A DNA stretch of 64,000 nt from Eumeta japonica (Eukaryota; Arthropoda; Insecta; Lepidoptera; Psychidae): positions 1 through 64,000 of the forward strand of contig BGZK01000751.1 in NCBI GenBank assembly GCA_005406025.1, read 5' to 3'. Of the stretch, positions 1 to 64,000 are shown piece after piece. Below the pieces are notes generated by a model. That model saw only the letters and a program-made list of their open reading frames with translations. It was not told where the DNA came from and did not search any database. Position numbers and translations under genes: made by a program. The stretch's first letter is position 1. Every line of letters begins with the position of its first letter.

Positions 1-179
1 AAAAATATTTAATTGGCGTGATTATATAGTTTTAATTGTATTATTTATTTTATCAGATATCAGATTTTATTACATTTCAGTACATTGAAAATACTGTATA
101 TCACTACTATAATAACGATAACATGTATATATATCATGTATATATACACATATATATATGTAAAGTCAGTTTTTGTTAG
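1..179. other. AT-rich flank with a short TA/CA-repeat tract
   Basis: Alternating TATA/CATA sequence at about 123-163. Nothing else is seen. Confidence 0.5.
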
Positions 180-320
180 CGGCGGTGGCCGAGTGGTTAC
201 ATTTTGATTTTCAGTCAAAAGAAACTATACGTGTCAACTTAAATCAAATGAATTAAACAAGTTCCTTCGTGCCTTTGAGACCTAACGACCTTCCAGACCA
301 AGTTAAACGGTCGATCCAAA
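180..320 (+). mobile_element. SINE-like element with a tRNA-type A box
   Basis: GCGGCGGTGGCCGAGTGGTT contains a good RNA polymerase III A box (TGGCCGAGTGG). A B-box-like GGTCGATCC lies at about 306-314, wider than in an intact tRNA, so an insertion or decay is likely. Lepidopteran SINEs commonly begin this way. Confidence 0.42.
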
Positions 321-420
321 ATGTTTTAACCGCATTGGTAGTAAGGATCTTCCACTGCCTCTACCCGCACAGACACATAAGTGTCGAGAGCTTTTAAGTT
401 CTGTAGCTATCAGTCCATAC

Positions 421-952
421 TAATGTTATAAGTACAAAACTTACCCTGTCTGCTATGTTTTTATAAATACATTGCTGAGCTAATTTCAATGAAATTTAGT
501 ATGGATTTAACTTAATTGCTGGAAAAGGACATGGTCACTTTTAGATTGCCTCTTTGTTAGTGTGTATTATGTTTCCCTTTAACTCAACTCAAGGTTTGAA
601 TTGATTTTCTTGATTTTTTTACATTAAATAGTAAAAATATAAGCTGCTCTTTATCTAATACTCTGTTTTTTTTGTCTTTATATTTTCTCATAATTTAACA
701 GTTGCGTTGATTTTGATGAAATTTATTACACTGTTAGAAATAATAGTGGCATAAAATATAAGCTATTGCACGTTTTTGTTACACAATTTAAAATTCTATA
801 TTTTTTGTTTAAGAAATTAGCCAAGTTTATTTGTTCTAGTTGCTTGGAGAACCAGCTGAAATGAGATGAAAAATAAAAATTGAAAGAGGGACGAGAATAG
901 GAAAAAAGGAAACATGAAGCGAGACGGGCGAGGCATATGGGAATCGATATTA

Positions 953-984
<32 letters not shown>

Positions 985-2989
985 CGAATTAATAACGCTA
1001 TTAATCTATTGTTACCATCTATCGCTACGTAATCTATTGATTAATAATAATGATCTCATAAATTGTAAATCGTCACAAAAAACAAGTAAAGTGATTGCGT
1101 TCTTCACACTATAGTACTTGCTCTATATTTATCCTACTAACACAATATTATGATTGTGAGAGAATTTAATGATATTTATGGGCTTCACACTCAATCAATT
1201 TTAAACAGTTTAACGATTTTGAATGAACTTTTTCACATGAAATATCTTTTGAATTAATCGAGGATGTCCTTTATTCTAATAATATGCTTTCGTGGAATAA
1301 TTTTTTTATGTAAGATTTGAATAGGAATCAATAGCAGGATTAATATTAGATTCGAGAGCAGGACTGATATCGAAATCGTGAATGCGACCTGTGTCGGTAT
1401 CCACAGTGAAATCAGGACTGGACATGTGAATAAAATCAGAATCAGCATGATTAATGAGAAGTTCGCTCAATTAAGTATTAATTCTACGGCTAAGCGGGCG
1501 GAACTGCAGGAAAAAGCTATAATGAAGTAAAAAAATGAAAAAATGTGAGGGTTTAATAGTGCTATTACGTTGAGATGACAAAAACCTGTCACAAAAGTTT
1601 TTACAAAAATGATTGTCATAAAAATTACAACAGGGTGAGAAGCTTTGCTGCCGTATACTCTAAGCTGAAGTAAGTTTGACGTCGCAAAGATATAGACTCG
1701 ATGGTTTTAATTTAAGATAATTGGGTCACTCTTTGAGAATAAAGTCGATTCTAAGCCAACTTCAACAGCAATATAGACATATTAAAGCTATCAAAAGCGC
1801 GAGAGAAACCAGAAGTGTAAGAACTGTTCAACAACCATCGTCTGGTTCTGCAAGTACATATTATAATTTGGATCAAATAAAGCAGTAACCATATAATGAC
1901 CCAATTGTATTTTTGTCGACATGACTCCCATACTTGATGATATTATAATCTTTTAAAAAAACTTAAACTGAATTGATGTACACTGATAGGTTTAAAGCCT
2001 TGCAATACACTGAAATTGTTTGTTCTATATAATGGAATTATTAATAACTCATTTACAATCGTACTCATGGAAAGTATTATATATATATTATGCTAAGCTC
2101 GGGAGATAGTTGCATTCCTTTTTTGATGCTTGTGCTTCGGTTTTCGCAAAACAATGAATTAAAAATGTCAGGTTAATAAATATATATATATCTTGCGCCA
2201 CAATATGATTAAACATAAAAAACAACTTCTCTAGATCTATCTTCAGATTTATAATCTAATTGCAACAAAAAAGGTGATTTTTCCAGAAGTTTCATATATA
2301 TATATATATTGATATATACATATTTTGTGAGAATAATTAGCACAAATTATCCCAGTACAATATTAATTCTCTGTATATATTATTTGTATACTAGATTCAA
2401 CAACAATCTACTAAGTTCAATTTAACCCTTAATAACAATTAGAAAACGATTACAATAGGTTTCTGTGTAATAAATTATTATCGCTGTGTAAATCTCAAAC
2501 TAAAATTAATTTATTGTGTAAAGCTTTCAAGTTAAACTTTGGCCTATCATTTATTTTAATCCCTTTTAGTTTGATTACTGGCGCAAAGCTTGTAATAGAA
2601 ACCATTGTGGGACACCATTTTGTCAGGCCGGTACAGATAAATGTATATTATACTTTTGTAGAATATATTAAAACATATATAGGAACAATGTCATTTTTAA
2701 TTATGAGTAATGGAGTAGTAATTATACTTGAAATTCGAAGTAACTAATGAAAAGTATTGAGACGATTTGAAATTGATTCTATTTGATTAATGGGCGGTTC
2801 GCCCATCGAACATTGTGTCCTAAGGAAGCGGTAAGTAGCTTAATTAGCTGTAACGTTTTATGTGGCAATTATGTCAAACAACTGACAATTTATACTGACA
2901 GATCCGTATTGGGAAATGTGGAAATCCTGAAGGATGATGAAACCTATCCACTATCATTTTATTTCGGTTTGAAGGGTTTGTATGTCAAT
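421..2989. other. AT-rich intergenic DNA with (GA)n and a cryptic GA-rich repeat
   Basis: A (GA)n microsatellite lies at about 955-984. 1320-1450 shows degenerate reiteration of GATTCGAG, GGACTG and AATCAG words like those in the LINE tails elsewhere in the window. No gene is seen. Confidence 0.5.
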
Positions 2990-3215
2990 CATCCACGCTA
3001 GCCCAGTATGTGTCGTGGGCTGCTAACGGTGGTCGACGCTAATGCGATGGCGATCTTCAGGACCGACTGCTTAACTTTCTCTTGGAAGCATGGAGCGAGT
3101 GATTTTAATTTGGCTAAGTTATAAAAGTCATTGGAACATTTGTCCGGAATCAGGATCGAAATCTGTACCCTCTGATTTGAAAGTAAAGTTCTTAACCGCT
3201 AAGCCACCGCTGATT
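2990..3215 (-). mobile_element. tRNA-derived SINE
   Basis: On the minus strand the head reads TCAGCGGTGGCTTAGCGGTT (A box TGGCTTAGCGG), with B-box-like GATTTCGATCC about 50 bases on, followed by a SINE body (TTAAGCAGTCGGTCCTGAAG). The same body occurs at 48340-48550, which confirms an interspersed family. Confidence 0.65.
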
Positions 3216-3369
3216 TCATCATTCTACGTTTGATTGAATAAAAAGTGAATGTGAAACCTCTGATTGTGTTAAGGTCGTGTCCGCGTTCTATTTATGTATC
3301 GTTCCGGTCGTCCATGCATACATTCAAGGGCCTACTTTGCACATGATACTTTATTGCTTAAAGTATTAA

Positions 3370-3835
3370 AAGCCGGTCAAATGCGTGTCGGGATACGCAT
3401 ATTGTGATGGGCAACTCAGGTAGAGCAGACTGTATGCGGATTTTCAAGAGGGCTTTTTGTTTGACATTGTGATCATATTAAGGAGTACACGGCTAATAAC
3501 GGCGAAAAACGTTATACATGCTACCGTCTTAAATTTTTTCGCATACCTAGGGACAACCGTTTACCTGGTGATTACATTTGACTCTAACAAATATAACACC
3601 ACGGGATAAACGAGAAAAAAATGTCATCCTCACTCTACGTATAGAGAAGAAACCCTAAAAAAAATTACTTTCAAGATTTTATTTTATTATCACTTTGTTG
3701 GCGTGATTCATGTGTATACCTTTCCAAATTACAGTTTTCTAATACAAAGGGTCTATGAGCTAAGCCATGGATAGAAAGACAGATAGACGGACGGACAGAC
3801 ATGGCGAATCTACATGGTTTCCTTATTCAATACGG
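3370..3835 (+). repeat. Decayed lepidopteran interspersed repeat (LINE-tail type)
   Basis: Begins GCCGGTCAAATGCGTGTCGG and ends in an ACAGATAGACGGACGGACAG run, with CTTTGTTGGCGTGATTCATG between. I recognise these phrases as common in lepidopteran genomes. The class is uncertain. Confidence 0.55.
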
Positions 3836-4769
3836 TAGATAAAAATGAAAATCTTTGTATTTAAAATGTTAATAAAAATCGCGCTTCGACTCAGTGCATA
3901 ATACAATAATTTAATTTGGCGGTACTAGGACATCAATTTATTAAAATAAAATAGCAAAAAAAAGAATATTTAAGTTATTTTTGTAGCTCTATATTTTCAA
4001 AGCTGGAAATTGTTTGTCTTGTACTAATCTTGTACTAATATAAAACGTCAATTTATTTATTTACTATTGTTAAAGGTTAAATCTAATAATATTTCATATA
4101 TAATTGGTTATCAAAGCTCACAAATTCATAATGTTTTCACTGTTAAAATGCTTAGATCTCGTGAAGAGTCAAGTCTCTAAATTTACAAGGCCTTACTTTA
4201 CAAACTTTACATCTTATGGCTTCTCTGTTTCATAGAACTTTAATGCCATTATATTACGACGACATTAAAAACCAATGACTTAATTTCTTACCATGTTGAT
4301 GGGAGCGTCTGTGACGGCTGCGAAATGATCAAACCATAACTATTGATCCAGATGTAGTGTCTGTAAACTTGGGATTCGTAAATACATTTATTTTATTTGT
4401 AATTCCATTACATTTGGAGACAATTCACGAAAATGATTATAATTAAATCTATTAAATAATATAATATAAAATACAAAAGATGTCTATGCGAATAATTAGT
4501 ATTTTTCTTTTGCTTATTTATTTCATCTTGTATTAAAAAAATTATCGATTGTAGTAGACCCCAGGCAAATATCATTAGAGAAAGTAAAAAAAGTAGTTGA
4601 AAATCGTCATTATTTTCATATCATATATTATTCGACATTATACGACAAAAATTAAGAATATGTAAACTACTATATAAAGCTGTAGTTTCTGTCTGTACGT
4701 CAATTTTTTTTGTATAATATCGTGAAAAATATTTGTTTTATGACTAGCTGACTCCAATCTTACCATTTT

Positions 4770-5250
4770 TAAAATTTATTTGTCTGTATATAGTTTTATA
4801 ACTCAAGAACGGCTTGACCCATCGTCACAAAAAATGATATACTGTAAGAGCATGTGATTACTCACATGATAGGCTACTGTCTGTCTGCCTGTTTGTCTGT
4901 TAGTATTTTCTTTTATAACTTAAAAAAATCACCTATTGTGATGAAAATTGGCTTACAGACGATTGCGTAATTGATAGGTTACTCTGTTTGTCTGTACATA
5001 TATTCCTTTAATACTTAAGAGCAGTTTCACCGACCATGATGAAAATCGGTGTTCATTCAGAATATGTGATTATGCTGATAATAGGCTACTACCTTTTTAT
5101 CTGTCTGTATATAAAAACTGTTTGATCGATCATGATCAAAATTAGTATATACTAAAGCAAATGACAAGCTACTTATGTCTGACTGTATGTCTTTTATAAC
5201 CTAATAACGGTTTGATCAAGCTCGACGAAAATTAGTTTATTGTATTTTAT
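4770..5250 (+). repeat. Degenerate tandem array, unit about 110 bp
   Basis: Four to five diverged units, each with a CTGTCTGTMTGT run, TTTTATAACT(T/C)AA.AACGG, a GATGAAAATTGG-like box and a GATAGGCTACT box. This arrangement is typical of repeated 3' ends of non-LTR elements. Confidence 0.6.
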
Positions 5251-5599
5251 CTCTATGTTATTTCCTCATGATAACCTTAAAAAATCATATCTACATTATG
5301 TTTTATTTCTTTGGTAGCCATAGTTGTATGTGTGTGTATGTGAGCGTAATTTGCTTTTTGCTGAAGTTAAGGGGAAGTTGGAGTTTGTATAAACTCTTGT
5401 GGAGAGAGGTACTTTTAAAAGTGGTGAGATGTGTCTTTGACAATTAGGTTGGAGAAGCGGAGTTGTGCAATGTATAAAATGAAGTTATATTGTCTTGCTT
5501 TTTCTTTCACGTGCTTAAACTATTAATAGAATTTTTATAAAACTATTGATATGTTGTACTAGCAAATAGGAAGAATTCTAAAAAAGGGAATAAGTATTC

Positions 5600-6120
5600 A
5601 TATCTAACGTTGTCTGTGTATTTTTACTATTGAACCAAACTACTAAGCCGTTGCTAAGAATTATTTCATTGATAAGAACCTCCTTGAGTAAAATAATATT
5701 TAACATTTCGTTTTGGCTTCAGCTGTATATTTGTGTTATTATTGATTCTAACATTTTTTTTCACTCAAAGAAAGCAACACCATTCCCAAATATAGCATAA
5801 ATTTTATTTTGATATTAGAATTTGCCTCGAATTTTCCACTTTGGAACTGTGACCGGTAACGGAATCAAAATTGTAAACGGAACGACGAGTACAGCCGAGA
5901 ATCGAGAACAGAAGAATTGGAAATCGAGAACGGGACTAGATTGTATTCACTAAAGTTAAGAATTAAAATCGTGACCGTAATTGGAATAACAAGAGATCAT
6001 AATTGAGAACGGTACTAGGATCAGAATTGGAACCTACTCAAATATAGATCCGGCTCGGAATAGAGAGCGACAGAAATTGATATCTCGGGCAGAACCTAAT
6101 ATCTTTATTTATTCTCAACG
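5600..6120. repeat. Diverged copy of the LINE-tail family with cryptic GAAC/GATC repeats
   Basis: TGTCTGTGTATTTTTACTAT near 5610 matches TGTGTATTTCTACTATTGAA near 46520. Both are followed by long stretches of degenerate GAGAACGG, AATCG and GGACTAG words (5815-6080 here). No coding frame remains. Confidence 0.5.
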
Positions 6121-7839
6121 TTAGTCAGTATACCGTTTCAAATCGGTGACGGAGACAGCGTTTTTGAGTTTAGCTTCACCGCTGATAACGAAAATAAAGC
6201 GAATGTAGGTTATATTTAATTTCCTCGTGTAAATTATCAGCAAGGGTCGATTCTTTGTATCAAGTAAAAATACTGCCATAAAGTGCGATTGTAATGATTA
6301 ATAAAAAAAAAACACTTTTTTATGAACAGTTCGCTGGGTACGCGTTGGTGAATTCATTTCTATATATTTCTTTTTTTATTTTTCATTACAGAAATTATCG
6401 AAAATATAAAAAAAATCGAACGTTAGAAAGCATAACGTATAACTCACCATGATTAAATACTTTAGAGTAATTATTAAATCCAGAGAAACCCTACAACAAT
6501 AACAATTATTCACTTTAATATATTCGTTATGACTTCTAAGTAACATCTCCCTTATTCATCTCTAATAATCCAACATATTTAACAGTGACTCAAATGGTTA
6601 ACCACAATAAGTTTTATTAATTTGGAACGTCACAAATTGATTGTTTATCGCGCACTTCATCCATTACACTGCCTATCATAATAGGTATACTATAAAACAT
6701 ATTACGTGTGCCAAATGTGTTGTTGACGAAAACACATTCTGTCTGGCATTCCGTTCACGAGTGTGGGGCGATATATTTAATGATGAGAGGTTCGACTGTT
6801 TGCAAAAATAATGAATCAATAATATTAACACCGTATGTATTGGACTGCATACTTTAAAATCCAATAGCGCTACATGTAGCTATGTTTAAAACGAATATCG
6901 ACTTAATGATATCGATTCTTACAGAACTGCCCTTTGTAGAGAAAGAAGGTAGAATATTTTATTTCTATCGCATTATAAGTAACACTGTGTATCGTGAGAA
7001 TTTATGATCAGGCCTAGAGCATTTTAGCACCATAATAATATAGGTTTAAACTTCTCACCTACACTTTAATCTTCGAGTAAAAGAAAAATACTGTGAAAAT
7101 CTGTAAGCATTTATCATAATTATCATGCACGAGCGTATAATAATTATAAATATATGAAATTTGGTTAACAACTTCAATTTTTTTAATGAGGTGGAACAAT
7201 TATACATTATCACATTGAAGTATACAGTACCTGAGTAATCGTGCTTTGCTCGGTGTCTTTCGTATTTGCCCTGGATATATGATAACTTTCCATGGGAAAA
7301 ATTGCTTATAATCATTTCCGAGAGTGAATATTTAGATCTTCGTATATAATACACATATCCTATATAATATGTAAAATGTAAGTTTTATCTGCACTGACGC
7401 ACTACTTGCCTAATTTTTGTCATGTAGTAACCATCTGTTGTTGAGAATGTCGCGATAAGCTTACTGGCATATTGGAATTACATCCACTAGCACAGTAATA
7501 ATGCAAGTATCTTCAAATTGTACAAGATACAAGTAGCATCATAAAGTTACGTTTAGAATAAGTACTATTTTAATTGCGTTTTTCTAAAAAAGAGATCTAT
7601 ATAGGTAAACTTGAAAAGTAATAAGTTATCAAAGTAAAAATATTCATCGAAATCGTTTCTGATAAATTTATTGAATATAAATTGAAAGAATTACTTAAAC
7701 GAATAGGAAAGACAACGTCTGTTTATCGTTACATAAACTACAACCCTTGTTATGATAATGACATTTTTGTAAATAAGATACATTCTTATTTGAAATAAAA
7801 TAAAAATCATCAAAATACATGGGTATAAAAAGCTCGAAT
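6121..7839. other. AT-rich intergenic DNA
   Basis: No gene, tRNA or repeat recognised. Confidence 0.5.
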
Positions 7840-8270
7840 ATAAATTATAGGCTGGAAAAAGTGGAAGTCGTTAAAATCGTTAAAGACGTTCTGGAAACTA
7901 CTGTTATTTTCCATTCCACCCGGGGGTGTTTTAAATTATGAATGGAAATTTCGCGACATTTTTAAAGAGACCGTAATTCGAGCTCGCGTCAAAGGGACCG
8001 CAAAAGATTTTAGAAGTTCTCGAAAAGGTCAAAGGTCCCTTCTTAACGAGAGATTTACTTGACGGGAGAGAACAAAATTTTAATAGAAAGGCTTATTAAT
8101 TTTTCATCCCCGAACGGGTGAGAGGGTTGAAATTGAAACATCTTTTTTTTCTTTTCTCTTTTGCCAACTCATAATGAGCTTTCGTTTCATTTATCGTGAA
8201 CCCATTTCTTTTTAGTGACAAAATTAAAAGTTTGTCACTGTCAATGAATAAATGCTAAAAATAGTATTGA
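7840..8270 (+). promoter_or_regulatory. Candidate upstream regulatory patch with a MEF2-type site
   Basis: Base composition is more balanced here than in the flanks, and CTAAAAATAG (8255-8264) is a perfect MEF2 consensus about 1.9 kb upstream of the TATA box. Drosophila wupA is controlled by MEF2-dependent enhancers. The assignment is inferred from one site and composition. Confidence 0.35.
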
Positions 8271-8550
8271 AACTCGAACCAAAAATTTTAAAGATTTTAT
8301 GTGGGTGTGTCTACAAAACTTAGATGTAGTGTTCAATAGATTAGCTTGTAATAATAGTAGAACTTTGATGTTCTACTTTGCAACATCCACAGAGTTTGAT
8401 CTTTAACTCGTTGATATCTACACACATATTCACAAGTCAGCTCTGTCGAATATATATAGCAACATTAACATGTTAAATTGGGAAGTTACAAAAAATACTA
8501 CAAAATTTGTGATTGACGCATTTCCATTATCACGTTCTAGATATGTATCT

Positions 8551-8590
8551 AGTGCATCCCATGTATTTGTGTAAATACATGGGATGCACT
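8551..8590. repeat. Perfect 18-bp hairpin with a 4-nt loop
   Basis: Arm AGTGCATCCCATGTATTT, loop GTGT, then its exact reverse complement. Confidence 0.9.
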
Positions 8591-10089
8591 AAAAAAATAT
8601 CTACTTCTGGTCATATTTTACATCTTGAATGTTATATTAATTAAGAACTTGAGATGTTATTTGCTGATTCAAAATATGATTGGCGGAGAAATGCTTATTA
8701 GCCGTTAATTATTATCAATTGAAGTTCATCTTCAGTACAAAAATGAAATTAATGCGAAAAGATTTTAGATCTTGAAGATATTGAAGATTTCATTTTAAGA
8801 TTGCACTGCACATCTTAAAAATGCTTATAAGAGCAAAGCTTCTTATTTAAGCACTGATAGGCCTTGGTACTTTGAATTTACTTGTAGTTGTATTTCTCTC
8901 TACGACGAGATCATTGAAGCTCGGCCCTCGACTGCGATCACTGGCTAATGTGGTTACGGTCAGGTGGTTAATTTAAAAAAACTGGGCGTATCATCTATGA
9001 GGAGCTTAAAGGTCATTTGCTGATTAATATATCAACATTCAAAATTTCAGAAAATTCTTCAGGATCTATCATGAACTTCTTTTAGAATAGGAGAAAGGTT
9101 CTCTTTGCTGATGCAAAAAAGAAATGTTAAACGATAGATCATGGAAATTGTGACAGAAGAAGAAATATGAGTTTATACGATCCCGAGAGACGGCAATAAT
9201 TTTGTGAATAGTCAGTAAAAAGAGAAGCGTATAGATATGTAAGTGGTAGTTTTTTTTGTGTTCCAGATGGGTTCAGTTTGCTAGTTTCTACTCCAAGAAT
9301 AAATGATAGTTAATGCTGAATTGTACATTGTCGCAAAAAAATTTGCTAATTTTTATTCAGAAAAGTTTAGGAGGGACGGCCGAGAAGTCACATCCTCTTA
9401 TATAATGACAAGGCACCATGATTAGGAGAAACTCATATTTAGCTTCTAAAAGCTTGTTTCTCTGAAAGTTTCTCTGAAAAAGATGGAGATTTTTCGCCCA
9501 TCCAGCCACAGTCCTTCCACTACATGATTTATTTATCTTACTAAAACCGAAGACTTTAATTAATTTTTTGTATACGTAAAATATCTAGATACTGCTTTGC
9601 CTGTTCATTAAGATGTATTTTACAAAACGTTAAATACTAGTACAACGACTATTTTCATACTATACGACTATAATTTTATTAAACAATATCACCGTTTCTC
9701 ATAATTTTTCGTCAATCTCTACCTACCATTAAAATTAGTATTTTTTTAATAATTTGTTTAATCAATGATTTATAATATCACGTACACATACATTGATTTT
9801 AGCCAGTTTTGGATGAAAGATTTTTTGACAAATAATATTCACGTTTTTTTATATTTGATCTATTTTTTACTTCACTCATTGATTTTTGATTTTTTTTCAC
9901 AATAACTTTTCTAACATCCATATAGATTAGTGAACAGCTTTCAGTTTCAGTTCAGTTTCAGTATTTTTCGTTTAAATTGAGTAGTATTTAAAAATTGGTC
10001 CCTTACAGTAAACAGATAATCAAACGTGGAATTAATCTGCTGTAAGTGTTAAATTTTTCCAATATCGGCACGGAATGTTAAAAATGAAC
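8591..10089. other. AT-rich upstream DNA
   Basis: No gene recognised. This is the proximal upstream region of troponin I. Confidence 0.5.
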
Positions 10090-10127
10090 ACGTGAGTGAA
10101 AAAATAAAATATCTCTGTTTATAAAAA
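10090..10127 (+). promoter_or_regulatory. Core promoter: E-box and TATA box of troponin I
   Basis: TATAAAAA lies at 10120-10127, and a CACGTG E-box at 10090-10095 is 25 bases upstream of it. A start near 10150 would fit the usual TATA spacing. It is followed by an exon-like stretch ending in a strong GT donor at 10456. Position and gene order support this; the exact start site is not visible. Confidence 0.55.
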
Positions 10128-10149
10128 GGGGCAAGCTGTCTCGTCTGTC

Positions 10150-10455
10150 CTTACACTGTTTTTAACTGTACGGCAGTTGAATTCAGACGTATCTGAATCT
10201 ACTTGTTTTGCCGTAGTTGATCAAAGAAGAATCTGCAAATCGAGGAGGAACCCGAGCGGCCTACTGAAGCTTGTATCGTGTGTTATTTCGGTGATGGTGT
10301 CAAAACGACAGCGCTCTAAAAATGTCTGGTGCGGGGCAGGGGGAGCGGCGGGTCGAGGTGCGCGGGCGCCGGGCCGCCGGCGACGCCACCAGTCAGCAGC
10401 TGTGGCTCGTGTTGGCTGATCCATCTTTAGGGCCATCTCCTTTTTCTTGACGTAG
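10150..10455 (+). other. wupA: Troponin I exon 1 (5' untranslated)
   Basis: The stretch from the TATA box to the donor GTAG/GTGAGT at 10456 is GC-richer than its surroundings and precedes the acceptor TTTCAG at 11665 of the start-codon exon. The 5' end is estimated from the TATA box. The leader carries at least two upstream ATG reading frames that close inside it: 10294-10419 (41 codons) and 10322-10450 (42 codons). They overlap in different frames and resemble no known protein, so I treat them as uORFs rather than coding exons. Confidence 0.55.
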
Positions 10456-11665
10456 GTGAGTCGCGTCAATTTAATTTAAATTATTCAAAAAAATTCTCTT
10501 CGCCGGTACTAAGTTTCTTTTTGTTAAATCTCCGTCTAATAAAAATCAGTGTCAAATTTCTCAGTGTTTCCTATTCCTATCTCGTTACGGATGTTGCGGA
10601 AACGGATGCGGTTGTGATGATAACTAGTGCTCGATATTTAGGAAGTGTCAGTGCTATTTCGTCGATTGTCGGTTCATGAAGGTGCATAAAAAAGGACTTT
10701 AAATTTTTGTTCAGCCTTGTTAAGCTTCGTTTAAACTTTTTGATAATTAGGTGCTCATTAAAAAGCTTAATTAAACGAAATAAACCGAGACGAACTTTGT
10801 TTCATATTTTACTTTGATATGCGTAGAAATTCCTTTTATCGATGAGCAAAAATTGTTAATAATTTTCGTACATTAATAAGCTTCACTTAGTGAGTTTTGG
10901 AAGTTTAAAATAAAATAATAATAATATACACGATATGGGTAAATGCTTTCGTTTTGCAATAATAAAATCGCGTGCGTCGCTTGTGGCGGTCGTGCACGCT
11001 GTAACCGAAGTCGATTTTCACCCGCCCCGTACCAAATTAGGATGCGTTCGGAATGCGAGCCGACCTATTTCAGTCGCGCGCGCCGTCGGCCGACCGCGTC
11101 CGAATCCGTCCGAACGCGCCCGAAGCTAATTGTAGAACTTTCTTAACGTTACCACGGCTTATTACGCTGCGAAACCTTAAATTCTTTTATGACGCGTTCT
11201 GAAATCACTGATCCAAATTTAGAGCGATAGCACACATGCACTGTGGCTATTAGCTTTTATGAAGCTTTTGTATCTTATGCAACTCACGAACTGATAGTGC
11301 CGTCGCGACATGTTGAAAAATTAATTTGGCCCGATTTCAAAAGGGAAAATATGAAAAATTGTCGAATCGAAAAGTGGTATTCGGTAACAAGAAACGGCAA
11401 TTAAATCATTTAGTCAGGTGAACATACAACGTGAGGGGGTCGGTCGCTCTCTTGGCGCCCACCCAAATTGTCTCGAATAACCGACAAATTCAATTTCGAC
11501 CGAGCCAAAGGCGCAATTACGACCAGTTAGTGAATTAAATTTTCATTATACAATTATTTCACAATTTCTTTTTACAATTATTTCAATATTATTCAATGGA
11601 AAAATAAAATTATAATTTTAATTATAAATGAGAATCTGACTTAATTCTCTTGAATCGTATTTCAG
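10456..11665 (+). other. Intron 1, with a CpG-rich patch
   Basis: Mostly AT-rich, but 10965-11130 is strikingly CpG-rich and 11430-11525 moderately so. Both strands are open over parts of the first patch, yet nothing resembles a protein. In Drosophila the first intron of this gene carries a muscle enhancer, so these patches are the natural places to look for one here. That role is inferred. Confidence 0.4.
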
Positions 11666-11705
11666 GACACCACAGACAACCACCAGCACAATGGCAGATG
11701 ATGAA
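11666..11705 (+). CDS. wupA: Troponin I exon 2: end of leader and start codon (MADDE)
   Basis: The acceptor TTTCAG ends at 11665. After 25 leader bases, ATG at 11691 opens MADDE, the conserved N-terminus of insect troponin I. The donor GTAAGG at 11706 leaves phase 0, which reads in frame into exon 3 or directly into exon 4. A second GT (GTGAGT at 11711) matches the donor consensus better but gives phase 2 and destroys the frame, so the upstream site is chosen. Coding starts at 11691. Confidence 0.93.
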
Positions 11706-13633
11706 GTAAGGTGAGTGAAGGGTGTACACTGACGATTTTTGCTGGGAATGCAAATCTGTAACTTCAATTGAACATCCAAATACTTATAATTATGCATTTC
11801 GTTTATTTATTGGGGAATGTTTAAAATAGCATACACATTTAAATTCCAGCCATATGCACCACAAGTAATTACCGCTTATAACAGAAAATAACTTTATAAG
11901 AACTCTCTGTCTTAATCTATTTCAAAGTAAGTTTTATAGTCTCAAAAACACCAAAAAAGTATATTCAATCGAACTATCGTAGTGGAAACTAACTTTGGGC
12001 ATGGGCTTTAAGTCGTTTTGTCGTACTACTTGGAAAATTTATATCTGAAGAGAAATTTTTACTCTGTAAATGCAATAAATGCAACATCAAAATTAAAAAA
12101 AATATTTATGGCGTGATTTAATGTTTCGAATAAAAAAATATAAAAAAGAAAATTTTAAATATTTCTAGTGTAGGCTAAGTTACATTCTAATTGTTTAACG
12201 CAATTAATTATTAATATTCAATGTAGTAATAAATATGTGTTCGCAGTTTCAATTTTAAAGCGGCCATTTCAATCGATATATTATTACGCGAAATAAAGTT
12301 TCCGTGTTGCACTTCGTGCTAGGGAGGTATTAGGCGCGCGCGCAGCGTCTCATTGCACTCCACCCTGGATCTATTGACTCTCGAAGTTGCATCCCGCGGC
12401 CATGATCAAGCATTCCATTCACAAATTTGTTATTTGGACCTAAACTTATAATATGTTTTATTTTCTGTTTCTCCTATTATATATACTTGTGGCAACGAAT
12501 GGATCTACATCCCGCTGCTGTGAATTCGCGACGACTTCTGGTTCTTCAACGCGTCTGCTCCTCCAGTATCAGCGTTATGACTCCTCGAGACTCAGGTACA
12601 TAACAGCATGTTTGACTAACTTCACCACATTTTGAAACGATCACAAAACAATAGAAAATATGTCTACTTAGTTATAAATGTATACATTTTTTGACAAGAA
12701 GATTATTTATATTATTCAGTGTGTAACCATAATTTTCAATGTCTAAACTGTGTATTGTACAAATAATTGTAAAAGCAATTGAAATACATCATAAGGAAAC
12801 CGACAAGTTCTACATTGACATTTATCAACCAAATCTCATTTATTTTCACAATTAAATCACCGATTTCTGTTACAGCAAGTATAATACTTATTTTTTGTAA
12901 GGGCCTAGTAAGTTATGAACCTTCGTATACACAAATTTCGTATTAAAAGTGACTAACTACAGTCCAAAGTAAGAACGAAATAACGAAAATAACACATTGC
13001 AATACGTCGCCTTCCTTGGACAATAAAATAACTAAATGCTTCTGAATTCACTTATCTACACTGTATGTTTCAGCACAAAGTAATTACATTTTGACATTAA
13101 TTATTTAATATCACAGCCGATTTTTGAACACTGAGACTAATGATTTGCACTTGATACATTGCTGGATCCATGGATCAAAATATGTTTAGGAAATCCGTGT
13201 ACTAATTAAGTTGTTCTGATTTTGAAGAAGCTTGAGGCAAGGAGGGTATTATAAAACTTGCGAAACATAATAAGTCAATTGTTGTACATATAGATAGTTG
13301 TTGTGACCGGCGACTGTCCTTGCCTTTGCTTTCAGCAATCTGAATATCTACAAGACACGTTTCAAAGTAACAAATTCATAACATTGAACGATGACAACGA
13401 TTTGAAAATAAAATTTAATGCGGCTCAATGCACTTTTAATAATAATACAATAAACATACCAGCACTAACAGCAAAGCACAAGTTGTTTTATTTTTTATAC
13501 ACCATTACTTACGAATATTGTAATAATTAATTAAATCCCGCTATTTAATTTCATAACAATAAATGTGTAACGGAAGTTTTAATAATTGTGTTATTATTAT
13601 CGATATAATTCGTGTTTTTATTTCTTTTTCCAG
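11706..13633 (+). other. Intron 2, no gene recognised
   Basis: AT-rich intron with one short CG-alternating patch near 12330-12365. A short open frame near 12.45-12.63 kb has a hydrophobic start, but there is no supporting splice or family evidence. Drosophila places an N-terminal Pro/Ala-rich exon in the equivalent intron; I see no such exon here. Confidence 0.5.
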
Positions 13634-13651
13634 AAAAAGCGTCTCGAGGAG
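13634..13651 (+). CDS. wupA: Troponin I exon 3: 18-nt microexon (KKRLEE)
   Basis: An excellent pyrimidine tract and TTCCAG precede AAAAAGCGTCTCGAGGAG, followed by donor GTAACT. It encodes KKRLEE in phase 0-0, so it can be included or skipped without shifting the frame between MADDE and AKKAKQAE. It sits where Drosophila has its N-terminal Pro/Ala-rich optional exon, so it is probably the reduced counterpart and probably optional. Optional use is inference. Confidence 0.82.
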
Positions 13652-14045
13652 GTAACTTCGGCGATAAACCACACAACACATCACAAAGATAACAAATTAT
13701 AAAAGATTTATTTACTATTTTAAAATAATAAGCAAATTCTTGTTTCGCTAAGTAATTTATAAATAATAGGTAAATAAATTTGTGTCAGTATTGTTTTCTT
13801 CAAAGAGAGCGAGTAAGCACTTTATGTCGAAAAAAAAATGATTTATTTATTTTTATAAAATTCAACATTCATTAGTAATATTCAAAATCAAATTCAAATG
13901 ATACCTGTTTATAATGTGTATGCAACACATAGATGCTACATAAAGCCTAGTACGTAACTATGCACACTTCTATGACCAATTAATACAAATTTTAGTCACA
14001 CAAATTAACACTAACATAGTTTTCTACACAAATTGCTGTCACCAG
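13652..14045 (+). other. Intron 3
   Basis: Plain AT-rich intron ending in CACCAG. Nothing else is seen. Confidence 0.6.
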
Positions 14046-14174
14046 GCGAAGAAGGCCAAACAGGCCGAGATCGACCGCAAGCGCGCTGAGGTGCGCAAGC
14101 GGATGGAGGAGGCCTCCAAAGCCAAGAAGGCCAAGAAGGGTTTCATGACACCGGAGAGGAAGAAGAAACTCAGA
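14046..14174 (+). CDS. wupA: Troponin I exon 4: basic N-terminal helix region
   Basis: 129 nt, 43 codons, phase 0-0. It begins [19 protein letters not shown] and ends [11 protein letters not shown], one of the most conserved stretches of insect troponin I. The highly charged helix forms the TnC-binding N-terminal part of the protein. The acceptor is CACCAG and the donor GTGAGT. Its GC content is far above the neighbouring introns, as expected for a constrained exon. Confidence 0.97.
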
Positions 14175-14538
14175 GTGAGTATTTAAGATGTAAGAAGTTC
14201 TGAAAGGTAGTATCACTAGTTTCAAAGATTGTTAGAAATATTTCATCGAGAAAATATTGACAAAAAGCTCCGTAATTGACTGAAAATTGTAAAATATAGA
14301 TTCATATCAGGCTTTATATCAAATCAGCAACGCGATCTTCTAGTATAGATTTTTTTAAATAAAATTACGTATGCTTAAGTAATAATCTATTTGTTTTAAT
14401 TACTTTGTTTAAATTACAACAGACAGCAAACGCGGTATGTTAATTTTTATAATGAAGTATATTTTATAGTGGATTTTTATATTTCATAATTAAGTTATTG
14501 CTTCCATAGTGCTAACGGCGACCTTATTTAAATGACAG
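14175..14538 (+). other. Intron 4
   Basis: AT-rich intron ending in AATGACAG. Nothing else is seen. Confidence 0.6.
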
Positions 14539-14662
14539 TTGCTGCTGCGTAAGAAAGCCGCCGAGGAACTGAAGAAGGAGCAGGAACGCAAAGCTGCGGA
14601 AAGGAGGCGTATCATCGAAGAGAGGTGCGGTAAACCAAAGAACATCGACGATGCAAACGAAG
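14539..14662 (+). CDS. wupA: Troponin I exon 5: start of the TnT-binding coiled coil
   Basis: 124 nt in phase 0-1, encoding LLLRKKAAEELKKEQERKAA and, after it, ERRRIIEERCG..NIDDANE plus the first base of the next codon. This is the long helix that enters the troponin I-T coiled coil. The donor GTAAAT at 14663 leaves one base (G), which every exon 6 variant completes with its first two bases. It reads open into the intron for some distance, but the in-frame exon 6 acceptors and protein similarity show where it ends. Confidence 0.97.
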
Positions 14663-14867
14663 GTAAATATGATTCCAATGTGTGCTTTGTCAGCTAGTTT
14701 CGAATCACGAGATAAAGACAAAAAGGAAATAATTATTAGGCTGTTTCATGTATTCTCACACCAGCCGATTAGTTCAGTGAATTCAACTGCACTGACCCGC
14801 AATGTCACGAGACATACACTCATGCTGCCTGTGAAACATGTTTCAATTTGTGTATATCGTATTATAG

Positions 14868-14968
14868 ATACTATTAAGAGGGTTTGCAAAGAGTACCACG
14901 ACCGCATCGCTCAACTCGAGGACCAGAAATATGATCTGGAATACGTCGTTAAAAGGAAAGATGCCGAG
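14868..14968 (+). CDS. wupA: Troponin I exon 6, variant 1 (mutually exclusive)
   Basis: 101 nt in phase 1-0, encoding 34 residues once the split codon is completed: it starts DTIKRVCKEYHDRIAQLE and ends VVKRKDAE. It shares length, phase and the pattern (I/V)xxxYHxRIxxLExxKYDxE with the next three exons. Exactly one can be used per transcript in frame, as with the four exon-6 versions of Drosophila wupA. It lies in the coiled coil with TnT and so can tune muscle-type properties. Confidence 0.95.
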
Positions 14969-15342
14969 GTATAGATGGCCGCGACGGAGCGGCCGTTGTC
15001 TGTTGGAGAACTCACAAACTGACACTACTTCATCTTCTTTAACGTTACTTGTGACTTTCGAATTGTCGTGTTGTCTTTATTCGTCTGTCCAATAACAGTG
15101 TACCGCTATAGCTGGTGCGCCGGCGCAGGTGGGCACGCTCCGCCGCGCCGGTCTATCATCTACTACTCTAATGCGTTTCTCTACTTCTTCTAAAGCTCCA
15201 TGTTAAGTCGACTACTTCTTGTGCGAATACTGACCATCTTCTTTTCTCGTGACAATAATTAAACTTTCCGATACTCACACACGTTGGGAGGCGTGTAGGG
15301 TGCACAGTAGTACGGCCGCGAGTAACGTTGTTCCTGTTGTAG
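14969..15342 (+). other. Intron between exon 6 variants 1 and 2, with CpG-rich tract
   Basis: Contains a CpG-rich stretch at about 15108-15160, unlike the AT-rich introns elsewhere in the gene. It is a candidate RNA-structure element for mutually exclusive splicing (inference). Confidence 0.5.
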
Positions 15343-15443
15343 CGGCTCTCACGAGCATCATTACCGGTTACCACCAACGTATCACGAAGCTCGAGGAGGA
15401 GAAGTACGACCGCGAAATGGAAGTGGCGCGCAAAGAACTCGAG
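15343..15443 (+). CDS. wupA: Troponin I exon 6, variant 2 (mutually exclusive)
   Basis: 101 nt in phase 1-0, preceded by TTGTAG and followed by GTGTGA. With the split codon it encodes AALTSIITGYHQRITKLEEE then KYDREMEVARKELE, aligning without gaps to the other three versions. The donor GTGTGA is the weakest of the four, which may make this version dependent on a tissue-specific splicing factor (inference). Confidence 0.93.
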
Positions 15444-15893
15444 GTGTGACTTGGCTTGCGCGCGACCTTTACACACGCTCTTCATTTGATTAGCAGATCA
15501 TGTGACTAGTGTCAGATTATAGTTTGTTTTCGCCGCCGATTCATTCAAATATTGCAATTCGGAGCTGAAAATAGATTATCCCTAACTATAGTGTGATAAC
15601 AAAATTATTACAAACGCTGCAATAACAACGGCTCGACAGAGCGTAAAAAATAATTATAATTGTAGATAAGAGTTTTCATCAATTTTTCGTCAATAACAAT
15701 GTTACCAACTTAGATTACTGTTGCAATCTTTTGTCCATATTTTTTCCTATCCGAAACACCATGTAGCTTCGCTTCCGCTTTGATTCCACAAAAAGAATTT
15801 CCGCTCTCGTGCACACGACCACACGCGCGCGGACGCGCGGCCAAACGATTACGATTTTCTACATGTGCATATAATGTGATTGTTTCTCTTTAG
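15444..15893 (+). other. Intron between exon 6 variants 2 and 3, with CpG-rich tract
   Basis: AT-rich except for a CpG-rich run at about 15808-15845, just before the pyrimidine tract of variant 3. Confidence 0.5.
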
Positions 15894-15994
15894 CGGAACT
15901 GCAGACCATATGCGCAATGTACTGGCACAGAATATACAACCTTGAAGGGGATAAAATTGATCTAGAGCGCGCGATTGAAATTAGAAAAATGGAG
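15894..15994 (+). CDS. wupA: Troponin I exon 6, variant 3 (mutually exclusive)
   Basis: 101 nt in phase 1-0 after TTTAG, with donor GTAACG. It encodes AELQTICAMYWHRIYNLEGD then KIDLERAIEIRKME. It keeps the shared (E/x)IxxxYxxRIxxLEGxK frame but is the most divergent of the four (YW for YH/YY, KIDL for KYDL). Length and phase are intact, so it is read as functional. Confidence 0.9.
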
Positions 15995-16190
15995 GTAACG
16001 ATTGACATTAGGAATGGAGAATGCCTATGAGTTGATGATATTTTAGTTGTTACGACACAACATTGTTGGCTCACTCACACACGCACAGCCGCGGCAGCGT
16101 CGTCCGCCGGCGGACAGTCACACATACACACGAAAATCGCGCGGCCTTCTCATTCGCAGACTCAATAATATGTCTTTCCTTTTTCTATAG
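15995..16190 (+). other. Intron between exon 6 variants 3 and 4, with CpG-rich tract
   Basis: Short intron with a CpG-rich run at 16083-16145. It includes a perfect 14-nt palindrome GTCCGCCGGCGGAC (16102-16115) and a 12-nt element (16088-16099) that can pair in 11 of 12 positions with 16548-16559 beyond variant 4. Confidence 0.55.
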
Positions 16191-16291
16191 CATTGCTCAA
16201 GAGAATAATACAGGAGTATTATGACCGCATGTATATATGTGAGGGCCAGAAGTGGGATTTGGAACATGAAGTCAGGAAAAGAGATTATGAG
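16191..16291 (+). CDS. wupA: Troponin I exon 6, variant 4 (mutually exclusive)
   Basis: 101 nt in phase 1-0, with a strong pyrimidine tract ending CTATAG and donor GTATAT. It encodes ALLKRIIQEYYDRMYICEGQ then KWDLEHEVRKRDYE. The segment RMYICEGQKWDLE is nearly identical to one of the Drosophila exon 6 versions, so this is the most conserved of the four and likely a major muscle isoform. Confidence 0.96.
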
Positions 16292-18757
16292 GTATATTGA
16301 TCAAAAAGTACTTTATAACCATTGTGAATACCACAGTCATCGATCTGTAACAATGGAGTACGCGTGTGACGAATCGTTTTTCTACATTGATATAACGCTT
16401 GTAAGTTGTGGGGTTTGTTTGTTGTTGCGTTGTAAATAACGGGAGCGGCGTAGTGGGGCGACGCGCGGTCGGGACGCGGCCGCGACCGTAGCGCTGTAGA
16501 GCTGTACATAGTTAGCTGCGGTAGTGCTAGGTGCGGCGCGAACGCAGCGCCGCCGCGGCCGGATAAGCCGAGCGGTGCAAAATCGATTCGAGCTTCCGTC
16601 GCGTCATCCGACATGGAGCTTGGAGCGTTAACACGTTAACGGCTGTGCTGCTGTCGATCGACGACCACACCCGACTCACCCGGCTGTCTTGGTGCATGGC
16701 CTGCCGGCTCGAGTAATCTTATATCTGTTGCATTTAACCGTTGCCACTTTATCATGATCTGCTCATTCTACATTTCTGTCTTATTCGCGTTGAATATTTG
16801 GAAAGGAAACGGCGAAACCGAACAAAATAGAATCGATGTTATGTATAAGACAAGTCTAGGATGGTTCACATGATACATGCCTACGAATATATAATGCGCT
16901 CTACGTACAGCATGATACGATATGTGCAAATAATAATCCAATAAAAATCCTTAGTAGTCTGGCCCGATTAATACTCCTAAAAATTGTAGTATGGCACTTT
17001 AATGTCACTCACGAAATTTGTTGCTGGCAACTCTCCGAGCGAAACAATAACTTTCTGCGTTGCTTTACCCAGTATGATGCTTGAAATACGATGGCGAGCT
17101 TTATGAGAAATTGTTGGTTTTACACTTGTGATAATGCGATAACAACCAAAAGTCACGTCGTACTGCAACTGGAACGATGGACTGGTTCCTTTTTTTTATT
17201 GGCACACGCAAGTGCATAGCATAAGCGAAACTTCTTGTTCCAAATCTCCAACTAGTGATGTATGTTCTGCAATAATACGCGAGACTTGTTTCCGTGTCCG
17301 GTGTAGATATCATCCCGCTGTACCTTAGATCTAGTGCCTGTCGCAAGCCGACGGGGCCACAAGTGTAACTCGATTACAGTGCCATGCTCTGGTCGACCCC
17401 GCCCCGCCCCCGGCCCGCACCGGCGTCTCGCGCGCCCGGTGTGCCCTCAATAGATCCCACGACACGACTCAAAGCATACACTCGCAAAACTGAATCGATT
17501 TTGCACCGTCACTCCACCACACACCTATTGCTCGGCGAACATGTATATGTGTATTGAATGTTCACTGTGTTGTGTCTGTGTACATTTACTTGTCGAATTA
17601 TGTACATTATTATTCCTTTGGTTATCCGAATGCGATTTGTACACAACATGCAGCGCGCAATATGTTACCGCTTCGACGCACGGATATAGAAATTAATAGA
17701 TGCATAATTTAGACCGACTGCAAGTTCGAAGGAGTACAATATTGCCAGCGCTGAATTTGCGTTATGTTAGCACACTTTGTATCATACTAAAAAGATCTGA
17801 CATTTAAGACCCCAGGAGCTGCTGAGGACCAGCTACCGATTAAGAGATGCCACGACAACTAGAGGTTGCACGGTACATGTACATAATTCTATAAAGACCA
17901 TGGATCGGTAAAATTCGAATGAAACAGCTGTAGAAAAATGCGCATCGGAAAATTGAATAGTAGAAAGAATAAATGCGACGACATTTGGGTGTTCCAATAC
18001 AGATAGAGCTTACTGTAAAACGAGTTTAGCCAGTATACGGGACGCCAGCGACGCCATACCTACTGTAACGAACTACTGCAACTATAGAGTCGATAAACCG
18101 ATAGTTAGCAAATAACACTGCCTAATCTTTGCGGCTCTGTCTCTATTCTTTGCTTTTGTACTCTTGGACTTCGGACATACATGCTCACTGTACTTGTTGT
18201 AACAATGCGTACTAAATGACGCCTATGCTTTGGTTTTGCAGAAGTCGCTTATGTAATTTAGGCTTCACATTTTTATGTTATGATTTCGTACAGATTATGT
18301 GTTGTGGGTGTGGCATGATGTTTATTTGTCTGTTATGATTTCATGGAATTCATATTAATGTTGTAGATAGTTTCACTAATTCTGTTATCATTAACTTTTT
18401 CTATTCTTAAAGAAATCAGTATAATGATTAAATTTTAATTGTGTACATGAGGTCATATCATGCATCACTTTGCACTTACAATGTGTTTTTTATTGCTTTC
18501 TATAATATCTTTCTTTAAATATCTATATTCCTATATATTTCATAAATATCTATATCTATTAGTAGATTCTATATTTTACATGAGTCAAATTCTTGTTTTA
18601 TCATTTTCTTGTAATATATTCTAAATTAAGCTTTTTATGATAATAACAATTTCAAAGTCATATTTATTCATTTTAATATGGTTATTGTTGAAATTTATAA
18701 TTGAATTCAGTACTTGAATAAATGGTGGGTATTATAATAATGGTTTTATGTCGTCAG
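16292..18757 (+). other. Intron 6, with two CpG islands
   Basis: Contains a CpG island at about 16440-16620 and a GC-box-rich patch at about 17370-17470 (CCCCGCCCC type). Both contrast with the AT-rich 17.5-18.75 kb part. The first could pair with the CpG tract between variants 3 and 4. The second could be an internal promoter or enhancer. No exon or reverse-strand gene is recognised. Confidence 0.5.
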
Positions 18758-18801
18758 ATTGCGGACCTGAACTCACAAGTCAACGATCTCAGAGGCAAAT
18801 T
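18758..18801 (+). CDS. wupA: Troponin I exon 7: end of coiled coil, start of inhibitory segment
   Basis: 44 nt in phase 0-2, encoding IADLNSQVNDLRGK and the first two bases of F. The acceptor is GTCAG and the donor GTAAGT. NDLRGKF leads into the inhibitory peptide that binds actin-tropomyosin. Only this exon follows all four exon 6 versions. Confidence 0.96.
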
Positions 18802-20202
18802 GTAAGTTGTGTAGTTTATTTGTCACTTTATTCATATTAATCACAATATTAGTGCAATCATAGATTTTATTACATGTCATTAAAATTATTTTCTATTGGT
18901 GGAAAAAATTCATAAGGCACTAAAATTATTAAGTTTGAATTGAGAAGTGAATTAAAAAGTCAAGGGGGGAAATCGGTTTTTCCGTTATTTTGTGGTATTG
19001 GCTTGAAAAGGGTAACAAATATTGTATCAATCACCATTTATTACTTTATGCATTTTGCATTTATTATTTAAAAATAAGTATTTCATTGATGATGTCTTGC
19101 GATTCGGTCTAGCAGTAAGAAAATTTATTTAATTTCATCTTTTTATCCAATTAAGTCTAGCTGTTCCAATTGTACTTATATTAAAGATAAATATATTTAA
19201 TGTATGAATACAATTGTGTCGTAGCTCCAAGGAATATTTTTAGAAATTATTTATACTTAGAAATATTTTTTTAGATTTTGTATATGAATACCAAATCCGG
19301 ACGAAGACGTAACGAGCTGCTAGTGTTGCTATAATAAGATGTTAATTACGCGTTTCTAGGAGACGTGACTGTGAATTAAATGTACAGAGTAATGATATTC
19401 AGTGCGACACGCCCCGCCGCGGGCGCGTGTTTTAACATAACTACTCCGAGCATAAAAGAATTATTTGCTTATTCTTCTTTTTTACACTAAACATAAACAG
19501 GCATACAAAATCTATAAATCTGTTACTACAACGTACCAGGTAGTAATAAGTAGTCCAAACGAATGTAACATAGACAAAATTAATTTAAAATTATGAAAGG
19601 TGACATGACAAATACGATTGATTGCTCGTATCCATCATTTTAAGTTTTTTTTTTTTTAAACTCAATAATATATCTTATTTTTAACCGATTCCAGTTCCTA
19701 TGTAAAGTCATTACTGGCAAAATATTTATACATATTTCTTTATACATGCGAATTTCAATTGTAAATATAGTATATTGTCTAATGGCGGTAATCGAACCCG
19801 CGGCCGCTGATCCGCCGGGTAGCAGAGGACATGAACTTAGTATTCGACTTCGTTACGTAGTTTTATCGTACACCCTGTAGTTTACCTAACTGACATGTAA
19901 TATGACGTCACTCCTGCGACATGACATCATGTCACGATCAGTGTGTGGTGGTCTGTGTGGTCTGCCCTGATCGTGAATCTGACGACCTGCAGGCGTGCGA
20001 TTCCACGTCCATTTCTCGCCTCATGTGGGTGCCTTCATTGTCATTATAATCGCACTTGGTGTAGATGCTTTTCTTTTATAGATTTCTAACTGGTTGTGGA
20101 ATTTTAGTGAATTATTATTCAGTATATATATATTTTCACGTTATAATTATAATGCAATATGTAAGAATTTACACACCTATTTACGACTAAATGCATTTCT
20201 AG
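18802..20202 (+). other. Intron 7, with a SINE fragment
   Basis: AT-rich. A tRNA-like B box on the minus strand (GGTTCGATTACC, at about 19786-19797) sits beside CGCGGCCGCTGA, which suggests a truncated SINE at about 19775-19830. A CpG-rich run occurs near 19405-19430. Confidence 0.5.
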
Positions 20203-20344
20203 CGTTAAACCTACACTGAAGAAGGTGTCCAAATACGAGAACAAATTCGCGAAACTGCAGAAGAAGGCCGCCGAGTTCAATTTCCGCAACCAGCTCAAGG
20301 TTGTCAAAAAGAAGGAGTTCACCATGGAAGAGGAGGACAAAGAG
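20203..20344 (+). CDS. wupA: Troponin I exon 8: inhibitory and switch regions
   Basis: 142 nt in phase 2-0. With exon 7 it gives the inhibitory core GKFVKPTLKKVSKYENKFAK followed by LQKKAAEFNFRNQLKVVKKK and EFTMEEEDKE. The run GKFxxPxLKKV is the actin-binding inhibitory sequence of troponin I. The following amphipathic part is the switch and C-terminal region. The donor GTATGT leaves phase 0, shared by all the 3' exon choices: exon 9, the microexon at 21236, exon 10 and Pro/Ala exon 1. Confidence 0.97.
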
Positions 20345-20658
20345 GTATGTTTTTCGTTCATTAAACTATTATACAGGGATATTAAAAATATATATCTTAA
20401 TATTATTTACAACAATTACCGCAGATCTATCTGTTTTGCTTTTCGATAGGTCTAAAATTATAAATACCACTTGCATTAACTAAATATATTACCGTATTTT
20501 TTTAATGAATTAAGTTATTATGAGTCATAATATAACATACAGTCACTAATACAGACATCATATATAGATTTACAAACATATATGCACTGATTCAGAGGTG
20601 ACTATTTAACTTCATTATCTCGTAATCACATCTGGCATTAAACTCATATTCTCAACAG

Positions 20659-20703
20659 GCTAAGAAAGCGGAGAAAGCTGATTGGGCAATCGGCAAGAAG
20701 TAA
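20659..20703 (+). CDS. wupA: Troponin I exon 9: alternative C-terminus A (ends WAIGKK)
   Basis: The acceptor CAACAG precedes 14 codons AKKAEKADWAIGKK and a TAA stop. It is used instead of exon 10 and gives a 205-aa protein. AATAAA at 20813-20818 and an A-rich tract from about 20841 give it its own 3' end. Confidence 0.92.
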   Translation, partial: AKKAEKADWAIGKK

Positions 20704-20845
20704 AATTATTCCTACTGAACATCGTATCAACAAGTTTTAATTAACTATATACGAGATTATGATTAATAATATTTTTAAATTTTAATAATATAAATCGATC
20801 TTTTATTCCATTAATAAATTTATGCGAATCTTCTCCTGTTCAAAA
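20704..20845 (+). terminator. 3'UTR and poly(A) signal for exon 9
   Basis: AATAAA at 20813-20818, with a probable cleavage region 20-30 bases downstream before an A-rich tract. Confidence 0.65.
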
Positions 20846-21235
20846 AATAAAAAAAAAAAGCATATAATAAGGTGAGACCAAAGTTTTACGTAAAACACAG
20901 ATGTGTGTGCTGATATTGATATTGCGTAATTAACATTAGTTTTAAAAAAAGTATCGCTTATCGCTTATTCATATATTTATAGCGTTGATGAGTGAAGGTT
21001 TGAGGTATATTTAACCTCCACACCACTCACATAATATATATTTTGTCATCCCTCCGCGCAGCGCAAACGAAAGCTTACCTAAGGACATTACTGTACATTT
21101 AAAACAGAATAACGCTTCTCAAAACGCTTATCCGACACACGAGTACGAACACAAGGAAACACGTGTTTTATTTATTTTTTATTATAAATGTAATAATATG
21201 CTTAAAATGTGTTATCATAATACAATGTTCCACAG
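20846..21235 (+). other. Intronic stretch between exon 9 and the candidate microexon
   Basis: AT-rich. Nothing recognisable. Confidence 0.5.
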
Positions 21236-21253
21236 GGAGGCGCCGGGGGCAAG
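21236..21253 (+). CDS. wupA: Candidate optional 18-nt microexon (GGAGGK)
   Basis: CCACAG|GGAGGCGCCGGGGGCAAG|GTAAAC gives GGAGGK in phase 0-0, exactly compatible with exon 8 before it and exon 10 or Pro/Ala exon 1 after it. The GC-rich hexacodon stands alone in AT-rich DNA and is flanked by usable splice sites, although the pyrimidine tract is weak. It would insert a flexible Gly-rich linker before KKPDWSKG. I have no memory of a proven equivalent, so it is a prediction. Confidence 0.5.
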
Positions 21254-23636
21254 GTAAACGAAATATCAGCGAGGTTGAAAAAAGTACACGGCCACGTTTT
21301 AAAGAACGCTCTATGTTCGTTTTCCATTCGCTCGGTCCTTTGATAGAATGTTAACAGACGGAGGAAAATATTAGCGTTCGTTAAATCGTGGTCGGCGTAG
21401 TGCAATATAAACGTTGAATAGGGAAGATGCATAAATAGTCATTAATGAAAACCAATAAAACGGAGTTGCGTTTGAATATCGTGAACCCTTAAAAGTATTT
21501 TTGAATTCGATATCAGAACTCAATAGATACATTTTTAATGAATCTTATGGCTAATGGTACTACTAGGGAAAGTCGTTTACATTTCAGCGAAGGCGTGTAT
21601 TTCAGAGTGAATTTTTCGTTCGGAACATTTTCGATGTACGCTACCTGCCGGGCTGGAATATCGAAAAGGGGATGTAGACAACTTTCTGAGAACTCTACAG
21701 CTTTTAGGGTTCGTGGGACTTCGAGATTCATTAATTTTATTAATAGATCATTTTTCCCAATACTTTATTTTCACTTTAATTTCCCACTAATTTTATTTTT
21801 AAAGTGCGTTATGTGCGTTATTATAACATTGCTTATCGAAATATCGTTACATACGTTATTAAATAAAATAAATTAAGTTTATCAAAAAAAATCTGGTTTT
21901 TGATGTCGAGAAAAAGACGGGAGGTTTTCAAAATTGCACTGCCCAGGGTTCTATGAACCACTTTATTTGACATCGACTGTCAGCCTAACATTACATTGGT
22001 GTTAATCTAGAGAAAATGCGTTGTATTTCTAAAACGGCTATATGAACATTTATTAGATAGTTCCATGATCACACTGTATGTATTCATTGCAACAGAAAAT
22101 ATTTATAGAAATTGAACAAGAAATATCTGAATAAAATCATGTATCTTCCCTATTACATAAACGTTGGGCGGAGACACGGCATGCGGAATTAGTAGCCGAC
22201 ACGCTTTTTTTTTCTAAACTTCCCACATTTAGATTTGGGAAGCACCTGTCAGTGCTGGCGCCCTGCCGACGCACACGCCCACGACACAAACCATCGCGCA
22301 CTATTTCATCATATTATAGTACCACCAGTACACACCTTTTATTCGTTCCCATATTATTCAGCACATAGACAAATATGTACTATATATTTTTGCTTATTTC
22401 TGTGTGTTGTACATAATGCACCGTAACAGAACGACAGACGGCAGTTTGTTCAATTGTATATAGTGTACACGCTTGTAATTTTTTTATATAGCGATAGTGG
22501 GCACTTACGTAGTTTGTTTTAGATCTTCATAGAAGGTACGAAATGACGAATGCCTGCGCGGACTCTATCAAATTACGTGCGATGAGATTTATGGAAAAAT
22601 AAATTATTTTGGGTGGTCATGTATTAGACCGATATATGTTGCATAATCGATTATTCACCATACATTCGTAGTATATTATATACAAAATTTGAAAATGGAG
22701 GTCATTAAAGCTTTTTGTTTGGGTACACGTTTTTTTGCCGTAAATTCTTTGTTGGAATGTTTTTTTTCGAATGCTCAATATTTGATCGAAATATCAAATA
22801 GTTTAGGTGTTTTCACTGAGTCAATAAGCCAATATATATTAACCAAATTGCGTCACTATGATAGATTAAAGACTATATTGATGCGATAATAAAATGCACC
22901 CGTATATCGGCCTAATAGAGCATCGCACACGAAGGACACAATCGAATTTTGCGTTATTTGCTATTCTCGAATACAATGCTGACAGGGTTGTTTGTCTTGG
23001 CGGCCGGATTCATTCGTCGCAAAGCAACAAACGGAGAGCCAGTTACTTTGCGGCGTCATTGTATATATTTATATAGAGATTGTTTTTTTTTTTCGCTTCT
23101 TATTGTATGTAGCGAATTTTTTTTTTATATTCACGGTACTATTCCATCACGGTAACTGTTCATAAAATGATGTCACATTAATAATTGACATACGTATACG
23201 GCACAAATTACAGATCGCTATCCTTAAATTTCTATCTAAGATTTGATATAACGTTAAATAATGATTGTTTAAATAATTACACAATCGAGTAATAAGTTTT
23301 TTTTTATTATTTAAATAGTTTATGTATTATACGAATATATCATTTTATACTTTAAAACACACATAACTTTAGACAGTCGTGTTGTCAATTCCCTACATTT
23401 GATATTGACGAAAAGCTCAATTGATGAAGCGAAAACCAATATACTAATATTATTGTACTGAATTCAAATCGAGCAGTCACACCAATCATTATGAAAAACC
23501 TTCGTTTTGTAATCCCATACACGGTATAAAAAATTCATATTTTTTTGAATAGTGTTTCTTAATTGTGACAAATTTTATGGACAGACCTGTGGTTAGCGAG
23601 GTATACTATAATAACCGCTGTGTGTGCTGTTTACAG
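21254..23636 (+). other. Intronic stretch before exon 10
   Basis: Mainly AT-rich. 21540-21735 is more balanced in base composition and open on both strands. It encodes no familiar protein and may be a conserved noncoding element or an old repeat. T-runs occur near 23090 and 23120. Confidence 0.45.
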
Positions 23637-23705
23637 AAAAAACCGGACTGGTCGAAGGGCAAGCCAGGAGATCAGAAGGTAAAAGAGGAAGAGGTTGAGG
23701 CATGA
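23637..23705 (+). CDS. wupA: Troponin I exon 10: alternative C-terminus B (KKPDWSKGKPG...)
   Basis: The acceptor TTACAG precedes KKPDWSKGKPGDQKVKEEEV, EA and stop TGA (22 codons). It closely matches the usual Drosophila troponin I C-terminus, giving a 213-aa protein. Codon 14 (AAG, 23676-23678) is followed by GTAAAA, an internal phase-0 donor at 23679. Splicing there removes VKEEEVEA and the stop and can join the Pro/Ala exons in frame. The exon therefore may serve both as terminal exon and as internal exon of a heavy isoform. Confidence 0.94.
   Translation, partial: KKPDWSKGKPGDQKVKEEEVEA
23679..23684 (+). promoter_or_regulatory. Internal 5' splice site in exon 10
   Basis: AAG|GTAAAA keeps phase 0. 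The Pro/Ala exon at 33957 begins in phase 0 after ACAG, so the junction reads GDQK|EGDAASAQ. This site decides between the light (213 aa) and heavy forms if the extension is real. Confidence 0.6.
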
Positions 23706-23935
23706 AGCGTTTTCCAGTACACGAACATCACCCACGCCACTTCACTCATACCCTCGCGCAGCGCCGGCCAACTCACAATCACATCAGCCAAAAACAACTC
23801 CTTCACCACATAATATAAACTATAATATCATAATATACAAAACTACAGTCTACAAACATGTTTATTTGTATACAATGTTTTTTTGTAAGATATAATAATA
23901 TATGATTAATAAATTTAATTTTCTGTATTACACGC
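23706..23935 (+). terminator. 3'UTR and poly(A) signal for exon 10
   Basis: AATAAA at 23908-23913 about 200 bases after the stop. It ends the light exon 10 transcript. Confidence 0.65.
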
Positions 23936-25490
23936 CTGGTTTGTCGATGCATCATTTCCGCCCTGTGTCCACATCCCGTCCCTGATTGTAAGGAACCCGT
24001 ATTTATCATTGCAATTTGGAGTCGTCTCGTGTCACCCCAGCGTGCGCCCCGTTCGGACCTTTTGTTCAATTACCTGAAATGGGAGTGTTTTCGCTGAAAG
24101 AGATCCTTTTGTGCAAGCCTTCCTCCCAACCTAGAAGGATTAGCGAATAGAGATGTAGTCCCTGTCGTAATTTAACTCGTAATGCCCACTTGTGCTCACT
24201 AAGGCACGGTTACACTATGAAGTGATTAACATAGTCATTAGATGTATTTATTTCTTAATAGGTGATAAGAGAGACAGAGAGAGAGAGTTCCTTTTTGCTA
24301 CAATATTAGCAACAAGGTACCGGTAGGATGATTTACATATTCATTTAGTAATTAAATGCCAGTTGAAACTTCTGTACCGAACAAAAATTTGTCAGAATTA
24401 TATTGGTAAAATTTTTAGTATTATTGTAAGCAAAATTCCAGTATTTTTTTTTTCATCTCGACGCGAAGGTAATGTAACCATCGAGTTTGACACGGAACCG
24501 CCGATTGGAATATTTTCATAACCATTACAATACATGTGCCAAGATAGTTTAAGTGGAAATGTGCACTTTTTTGTTAAAATATGTCACGTATGTGTTCATA
24601 GAAAATTCCTTAATTTAAAACCTCACTGGTTCATAATTGAAATTGTAATAGGTGCTTATTATACAATTAGAGCTACAAATAAAAAAAAATATAATGCTCA
24701 GGTAGAATCAAAAGCAATGATACTTGAGTTTTTTTGCTAGTTTTTCTCGAAAGAAGACCGCCTTCCGAACGAGTAGTAAGAAGGTAGATTCTTAAAAAAT
24801 ATTAACACGAATGTTTAGTTGATATCTACGAAATACAGATATTAAAAAAAATGTTGCTGTATTTAATTTGTCGCTTAACAACAAATTTAACAAATAATAA
24901 TAATCGTCGAAAGTCTGATCTGTTGCAAACTGCTGCATCTTAGTTGGACAATGGAGTTACGCTTTAGATGCCAAATTGCGCTTGCGTCGTAGCGCTGGAA
25001 TCAAGATATTTAGCATAATTATGAGTTCTGTATTGACAATAGAGTCTGTATTCGTCATATATCGCATTTTGAGAATTCATATATGGTTCCTCATTACTGA
25101 GGAAGACTTACGTCTGCATTGCCACATAAAAGCCTAGGGTATTTATAAAATACGTTTGCAAACCGAGGGGCGATCTCTTAGTGTGACAACAGTGTGACAA
25201 GGTCTAAGAAAGTGAAATTTTACAATTGAAATAATACATATTTTAAAATATCAATATTTATTATTATTAAATGAACTATTTATAGAGGGGGGGTCTAGCT
25301 TTCGTGATGTCACATTTATGGCGGGTCGTAAAGACTGTGACATAGCGTGACGTTCGTGGCGTTCATAGTTTATGAACGGCCCCTAGAAAAAGATTTTTTT
25401 ACTTAGGATTTATTGGAACTGGAGATATTTTCGAATTGCTGTTTGTGGCTGCAATGACTACAAAGCGAGAACTCGACCACATTTTACATA
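23936..25490. other. Repeat-poor AT-rich DNA after the exon 10 poly(A) site
   Basis: Short GA-rich tract at about 24268-24288. No exon recognised. It would be part of a 10.3-kb intron in the heavy isoform. Confidence 0.45.
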
Positions 25491-25496
25491 TTTCGA

Positions 25497-27852
25497 GAAA
25501 CAGTCTCACCGGTCTCATTATGCACAATGATATGGCCCTCATGACTGTTATGAAAACTACTATGAGTTTTAGTACTAGCACACTCTGAAAACATGATACA
25601 TACTATTTTCGGCATGGCTTCTCAAACGATTTTTTAAATAACTCGCAAAAGTTATAATTTTTTGAATCAATATTTCTCAAAAACTAAAATAGGCAAAAAT
25701 ATGAAACTAACGCCAATCTTTGAAGAGTTTTTTTTAAAGAATATTATAGATTTTTTTTTTATATATTACTCCATGTTTTTAAATGGTCAAATAAATCGAA
25801 AATTATTTTGATATTTTTTTCCATGTTCTAATATTCTTACACTAACTAAAAAAAAATGTAGATATTCTTTAGGGGATGTTATTTTACTGCAAAAAGTTGG
25901 ATCGAAATCAAAAAAGCGCTTTTTGAGTTATGAAATAAATACGAAAAGTGGCTGACCCGGTTACTCAGCTTTGACATTATTCTCTATTTCAAGCTCAAAA
26001 CATTTTAGAATCTACCTATTAGTAAGCCTTTCGAGTTTAAAAATGTAAGCTTTTTACGTTTTTGTCCCACACGATTTAAAAATATTAACTTTCAAAATCT
26101 ATGGATACTTTTAATTTCTTCAATGAGAGGTTATGCAAAATTCTATTTTTACTAGTTACTTAAGTAATTGGATCATTATTATAATCTTGAAATTAAAAAA
26201 AATATTAATAATAAATATAAACTCAGAATTTTTCGAGTTATATACCTTATAGATATTACGTGTTATGAGAGGTGGCTGTCGTTTGTTGGCTATTGTCATC
26301 TTCACTGCGCAAACAATAAATACATTTTAACCTGTTGTTACGCATGCATGTAAAATATCGAGCGTTACATATTTTTGTTTTTATTCTCATAAAATCATTG
26401 ACAGTAAAACGTGTAGTGAAGTACAATTAAATTTCGTTTATTTTTCCTTTAACGTAATAACAATAAATCATGTTTGTAGAATGTAAAATATGCAATAAGT
26501 TTATTCACAAAGTTCCTGGTAAAATGAAAGTAATCATATCTAACGAAGATCAGATTATATAATATTTATACTAAGTATCCGATTGTAATTGGTGATATTT
26601 TGTGTGGAACGTGCCGATTGCTTCCATATAACACAGGAACTTCAGCCTTAGTAACTTTATCATCAGCACCTTCAACTTCAGCAGATTCAATTTCAATCGA
26701 AGACGAATCAAACGATCTTGATATTCCACATTTTGTTCCACACAAAATATCACCAATTACTATCGGATCCTTAGTATAAATATTATATAATCTCATCTTC
26801 ATCAGATTTGATTACTTTTATTTTACCAGGAACGTTGTGAATAAACTTATTACATATTTTACACTCTACAAACATGATTTATTGTTATTATGATATAGGA
26901 AACATAAATGAAATTTAATTGTACTTCATTGCACACTTTATTGTCAATGTTTTATAAGAATAAAAACCAAAAATGTCTAACGTTCGACATTTTACATGTA
27001 TAAAAACAGGTTAAAACGTGTTTATTGTTTGCGCGGCGAAGATGACAATAGCTAACAAACGACAGCCATCCGTCATTAAACATAACATGTATATGTATAC
27101 AACTCGAAAAAATCTGAATTTATATCTATTATTAATATTTTTTTAAAATGTCATAAAATTGTTATGAATTTATATCTATTATTAATATTTTTTTAAAATG
27201 TTATAAAAATTGTTCAATTACTTAAGTAACTAGTAAAAATAGGATTTTGCGTAACCTTTCATTGAAGAAATTAAAAGTATCCATACAGTTGGAAAATTAA
27301 TATTTTTAATTCGTGTGGCTCAAAATGTAAAAAGTTTATATTTTTAAACTCGGAAAGCTTAATAATAGGTAGATTCTAAAATGTATTGAGCTTGAAATAA
27401 AGAACAACGTCAGAGCTGAGTGAACTGGATCAGTCACTTTTCGTATTTTTTTCATAACTCAAAAAGCGCTTTTTCGATTTTGATTAAAATTTCTGCAATA
27501 AAAGTACATACCATAAAAAATGTCTACATTTTTTTTGGTTGGTGTAAGAATATTAAAACATGGAAAAAAAAATTAAAATGTTTTTTGATTTATTTGATCA
27601 TTTAAAATCTATAATATTCTCTAAAAACTCTTCAAAGATTGGCGTTAGTTTCATATTTTTGTCTTATATAGTTTTTGAAAAAAATTGATTCAATAAAATT
27701 ATAACTTTTGCGTATTATTTCAAAAATTGTTGGAAAATTCATGCCAAAAATAGTACGTATCATTTTTTCAGAGTGTGCTGATATTAACTCATACTAGTTT
27801 TCATAATAATCATGGGGGTTATTTCACCATACTTATACGGCGAGACTGTTTC
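25497..27852. mobile_element. Foldback element with about 1.1-kb inverted arms
   Basis: The left arm (about 25497-26610) and right arm (about 26735-27852) are diverged reverse complements, paired from GAAACAGTCTC outside to GTGTGGAAC/GTTCCACAC inside, with a loop of about 124 bp. Each arm carries a short frame reading outward-in, MFVECKICNKFIH.VPGK, with a CxxC pair. The right-arm frame runs, after a shift, into the loop as IEIESAEVEGADDKVTKAEV. It looks like an inverted duplication of the end of a larger DNA transposon including the start of a gene. The family is not identified. Confidence 0.75.
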
Positions 27853-27996
27853 CTTTATTTATCGCTTAATCGTCGCATAAAGTTCTTATAACTGACTGAG
27901 TTGTGGTTTGATTTCATACGTCGTAGAATATGTATAGAAAAACTAGGTATATAAAGTTTATTAATACTGTATTCCCTGTTTTCTCATTACAAAACA

Positions 27997-28075
27997 AAAT
28001 TCTAATTATTGACTTTTCATGAAAGTGTTATTGTACACTCTCATGAGAGGTCAATAATTAGAATTAGAATTAGCT
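27997..28075. repeat. Imperfect inverted repeat
   Basis: CTAATTATTGAC...CATGAAAGTGT, loop TATTGT, then ACACTCTCATG...GTCAATAATTAG. The outer 15-20 bp are perfect. Confidence 0.75.
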
Positions 28076-28099
28076 ACACGACCTGTTCTCGTACTACTC

Positions 28100-31000
28100 A
28101 TCAATAATAGTGAAAGATTTTGCATAGACAACAATAAAAGATCAATTAACAGTGTCAATCTTTGAATTGACACTCTTTTGGCGTAGGAGGGTAGGTACTA
28201 CGTAATATTCTATTTATAATTTTATCTGAACACTGTCCAATTTCACCGACAGATACAATTTCTGCGGTAAACTAGCTATAAGAAGTCTAACGTGATTATG
28301 TCCTATATTGTTTTCCCTTAAGCGAAACTGCCCTAATCTCCGTTCTTGGCAGACCTGTTATCTATCACAATATCTGAATTCTCACTATTAGTCTCGAGTA
28401 TTTTAAAGATTCGGTCATTTGATATTCCCCATTGATCATAAGATTTCCTGGCTCAAATTCTGAGGGATTTTTATGATGTACGGGAAGAAATGACAGTCAA
28501 AATTTTATTATGAAAGTATATTTAATTACATCTGTTAAAATGTTATGCTTTTACAAAAAAAAAATTAAATAGCGTACAATTGCTAACAAAGTATTTATTT
28601 TATTTGTTATAAAATTGTTAACGAAATATTTTCGATTATCTATTTGATATTGCTGTAATTTGATAATTCAATACATTAAAACTGCCATTTGAACTTTGAA
28701 AATAGTTGATATGATTGAAAGTCAATCAAAAACGAGGAAAAAATAGTCATGATTCTCAACATTAATATTTTTCTTCTATATAAGTCGCTCTTCCACACAT
28801 ACAAAATTTCATCAAAATTAATGACATTTGAAAAAGGTACAGAGTTTAGTGTCAACATTTTTGCAAGTTTTCATATTGAAGATTCAAATACAAATTTATC
28901 TAATATCTTAATGCTAAACCTTAACCTCATGAAAACATTAAAACTGCTTATAATGGTATAAAATACTTTTAAAAAGTATTACATAACATTTTATAATATA
29001 AAGTATATTTTATGGTTGTAAGTAAATTTATTCTATTAGTTATGGTAAGGTATATTATATCGTTATAAATAATATATTTTGAGGCGGTTAATGTTTAGAA
29101 TTAAAATATATCACTAAAATTTATTTTAATAACTAGAATTCCTGAACGGATTTATTTAAATTTTTCTTTTAAAATATGTTAAAAATTATCAATGAAATTA
29201 AATATATTGACATAATATATTTGATTCCGTTGATAAATTTAATCAAATCGTTTTAATCGAACTGCTTTGATCGAATCTAATATGATCATTGATTATATTC
29301 CCAATAAAATTTCATGTTATCATTATAAAGTTTGTTGTGTTATGATATCTCGAAATATAATTTACAACTTCTGATTGTAAGTTATATGTATTTTATTAAA
29401 ATGAATAAATCACCTTTATTTAATTTGTTGGTGAATCATTTTTACCGACTCTCATGAATTTAAAATGAGTCTAAATTAATTGGTGAAAAAGACAATAAAC
29501 ATACAAACTCACAAAATTTCACTTTCTAAAGTGTACGGTGTACGGTGTACAAAACTGTAAGGGAGTCTAATAGTAGGTGTGACCCAATGGGAAGTCGAGC
29601 TATTTAGTTCCATTGCCAACTTCAAGGATTGAGTATTTAGCCGAAGGCGTTCTCCCTTCATCATTTTCTTTAGGCGAGCTATATTTGTCACTTGAGAACT
29701 CATTTATTGTTTCGATTATATCGGTTTTGTGACAAATCTGGCCAGCCAATTGTTATCTCAGCTTGCTAAATTACATAGAGTTCGATTGCATTAATACTTT
29801 GCTTGGTTTATTTATCAATTTTAATGTATAAGAGATTCCCTTGAATAATTTTTAGTGTTACGTACAGAAAAGCAAAAAAGAACTTTTATAGTTTCATTCT
29901 GTTCTTTTGGTCTATTCGTTTGTGACACCTATATATATATTTATCATTCCTGTCAAAACTATCCAGTCTCTTGTCTTGTATGTATCGTCATACAATAATG
30001 CAGAGACATTATGGAAGAAAAATGTTCAAAGGGTGACTTTCTGTACACAACATCGAGGGAAGAAAATTTATTTCATTCATTTGGTACGTGGTATGCCCTG
30101 GGATAGGGACGTAAAAATGAATTAAAAGGTTTTACGTGAATTTTTTCTGAGGAGTATATTTTGCGGCTTATTAGTTTCCAAAGTTGTTAATTTTGTGTCT
30201 TCCTCTTCCATATCGATGCTGATTTGAATACAAATAGTAATGCGAACGTATTGTAAATTAAAGTTTTCAAATAGCGGTGATGTGATATTCGTTTTACTTA
30301 GTGTAATGGTAATTTACACATCGTTTCGTCTGTTGGTACGGAACCGTAGATGCGGGAGTCAGTCTTTCAGCTTGGCCGGTATCATTACTATGGCATCTAG
30401 AGCAACCTTCTGTGAACTCTTCACCATCGGTGTCGAATTTCATGAGATGCGTGTCAAACGGATAGGACTCAACTGTAGATTTTTACTTCAAACTTAAGGT
30501 ATTGTTAGCAATGACTAAACCAAAGTTAGGCTAAAGAGCATTTTCAAATGCTATTTTAGATAAATGAGATTTTCGTTCTAACTTTTTTTCTAACTGCAGT
30601 GTTTCATCTAGGTAAAGATTTTCTTTATCAACTTAGACAGAGAGAGAGAAAGAGAGAGAGAGAGAGATACGTCCATCTCAAAGAATACTAAAATAATAAT
30701 GATATATATAACGATAGGTATATTATATATTGAAAGAGTAAAAGACTAAGAATGATTAGCTAAAAAAAGCGAAATACTTTCTGTACGTCGACGACCAAGT
30801 AATTCTTCCGCCGTCAACGTGCGAGCTATGGTTGATGGTAACTAAAATGAATGATTCTGTTAAAAAAAGCGTGGTCAAGATTAAGGTCATGGTGTTTCAA
30901 ACAAGCAAAAGCATGACTAAATGTGATAACGTACCTATAAAAGGTAAGAGATTTGGACAAACGACAGACTTTTTAATACATAAGTACTTCGTTTACAAAT

Positions 31001-31480
31001 AATGGAAATAAAGTGAATGGGGCTTTGCTTGCTATTACGAATAGAAAAAATATCTCACGACAAGAGTGTTTGATAATAAAGTCGTAGTTCCTGCTCTTAT
31101 GGTGGTGAAAGTTGGATATAGCAGGAGGAAAACCAGAAAAAGTGCGAATATGACTCGCACTCTCAGGGTTTACAGGTATGTAGATATTTCTTTCATCAAG
31201 AGTTTCGAAGATAATTGCTGTTTTTCGATAACGATACTCGAAAGATATTGGTCCTGAGAAGTTTTTTTGACTGATTTGGCCGCAAAGCTAAGCCTTTTGG
31301 AGAACATAGTGATATAAGCACCTCATATTTTGTTTACATTTCATTAAGAAGTAGATTATCTGTAGTAAACCATTTCCCTAACTTAACGATAGCTTTGTTA
31401 AAATTTTTAGAAGCAGGCTGCTGTCTTTTAGTTTTGAATAACAAAAAAGTATCATTTGCAAATAGTACTATTTCATGAAC
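28100..31480. other. AT-rich intergenic or intronic DNA, no exon recognised
   Basis: A (GA)n tract lies at about 30638-30669 and a small hairpin (GTGTCAAT...ATTGACAC) at about 28151-28173. No coding similarity was seen. Confidence 0.5.
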
Positions 31481-31488
31481 ATCCATAC

Positions 31489-31532
31489 GGATCTGTAGTC
31501 CATATCAGTGTACTCATATGGACTACAGATCC
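31489..31532. repeat. Perfect 17-bp hairpin with a 10-nt loop
   Basis: Arm GGATCTGTAGTCCATAT and its exact reverse complement around CAGTGTACTC. Confidence 0.9.
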
Positions 31533-31588
31533 AGAGTATTTTATGCTATTGACATCACCCTTTAAACTTTGTTACTCTATAGTGACGT

Positions 31589-31594
31589 ATATAT

Positions 31595-31665
<71 letters not shown>
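31589..31665. repeat. (TA)n microsatellite
   Basis: About 75 bp of nearly pure TA alternation. An open frame over it (IYIYIY) is an artefact. Confidence 0.95.
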
Positions 31666-31667
<2 letters not shown>

Positions 31668-31907
31668 CCCAATTTAAGCCCAAGTTGCTTGCAAAACCCC
31701 ATAAAAATTATACAGTCGCTTAGGAAATTAGCGTATTCAAACAGATACATGGGCAGAAAAGAGTCTTACAAATGAGGGGCACAGGGAAAAATCATGCAAT
31801 GTCACTAAAACAATGAACAGAGAAATTGTTAAATTAACATTTTGATCCTTGAAAAATGTTATAAAAGAAACTTAAATAAAACAAAGACATATTAATTAAT
31901 GAAGAAG

Positions 31908-32988
31908 CCAAGAGCATGTTTACGAAAACACGTATGAGAGAGATAATGAGAGCCTCCAATCACATCTCGTAAACCTGACGTATACTAGTGATACAAACTA
32001 CTCTTTGTGAAAGCCTACTAAAAGCTTAAAGCGCCTGAAACAACAGATTAAAAACAGAAAATGAGACCTGGGCTCGCTAGTGAGAGAGCTTGCACGTATT
32101 CCAATCACCTACGTAAAGTATTTCAACTACTTCCTAGTAATAACCAACACCCCGACTATAAAATTGATAAATACCTCAATTGTCCTACTCGAATGTGCTT
32201 ACCATATAAATACGTGACACCTCATGAATTAAGGTGAGATATTTTAAAGCTTTAAGAAGACAAATGCCCTGGCTATAATCTGGTGGATGCTACTCTCTTG
32301 AAACATCTTGCTAGAAAAGGGCTAATGCTCAAACTTGCAAACTTTAATGCATATTTAAGACTGTCCTTCTACCCAAGCCAATGGAAAATAGCCCAAGTAA
32401 TAATTATACTGAAACAAGACAAACTAGCTAAGGATGTTGCATTATACATACCGATAAGTTTCCAACCGGTAGTTGGAAAATTAGGAGAAAAAGTTATACT
32501 AAGCGAAATGCAAAAATATCTAGCAGAGATAATACCAACTCACCAGTTTAGCTTCAAAGAGGGCCATGGTACCATTAATCAAGGGCACCGCTTGGTTGAC
32601 GTCATTTCTAGGGCGATGGAAAGCAAATCATACTGTTGTGCAGCCTTTCTGGACATCAGTCAAACATTGGCCAAAGTATGGCATAGTGGACTACTCTATA
32701 AAATTAAGAAACGCTACATCTGTTCTTTCTCATTATAAAATCTTACCGAGAAAATAGATTCTACGAAGACAAATATAAAACTGACACATTTCAAATGTAC
32801 GAAATTAAGTCTGAAGTGCCACAGGGTAACATACTGGGACCAGTTATGTATCTACTGATAAAGTCATCAAGTTCTTTAATACAATTAAATCCAGCTTTCC
32901 GCTTTCATTTTCGCATGCATAGAGATAGAACTCATTCCGTTATTTTTTATTTCGATCGACCTATTATTTCTAGTCCCAGTCCTCTTCT
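31908..32988 (+). mobile_element. LINE fragment (Jockey-like reverse transcriptase), internally deleted copy A
   Basis: The frame has reverse-transcriptase landmarks: SQWKIAQVIIILK, YIPISFQPVVGKL, THQFSFKEGHGTI, AAFLDISQTLAKVWHSGLLY (block A; the second acidic site of the usual FDKVWH is lost) and VPQGNILGP. After GPVMYLL the sequence jumps to noncoding tail, so the YxDD block is missing. It is highly similar to copy B in opposite orientation, including the same deletion junction. It is dead on its own. Confidence 0.85.
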
Positions 32989-32999
32989 TTAATAGTCTT

Positions 33000-33956
33000 A
33001 GTATAAGCTGTTTACGGCACTCACAAACAATTTTTGATAAATATTTTCAAAGTATAAACCCAAACGTTTGCAGTCTTATTATATTCATATAATACATTAA
33101 TAAGTTTCAATAAAGTAATATGTATATATACTAATATATACTTTTCTTATGTACATAATATAATAAATTTTGCAGAAATAAATTAAATATTGAATAAAAC
33201 ATTATGAAAAAATATTTATTTTATACTATTATCCTTTGAGATAAAAACTTGTGAGTGATTATTCTGGACAAACTTTCAGATATTCACACAAACACGAATT
33301 ATAAAATAACTATTTATGATCATTTATATTTAGCTGCAACAAAATTATATTTAGAATCATAGACCAATATTAAAATCTTATTTACGTGAAGGCATCGATT
33401 AAAATTTATCTCATTAAAGTGATGAGAAATACCGAGAACAGGAGATTAAAAAGCTTAAGAAGTAAGTGGATGGAATGGTGCGGTAAGTTTTCAATTCCAA
33501 GACTATATTGCTTCGCTAGTTTAGGAATATATTTATGCGGTCGATTTACCTATGGTAAGCAATATATTAATTTATATAATTAACCATTTTTTTTTCCAAA
33601 AAATGAAATAAATTGCTTGCTTAGCTTTTCAATACAACAGTTTCTTCTCTAATAATAATATTGAGTAAAAGCTTTTTTTATTTAACGGCATGATTCCATT
33701 GTGCTTTTGGGTTAATGCGTAACAAAAATAAGTTGCATAATGTACGTTTATATTGTCCAGTTCTTGCGCTACTTTATTTTATAAGCTAGGTACCAATCGT
33801 CAGCATGATATGACTAGTCTTTTTCAGGCTTCTAAGCTTTTATGCTAAACTTTGTTACAGATAAAATGTTTATTTTTCACAAGAGTGAAGCTTGGCGATT
33901 GCTTATTAAAATAATTGAAATTTAAATTTTATTATTATATAAGATTTAAACGACAG
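33000..33956. other. AT-rich stretch before Pro/Ala exon 1
   Basis: A short frame near 33.39-33.58 kb has no recognisable similarity. Nothing else is seen. Confidence 0.45.
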
Positions 33957-34295
33957 GAAGGAGACGCGGCTAGTGCACAAGCTGAAGGGGCACCCCCGGC
34001 TGAAGGGGCACAGCCAGCTGAAGGCGCACCACCGGCAGATGGTGCCCTCCAACAGAAGGGGCACCCCCACCTGAAGGGGCACCTGCAAGTGAAGGGGCTC
34101 CACCAGCCGAAGCGGTACTCCACCCACAGCGCTGCAACCACCTGCAGAAGGGGAGAGCTCCACCAGCTGCAGCAGCTCCACACCCGCAGAGGGCGCACAA
34201 CCTGCGCCCGGGCGGTGTCCAACCGGTCGAAGGTGCACCCGTTGCACCCTCGGCGGAAGCTCCTGCCGCGGCACCGGCGGCTCCTCCTGCGGAAG
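33957..34295 (+). CDS. wupA: Pro/Ala-rich exon 1 of the proposed heavy troponin I (frame-broken as given)
   Basis: After CGACAG the frame opens EGDAASAQAEGAPPAEGAQP in phase 0, continuing AEGAPPADGA. The PAEGA-type repeat then jumps between frames: PPTEGAPPPEGAPASEGAPP, TPPTALQPPAEGE, APPAAAA, TPAEGAQPAPG and GVQPVEGAPVAPSAEAP. It ends PAEG across GAA G|GTTGTT. I count five frame changes with a net need of +1 base to reach the phase-1 end. Such shifting while the amino-acid theme persists points to assembly indels in a GC-rich repeat, not a dead exon. AATAAA at 34314 could make it an alternative last exon. An alternative acceptor at 33961 would give phase 1. Confidence 0.68.
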
Positions 34296-35637
34296 GTTGT
34301 TTTAATATTATTTAATAAACCTCAAACTTTTTTCATAGTTAAATTATCTAACAAGTTCTATATACGTATAGAAATAAAATACAAAATAAGCATATTATAG
34401 TGTAATTGAAAAAAATAGACAAATCTGAGAAATATTTTTATAATTCATACTTTGAATAATATTATTTTTATATAATTCTAGCTTTTCACTATAATTGATG
34501 TATATACATTGATAACGATGATGATGATGTATATATATACATACACATGTAAAATGAACAATCAGCTAACAATTTCCTAGAAACTAACTATAAGCTGCTA
34601 TACTGTAATTATACAAATTGATAATAACCGATAAAATATCAAATAGTATGTATATTATATGACTTACAATTTAGAGCTACAAATGATACGTGGCCTACAC
34701 AAAGATGGATGTATAGGCGATACCCCCCGACGCGTATCGGAACATTTACGTGCCTCTAATGAGCACTTACCGTTATGCGTGTTTCACGATGGCCTAAGTA
34801 CTATTGAGGTTCAAATTTGCACATAAATTGAGACTGTTGTGAACGATCTAAACGCTATATTCATTATATAGACTGCTTTGCTATATTAATCATAATATTT
34901 TTAACTTCCCCGCTAAGAAAATTAAAAATTTTCTAAAATTTTCGGGAAGTTATTGGTTTCACCCCATTTTGCAAAAATCGACTTCTCATCAGATCTCGAC
35001 GTTCTGAGGGTCTAGGAAGCTTGCCTGATCATCCCTGAGATGATGTCCGTATGTCTGTGTGGATGTGTGTGTTTGTGTGTGTTTGTGTGTGTTTGTGTGT
35101 GTGTGTGTGTGTTGTGTGTATATGTGGATGTATATAAACCTCTTATAACTTTTAAACGGTTTGACCGAATCGAGCTTACTAAACGGCGTTCCAAAGAGTT
35201 TCCCCAAACTTAGATTTCCTGAAAGTTTGGGTCGATTTGGACCGGCAGATTTTGAGAAATTTTCAAAACAAACTAAAAAAAAAATTTTTTAAAGTGGTTT
35301 TTTTCAAAATAACTTTAAAATGGTTAGACCGATCAATTCCAAAATCTAATAAGCTCTCTGTAAAAACACGTCGATTGCCGCAAACCGGGTCAAAATCGGT
35401 TGATTCGTTTGTGAGAAATCGTTGTCGAAAGAAATCGAAAAACCGTTTTTTACTCAAAATCGTCAATCTCGTATATTTTCGAGTGTTTTGAACCTCGAAA
35501 TATGGAAGTTTCAGGGTTAATTGTAGTAACCTATTTTTTTTAAAGGAACAACCACATTCTGATAAACAACGTATTATCTTTTCTTGTATGCTGTCCGATT
35601 TTTGTTTTGCGGTGTTTGATTTTATACAACATTACAG
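34296..35637 (+). other. Intron between Pro/Ala exons 1 and 2, filled with repeats
   Basis: About 34900-35520 resembles the tail of a non-LTR retrotransposon: phrases such as TTATAACTTTTAAACGG and GGTTTGACCGAATCGAGCTT, and several AAATCG-rich lines. It carries a (GT)n microsatellite at 35050-35125. Confidence 0.55.
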
Positions 35638-35724
35638 GGGCACCCGCGGCACCCGCACCGGCCCCCGCCCCCGCACCGGCCGCTGCGCCGGCAGAAGGAT
35701 CGCCGCCTGCTGCACCAGCGGAAG
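35638..35724 (+). CDS. wupA: Pro/Ala-rich exon 2 of the proposed heavy troponin I
   Basis: 87 nt in phase 1-1. A good pyrimidine tract and ATTACAG are followed by GG GCA CCC..., encoding APAAPAPAPAPAPAAAPAEG then SPPAAPAE and the G of the next codon, with donor GTAATT. Low-complexity Pro/Ala coding sequence with intact frame, splice sites and strand, in AT-rich surroundings, is unlikely by chance. The extension is known from Lethocerus troponin-H; assignment to this gene rests on context. Confidence 0.75.
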
Positions 35725-36371
35725 GTAATTATACAGAGTTAATAATTTTGACACTGAGCCGTGGAGGCGCGTGATAAGCGCGCTGTATTCGAATGATAAG
35801 GTAACGAGTACCTTCCTTGTCTACAGGCGGATTGATCAAGCGTTTTTAACTCTAATAAGATTAATCCTGTCTCTGTGCTTTAGAGAACATAATTATCCGT
35901 CGGTTATGGTAATATGCAATTGTTTACGAGTATAAAGTTTGAAGTATATGAAAAAAAATAAATTAAATTTAAAAATTACTATTTTTTTTTGGAATAATTT
36001 TTTCACTTGTCTTTTTAATTACTTATCTGCAGTATTAAAAATGAATTTAAAGATTTTGTGGAAGTTTTAGATACCTAGTTAATGACGCACTTATGATATT
36101 ATTAATTCCAATGTCATTTGTCATAACCTGACGTTATGGTGTTGATGACGATTCGCCAAAATCTGATGGTTGAGTTAAAGGAAAAGAAATATAATTACTT
36201 ACATTAATATAAAAAAAGTTATTGACATACAAGCTTGTGTACATAATTGGCAGTTGAACCTTTTAGACATCGCCCTGGAAAATATAGATTTTATTCAAAA
36301 AATTACTTTAGCTTTTGCAACTTGTTGAAATTATTTTTCATTATCATTCTCAAGGAGTTTGTATTATTTAG
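35725..36371 (+). other. Intron between Pro/Ala exons 2 and 3
   Basis: AT-rich. No feature recognised. Confidence 0.5.
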
Positions 36372-36464
36372 GTGCTGTGTCTGCTGTTGCCCCTGCGACT
36401 GCGCCCGCGCCTGCGCCTGCGGCCGAAGCATCAGCGCCTGCGCCTGCTGCGCCACCAGCTGAAG
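36372..36464 (+). CDS. wupA: Pro/Ala-rich exon 3 of the proposed heavy troponin I
   Basis: 93 nt in phase 1-1. The acceptor is TATTTAG and the donor GTGACA. It encodes (G)AVSAVAPATAPAPAPAAEAS then APAPAAPPAE, and again ends GAA G, exactly like exons 2 and 4 of the cluster. The shared phase and shared terminal PAEG suggest that these exons arose by duplication and can be skipped singly without frame loss. Confidence 0.75.
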
Positions 36465-38349
36465 GTGACAGACTCAATAATCAATTTAAACTAAAAAAAA
36501 TATAAAATTAGTTATGTGAGCTAAACATGTTTACATGCATTATAACGACTGGTAGTAAAGCATTCATGACAAAATCCGATCAGGTATTGCGTACAAAGTA
36601 TTTTAAAACGACATCGTATCACTTATCGATGCATTAGTAACGATTATAAAATTTGAACAACATATTTTGAATGCTTAATTATTCGTTGCATTTTATATGC
36701 GATATTATATATTCAATGTAACTAATCGATCGTGGCCGTTTATACATTCTAACACTTGATGCGATAAAATGTACTTTGAATCAAGTGGTTATGTCTATTT
36801 ACTTACATAGTAATATACTGTAGATATACGATCAAATATAACTTTATAAGTATTTATTCAATTTCACTATAAATACAAAACCGCAATTGGAATAATGTCA
36901 CTCGCTTTCCATTTATTTTAGTTTTTACAAATTTTCTCGTAGGTGGCATCTCAGTATTTCTACCAGATATGTTTTTTTTTGCACTCATTTATTTAGTTTT
37001 ACATACTATCATACTTTTTTTTATCGTACATTCCACTTTACATACATACTTCTATATACGTTTGTGTTGACTAAGCTTTACTCCTATTGGGAAATTAAAA
37101 TAAAAACAGGAGGCTTTAATAACATACGCAATACAATGAATATTTGAATATTAATTTATTTTCATTACGTTTTAAAAACACTGCACTACAGTGGTATAAA
37201 TCAAAATTTCCTGAGCTACTTATACTATTGTAACTATAAACTATAAAGTTCCAATAAAAAAATATGAGCATTGTTTCACAAAAATGCCAAAAATAAGTCA
37301 ATTTGAAAAATAAATTCAGAGCCTTTGTTGTGCTATTGTATTCGAATCGAATGTCCGTTACCTTGGTTTATACATAAATAAACAATAATAGGCTTATTTA
37401 TTAATTATTTTTCCAACTCGGGTCCGTTGAGTTGAAATAAAATATTGGAAGAAAGGTACAATTATATAAAAAGTAAACTTAAACTAATGGTAATCGATTT
37501 TAATAATACAATTCTTAATTTAATTATAATTATATCATGAATATTATTTCACTAAAAGATAATTAAGCTTAGAAGACCATTATAAAAAAGGAAACACAAT
37601 TGCAATAAAATAACAGATTATTGAGCTATTGCATAACTTTTATCGCGGGCTTTGAGCACGGTGACCGAATCAAGAAATTCTGTAACGAAAATAAAACCTA
37701 ACACCCCCCCCACTCCGCCTACCATGTAGCTCGGCCGAGCGTTCGCTTAACGTGTATGTATATGGTACGACTGTACGAAGCTTGCAAGAAACGAGACGAG
37801 CTGCTCCGAAATCGGACGTATACGTAAGCAGCTTTTTGTGAGAAAGGATATAGGTGTATAGGTATCTATCATATCTTTATAATGCTACACTCACCGCATG
37901 TGCCCCGTAAGTATACATGTAGGTATATATGTATACATAGGTGTACCTATGTACAATAGTGAATAGCAGTTGCCGGTGAATAGCTATACGCGTAAAATTT
38001 GTATATAAAGTGCTTTAAATATGAATAAATAAACTGCATTTGTTAATGAAGAAAGTGATTAGAAACTTGAATTAATATAAAAAAAATACTACATAAATAA
38101 ATAATTATATTTGTATAAGTTGATAAAAAATGCTATGCAATAGCTTTACCGCGGCAGTCCCCGAGTGCCACACGTTTTTTAAAAACTGTGACAAACATTG
38201 AAAATGAGTGAATATATTTAATTAGTGAAATCTAGCCTTATATAATTATTCTATCATTGAAATTAGTTTGTTAAGTCAACTGATAGATAATTAGGGATAA
38301 AGTTTTACTCAGAAATTGATTTCGAATTATCAATTAATTTTAACATCAG
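36465..38349 (+). other. Intron between Pro/Ala exons 3 and 4
   Basis: AT-rich with a GC-richer patch near 37690-37830 that has no coding look. No feature recognised. Confidence 0.5.
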
Positions 38350-38502
38350 CACCCGCACCCGCACCCGCGCCAGCTCCCGCCCCCGCGACAGAAACCGCGC
38401 CCGCCGCCGCGCCTGCGCCCGCCGCCGCGCCTGCGCCCGCCGCCGCGCCTGCGCCCGCACCTGCGCCCGAGGCGGCTCCGGCACCGCCGCCACCCGTTGA
38501 AG
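38350..38502 (+). CDS. wupA: Pro/Ala-rich exon 4 of the proposed heavy troponin I, ending at a GC donor
   Basis: 153 nt in phase 1-1 after AACATCAG. It encodes repeated AP and AAP units, including a perfect 18-nt tandem (APAAAP) three times at 38397-38450, then EAAPAPPPPVE and the G of the next codon. The 3' junction GAAG|GCATGT fits a GC-AG donor at the same GAA G position as the sister exons. If it is not spliced, the frame runs on through AT-rich codons to a stop at 38604-38606 (ending KCNELF). Further 3' exons are expected if the GC donor is used; I could not identify them. Confidence 0.72.
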
Positions 38503-38606
38503 GCATGTATTTTTTGAATATTTATTGTTTTTTCAACAATTTATTTATTTCGCGAATAAAAGATTGCAATGCACCTCTCACGAACAAGTGTAACGAATTG
38601 TTTTAA

Positions 38607-40114
38607 GCAGTTTTATTAACATTAAAGACATTTCAATCCTTAATTTACGTTATTGTTATGGGTTTCTACTTCTTTTATAATTTATTAAAAAAGTTACAAA
38701 AATTTTCGAGATGTAGTCCAAATAAAAGGAAGATTGTAAGTTTATTTTTTGAGAAATATATTCTTAACGCTTTTTAAAAAAAACTCAGTATTATGAAAAA
38801 ATATTGAAAAATATGTAAAATATGTATTAGTTCCCATTTAATCTGCATTCATATCTCATAATTTGGTGATTTTCGGCAATTTTACTAATTAGGTGTTAAT
38901 AAAATCATTTAAAATTCATTATTCATGCAAGATCATTATTTAAGAATCATTTTATTTCAGAAGTCAAATGAAATGTACTTACACATTTATATTTTGCATT
39001 TTTGAATTTTTTATAACCAATTTGAAGTATCTAATGTGCTAAATCACCGAATTTTACGTAAAAAAAACCATACAATCATGAATGAATTCGACATTAAATG
39101 GTTGGGTATAGTTTATCTAATAAATCATCAAAAACGAAATTATGTTACCGGCACATTTATCTTTCTAGCATCGGCGTAACGTCCGCATACAATCAGCGTT
39201 GGTGAAAAATATGAAGTGAAGAGCCGAATGTCATCATAACGTTTTCAGTGGTCTTACAGAACTGCGTATTCTTGAATGTTTTTGAATTTTTGCGAATCGC
39301 ACGTCTTGTAAGCGAAGTGGAATCAATTTAATATTTACGTTTTGTATTTTTTTTAAGTGCAGTTAAATGAAAATAAGTATAGAGATTTAATAAAAATATC
39401 GACACATGTTTAAAGTTTTTTTTCGTAATACCTATTCAAAGTACACTATAATGATTATTTAGGAATTTTCTTTTTTGATATCTCTTTAGGTATGTCCCTT
39501 TAATTAAGTGGAATCAGTTATGATTCCTTGGTTGGTGATTTGATGGAAAGTTTTAAAAATTACTATTGTGCCTTGCCAGAGCTGGGAAAGGAAAATAAAA
39601 TAATATTAAAATTCGTATAGTTATGCGATTATAAATATCATTTCATTCATTTTTAATTACTTTTTAACCCTCTATAGTGTTTTTAATTAACACCAAACAG
39701 CGCAAATGCGTCACGTAATAATTATTTTATTAAACGAATTTCCATGACAGTTCTACATAATTTAAATAGTTTTTAATGATGCTCAGTATTAGTTTATTGA
39801 AAATTATTGAAACTACTTTATATGCTCTCTTTCCTTCTATATTTTATTATAAATTTGAACCAAATCGGTAAAGACTTGGACTCTATAAGAAATACACAGA
39901 CTAACCTTAATTATTATATATAAAGAATATTCTACATTAAACTAGTGCTAATTTAAATCATGAAGATTTTGGCTAATTCAAATCAATGAAGTGCAGGGAA
40001 AACAAATATGTCGCATAAGATTATCAAATCAAAATATGGCTCAGTCCTTACAAAGACTTGCATAAGGATATCTGATACAATATTGAGAAACTCTTTATGA
40101 CAATCTCAACGTAG
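38607..40114. other. AT-rich DNA, no exon found
   Basis: Searched by eye for a phase-1 Pro/Ala exon to follow the GC donor at 38503. None was recognised. Confidence 0.45.
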
Positions 40115-40320
40115 ATGATGGACTACATACTACGAATTTCATGTCAGACTCGTAGATTCCGATACGCTTTACGTGGTGGTGATTTAAATGTTGTATACGA
40201 TCTTGTCATAGGTGACGAAAGCTGGAAGTGGGCAAAATGTTTCTCTCATTGGTTCTGTCGAATGCAGCGATGTATTTATCTCAGCGAACACTATTTTGAA
40301 AAAAAAAACTTTTCTAGTTT
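40115..40320 (+). mobile_element. Mariner transposase fragment, middle joined to C-terminus
   Basis: GGDLNVVYDLVIGDESW matches the block holding an early catalytic Asp of mariner transposases. It is followed at once by KWAKCFSHWFCRMQRCIYLS and EHYFEKK, which belongs to the C-terminal end. The intervening catalytic region is deleted. Confidence 0.7.
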
Positions 40321-40757
40321 GCTCAGTTTTTGACTTTTTTAGGGCCTTTAAATTGACCCATATGACATATAAATATATATCTATACATATTAGATACAAA
40401 TCAAGCGTAACGAAGGGAATTGAAAGTGAATGTTACAAGACAAAATAAAACACCCCTATTTTAGTTTACAGTTAAATATTCAAAGTACTGAATGAAAATA
40501 ACTACCAGTATTTATAATTATTTAAATATTCGGGGAAAAAGGTTTTTTCGTTTTTGATAAGTAAAAATTTACAATAAAATCTCTTTAGTTGTGCTATTTG
40601 TATCAGGTTAGTTTTGATATCATTAAATGGATGAAATTTTTAAGAAAGAAAAATAAAATTTTAAATCGGTGCTTCGCTATTTTTTCATTGTTTTTCTGTC
40701 CACCAAAATGAGTATAACTAACGTATAAATTTAATAATACATTTTGAACTTTGTAGA

Positions 40758-40975
40758 GATGAACCTCGCTCTGGTCGACTTGTTACGAATAACTTCGATG
40801 CCATTTTGGAAAAGGTAGAACAAGATCGACATTAGATAAAGAGCTGGGGTGTGACCAAAAAACATTTTTTACTCATTTGCAAAAAGCTGGATATACCTAC
40901 TAAAAAAGCTCGATACTCGGACCCCACACAAGCTCACCGAAAGAAATTTAATGAATTATGATTTGCTAAAGGTGT
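40758..40975 (+). mobile_element. Second mariner fragment (N-terminal third)
   Basis: DEPRSGRLVTNNFDAILEKV then EQDRH, stop, and later in another frame THLQKAGYT. The PRSGR and THLxKAGYT blocks are typical mariner sequence in this order. Stops and shifts make it a fossil, separate from the fragment before it because the order is reversed. Confidence 0.65.
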
Positions 40976-41290
40976 AAAATAAATATTTTAAATGTGTATG
41001 TTTTATACAGTTATCGTATAACAAAAATAACGTTACAACGTAAAAATATAATACAATAACTAGTTATACAAAGGAGTTAAATTAAAAGAAGTCAATATAT
41101 AGAAAACGCTTCTTATCGTGTGTAATTCTACTTTTTCTCTATCGTAAAACATTAATTACATTTTCACGTAATTTACTCAGTAATCGTAAACGTAAACACA
41201 ACGAGAGCAACTTCTCCAATTCAAAATTAAGATACTTCTGTTTTACTTGGCTGTAAATTAGCCGCTATCCGAACGGGGTCGCGCTCTCGG
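40976..41290. other. AT-rich spacer
   Basis: Nothing recognised. Confidence 0.5.
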
Positions 41291-41518
41291 CCTCAGCGGT
41301 GTGCCCTTATTACTTCGGACTTCCCCTGCAAAAGGACCACTTCGAGGGAGATTCCGGTTACGGCGAACTTCCTCGGTATTATTCCACGAGAGCATACGTG
41401 GTGCCGGCGGTTGGATGACGGAACAATGAAGTTTCGAGGGCGTAAATAACACTAATGGTCTAACTGAATTACACGACTCGAGAACATATTTTATGATGTA
41501 TGACCGCTTCACGGTCAT
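41258..41518. other. Isolated GC-richer island open on both strands
   Basis: A stretch of balanced composition in AT-rich DNA. On the plus strand a good pyrimidine tract, GCGCTCTCGGCCTCAG, ends at 41296. The phase-1 frame after it stays open 40 codons (AVCPYYFGLPLQKDHFEGDS, GYGELPRYY..) to TGA at 41416. The minus strand is open for 86 codons. No family is recognised: it could be a conserved noncoding element, an old repeat, or a last exon of the heavy troponin I. Confidence 0.3.
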
Positions 41519-44027
41519 AAATTATATTGGTTATACCTTAAAAACCACAAAGCTTCGAGAGGCGATCGGTATTGCGAAATAATATTATAGAGTGTTTTGT
41601 CCGTACTATTTCACCTTGCCATGGACGCGTATAAATTTTTATGATGTACGAAATATTCCATTAAAATTGAAAGTAATCTATAATAATATTGAAATTGGAA
41701 TTTTATAAAAAATAATCTTTGCATAAAGCTCTCCCATGCACGTAAATGATTTAAGGATTCGAACGAGCGGGCAAGGACAGACTAACAAAAATCTATAGAG
41801 TTCCTAGTTTTAAGTAGGCAATAGTCACATTTGTGCTATATCCTCGTTGAATATCCGTCTGTTTGGTTCAAATACTTCTCTCAAAACTATTGTATACAGA
41901 TGATTGAAATTCAATGTGTCATTGTAAGCGGTTATAAGTAAATTCGAAGGTCGCCGTAGAAAGTGTACGATAAAAACCCTTTGAGGAGAAATTACTGAAA
42001 CGTATTACACTTAATCCTTTTACATTTTAGCTTATGAGAAAATGTCTTTCACGTTAGATTTGAAATTATTCGCAAATAAATCTAAAAAAAATCAATGCAC
42101 ATACTCGTATATAAAAAAGTGAAGATTTGAAGTAAAATTATTGAAACGACATCATAATTTTTTTTTCAACAATGAAGTTAATATTAGACGGAAGTAATAT
42201 AATTATTATTCGGTCATGTTTCATTATAAAGTTATATTGTATAACTTGACGAGATTTTATAAGCAGTCGTTTGTGTAGTAAAAGCTATATAGATATCAAT
42301 TATATGAAAAAATTATAGTAAAAAACACACACATCTTAGTTTATCCTACGTCATGCTTTTTAATTTTTAAAAGATTTTATATATACCAATTGTCTTAGAA
42401 GACTTTTTATCGCATAATAAATATGCTTTGGGTAATTTGTGGTCAAAGTGACACCTGTAAATTGAATTTTATTAACTATAACAACTAGTCACGTTTATTA
42501 AAAGTACAAAAATATATAAAAGTGCTTCCTAATTTAATAATCGAATATTGAAAGTTTTTTGCCGACTTCGTTGTTATTAAATTTAAATTTAGCAATGATT
42601 GCTCTGCATGTCAATACTAGTTCTAATGCCGATCTAAGGATCGATCTCTTGGACATTGCTGTTATTATTTTAGTTTATTTTACTTTTTTTATTATGAAAA
42701 GATTATCCAAGGGATGTACCTCCATAAATAATTTATTATAATCCGTTCAGCTGTTTCAGCCCGGGTAAACAGACAGAAACATACTCAAGATGTTTTATTT
42801 ATATGTAAGAATATAGATTAAAGCGATGATGTAGATAGCCAAATAGTATATATTTACGAAATAGTTGCATTTTTATTATAAAATTTTTAAAAAATTCTAA
42901 TAAAAGATCAACTGTTTTCATGACGTCTATAAACAACAATGAAAACAATAATAACCGTAGCTAAAAAAAATAAATCATAATTGAGAGCATTAGATATTTT
43001 TTTAAAATCACGTTGTTGTAAAATAGTTGTCATTGATATTGTTATTATCTAAAGAGAAAGGAGCTGAAAGTGTTTATGGTGTTGGTATAAATTTACATTT
43101 TCTTAGTAAACAAAGATTGTTCATTATTGGTTGCTGTTATTTCATTGTGCGCTTCTCTTCATGATAATAAAACTGTTTTCACGTTTCTGGGTAAAAGTTT
43201 CCTCGTTAATTATTCCTTCTATAACTTAACTAGACGAGCTTTTATTATGAATTGGTGAGCTGGTCTTTTATAAAAAAAATGTTGTTCACCAAAGTTTCTC
43301 GCATTCAATGAAACGTTAAGCTTCAGCGCGGCCTTGTTTCTGCTCCTTGCTTAATTGCAAAGGAAATTAGGGGTTATTGCGTAACTTTTGTAGTAACTTA
43401 TTTGTTATCGACAGAAAAAAAAATCTTAATTTTGTGGTTACAATCATAGACAAAAATACGGTCTGTATGTAACTGTATTTTTGTCCGAGGAAAATATATG
43501 TTAAAAAAACTGACCAAGAGCATGTCGGACCATGCTCATTATAGTGTTCCGAATTCATCATTACAAAGCAATGCACTATAGGTGAAAAAAGAATAGTTAT
43601 AACATTACAGAATGCTTATAAGCACTTTAGTCGCCTATAACTAGAAAAAAAGTAGGCATTTCGAGTGTTACTATTGAACCAGCGTAAATTAAAGTGAATC
43701 AACAAAAAAGCATATCTTCATGGCACTTACATCTTTTTGTTGAGAAGTGTAGCAAAAAGTCAAAAACAGTATATTAGACCATGTTCAAAATAATTTTCAT
43801 TGAAAGTATTTAATAAGCGTAATCTCCGATGTTTTTTTCATGTTCTATGGATATGAGGTTCACAAAATAGAGGGGAGAAACACAATTTCTGCAACTATCA
43901 GAGTGATTATTTCTGAAATTATTCACGTAATCAGAAAAACTGCTTACAAACCTTAAAGTGTTTTTAAAACAACCGTCAAAATATGTGCCACTCATTGATG
44001 TTTTCTGAAAAAAATTTTTTTCGGCTT
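41519..44027. other. AT-rich DNA, nothing recognised
   Basis: No convincing coding similarity on either strand. Confidence 0.5.
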
Positions 44028-45290
44028 CTATACATGAAGTCTCCTCCTTAGAAAGAAAGTCGAGAGCGAAACCAGGATAAAAACGAGAATGGGACCAGAA
44101 CTGAACATGAAAACAGGACCAGGGTTGAAATGGAATGATGGGTTGGGATCAGGATCAATAGTGTGATTGGGGTCGAAATCAGGAGTAGTATCGGGATCCA
44201 TTTCTAGAAGAGGACTGGGACTAGAAATAATAGGTCGATCGAAATAAAAAATAACGGAATGAGTTCTACCTCTATGCATGCGAAAATGAAAGCGGAAAGC
44301 TGGATTTAATTGTATTAAAGAACTTGATGACTTTTATCAATTAGATACATAACTGGTCCCAGTATGTTACCCGTGGCACTTCAGACTTAATTTCGTATAT
44401 TTGAAATGTGTCAGATTTATATTTGTCTTCGTAGAATTTATTTTCTCCGTAAGATTTTAATAATGAGAAGAACGAATGTGGTAGCGTTTCCTTAATTTTA
44501 TAGAGTAGTCCACTATGCCATACTTTGGCCAATGATTGACTGATGCCCAGAAAGGCTGCACAACAGTATTATTTGCTTTCCATCGCCCTAGAAATGACGT
44601 CAACCAAGCGGTGTCCTTGATTAATGGTACCATGGCCCTCTTTGAAGCTAAACTGGTGAGTTGATATTATCTCTGCTAGATATTTTTGCATTTCGCTTAG
44701 TATAATTTTTCTCCTGATTTTCCAACTACCGGTTGGAAACTTATCGGTCTGTATAATGCAACATCCTGAGCTAGTTTGTCTTGTTTCAGTATAATTATTA
44801 CTTGGGCTGTTTTCCATTGGCTTGGGTAGAAGGACAGTCTTAAATATGCATTAAAGTTTGCAAGTTTGAGCATTAGCCCTTTGCTAGGAAGATGTTTCAA
44901 GAGAGTAGCATCCACCAGATTATAGCCAGGGCATTTGTCTTCTTAAAGCTTTAGAATATCTCACCTTAATTCATGAGGTGTCACGTATTTATATGGTAAG
45001 CACATTCGAGTAGGACAATTGTGGTATTTATCAATTTTATAGTCGGGGTGTTGGTTATTACCAGGAAGTAGTTGAAATACTTTACGTAGGTGATTGGAAT
45101 ACGTGCAAGCTCTCTCACTAGCGAGCCCAGGTCTCATTTTCTGTTTTTAATCTGTTGTTTCAGGCGCTTTAGCTTTTAGTAGGCTTTCACAAAGAGTAGT
45201 TTGTATCACTAGTATACGTCAGGTTTACGAGATGTGATTGGAGGCTCTCATTATCTCTCTCATACGTGTTTTCGTAAACATGCTCTTGGT
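44028..45290 (-). mobile_element. LINE fragment (Jockey-like), internally deleted copy B
   Basis: Inverted, highly similar counterpart of the copy at 31908. It keeps SQWKTAQVIIILK, YRPISFQPVVGK, THQFSFKEGHGTI and AKVWHSGLLYKIK, broken by shifts. After the shared deletion junction it retains a longer tail (44028-44206) of degenerate CCTGATCCC / TTTCGACCCC repeats, which is absent from copy A. Homology with copy A begins at CCAAGAGCATG on both. Confidence 0.85.
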
Positions 45291-46000
45291 TTTTGGTTTG
45301 TTAGATCATAGTTGGGCTACTTTTATTTTTTGGGTTCTCATTCATTTTGTTTCTACGATTATTGGACGAATGGACAGGTCACTTAGAGGTGACGTCACTC
45401 CCTAAGTAGGAAACATAGAACTACGTGTGCCATGTCTGTAGAGGCTGAACGCTTGAGACTGGTCTTCCAGCCCACCAGCCATGCAGTCCATTAGCACGAA
45501 TCTCACTGTAGACTGGGGCGATTTTTATATAAATTTCCTTCTTCGTGGCCCAGGCGATAATGTCAAGGCCACCAATCCTGTCAAGAGCTCAAGGGTTGCA
45601 GTCTGTGGGGGGTCATTTCCTACCCTCATTTATAGACCGTGATAGTTAGGCTGGTTTGATCGGGTTAATTAACTGCCGTCAGAGACCCGTTGTTATTCAT
45701 TTAGCACCACCCACGGAACACGTGTAGGTTTGTAGTTAGGTAGTTCCTACGGATGAGAATAACGTTGTCCCTCAGTTCGTAATATATAAACTCTTTATTT
45801 CGAGAAATTTGACCAGCATTCGCAATCTATTTCTCCGTTTAAAGCTATAAAAACTAACTTCAGACACGTCATGTTTCTATACTCCGATTTTTGTATTGAA
45901 GTTCGCCATAATCACTGTGAATTGAAAGATTGGGTAATCTGATTACAGCTTTCGCTATATTTAATATTACAAGGACTCGATTTCGTCATCCGAGAGTGTA
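45291..46000. repeat. Balanced-composition patch, probable unidentified repeat
   Basis: 45370-45790 is less AT-rich than its surroundings and shows no open frame of note on either strand. A repeat is likelier than a gene. Confidence 0.3.
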
Positions 46001-46009
46001 GAGGTTAGG

Positions 46010-46050
46010 GCATAACCTGTAAAACCTTCAAAAGATTTTACAGGTTATGC
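46010..46050. repeat. Perfect 15-bp hairpin with an 11-nt loop
   Basis: Arm GCATAACCTGTAAAA and its exact reverse complement. Confidence 0.9.
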
Positions 46051-46499
46051 TCCAAGAGATATTCTCTTGATCAAAGGTCCGTTGGAATTATGCCGCGCAA
46101 GTCTACACATTGGCGATTTTCACGACATTGTTAACGAAGACAATGTTGATTGGGTACCCGTCACTACCTGCTGAGGGCTGATCTCGTTTTCGGAAATAGA
46201 GCATATTACCGGGACCTAGGGTAATCATGTCATATACACAGATAAATCTGAAGCAAATCTTAATATTTTGTATTAATGATTGTAGCCTTGTGTCTTATAA
46301 AAAATTACTACGAAAAACGGAGGAAGTTTGGACAAATGGTAGTTTTTTATTAGTAGGACGCGTACATTATAACAATTTATTAACAATTCATTTGAGTGAA
46401 CGATTTGATTATAGATATTAGAATTCATAAGGCTCATGTAAACAAACGTTCATTACACGCGACAGACACGCGTGCATACGAGCGCGACTTGTTGTATTT

Positions 46500-46880
46500 G
46501 TTTAGGATAACATTGGTCCACTACTGCGTCTGTGTATTTCTACTATTGAAACGAACTTCTGAATAGATCTTTCAAATTCCTATGTTATGTTATGTGCTTC
46601 TGGCTTCCGCGAAATCAGAAATGTAGCGGTATTGAAATAGATGAGGAATGAAATTGATGGCCAAATCCGTATCAAAATCGAGACGGGACCGAGACCAAAA
46701 TTAAATACAGGACCGAAGCTCAAATGGAATGGTGGATGGGGATCAGATTTAAGATATAAAAGATGATGGAATTCTTTCTATCTTTACGCATGTGAAAACG
46801 ATATCAGAAAGTTAGATTGGATTGGATTAAGGAATTTGATGACTTTTATCAATAGTAGGTTATACAGCAATTCATTCGAA
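46500..46880 (-). repeat. Third, diverged copy of the LINE tail
   Basis: GAATTTGATGACTTTTATCA near 46835 matches GAACTTGATGACTTTTATCA at 44320 in copy B, with flanking similarity (CTATCTTTACGCATGTGAAA versus CTACCTCTATGCATGCGAAA). The GGGACCGAGACC-type reiteration lies alongside, as in copy B. Confidence 0.65.
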
Positions 46881-47564
46881 TCTTAGATAAAAAAAAATGA
46901 CTTTTTGTATTTGCTTAAATAAAAGTCTAATTCGAACTTCTTGGATTGTACTTTAACTTGATTGTATATTGACTAGCTGGATTTTATATCACTAAAAAGA
47001 AACTGAAAAGACAAATCGATAGAAAATCTTGATTCCAAAAAAAAAAATTCAAGTCTTAGTGGACAACGCCAACAAAATCGTAATCTGCTGTTGGTTACCT
47101 ATTAAGTAGCAAGTTGCAGATTATGTAGTGTGATTGATACGCCTAAGCATAAGAATGCAACAATTAGCGTTGAACGAGATCATTTGTTCCTTCATTTTGA
47201 TATTGCTTTTACCATTCTGTATTTTTGGCAAAAAACAATATTGTCAAACTCAGTGTATACTGTTGTCAATGTATATTAACAACAATTTTTTATGTTGTCA
47301 ATGTGTATGTCATTATTTGCTTTATAATGAAATTATTGAAATCTCTGTCTTTAAACTAACGAGTCTTATACTATTTCAATGTCAAGCAACTAATAAAATT
47401 ATTATTCTTTACATACGTTAACTATCATATATGAAACTTGTTTACTAATTTATAAATTTTATAAAAGTCGTAAAATTTTTGTGTATTCGTAAATTTAAAA
47501 ATAAGTTAATAGTAAATTTTATATCAACAACTTGTACATGTATTCTGATAGGCATTGTTGAATA

Positions 47565-47625
47565 AAAAGCCGGCTAAGTGCCAGTCAGACGTGAACACAA
47601 AGGGTTCCGTGACACCGTATAGTTC
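47565..47625 (+). repeat. Fragment of the GCCGGC...GGGTTCCG repeat family
   Basis: AAGCCGGCTAAGTGCCAGTC then AAAGGGTTCCGTGAC is a diverged copy of the family at 58230-58275, in reverse orientation. Confidence 0.55.
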
Positions 47626-48029
47626 TCAAGATTACGTATTTTTTAAAATAGTTTAGTAAAACGCAAGAGACATGTTGCATCAATATGTGATTATTCGTCA
47701 AAATCTGTAAGGTAGTAGGCGCAGGAACAAATCAGTACGTATTCGACTTATACTTGGCCGGTTATTGTAATTTGGTATTTTTATTAAGATTGTACCAGTT
47801 AGACGCTTATATGTATTTCTATTACTAAGATCGACCAAAAAACGCCGAAAAAAATACGTTTCTTGTACGGGGACCTCTCTTTAATTTTCAACTTTATTTT
47901 ATTTTTATTATTTGCTTATATAGCGGGCCTAAAATCAATACTCTGTGACAATGTCTACCTAATGCAGTTAAAATGTGACAGGCAGAGTGAACAGACAGCG
48001 CAACTTTACGAACAGAGCTCCTTTGGCAT

Positions 48030-48165
48030 CCTTTTGGATTACCATCATCATCAGTCTGTCTTTCTACCGCTGGATATAGGCTTTTCCCAGAGTGCGCCAC
48101 CACACACAGTCCTTTACACTTCGTATCCATCCGCTTCCTGTGATGCCTTTCAGGTTGAAAATATT
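48030..48165 (+). repeat. CATCATCAGTCTGTC...CTGGATATAGG repeat fragment
   Basis: CATCATCAGTCTGTCTTTCT, CGCTGGATATAGGCTTTTCC and a TATCCATCCG block in this order are the hallmark of an abundant lepidopteran interspersed repeat. The 124-codon open frame at 47863-48237 runs through it and is not a gene. Confidence 0.6.
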
Positions 48166-48339
48166 TATGCATTTTTAGTTTTAGTTAATTTTTTTAACTA
48201 TTATTATTTTGGTTGTCCCATAAATTCTTTCAATTGAACATCATAGTCGAACTAGTATATAACTTTATATCTACATTCCAATTGCTTTTGTATTGGCTCT
48301 TATTCATTCCACTGCTAAGGTTTAATTGTATTTATTTCG

Positions 48340-48550
48340 GATTGAAGGTCTGGAACTTAACGGCTCGGAGCAAATTGGGGGCTGCTAACGACCTTCATAT
48401 ATCACGCGATAAAAATGTCCGAGACCGATGGCTTAGCTTGCTCTTCAAGGCACAGACCCAGTGGATTAAGCTGATCTATATTAAAAACTCATTAGTCCAT
48501 TCGTCCCTACTTACAGTTCGAAATCGATATCTTCTGCTTTGAAGGTGCTA
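48340..48550 (-). mobile_element. SINE, same family as 2990-3215
   Basis: GGGCTGCTAACG, GATGGCTTAGCTTGCTCTTC and AAATCGATATCTTCTGCTTT align along the other SINE copy, which is the basis for the call. Confidence 0.55.
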
Positions 48551-51539
48551 TCGCTCTTTTAATAGACAATTAATATATCAAGACATATTAAGTTCTCAAA
48601 ATACCCTTTTAGTAACATGTTAAATCGGAAATATCTATTTAGGGTCGCAAAGGCAAAATCTCAGAAATGACCTTAATAATTATCCTCCATTCTCTTTATC
48701 TGCTACCCTATGGCGGTTCTCTGAGTGGATGGGTCACATTAACTTTAATTAAAACGATCTACTCTCAACCTTACTACCTACTTATCCAAATAGGTCAGTG
48801 TTTAGAGCTTTCATTCTTTTTACGATCTCATGCCCAATGAAGGTGGTTTAGATGCTTATTACGTAAGAGTAGGCTTAAGGCATTTTTAACTACTGGTATT
48901 TTTTTGATATTACATTCACCAAAAAAAAAAAAAATGTAGCAGTATGCGTAATATTATTCAGACAATACTTTATACCGAATAATCGTCCAAAGCTTCGTAC
49001 TGCATCCACTATACGGCGGATATTAATCAAATGATACTAAATGATGATTGATTAAGATAAAATGAGCAACATACGTTTTTGTGTTGTGAATTGTAAAAAT
49101 ACTAGCAAAAATGTGTAAATTTTATTTTAACTAATTAATATTATATATTGCTTTAGAATATTAGGTATACTACATATACGTAAAGCTATAGTAAAGAAAA
49201 AGTAAGTCCTTTTACAATTACTTTATTTTTGTAAAAATAGTAACATTGCACATAGAAGATAGTAGAAAATCTATACGTTTTTCTACAAGCAATCGCAATT
49301 AAAAAACAATAGCAAGGATTCGATTTCTGCCCATCGTCATTGTTTGTCAATGAAAAACAATTTTATAGTTGATTATTCAGAATTCTATTTTAATTGTAAT
49401 TCCATGTTTCATTTACAACTAAAAATGAAAAAAAAGACAAATTAATTATACAAACATATAATTTAGGTAAGAAAAAAATTTTATTTTTTGCCGTTTTTTT
49501 TATATTTTAAGTTATTTCTCCACAGTAACTTTTTAAACTAGACATTGTTTTGCAAAATTTTCATAGAATTTAAGCTATTTTTTAATGTCCCCATTATTTT
49601 TGGCCAAACCAGTAAGAATAAGTGAAACTTTTAACTTGTTTAATAGACTGTTAAGAGTTTTATTTCAATTACTATTTAAAGTTTTTAACTGTTAAATCCG
49701 CCACGTAACATTACCAAACACCGACACGCCTCAAATATCGCTCTTTAGATCGTATCATAATCTGTGCTGCTGTTGTATTTTGAGATCGTAGCCAGTTGTA
49801 AGTGGATCCTGTATTAAAGTTCTGTAGAAGTTTTTCCAAAATGTTTAAAAGTCTTACTATTTATTTCCCCTCGCTCAAAAAAGACTACGGTAGTTAAATA
49901 TTCGTGTATTCGTCTAGTAGACGAGAAACCTGAGTTAGAATCTTAAAATAACTTGTGTTATGTTTACGTACATCAAGCTAGTTACTAAAAAATGTGTTTT
50001 TAAGAATGAAGTTATCTTTTATTACGGCTTTTAAAATAACAATGAGACCTTATATAATTTCTACTAAAACCCTCGATCTATGGTCGCCACTTAATACATA
50101 CCTAATAGTAACATAAAACAAAAGAAAGGCATATCTACTTGTACGTTCTTTCTGGATTGTTAAAAAATGACATGGCGTTAGTTAAAATTATAGAAGTACT
50201 GTACACTGTTAAGTTATTATTATTAAATACGTAATAAATATAATTAAACATATATTGATTAAGTTAAATTTGATTTAAAACCTAAACTCGCAATAGGAAT
50301 AAATAATATTGTTCATGTACAAAAATATGTAGAGAATAAAAAGGAAACCTTCTTTTACTAGCCCAGTTTCTTTTTATCACATTAAAAGAAAGACATTACA
50401 AATTAGATCGGATTTGTAATATAATAAATCACGATCTGTAAGTAATTGAGTAGACGAGTCTCTTCGACATCCTTAGAATACGGTCTTCTGTTACGGCTTT
50501 TGAAATATATTCAGGAGTTGAAAACAATTTTCAATTTTACCGAAATTCTTTGAATGTCGGTCGATCGGCTCCTCCCCTTCGTTCGGTTTATAATTCTCTG
50601 ATCCTTTGAAGTTAATTGAGAACCGATCTTTATTATTCTCGTTTGAATTCAAAACCAATGTTTAAGAGTTTTACTTGATAAAAAGGCCAGTTTGAAATTA
50701 CATTACGTACGCATTTATTTTATGCCACTGCAAAGAATGTCAATATAAATATCAGTGTTTGTATAGAAATATGCTTAAAAGAAATTTACCTTTTGGAAGA
50801 AAAAACGGAAAGTAGGAATGAAACGTTCCTATTTTAGGTTTTATGCTGGTGCATATGGTGGTCACCATAAAAGGATGGAATATATTAATAATAATGATAT
50901 ATTAAGAATTTAATGCAATAGAAATGCAATTCCTGCGTAACGTGTTGAGTATTCTTGAAAAAAAAGTACAAAAATAGTAATGCGAGGGTACAGTGTGGCT
51001 TGTAAGACATAAATGTAGAAGAGTAGGAAAGAATAAGTCCAAGTACTTTGAACATTTGGAAGGGGTCAATGAAATTAGACTAAAGGAAGAATCCTATAAA
51101 GCTAATGTGGGGAGAAAAGGTTGATCAGAGATGCCTTAAAAACCTTGATTAATCAGTAGCGAGTACCTTCAGGCTCCACCTCCTCTTTCATTTTACTTAC
51201 TCTTACTTTTCTCTTACTTACTCTTACTCGTACTTCGTCTACACATGCAGGTGCTGCGAGGCTAGGCCTAACAAAATCTATCAATAAAGGAAAGTAAAAA
51301 AAAGTAAGTAGAATAAATAAACTATAATGTAAATAGATGTAAAAGTGAGAAATAGATTAGGTCGTAGGCATAAGGGCTTAAGCTAGTCTATTAAATGATA
51401 ATGTGGAATGGGTGGCGGTAATGGATTATACCATAAATCAAATATAAAAAATTAAAATAAAACAGCAGTTTTACATGTATATAGAGAATTTGTTTGAAAG
51501 TAGAAAGCTTAATATAGAGGAACAAGACCGTTCATTTAC
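48551..51539. other. AT-rich DNA, nothing recognised
   Basis: A CTTACTCTTACT-type pyrimidine repeat lies near 51200-51235. No coding similarity was seen. Confidence 0.5.
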
Positions 51540-51541
51540 TA

Positions 51542-52797
51542 CGAGGGCTTCTATGTATGTGTCCGGAATATCAAAAAGAAACAAACATCTATCATTTAAT
51601 ATAGTTTCACAATATTCGCCAAGATGATCGATGCACTTTTGCATACGCTGAAACAAATTTTTATAGCACTTTTTCTATTCTGAGTGATGTATTTCTAAAA
51701 TGTGCATTTTGAACGTACCAACGGCTTCTTTGCGGCTCGAAAAACGTTGACCACGTAATTTATTCTTAATGCTTGGGAATAAATAGAAATCATTGGATGC
51801 CAAAGCGGGGCTGTATGGTAGATAACCCGTCAATTCGATCTTTTGACCTTCCAAAAACCGAGTCGTTTCGGCCGACATGTGACAGCTAGCATTGTCATGA
51901 TGAAGAATGATTCTGCGTTGTGCGGTTGTTCTTTCTTATTTCTTCAAAGATTTCTGGCAAATAAATGGTCGTGTACTACTTCGAATTAAACATTTTATGA
52001 TTTTCTAGTGGCACTGAAACCACATGTCCATTTATACCAAAAAAAAACAGATAACCATTTGCTTTAAAGTGCTTTTGGTACGAATCATTTAAGTAGGGTT
52101 GGGCTCATCTTAGAACACCCATACACTGTTGACTGTTGTTTACTTTCGCGGTCATACGCAGAGATCCTATATTCATTACCTATGAAGATTTTGACGCACC
52201 ACGATTATATTTTTTTATCACGTTTTTGAACCAATCGACACGAACCTGTCTTTAATCAATGTTCAAGTTGTGCAGAATTGAACGCGAACAAATTCTTTTA
52301 CAGCCAAATTTTCGTGTAGTATCTTATATATTCTCGTCATACTTATGCCCAGGGACCCCTTTATCTCGCTATATGTAACATGATGATCTTGCATTATTGG
52401 TTCCCGTACAGAATCGATATTTTGTGGTACAACAAGCGATTTAGGGTGACTTTCTTTAAATTCCTTAAATAATGAAACTTACTAAACCAGTGATACACAG
52501 TAGTTTTCAATGGAACTTCATCCCCAAAAGTCGAAGTGAGTTGATCGATGCACTGTTTTTGAGTTAGCCCACGCCGAAAACCGTAATGAATCGTCGCACG
52601 AAAATTTTCACGAGTTAAATCCATGGTAATAAAAACACCCAATTTTCAAAATGACGCCACAATAATAAAAACAAATGACAATTTCATGAAACAAACTCTA
52701 TTCTATAGCCAAGAAATTCCATCTTCAAATGTTGTAATTAAATTTTAAATATTGTTCTCTATGTGGCCAGTAATGAATACATAAATAGCAGCCCTCG
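51542..52797 (-). mobile_element. Mariner transposon with TIRs, inactive transposase
   Basis: The inverted ends read CGAGGGCT(T/G)CTAT(G/T)TATGT, and each is flanked by TA (51540-51541 and 52798-52799), the mariner target. Length is about 1.26 kb, as usual. On the minus strand the transposase starts MDLTRENFRATIHYGFRRGL, TQKQCIDQLTSTFGDE (N-terminal helix-turn-helix), has PYSPALASNDFYLFPSIKNK (a block with the last catalytic Asp, where PALA replaces the usual PDLA) and ends FQRMQKCIDHLGEY. Frameshifts separate these, so it is dead but fairly young. Confidence 0.9.
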
Positions 52798-52799
52798 TA

Positions 52800-55230
52800 C
52801 GAGGGAATAATGGTTGTATGGTTCTTATAATACATAAAATCAACTGAGCTCAGTATCTTGGGTAACTTGATAAGTGGATTCTTTCTTTCTCTTACAATTG
52901 ATAATAACTTCAATGCTTTCACTTTTATTAGATGGCAGGTTTACTTCATAATATTCATGCGAGTAAGTATCCACATACCACTACCACCACACACTATCTC
53001 ATCACATTGTTTTTTATTAAAACAATGTCCAAAAACAAAACATTCATATAGCTTATTAAGAAGCTTGGATTCCTGATGTACCTACAGAGAGGGTTGGTAG
53101 ATAAATATGAAAGATGAGTAAGAAATGAACAATAACTACAAATAAATACAATAAATTAATACCACAGATGGTACATTATATACAACGTTACAGTGGAAAT
53201 ATGTTGTCTTTGTTTAGACTTCTGGGAAATAGGTATAAGCTAATAAGAAAAGAATCCCTTTAATTACCATTAATTTCTTCTGTATTTTATGTCTTCGAAG
53301 CTTCTGTGTTGTATGTCTTCTAAGCTTGCATCATCTTTATTAGTATATAATTCTAAAACACAACAGTTTCTCTTTTTTTTTCAGATATACGAATGTAGTA
53401 TCTAGATTCTAAGTGAATTGGAATAGAAATTTATGTTCATCATTAGTCGCACGACCTCTGGAACGAACTCTAGTCTAAGATAATATCAATTATCTATTTT
53501 GATGTAAATATTAAAATAAGAACATGAAAAGGTCACACAACAAATTCATCATTTCTTAAATAGGGCTCAGCTGGTTAGTGATTTGGGGATGTCAAAAGCT
53601 TTATTGTTTGAAACTTTTCCAATAGAGTTCAGTTTGGCGGTTCTGCTGTCCAAATAATATTGCCAGATATAAAGGGAATTATTGTGATACCAGTTGAGTA
53701 TGTGTGTTATGACATACTCGTACATATGTATAATGTTTTACTGTGGACGCATTTTTTGGAAAAAACGCAAATTTTCAAGTCGTTTTTGTCGTTTTTTAAA
53801 TCTGTAATTTATTCATCATGTCGAATTGCTTCAGATTTTCTAAATAAATCCCTTTAAAGCTGAAGAGTACTTTGGACTTTGTGCGACAAAAAAAAGAACA
53901 AAAGCTTTGTGTTTATTTATAACGGAAAAAATCATTAATATTTTGCTGTATTCATATTTTTCTGTATTACTGAATACTTAACAACACACTTTTCATACAT
54001 ATTGAGTTTTTTTTTTTAATAACTTGTAAAGTTCTTGTCGTATTGATGTTTACTACTTGGTCAATTTTATTGGCCAAAAAATATGCGTTTTGTAAATAAA
54101 TGTAGAATTGTGGACTTAGCCATAAAATCATATTGTTGAGAAGAAGCTTTATATATAATTAATTTTACAACTCGAATTTCATCCATTTATGAACTTCAGA
54201 ACAATTAAGAATTTTGGACATGCACTAATAATAGGCGGACATAATAAAAACATAATAAACAGTATTATCGATCTGATCTGATTATGGAGTCGAAATGTGG
54301 AGGTAGAAAGTGGAAATCCTCAATGATTATTGAGCCCTTTGAGTTTTGCTTTATTGATTTCTTTCCGTAACTCTAATATTTGATAACGAGGGTCTGTCAG
54401 AAGGTGGAAATGGGGATTCTTCAATGGCAACTGAAGTTTGTACTCGTTTTGTTATTTAGGCGAGTCAAGATTGTTACGTATTTATTATTAAAAATACAAT
54501 TTTTATAATTATTGTAAAATTTTTACAATTTAACAGTTAGCGGATTTAGATAATTATAAAAATAAACAACGCTTGCTTAGGTGTTCGATATCTGTCAATC
54601 CTCTGGAATCAATATTGAATCATTTGGATAGAGATTCGTAGTGGAGAGGCAGATTCGAGGGTCAGCGGTGGGTTGCATGCTGCATGTTAATGCATGTTGC
54701 AGGCAAGCGTCTACAAATACAATACAAAAAGGTTCAGAATAATATTAAATCTTAAAAAAGAAAAGAAATACTGTTACAACATTAAACATTCGCTTTGACA
54801 GCTTTTTATTTACGATTTTCATACATAATATCTGTCAATTCCCTAGAATCTTCTGGTTTTATTCGCTCAATGGACGACCACTTTTGAACATAAACATTAC
54901 CTTCAGGATTATACAATTTGAGATTCTGGAACACCATGAATTTTTCGTAGTTTATGTACCCTAAATATAGCGGCTGAGGAGCATTCCTCGGTCTTATGTA
55001 TAGTCTGTCGGAACGTGTGAATGGACAAAAATTCGTAGCAGCTATACACCGCAGCTGTGCAATTATGGACAAGCATACAAAACGTGTTTTCGTATCGTAT
55101 TGTACAGTTAAAGCGAAATACAAATGACATCATACCATTCTCGCTTGAACGCGTCACGAACGACGAGATTTCTGTCAAATATACGAAATGTATTCGATAT
55201 TGTCATTTCATTAAATGATTGCGCAAACGA
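52800..55230. other. AT-rich DNA, nothing recognised
   Basis: 54806-55180 on the minus strand is open in two frames with no recognisable family. I do not call a gene. Confidence 0.45.
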
Positions 55231-55234
55231 CTAT

Positions 55235-55420
55235 CTGAGCCACCGGAGAGTAGATGGTCACCGCCGACCATGTGTACTCGCAATCTCAGAGAGTTCATCA
55301 GTGCGGTGTCGGCCAGCGTCGGACTGGTCATACAGTCGAGGTGGCGTTTGCCGGCCGGGCCCCGGCCTGCGCGGGCCCCGACCACACCACTGACCCTCAG
55401 GCTCACGACCTACAAGTAAA
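55235..55420. repeat. GC-rich fragment of a GATGGTCACCGCCGACCATG repeat
   Basis: GAGAGTAGATGGTCACCGCC matches GAGAATAGGTGGTCACCGTT at about 58318. It is open in several frames because it is GC-rich, not because it codes. Confidence 0.5.
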
Positions 55421-55914
55421 ATCGTTCATTCATGTTTAGAGAGAAATGAAACGGACAAATTCGAAAGACAATTGATCATGAGACCATCCCCAAAACTTCT
55501 CGCTGTTTAACTCAGAGACATGACTCTTTTACATTTTTAAGGACAAAAATTATAATAGCGCTGTTTTTTTGTTTTGGAACAACATTATTTATCGGTTAAT
55601 TCAATTGAGAAATTCGATACCGTTGTTTAGTACAAAAATAATGTCCTTTCAAAAGTATTGCTCCATCAGAAAATTTGTAAGTTATTTTAAAAGGCAAACG
55701 AAATGAGCAGTTTTATCTGTTTTGCGGCTTTGAAGTAGTTTTTCGTTGTATTAAATGATGGATGTATTAAAACCGACATGTCAAAAGATTGAAAAGTTAG
55801 TCCGAAAAAGCACCTTTTTGGAAATATTTAGACGGCTGCAACTTTTGAGCGAATTAATCGATTTTGATCTCCTTTGTGACATTCGACGTACGTTTTTAAC
55901 CATTAAAATGATAT

Positions 55915-56095
55915 ACCCTATCTATCCTTGGAGAAGGGTTCTGGAGAGCCCTTAAATTCATAATACCACCCGGGCCCTTCAAGTTCAGTCCGACCCTGGT
56001 GTCGGCTTCTTGGGTAGGAACAGGATATCCGATGGAGAAGAGAGAGGACTGATGTCGGGCGAGTGGGCTGCTTGAGTACACTTCGACGGAAGGTA
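55915..56095. repeat. Repeat fragment containing GGATATCCGATGGAGAAG
   Basis: AACAGGATATCCGATGGAGA matches AAAGGATATCCGATAGAGAA near 58405. It probably belongs to the same family as 55235 and 58310, split here. Confidence 0.5.
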
Positions 56096-56099
56096 CTAG

Positions 56100-57490
56100 A
56101 TACTAGGAGAATATATGTAAGGATATGTGTATGAAAAAATATATACTGCATACAAGATAAGTATATCTAAACAAAGATGAATCCGTATAATAGTTAAAAT
56201 GTTCCCATTTGATATTTAATGGATCTTGGTGGACGTATTTACTCTGTGTCGTATATTATATAAATAGAACAAATGCGATAAAACTGTCAGCACTAAAAAA
56301 ACGTTCTTATTGTCGTATCACTATCAATTTATCGCATTTTTCTACCATTTCTATGATACGTATCGTCACTATATCGAGATGATAATAACGTTATTAGGTT
56401 AGTAAAATGGAAAAGCTGTTTTTCTGTGAACGCACATATATTTGATCATGGTAATTATTCGTATTGCTCAGCTATTTCTCATTATAAAATAATTTCATGA
56501 CACTTACTTCTTTCTGCGTAGACACATTGTCTAATGATAAAAATATTTTATATAAATTTCAGTGTTAAGACAATTTATAAAGTCACTATTTTGCATATAA
56601 AAAAGAAAGAGATGCAGAGTTTTAATTATGTCAATTTAATTTCGTACAGTTGGGTTTGATGTTTATAAAAAACATCTTTCAAGAAAAAGATTTTTTTTTT
56701 CATAATTTCAAAAGAACTCCGACCTTTACTTCGATGTTGATTTATTTTTATGCTTTAAGTTTCCGGATTCACGCCCAAGGATACCTTAACTCGCTAACTG
56801 AATTTCAAAGAGCGAAAGGGTCCGGTTCAGAAATTACGTCTAGGATTTACGTGACGCGAATAAAATGACGATAAGGAGCACAAAAATCGTTAAGCTTCCG
56901 CGATGCGCCATCTTTAGGTGAAAGAACGAACTGTCCCACAAAATAATCAAAGTGCAATTTCAACGGAGACATTAAAAAAAATACTTTTCTCATTTATATT
57001 ACAAATACTATTTTTTATCAAGAACTAATAATGTCTTACCACGATCCATCGCATTGCTTTGAAATGGAAAGGAACGGGGTTCAATATTAAGCACGAGTAA
57101 ATTGAGCAATGAACTTTTAAATTAAGTGGAATTAAACCATTTACGTCGTTTCTCGAAGAGCGCGTTATAAGTTTATCCCGGATTTTATCAGCATATGACA
57201 TGACGACAATATTTAAGTTTCCAATTCGGAATTCTTCGCACATAGCGAGTTTAGGTTCAAGAGGAAATTGATGACCGAGGGTCTATAATGCGTCTAAATT
57301 ACGTAATAAAAGCCTAACTTATCGGTAACAATTATTTTATCATAATTTAAGAAAAAATAATATATATTAAATAAAAGCTCATCGAATGATGCTATGTATA
57401 TAACATATATAGAGATTAATATGTTGCTACATTTTCCTACAAAGAACTTCTTTTTTGTTCGATAGTAAGAGTTCTTTTCTTTATAACTTC
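56100..57490. other. AT-rich DNA, nothing recognised
   Basis: No gene or repeat identified with confidence. Confidence 0.45.
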
Positions 57491-57493
57491 ATG

Positions 57494-57534
57494 AAATAGT
57501 TGGATGTGGCATGTAGTGCCACATCCAACTATTT
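57494..57534. repeat. Perfect 18-bp hairpin with a 5-nt loop
   Basis: Arm AAATAGTTGGATGTGGCA, loop TGTAG, exact reverse complement. Confidence 0.9.
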
Positions 57535-57689
57535 ACATTTTCTTAACAGAAACCATAAATAAATGTGCTGGAATATATTCGTTATGTTAAAGTATCTCAA
57601 AGACTATAAAATTTTCTTTTTGGTTTTTAAAGATTTAAAATTTTTGTGTGACTCCAACAAATAAAATACAATTTGCAGTGTGTGGATAT

Positions 57690-58275
57690 TTCATTTTAAC
57701 GGTTCTGTACTCAAAGGGTAAAAACGCGACCCCATTTCTAATTCTCCACTGTCCGTCTGTCTGCCTATCACCAAGCTGTATCTCATGAACCGTGATATAG
57801 TTGAAATTTTCACAGATGACGTATTTCTGTTGTCTCTATAACAACAAATTCTAAAAACAAAATAAAATAGATGTTTAAGTGAGGCTCGCATACAACAAAC
57901 GTGATTTTTTCGTCGTTTTTTGCTCGATATTAATAATGGCAAAAGGTCGAGGCTTGAAATATTCACAGAATATTTAAGTGTATATTCACTTTAAAAATAA
58001 ATAATTAAATTAAAATAAAATATGTATTTAAGGGGGGCTCCCATACAACAAAGGTGCTTTGTTTGCCCGTTTTTTTCTCGGTCTTAATAATGACAACAAG
58101 TAGAAACTTGAAATATTTACAGAATATTGAGATTTATTTTAGTTTTAAAAATAAATACCTACTTAGTTTAAATAAAAAAAAACTATATAAAAAATGTTAT
58201 AATATAGTGTTTAATGGTGTATGGATAATGGTACGGAACCCTTTGTGCGCGAGTCCGACTCGCACTTGGCCGGTT
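57690..58275. repeat. Lepidopteran interspersed repeat (tandem halves, GGTACGGAACCC...CTTGGCCGG end)
   Basis: Two diverged halves share CATACAACAAA.GTG, TTAATAATG.CAA and GAAATATT.ACAGAATATT blocks about 130 bp apart. The element ends GGTACGGAACCCTTTGTGCG, CGAGTCCGACTCGCACTTGG, CCGG, a phrase very common in lepidopteran genomes. CTGTCCGTCTGTCTG runs occur near 57750. The class is uncertain. Confidence 0.65.
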
Positions 58276-58309
58276 GTTTATAGCATTTTCGAGAGACAAA
58301 CGAGCATAC

Positions 58310-58490
58310 GATCCACTAGAGAATAGGTGGTCACCGTTGCCCATGGATATACGCAACCCCAGATGAGTACAAATGCGTCGTTGACCCTTTGAATAGGGAA
58401 AGGATATCCGATAGAGAAAGAGTAGAGTGATAGAGGCGTAGTGAGGGAGGTAGCGGGACTGGGTACTAACTCAAAAGTTATATCTGGAAT
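58310..58490. repeat. GTGGTCACCGTTGCCCATGG repeat copy
   Basis: Carries both the 5' block seen at 55235 and the GGATATCCGAT(A/G)GAGAA block seen at 55915, which shows that those are parts of one family. Confidence 0.55.
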
Positions 58491-58624
58491 AAGAGCAGTA
58501 TGACAAATTTAGCTTTACTGTTTTGTCAAAGTTTATATTACACTCATATTTAAATTAGGTTAACTTGTTGTGTAAAACAACATAATCAGAAATTTATTTT
58601 TAATTAACTATATCGTCTATATTT

Positions 58625-58650
58625 CTATTATTTATCTAGATAAATAATAG
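58625..58650. repeat. Perfect 26-bp palindrome
   Basis: Half-site CTATTATTTATCT, with no loop. Confidence 0.9.
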
Positions 58651-59214
58651 GAATAAAACTCTTTCTTGCAACGACGCTTTCTAGTGCGTGCCAAAATTTC
58701 AGCTTTTCATCAGTGCGACTGGTTAAAAGCATGATATATTTGAAAATAATTATTTAAGAAATATTTTATAGATAATAAAGGTATTACATAAGCACGCTAT
58801 ATAAAGACTTATGACTAAGTTGTTAAATGTATAAATTTTAATGAACTTAGACACTATAAAACTTGCTTAACTATAGCACAGTAAGATACTTAATTTGCAT
58901 TGTTCGTATAAAATATGTAAAAAATGGAATACTTGAATATTTTCAATTATTTTATTTGAACGTCACCGGCCTTCTTTGAGGGTGAAAATTTTTAATTTTG
59001 ACATCGACAAATTTTGTCTTACAGGACTATTTACAAGTGCCTACCATTGTTAAAATTTTCACTATAGGCTTTTTGACTATAGACTATAATATAGGCTTTT
59101 GACGTCTGCTTACAAATTTCTGAACGATCGCATGCTACCAACAACATCCCTAAAATAACACATTCATTTCAAGTTTTATGATCACAGAGCTAATATCAAC
59201 AATGAGTCGATAAC

Positions 59215-59520
59215 AAACTCGCCTGGCTGCTGTGATGCGCTTCCTTGTATTTCGGAGACAGGCCAGCGGGTTGTACGCCGGACGGAGTCAACCCGATACT
59301 GTACCATTAGCGGGACGTTATTATTAGCCCCGTGGCAGGCGTCGGTTGAACTTGTGTTTCTTAAAAATGCAAAAACAGTTACGCGCGAGTTAGGCTCGCA
59401 AGCACAGAGTTCCGTAGCTGGCTTTTATTTAATATCGAGTACCCTTATATATTTCTGTTCCCTCGCAGTGCCATATCATAAAACTGAAACATGTCCACTA
59501 TTTGTATGTGCTAAGAGATT
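59215..59520 (+). other. GC-richer island with a long open frame lacking ATG
   Basis: After GGAGACAG (about 59263) one plus-strand frame stays open for about 80 codons to a TAG at about 59521 (SVELVFLKNAKTVTRELGSQ within it). It resembles nothing I know and is most likely an old repeat. Confidence 0.2.
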
Positions 59521-60059
59521 TTAGAGTGTTGCGTAAAATAGAATTTGATTTTTAAACTGATGCGAATCTTTTGTCTTCATATATGTGTATGCAGTATTTT
59601 ACATGTGTATTGAATATTACATAATATATCTTCACATAGTGTATTAAACTAGATACCCTGACCGACGTGTTCTACTTTAATCCGTAGGTGTCCTGTGGAA
59701 TTTTTGTATTTTTGATCATTTTTCAGAAATGTTGAACAATATTCTAATTTATTTTGTAGACTACACAAAATGAACGTTTTCGTGTTCGTGTTCGTTCAAA
59801 ATCATTTCGGCTTAAATAAAATTTATTAGAAAAACGATCGCAGTGTCACAAATTAAGTACAGATTTAGTGCTTTTATTTGTATTTGCTTATATTTATTGT
59901 ATATTAAACAAACATACAATGTGACTAATGAGTCTTTTGTTTCATAAAAATAGAATAAGTTAATCACAGCCCCACCTATCAGACCTTAATGAATCGATCG
60001 ATCGCTTAAGAAACACCTAGTATTCTCTACTAGGTAAGCTATTTTTATATAATTATACA

Positions 60060-60780
60060 TTTATATAATACTAGCTGATCCCACAGACTCTATCCTTATC
60101 AAATTTGTAATGTATTTGGAAAGTGTTTCGTACAAAACATTATGAAAACACTACAAATTTCGGCGATATTAGTCGAACTGTAATAATAATTACTAATCTT
60201 CATTGAACTCTTTACTACAGAACCTTAAAAATAATGTAACCTACGCCACTTTCCTAGATTTAAGCTATCTCTTTGAAAAAAAATATTGAAGTGTATGAGA
60301 CTCCTTATCAATTTCAATAGACACAACCACGGAACGTTTACACCAATTTGAACACTCTGACTGTGTGAATATGAAAAAAAAAACGTGCAAATTTCAACGA
60401 AATTAATAGAACTATGAGAGCTCTTAGTAATAATCACAGAATCGTAAACAAAAATACATTATATCCTTTCTTTTACTTAAAGCTATTTTCATACTATATT
60501 TTATTAAAGGCGGTTATATTATAGTGGTGCTTAGTCATAGTTACGGGACCCTAAAATATTTATTCTATGGTCTTTTATTGTCTTCTCGTTATAATTATTC
60601 CAAATTTTATTGAAATCGGTTAAACTGCAGTGATTCTTATTAATTCTCACAGAGCTCTAAAAAATGTATCGTATGTCCTTTCTTGACTTCAAACTATCTC
60701 CATACTAAATTTTATGGAAATGGGTCGAGCTATGAGGGTTCTTATTAATTCTCTCAGACCCCTATAAAAACTTTCAAACT
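60060..60780. repeat. Degenerate tandem repeat, LINE-tail type
   Basis: Several units of about 110-120 bp sharing ATGTCCTTTCTTGACTT, ATACTAAATTTTAT(G/T)GAAAT and TTCTTATTAATTCTC(T/A)CAGA words. This is the usual look of a decayed non-LTR element 3' end. Confidence 0.55.
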
Positions 60781-60879
60781 CTTCATTCATAATTTTTATT
60801 GTAGATAGTTATCTCCCGCGATTCTGCCCTTGTGAATAGATTGATTTTGTACATGTTTTGTGTCGTCTGTGACGTTGTG

Positions 60880-61000
60880 TCCATCATGATTTTAATTCCG
60901 CTCCTCGTCCTTGATTTCGTCTCGATTAAACCTCAATTATAGTTTTGCTCCCGATTTCGATTCCAGCTCCACTTTTGATTTAATTCCGATAGATTATCTA
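60880..61000. repeat. Cryptic pyrimidine-rich repeat (TTCCGCTCC, GATTTCG words)
   Basis: Degenerate reiteration matching, in reverse sense, the GA-rich patches at 1320, 5815, 44100 and 46670. 62250-62560 shows the same. Confidence 0.5.
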
Positions 61001-63080
61001 AATTCTAAGGGTTTTTTCTGGCAGGAATCCTAAAAATTACCGGGTTTAATTGTGCCCTAAATGTAGCTTAATAAGCTCCTCTGTCTTGCAGTGACAGTCG
61101 CATTATGATCGGTTCTACTGTTCCGAAGATACTCCGGAGAAACAGAAAGACAGATAGAAGAAAATATTTTTCTTTCATATAAATCTTCTCGCGACAACGC
61201 GAACAGAACAAAATAAGAATCGGCCAAATCGGTTACGCCATTCTCTAGTGACGTTCTTATAAACATGATGCAATTGATTTTTATTTATATAAGAAGATAG
61301 ATAAAACAAGATACTAAATATTTATCCAGAAAAAATAAATATTCCTTAAGTATCCATTACATTCTAATACCTATACGACAACGTGTAAACTGGTTCGTTA
61401 TATATTAATATTTTTAAAGTACTAACTAGTAACTAGTAACGCTACATGAAATCCAGCTGTCGTTTTGGCATCTGTTTGTTCTGATATTTGAAACGGTAAT
61501 CAGATTTCGATAGAATTTCAGGTTGTGATTGTTTACGATCCGAATTTCGTTCATAACAGTGTTAAGTACATCACGCTTCGCTAAAATTCTTTGCGATTAA
61601 TTCAAGCGGGCGTCAAGATATTTCGTGCGTATTGTGCAAGTCTCCTCGACAGGTACCTCAGCCTCGATAACAAATAGAGGTGAATCATCAAAATTCACAT
61701 AAAGCGGACGAGTATAGCGCCCAATCAATATTCATGAAACCGGATGCTATCTACGTGAAGCGACCTATCTCGATGAACAACTGCGCCGAGTATTTCTCGA
61801 CAATCATATTGATATGTCATCATAAACTGTTGATCTATTCTAGCAATCTGGGCTTTGTTTTACGAGTTTAGAGGTAATATGTATCGTGCTTAGATAAAAT
61901 AAATCAAACATTTATTCGTTAAAATTATTGATGGAGAAGTTCAATAATTTGAAGACTCTTTTTTAAAATTCTTTCAGAGTCGATTAGAGCTTTTAACTAT
62001 GTGTATGCTCATTCGTGTATTACTCAAAGTTTTACTTCCCTTTTTCCCTTTGCCATTCTAAGGGAGGAAACTTTTCCTTCCCTTAGATAGGCAAAGAAAA
62101 ACTCCGCGTTCATCGCACTTATTCAAGAACCATCTTTTGCTCGCGACTCCGCCTGCGTAGATATCCAATAAATTATTTTATTTTTTATATCGACCGACCA
62201 AGCTGTTAACCATGATCCCAATATTGTTTCTTTTTTTTTAATTTGAGTTCTGCCTTCGTTTTCGATTCCGATTCTGGTCCCGATCTTTAATTTCGATTTT
62301 GCTCAAAATATACATAATTCCCCAGCGATTCCAACCGTATGGATATTCAACGAATTTTTTCGTCTTTTATATCGGCCAATTACCACCCACGATTCTAATC
62401 TCGGTCTTGTTTTCGATTCCATAACAGAAGCGCCTATATTCTTACAACAAAATCACAAATGTTACCGCATTTTTTTTTATGAAACGATTTCACACTCTAT
62501 CTTGATCTCGATTCCGCTCGCTATTCTGATATCAAACCGATGTTGAACTTGAACCTCTCTTAAGCACTGTTGTTACCAATAATCAAAAGATCTTTCCCTC
62601 ATTGTATTTCTTTGTTGTCTATACACCTCAATTTTTATTACCCATTGAAACGCGAAAATGTACATGTAATTTAAAATTTCAAGATTTGTTAAGAGATATC
62701 TGTAAACTGTCGACAGCTCATCAAAATAAAAACCGCCTTCGAAATCCTATTTAATTATTTTTTTATACAGTCCTCAAAATAACTAATTAGTTTTGTAGTT
62801 GGTTACAGCTGAAACCGCGTTCCAGAAATTCGCTACTGAACAGATATTTCGGCAACTTATCAATAACTTTTCTTTTTAACATCAAATTGTAATGAAATAA
62901 AGTGTATTATTTATCGCTTCAGGCAAAGTTTAACGGTATGAAAATCTGTTTATAGTTTTCGGTAATTCGGGTGGTAGTTGCTACAAAACTGGAGAATCGG
63001 GCAATATTAAATTTAAAACAATTGGAATAAGATATTTTCCTGCGATAAAATGGAGTTTATATTTAAAATTAGACCTCTAC
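61001..63080. other. AT-rich DNA with scattered cryptic repeats
   Basis: 62040-62090 contains an inverted pair (AAGGGAGG / CCTTCCCTTA). No gene recognised. Confidence 0.45.
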
Positions 63081-63620
63081 TAATACATCGGTGAAAACTG
63101 CATTCAACCCTATGCAGTAGTTATTGGATGATGCAGTTACAAACATACAAGCAGACAGACAGGCGATATTTCTTAAAACTGTTTTTTGGTCTCTGTTGCT
63201 CTAACGAAGATCCCCATATTAGTTTTTTCCAATATCTATAATATACAGACATTTGTAATAGCTTTTGCTCGCAAGTTCGTCCGCGTGGATTACAATATTG
63301 ATACCATTTTAGAAGCGCTTGTGGCTTTTATTCATATTTTTCCTACACGACCATTTTAAATAACCTCCCTAATGTATGAAAGGCAATACTACGGAGAGGT
63401 GAAGCTGTATCTCTGGTTCTACCTAACAGAATTTGTTGAAACATAGCTTAAATGTTAAGTTGAACCCCAAACTATGAAACTTCATCAAAATTCGTTTAGC
63501 GGTTTTTGCGTAATACGGTAACAAGCATACAGACAGACAGAAAAAAAATCTAAAAATTGATGTTTTGGTTTCTGTTGCTCTCATAAAGACCTCCGATATG
63601 ATATAAATCAGTTCTCGAAA
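63081..63620. repeat. LINE-tail repeat with ACAGACAGACAG runs
   Basis: Two units, each with AAACATACAAGCAGACAGAC or ACAAGCATACAGACAGACAG followed by TGTTTTGGTTTCTGTTGCTC-type sequence and AAGA(T/C)C(C/T)CC. This is typical of non-LTR element ends. Confidence 0.55.
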
Positions 63621-64000
63621 ATATTCGATCGGTACGATTAGTTCAAAAATGGTACAAAAAATATGGCACAAAGTGCCCCACGCTTTTTTCACAATAATAC
63701 TAATGTTTTTCATTCATTATTCTATTTATACATTAAGAATTATTTTTCACTTCAGTGCGATTTATCACTAAAGCGTGTTTTTTAAACTATATTTTATTTC
63801 TCCACAATATTGGTTAGGTGGCGCGTAATATAGTATTATTGTAAATTGATTATATCTACTTCGAACCTACCAAACAAGTAGACGTATATGGTTTGTAAGA
63901 GGCCACAAAAACAACCATTTCCCTCAATCTTGTATGCCGCTTGCGCATTAAATAGAGATTCTTATACTACGCATTGCATTAGCTTATGTCTTATAATGTT
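63621..64000. other. AT-rich flank
   Basis: Nothing recognised. Confidence 0.5.

Follow-up and report, generated by a model that had tools for sequence, protein, structure and literature searches.

A lepidopteran troponin I gene with a predicted heavy isoform carrying a C-terminal Pro/Ala tail

Can a lepidopteran troponin I (TnI) gene bypass its usual stop codon by splicing and continue into Pro/Ala-rich exons lying more than 10 kb downstream? This question is raised by a 64,000-nt window of Eumeta japonica contig BGZK01000751.1 (positions 1 to 64,000, forward strand), the whole stretch of DNA analyzed here. Published accounts, in their accessible parts, describe heavy TnI (troponin-H), with its Pro/Ala tail at the C-terminus, from winged insects outside Diptera. 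Sequence comparison makes it likely that the gene studied here also has a heavy, troponin-H-type isoform, in which an internal donor of exon 10 would be joined to a downstream Pro/Ala cassette.

The gene in the window is a lepidopteran TnI gene. It has four copies of exon 6, a microexon of 18 nt and a choice of three C-terminal ends. Its exons are as follows.

11691..11705, + strand, start exon (MADDE) with ATG and donor gtaagg, part of the in-frame core assembly
13634..13651, + strand, 18-nt exon (KKRLEE) with AG/GT sites, in frame
14046..14174, + strand, TnI exon ending KKKLR, core assembly
14539..14662, + strand, TnI exon LLLRKKAAEEL...DDANE, core assembly
14868..14968, + strand, exon 6 copy 1 of 4, 101 nt, in the phase common to all copies; the overlying open reading frame (ORF) matches Pfam PF00992
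15343..15443, + strand, exon 6 copy 2 of 4, 101 nt
15894..15994, + strand, exon 6 copy 3 of 4, 101 nt
16191..16291, + strand, exon 6 copy 4 of 4, 101 nt
18758..18801, + strand, exon 7, core assembly
20203..20344, + strand, exon 8, with a phase-0 donor and a PF00992 match
20659..20703, + strand, exon 9, alternative C-terminal exon AKKAEKADWAIGKK-stop, an ending common to Colias P0008 and Iphiclides P0097
21236..21253, + strand, 18-nt microexon (GGAGGK)
23637..23705, + strand, exon 10, light ending KKPDWSKGKPGDQKVKEEEVEA-stop, with an internal phase-0 GT donor after 23678

The core was complete: whichever of the four exon-6 copies was used, it read in frame for 191 aa. We take these copies to be mutually exclusive. 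Best matches of the four assemblies were lepidopteran TnIs at 94-98% identity, and two stop-free pieces matched PF00992 in the Pfam scan. The KKRLEE exon, present in fetched model P0007 and absent from P0005, is probably optional. At the microexon position, GGAGGK was the commonest insert among fetched proteins (13, for example Galleria P0125), followed by GGAGAK (12).

Two modes of ending can be proposed for this gene. The internal donor of exon 10 reads AAG/GTAAAA (the slash marking the exon edge), and the 27 nt from there to the end of the exon contain the stop codon. In the light mode, translation would run to the stop of exon 10 itself and the transcript would finish there, for a product of 213 aa, or 219 aa with the microexon. 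In the heavy mode, use of the internal donor would remove the last nine codons of exon 10 including the stop, and the four Pro/Ala exons would follow, completed by a coding end of 11 nt, to give ~434 aa, close to the ~430 aa proposed in the initial annotation. We infer that a choice is made between these two modes. The four Pro/Ala exons are listed below.

33957..34295, + strand, Pro/Ala exon 1 (PA1), AG acceptor before 33957 and GT donor after 34295; phase 0 in and phase 1 out if read through
35638..35724, + strand, Pro/Ala exon 2 (PA2), AG acceptor before 35638 and GT donor after 35724; phase 1-1
36372..36464, + strand, Pro/Ala exon 3 (PA3), AG acceptor before 36372 and GT donor after 36464; phase 1-1
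38350..38502, + strand, Pro/Ala exon 4 (PA4), AG acceptor before 38350 and GC donor AAG/GCATGT after 38502; phase 1-1; ends PPPPVE

All these sites had been proposed in the initial annotation and were found again here, as was the phase 1-1 structure of PA2, PA3 and PA4, each ending GAA G, when coordinates and phases were re-checked. The phase-0 opening of PA1 likewise fits the donor after 23678. Two donors seem weak by eye, gttgtt of PA1 and the GC site of PA4, which counts against the model. Both strands of the window were scanned for stretches of 20 codons in which Pro+Ala reached 55% or more. The scan recovered PA1-PA4 on their own and on the opposite strand, together with two further GC-rich stretches, at 10314-10391 (- strand) and 17399-17458 (+ strand, intronic), while each of 20 resamplings, drawn from a first-order Markov model rather than as exact dinucleotide shuffles, contained none. 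GC content was 0.69-0.85 in the Pro/Ala exons versus 0.24-0.33 in their flanks. Because this both-strand scan placed no Pro/Ala exon at the gene's N-terminal end, the tail is assigned to the C-terminus. We considered, and dropped, one more exon near 33420-33482; its overlying ORF had no Pfam match, and no such exon was seen in homologues.

Support for the junction came from homologues, sampled as 228 fetched proteins (120 of 432 and 120 of 136 matches listed). Among the 123 that bear KKPDWSKGKPGD[QA]K, 89 continue with VKEE, and 27 of the 34 other endings show a butterfly join from exon 10 to Pro/Ala sequence; these are database gene models from ten species, several of them isoforms of one gene, and do not amount to 27 independent cases. 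The join reads KPGD[QA]K, followed by a Pro/Ala tail of 14-40 residues. Splice sites, phases and butterfly models thus agree, at the level of sequence, on a stop bypassed by splicing within one gene, and the stop-skipping heavy TnI put forward in the initial annotation gains support from the ten species. A point against is that, among the 228 fetched proteins, drawn from the matches listed, none from a named moth had a Pro/Ala tail in frame; that of Choristoneura P0002 carries a tail read in another frame. The mapped gene suggests that moth annotations miss the heavy isoform.

With all three donors in phase 0, exon 8 or the microexon might instead supply the join to the tail. We consider such an origin very unlikely: the 27 butterfly tail models run through KKPDWSKGKPGD[QA]K, though the count required this motif, and no lepidopteran tail lacked it among the matches listed with tails of more than 18 residues and more than 25% Pro+Ala. 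Still less probable is that the Pro/Ala exons form a separate transcript outside TnI with its own promoter. The cassette (33957-38502) does lie 10.3 kb from exon 10, which would suit such a transcript, but it is entered in phase 0, the butterfly models from ten species have the same junction, and the predicted end ASA (below) also points to TnI. Moreover, no other cellular Pfam family exceeded the threshold in between; in the 10 kb preceding the cassette, where the scan took in 5 of the 74 ORFs with 45 aa or more, the sole above-threshold match was a reverse transcriptase. The gene upstream of the Pro/Ala exons is TnI, and no tropomyosin match was obtained in the 15 different ORFs scanned, which make up a minor share of those in the window.

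Joining exon 10 to the cassette, as we prefer, meets a difficulty in PA1, which, when read in phase 0, stays rich in Pro and Ala for no more than ~30 codons. The best Pro/Ala path changes frame five times in PA1 (at each of four penalties: 4, 6, 9 and 12) versus zero times in PA2, PA3 and PA4. These changes span ~160 nt (34047-34207). The first half of PA1 is an 18-nt tandem repeat, with repeat arrays ending at 34122; two of the five breaks lie inside the arrays and three outside (34156, 34181, 34207). For the first exon, the sites and phases of the initial annotation stand; the frame changes, which that annotation did not mention, correct it, and because of all five the assembled sequence cannot encode an intact tail. 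Assembly error is the likeliest cause, and decay is possible. With decay, the cassette would be a relic of an ancestral heavy isoform, frame-shifted in PA1 in this species or haplotype, and the full tail would not be made. This is conceivable given five breaks within so short a segment, three of them beyond the repeats, and given the short fly and butterfly tails in models, which show that shortening happens. We nevertheless regard a relic as unlikely. PA2, PA3 and PA4 have undamaged frames and splice sites and share the high GC content of PA1; read as Pro/Ala, PA1 itself can still be entered in phase 0 and left in phase 1; and two of the breaks fall within repeat arrays, a usual site of assembly error.

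The initial annotation gave no terminal exon after PA4, and one candidate was selected here.

39169..39179, + strand, candidate last exon for the heavy isoform, coding segment CATCGGCGTAA (ASA-stop), 11 nt, with AATAAA at 39389

This exon is likely, on sequence grounds, to be the last one of the heavy form, giving ...PPPPVE-ASA-stop. It was chosen from 21 short candidates in a broad scan because it lies nearest to PA4 and equals the ending of Vanessa cardui (...VQASA). It is also the sole acceptor on the + strand followed by Ala-(Ser/Thr/Ala)-Ala-stop, for which first-order Markov resampling gives 0.040 expected occurrences per 25.5 kb. Hemipteran heavy TnIs P0011 and P0046 end VEAAA, and the predicted C-terminus PPPVEASA resembles PPMVEAAA of Planococcus. 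Another candidate of the broad scan, ET at 55516, has an acceptor as pyrimidine-rich as that of 39169. A stricter first scan, for phase-1 last exons downstream of PA4 with at least four residues and at least 40% Pro+Ala, had yielded solely PPIRP (59970) and YPRDVPP (42702), two poor candidates that were rejected. We also discarded a link to Rbfox through the GC donor of PA4, which contains GCATG; this pentamer occurs 61 times in the window versus 77 expected. The Rbfox1 motif is given as (U)GCAUG, and the fibre-type-specific wupA event tested was Bruno1-dependent and unaffected by Rbfox1 knockdown, according to the accessible part of PMC8742874.

The predicted heavy protein has ~434 residues, with a tail of ~229 residues and 70% Pro+Ala; this tail is probably disordered and extended. 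By analogy with published troponin-H, the protein would reside on the thin filament of flight muscle. In the accounts accessible, troponin-H is reported to aid filament lattice order, and its binding to glutathione S-transferase is reported from the fruit fly; the role of the Pro/Ala tail of flight-muscle troponin is described as still open in the accessible part of PMC5581462. Published troponin-H runs at 75-80 kDa, and a heavy TnI would be expected in flight muscle as a band near that size reacting with antibody MAC143. Since ~434 residues would correspond to roughly 45 kDa by our own estimate, anomalous migration would need to be assumed, a point against the heavy reading.

Comparison with known systems placed the predicted protein among heavy TnIs. 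Troponin-H of Lethocerus, as the initial annotation had stated, and of other non-dipteran insects combines an N-terminal TnI with a Pro/Ala-rich C-terminal part, to judge from the accessible parts of PMC6726838, PMC5581462 and PMC13322953; no Lethocerus protein was among the matches listed. A repeating GESGAGKT-like motif is named for heavy troponin in the accessible part of PMC5581462. None of the six window frames contains G.SG.GK, nor does any of the 228 fetched proteins, including hemipteran and beetle heavy TnIs; from these sequences, the repeat does not look like a defining feature of heavy TnI. Hemipteran heavy TnIs (for example, Halyomorpha P0046) differ in a conserved non-Pro/Ala segment, EEDLWLFL..., and two beetle heavy TnIs in another; neither was found in the window, where tblastn at E up to 1 gave, beyond the TnI and Pro/Ala exons, weak scattered matches only. 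Five hemipteran and two beetle tails contain 26-49% Pro+Ala (counted from exon 10 on) versus 70% here (counted after exon 10). Butterfly tailed TnIs such as V. cardui isoform X5 share the microexon position, the exon-10 join, the kind of tail and, in Vanessa, the ASA end, but their modeled tails of 14-40 aa fall far below the ~229 predicted here, which counts against the long tail. Dipteran troponin-H corresponds to tropomyosin isoforms 33/34, a number also found as a database name. It likewise has a Pro/Ala-rich C-terminal tail on a thin-filament protein, as described in the accessible parts of PMC4657346 and PMC5581462, with the difference that the tail is on tropomyosin there and on TnI here.

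The protein type is already known: heavy TnI has been reported from winged insects in general, and databases contain hemipteran and beetle sequences. In the literature searched, we found no description of a long lepidopteran Pro/Ala cassette with a GC-AG last intron, and none of the papers listed dealt with a heavy TnI gene from Lepidoptera; the protein may well be in print (Peckham 1992, Iwamoto 2013 and Herranz 2005 lie outside the search). Gene models of three flies have tails of 7-8 residues. Together, the models suggest that tail length may differ strongly between lineages, so that comparison with flight mode becomes possible. A tentative and rather doubtful extension is that the lepidopteran cassette consists of modular, repeated phase 1-1 Pro/Ala exons, variable in number and length between lineages and missing from the named moth models examined, with the fly tails as a remnant. 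If true, tail length would be an evolutionary dial open to comparison with wing-beat mode and with lattice order; the 7-8-residue fly tails would be what was left once a long tail arose on tropomyosin. Lepidopteran flight muscle is commonly regarded as synchronous, and for this group the mapped gene supplies precise junctions that can be sought. Manduca flight muscle is reported as synchronous in the accessible part of PMC7432240.

We rebuilt the troponin I (TnI) gene exon by exon on the + strand of the window, which has 33% GC. Every one of four exon 6 copies gives a 191-residue in-frame core. Compared with 228 fetched proteins, these cores match lepidopteran ones best, at 94–98% identity, which makes the insect very likely a lepidopteran. 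The gene encodes three C-termini, in exon 9 (AKKAEKADWAIGKK), in exon 10 (KKPDWSKGKPGDQKVKEEEVEA) and in a cassette of four Pro/Ala exons, PA1 to PA4.

Features of the TnI gene
14868-14968, +, exon 6 copy, 101 nt
15343-15443, +, exon 6 copy, 101 nt
15894-15994, +, exon 6 copy, 101 nt
16191-16291, +, exon 6 copy, 101 nt
21236-21253, +, 18-nt microexon (GGAGGK) before exon 10
23637-23705, +, exon 10, with an internal phase-0 GT donor after 23678
33957-34295, +, PA1
35638-35724, +, PA2
36372-36464, +, PA3
38350-38502, +, PA4

The initial annotation had proposed a heavy, troponin-H-type TnI made by joining these Pro/Ala exons to exon 10, and its exon coordinates and phases proved correct when rechecked against the sequence. 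Scanning the window for 20-codon stretches in which Pro and Ala make up 55% or more picks out the four exons, on both strands, plus two further GC-rich stretches at 10314-10391 (−) and 17399-17458 (+). In 20 Markov resamplings such a stretch never arose, which puts the four segments well beyond chance. They have 69–85% GC, and their flanks 24–33%.

Exon 10 would have two competing fates: reading to its own stop (light form), past which an AATAAA was read by eye at 23908, or splicing from the internal donor to PA1, ~10.3 kb on. The predicted splice sites, their phases, the cassette and a candidate end are all visible in the sequence. The predicted heavy product has ~434 residues with a tail of ~229 (70% Pro+Ala), values that are approximate because PA1 is broken. 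Published excerpts give troponin-H an apparent mass of 75–80 kDa, larger than expected against the roughly 45 kDa estimated here.

A point absent from the initial annotation is that no single frame of PA1 reads as Pro/Ala from end to end. Dynamic programming with frame-shift penalties of 4, 6, 9 and 12 placed five shifts in PA1 at every penalty (near 34047, 34115, 34156, 34181 and 34207); PA2, PA3 and PA4 needed no shift. The resulting path enters PA1 in phase 0 and leaves it in phase 1, as splicing requires; the plain phase-0 frame has no stop and encodes Pro/Ala for ~30 codons, then becomes Lys/His/Arg/Leu-rich. Tandem repeat arrays occupy the first half of the exon (18-nt unit, 33980-34112; 71-nt unit, 33984-34122) and contain two of the five breaks, the other three lying past their end. 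Assembly error is the likeliest cause of the breaks, real decay of the exon a possible one.

The coding sequence of PA4 closes with PPPPVE and one extra base, followed by a GC donor. At 667 nt past PA4, ctttctag/CATCGGCGTAA gives ASA-stop in phase and is a candidate terminal exon of the cassette, likewise absent from the initial annotation and the nearest to PA4 among 21 short terminal-exon candidates in a broad scan of 38.5–64 kb. On the + strand of the window, no other site fits the pattern of AG and then, in this phase, Ala-(Ser, Thr or Ala)-Ala-stop; the − strand has one such site. The expectation for the 25.5 kb past PA4 is 0.040 matches, and none fell in the first 700 nt of 300 resamplings. 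Vanessa cardui isoforms likewise end in PPVQASA, and the heavy TnIs of Planococcus and Halyomorpha in VEAAA. An AATAAA lies downstream of the candidate end, at 39389. The PA4 donor itself, GCATGT (38503-38508), contains the Rbfox-type pentamer GCATG, which is not enriched in the window.

The homologues comprised 228 distinct readable proteins (P0001–P0228) from three protein searches (best 120 of 432, best 120 of 136 and 17 of 17 matches). The motif KKPDWSKGKPGD[QA]K was present in 123 of them, followed by the light end VKEE in 89 and by another continuation in 34. Of these 34, 27 are Pro/Ala tails of 14 to 40 residues from ten butterfly species: Vanessa cardui, Maniola hyperantus, M. jurtina, Pararge aegeria, Brenthis ino, Danaus plexippus, Papilio machaon, Zerene cesonia, Pieris rapae and Leptidea sinapis. 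The Danaus tail ends in AAEGNFLK, which looks like read-through into the intron at a GAA G/GTAA boundary. Among the matches listed, no named moth had an in-frame Pro/Ala tail. The remaining seven come from Choristoneura, Hermetia, Glossina, Culicoides, two fleas (EKAEVEA, EKTEVEA) and one jgi protein. The Choristoneura tail (P0002; 69 residues, Arg/Leu/Pro/His-rich) appears to be the same kind of exon read in the wrong frame. In the dipteran models the tails have only 7–8 residues (Hermetia P0003, EAAPETPA; Glossina P0004, EHAPETPA; Culicoides P0164, EGEEAAA), depart from exon 10 at the same residue and are possibly remnants of the heavy tail that tropomyosin carries in flies.

Aphids, a planthopper, a stink bug, a mealybug, a spittlebug and beetles have heavy TnIs whose tails run to 160–315 residues (counted after EEEDKE, at least 26% Pro+Ala). 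Hemipteran tails (P0011, P0014, P0042, P0046, P0227 and others) share a conserved non-Pro/Ala segment of ~60 residues, EEDLWLFLREAVTQANPLSIDELL..., and all 17 matches to the stink bug tail region were hemipteran. Two beetle tails (P0028, P0065) carry a different non-Pro/Ala segment; neither the hemipteran nor the beetle segment was found in the window. The boldest reading is that the tail is a modular cassette whose length differs greatly from one lineage to another, flies keeping remnants of 7–8 residues; we hold it less likely than not, because its basis is automatic gene models that may be incomplete. The name tropomyosin-1, isoforms 33/34, occurs in databases for the planthopper heavy TnI; P0042 and P0228, Pro/Ala-tailed TnIs, bear it, and P0028, also Pro/Ala-tailed, is named skin secretory protein xP2. 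P0042, P0228 and P0028 are probably misnamed owing to the tail. The Periplaneta model P0001 repeats much of the TnI core in tandem, either a genuine feature or an error of the gene prediction.

Excerpts of PMC6726838 describe troponin-H as a TnI with a Pro/Ala-rich C-terminal half. According to excerpts of PMC5581462, an antibody to the extension reacted in all winged insect groups examined, tropomyosin carries the extension in Diptera, the fruit fly extension binds glutathione S-transferase, and its enzymatic removal in bumblebee comes at the expense of lattice integrity. Judged by sequence, the gene has the testable features of a heavy TnI, an unbroken PA1 frame aside, and is a further example of an already known kind. 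The GESGAGKT-like motif ascribed to the extension in the same excerpts is absent here and was not treated as defining because all 228 fetched proteins lack it too.

The 10 kb intron before PA1 holds a decayed reverse transcriptase stretch (PF00078, 32256-32735, +) and, ~0.5 kb before PA1, a short exon-like stretch (33420-33482) with GGTAAGT-type donors and no Pfam match. The Pfam scan covered 15 different ORFs of the window. By eye, a near-identical translation to the reverse transcriptase stretch lies on the other strand near 44.6–44.9 kb (44572-44942, −), where ORF 44572-44850 had no Pfam match. Mariner-like transposase remnants lie at 51678-52645 (−), with HTH_48 above and DDE_3 below cut-off.
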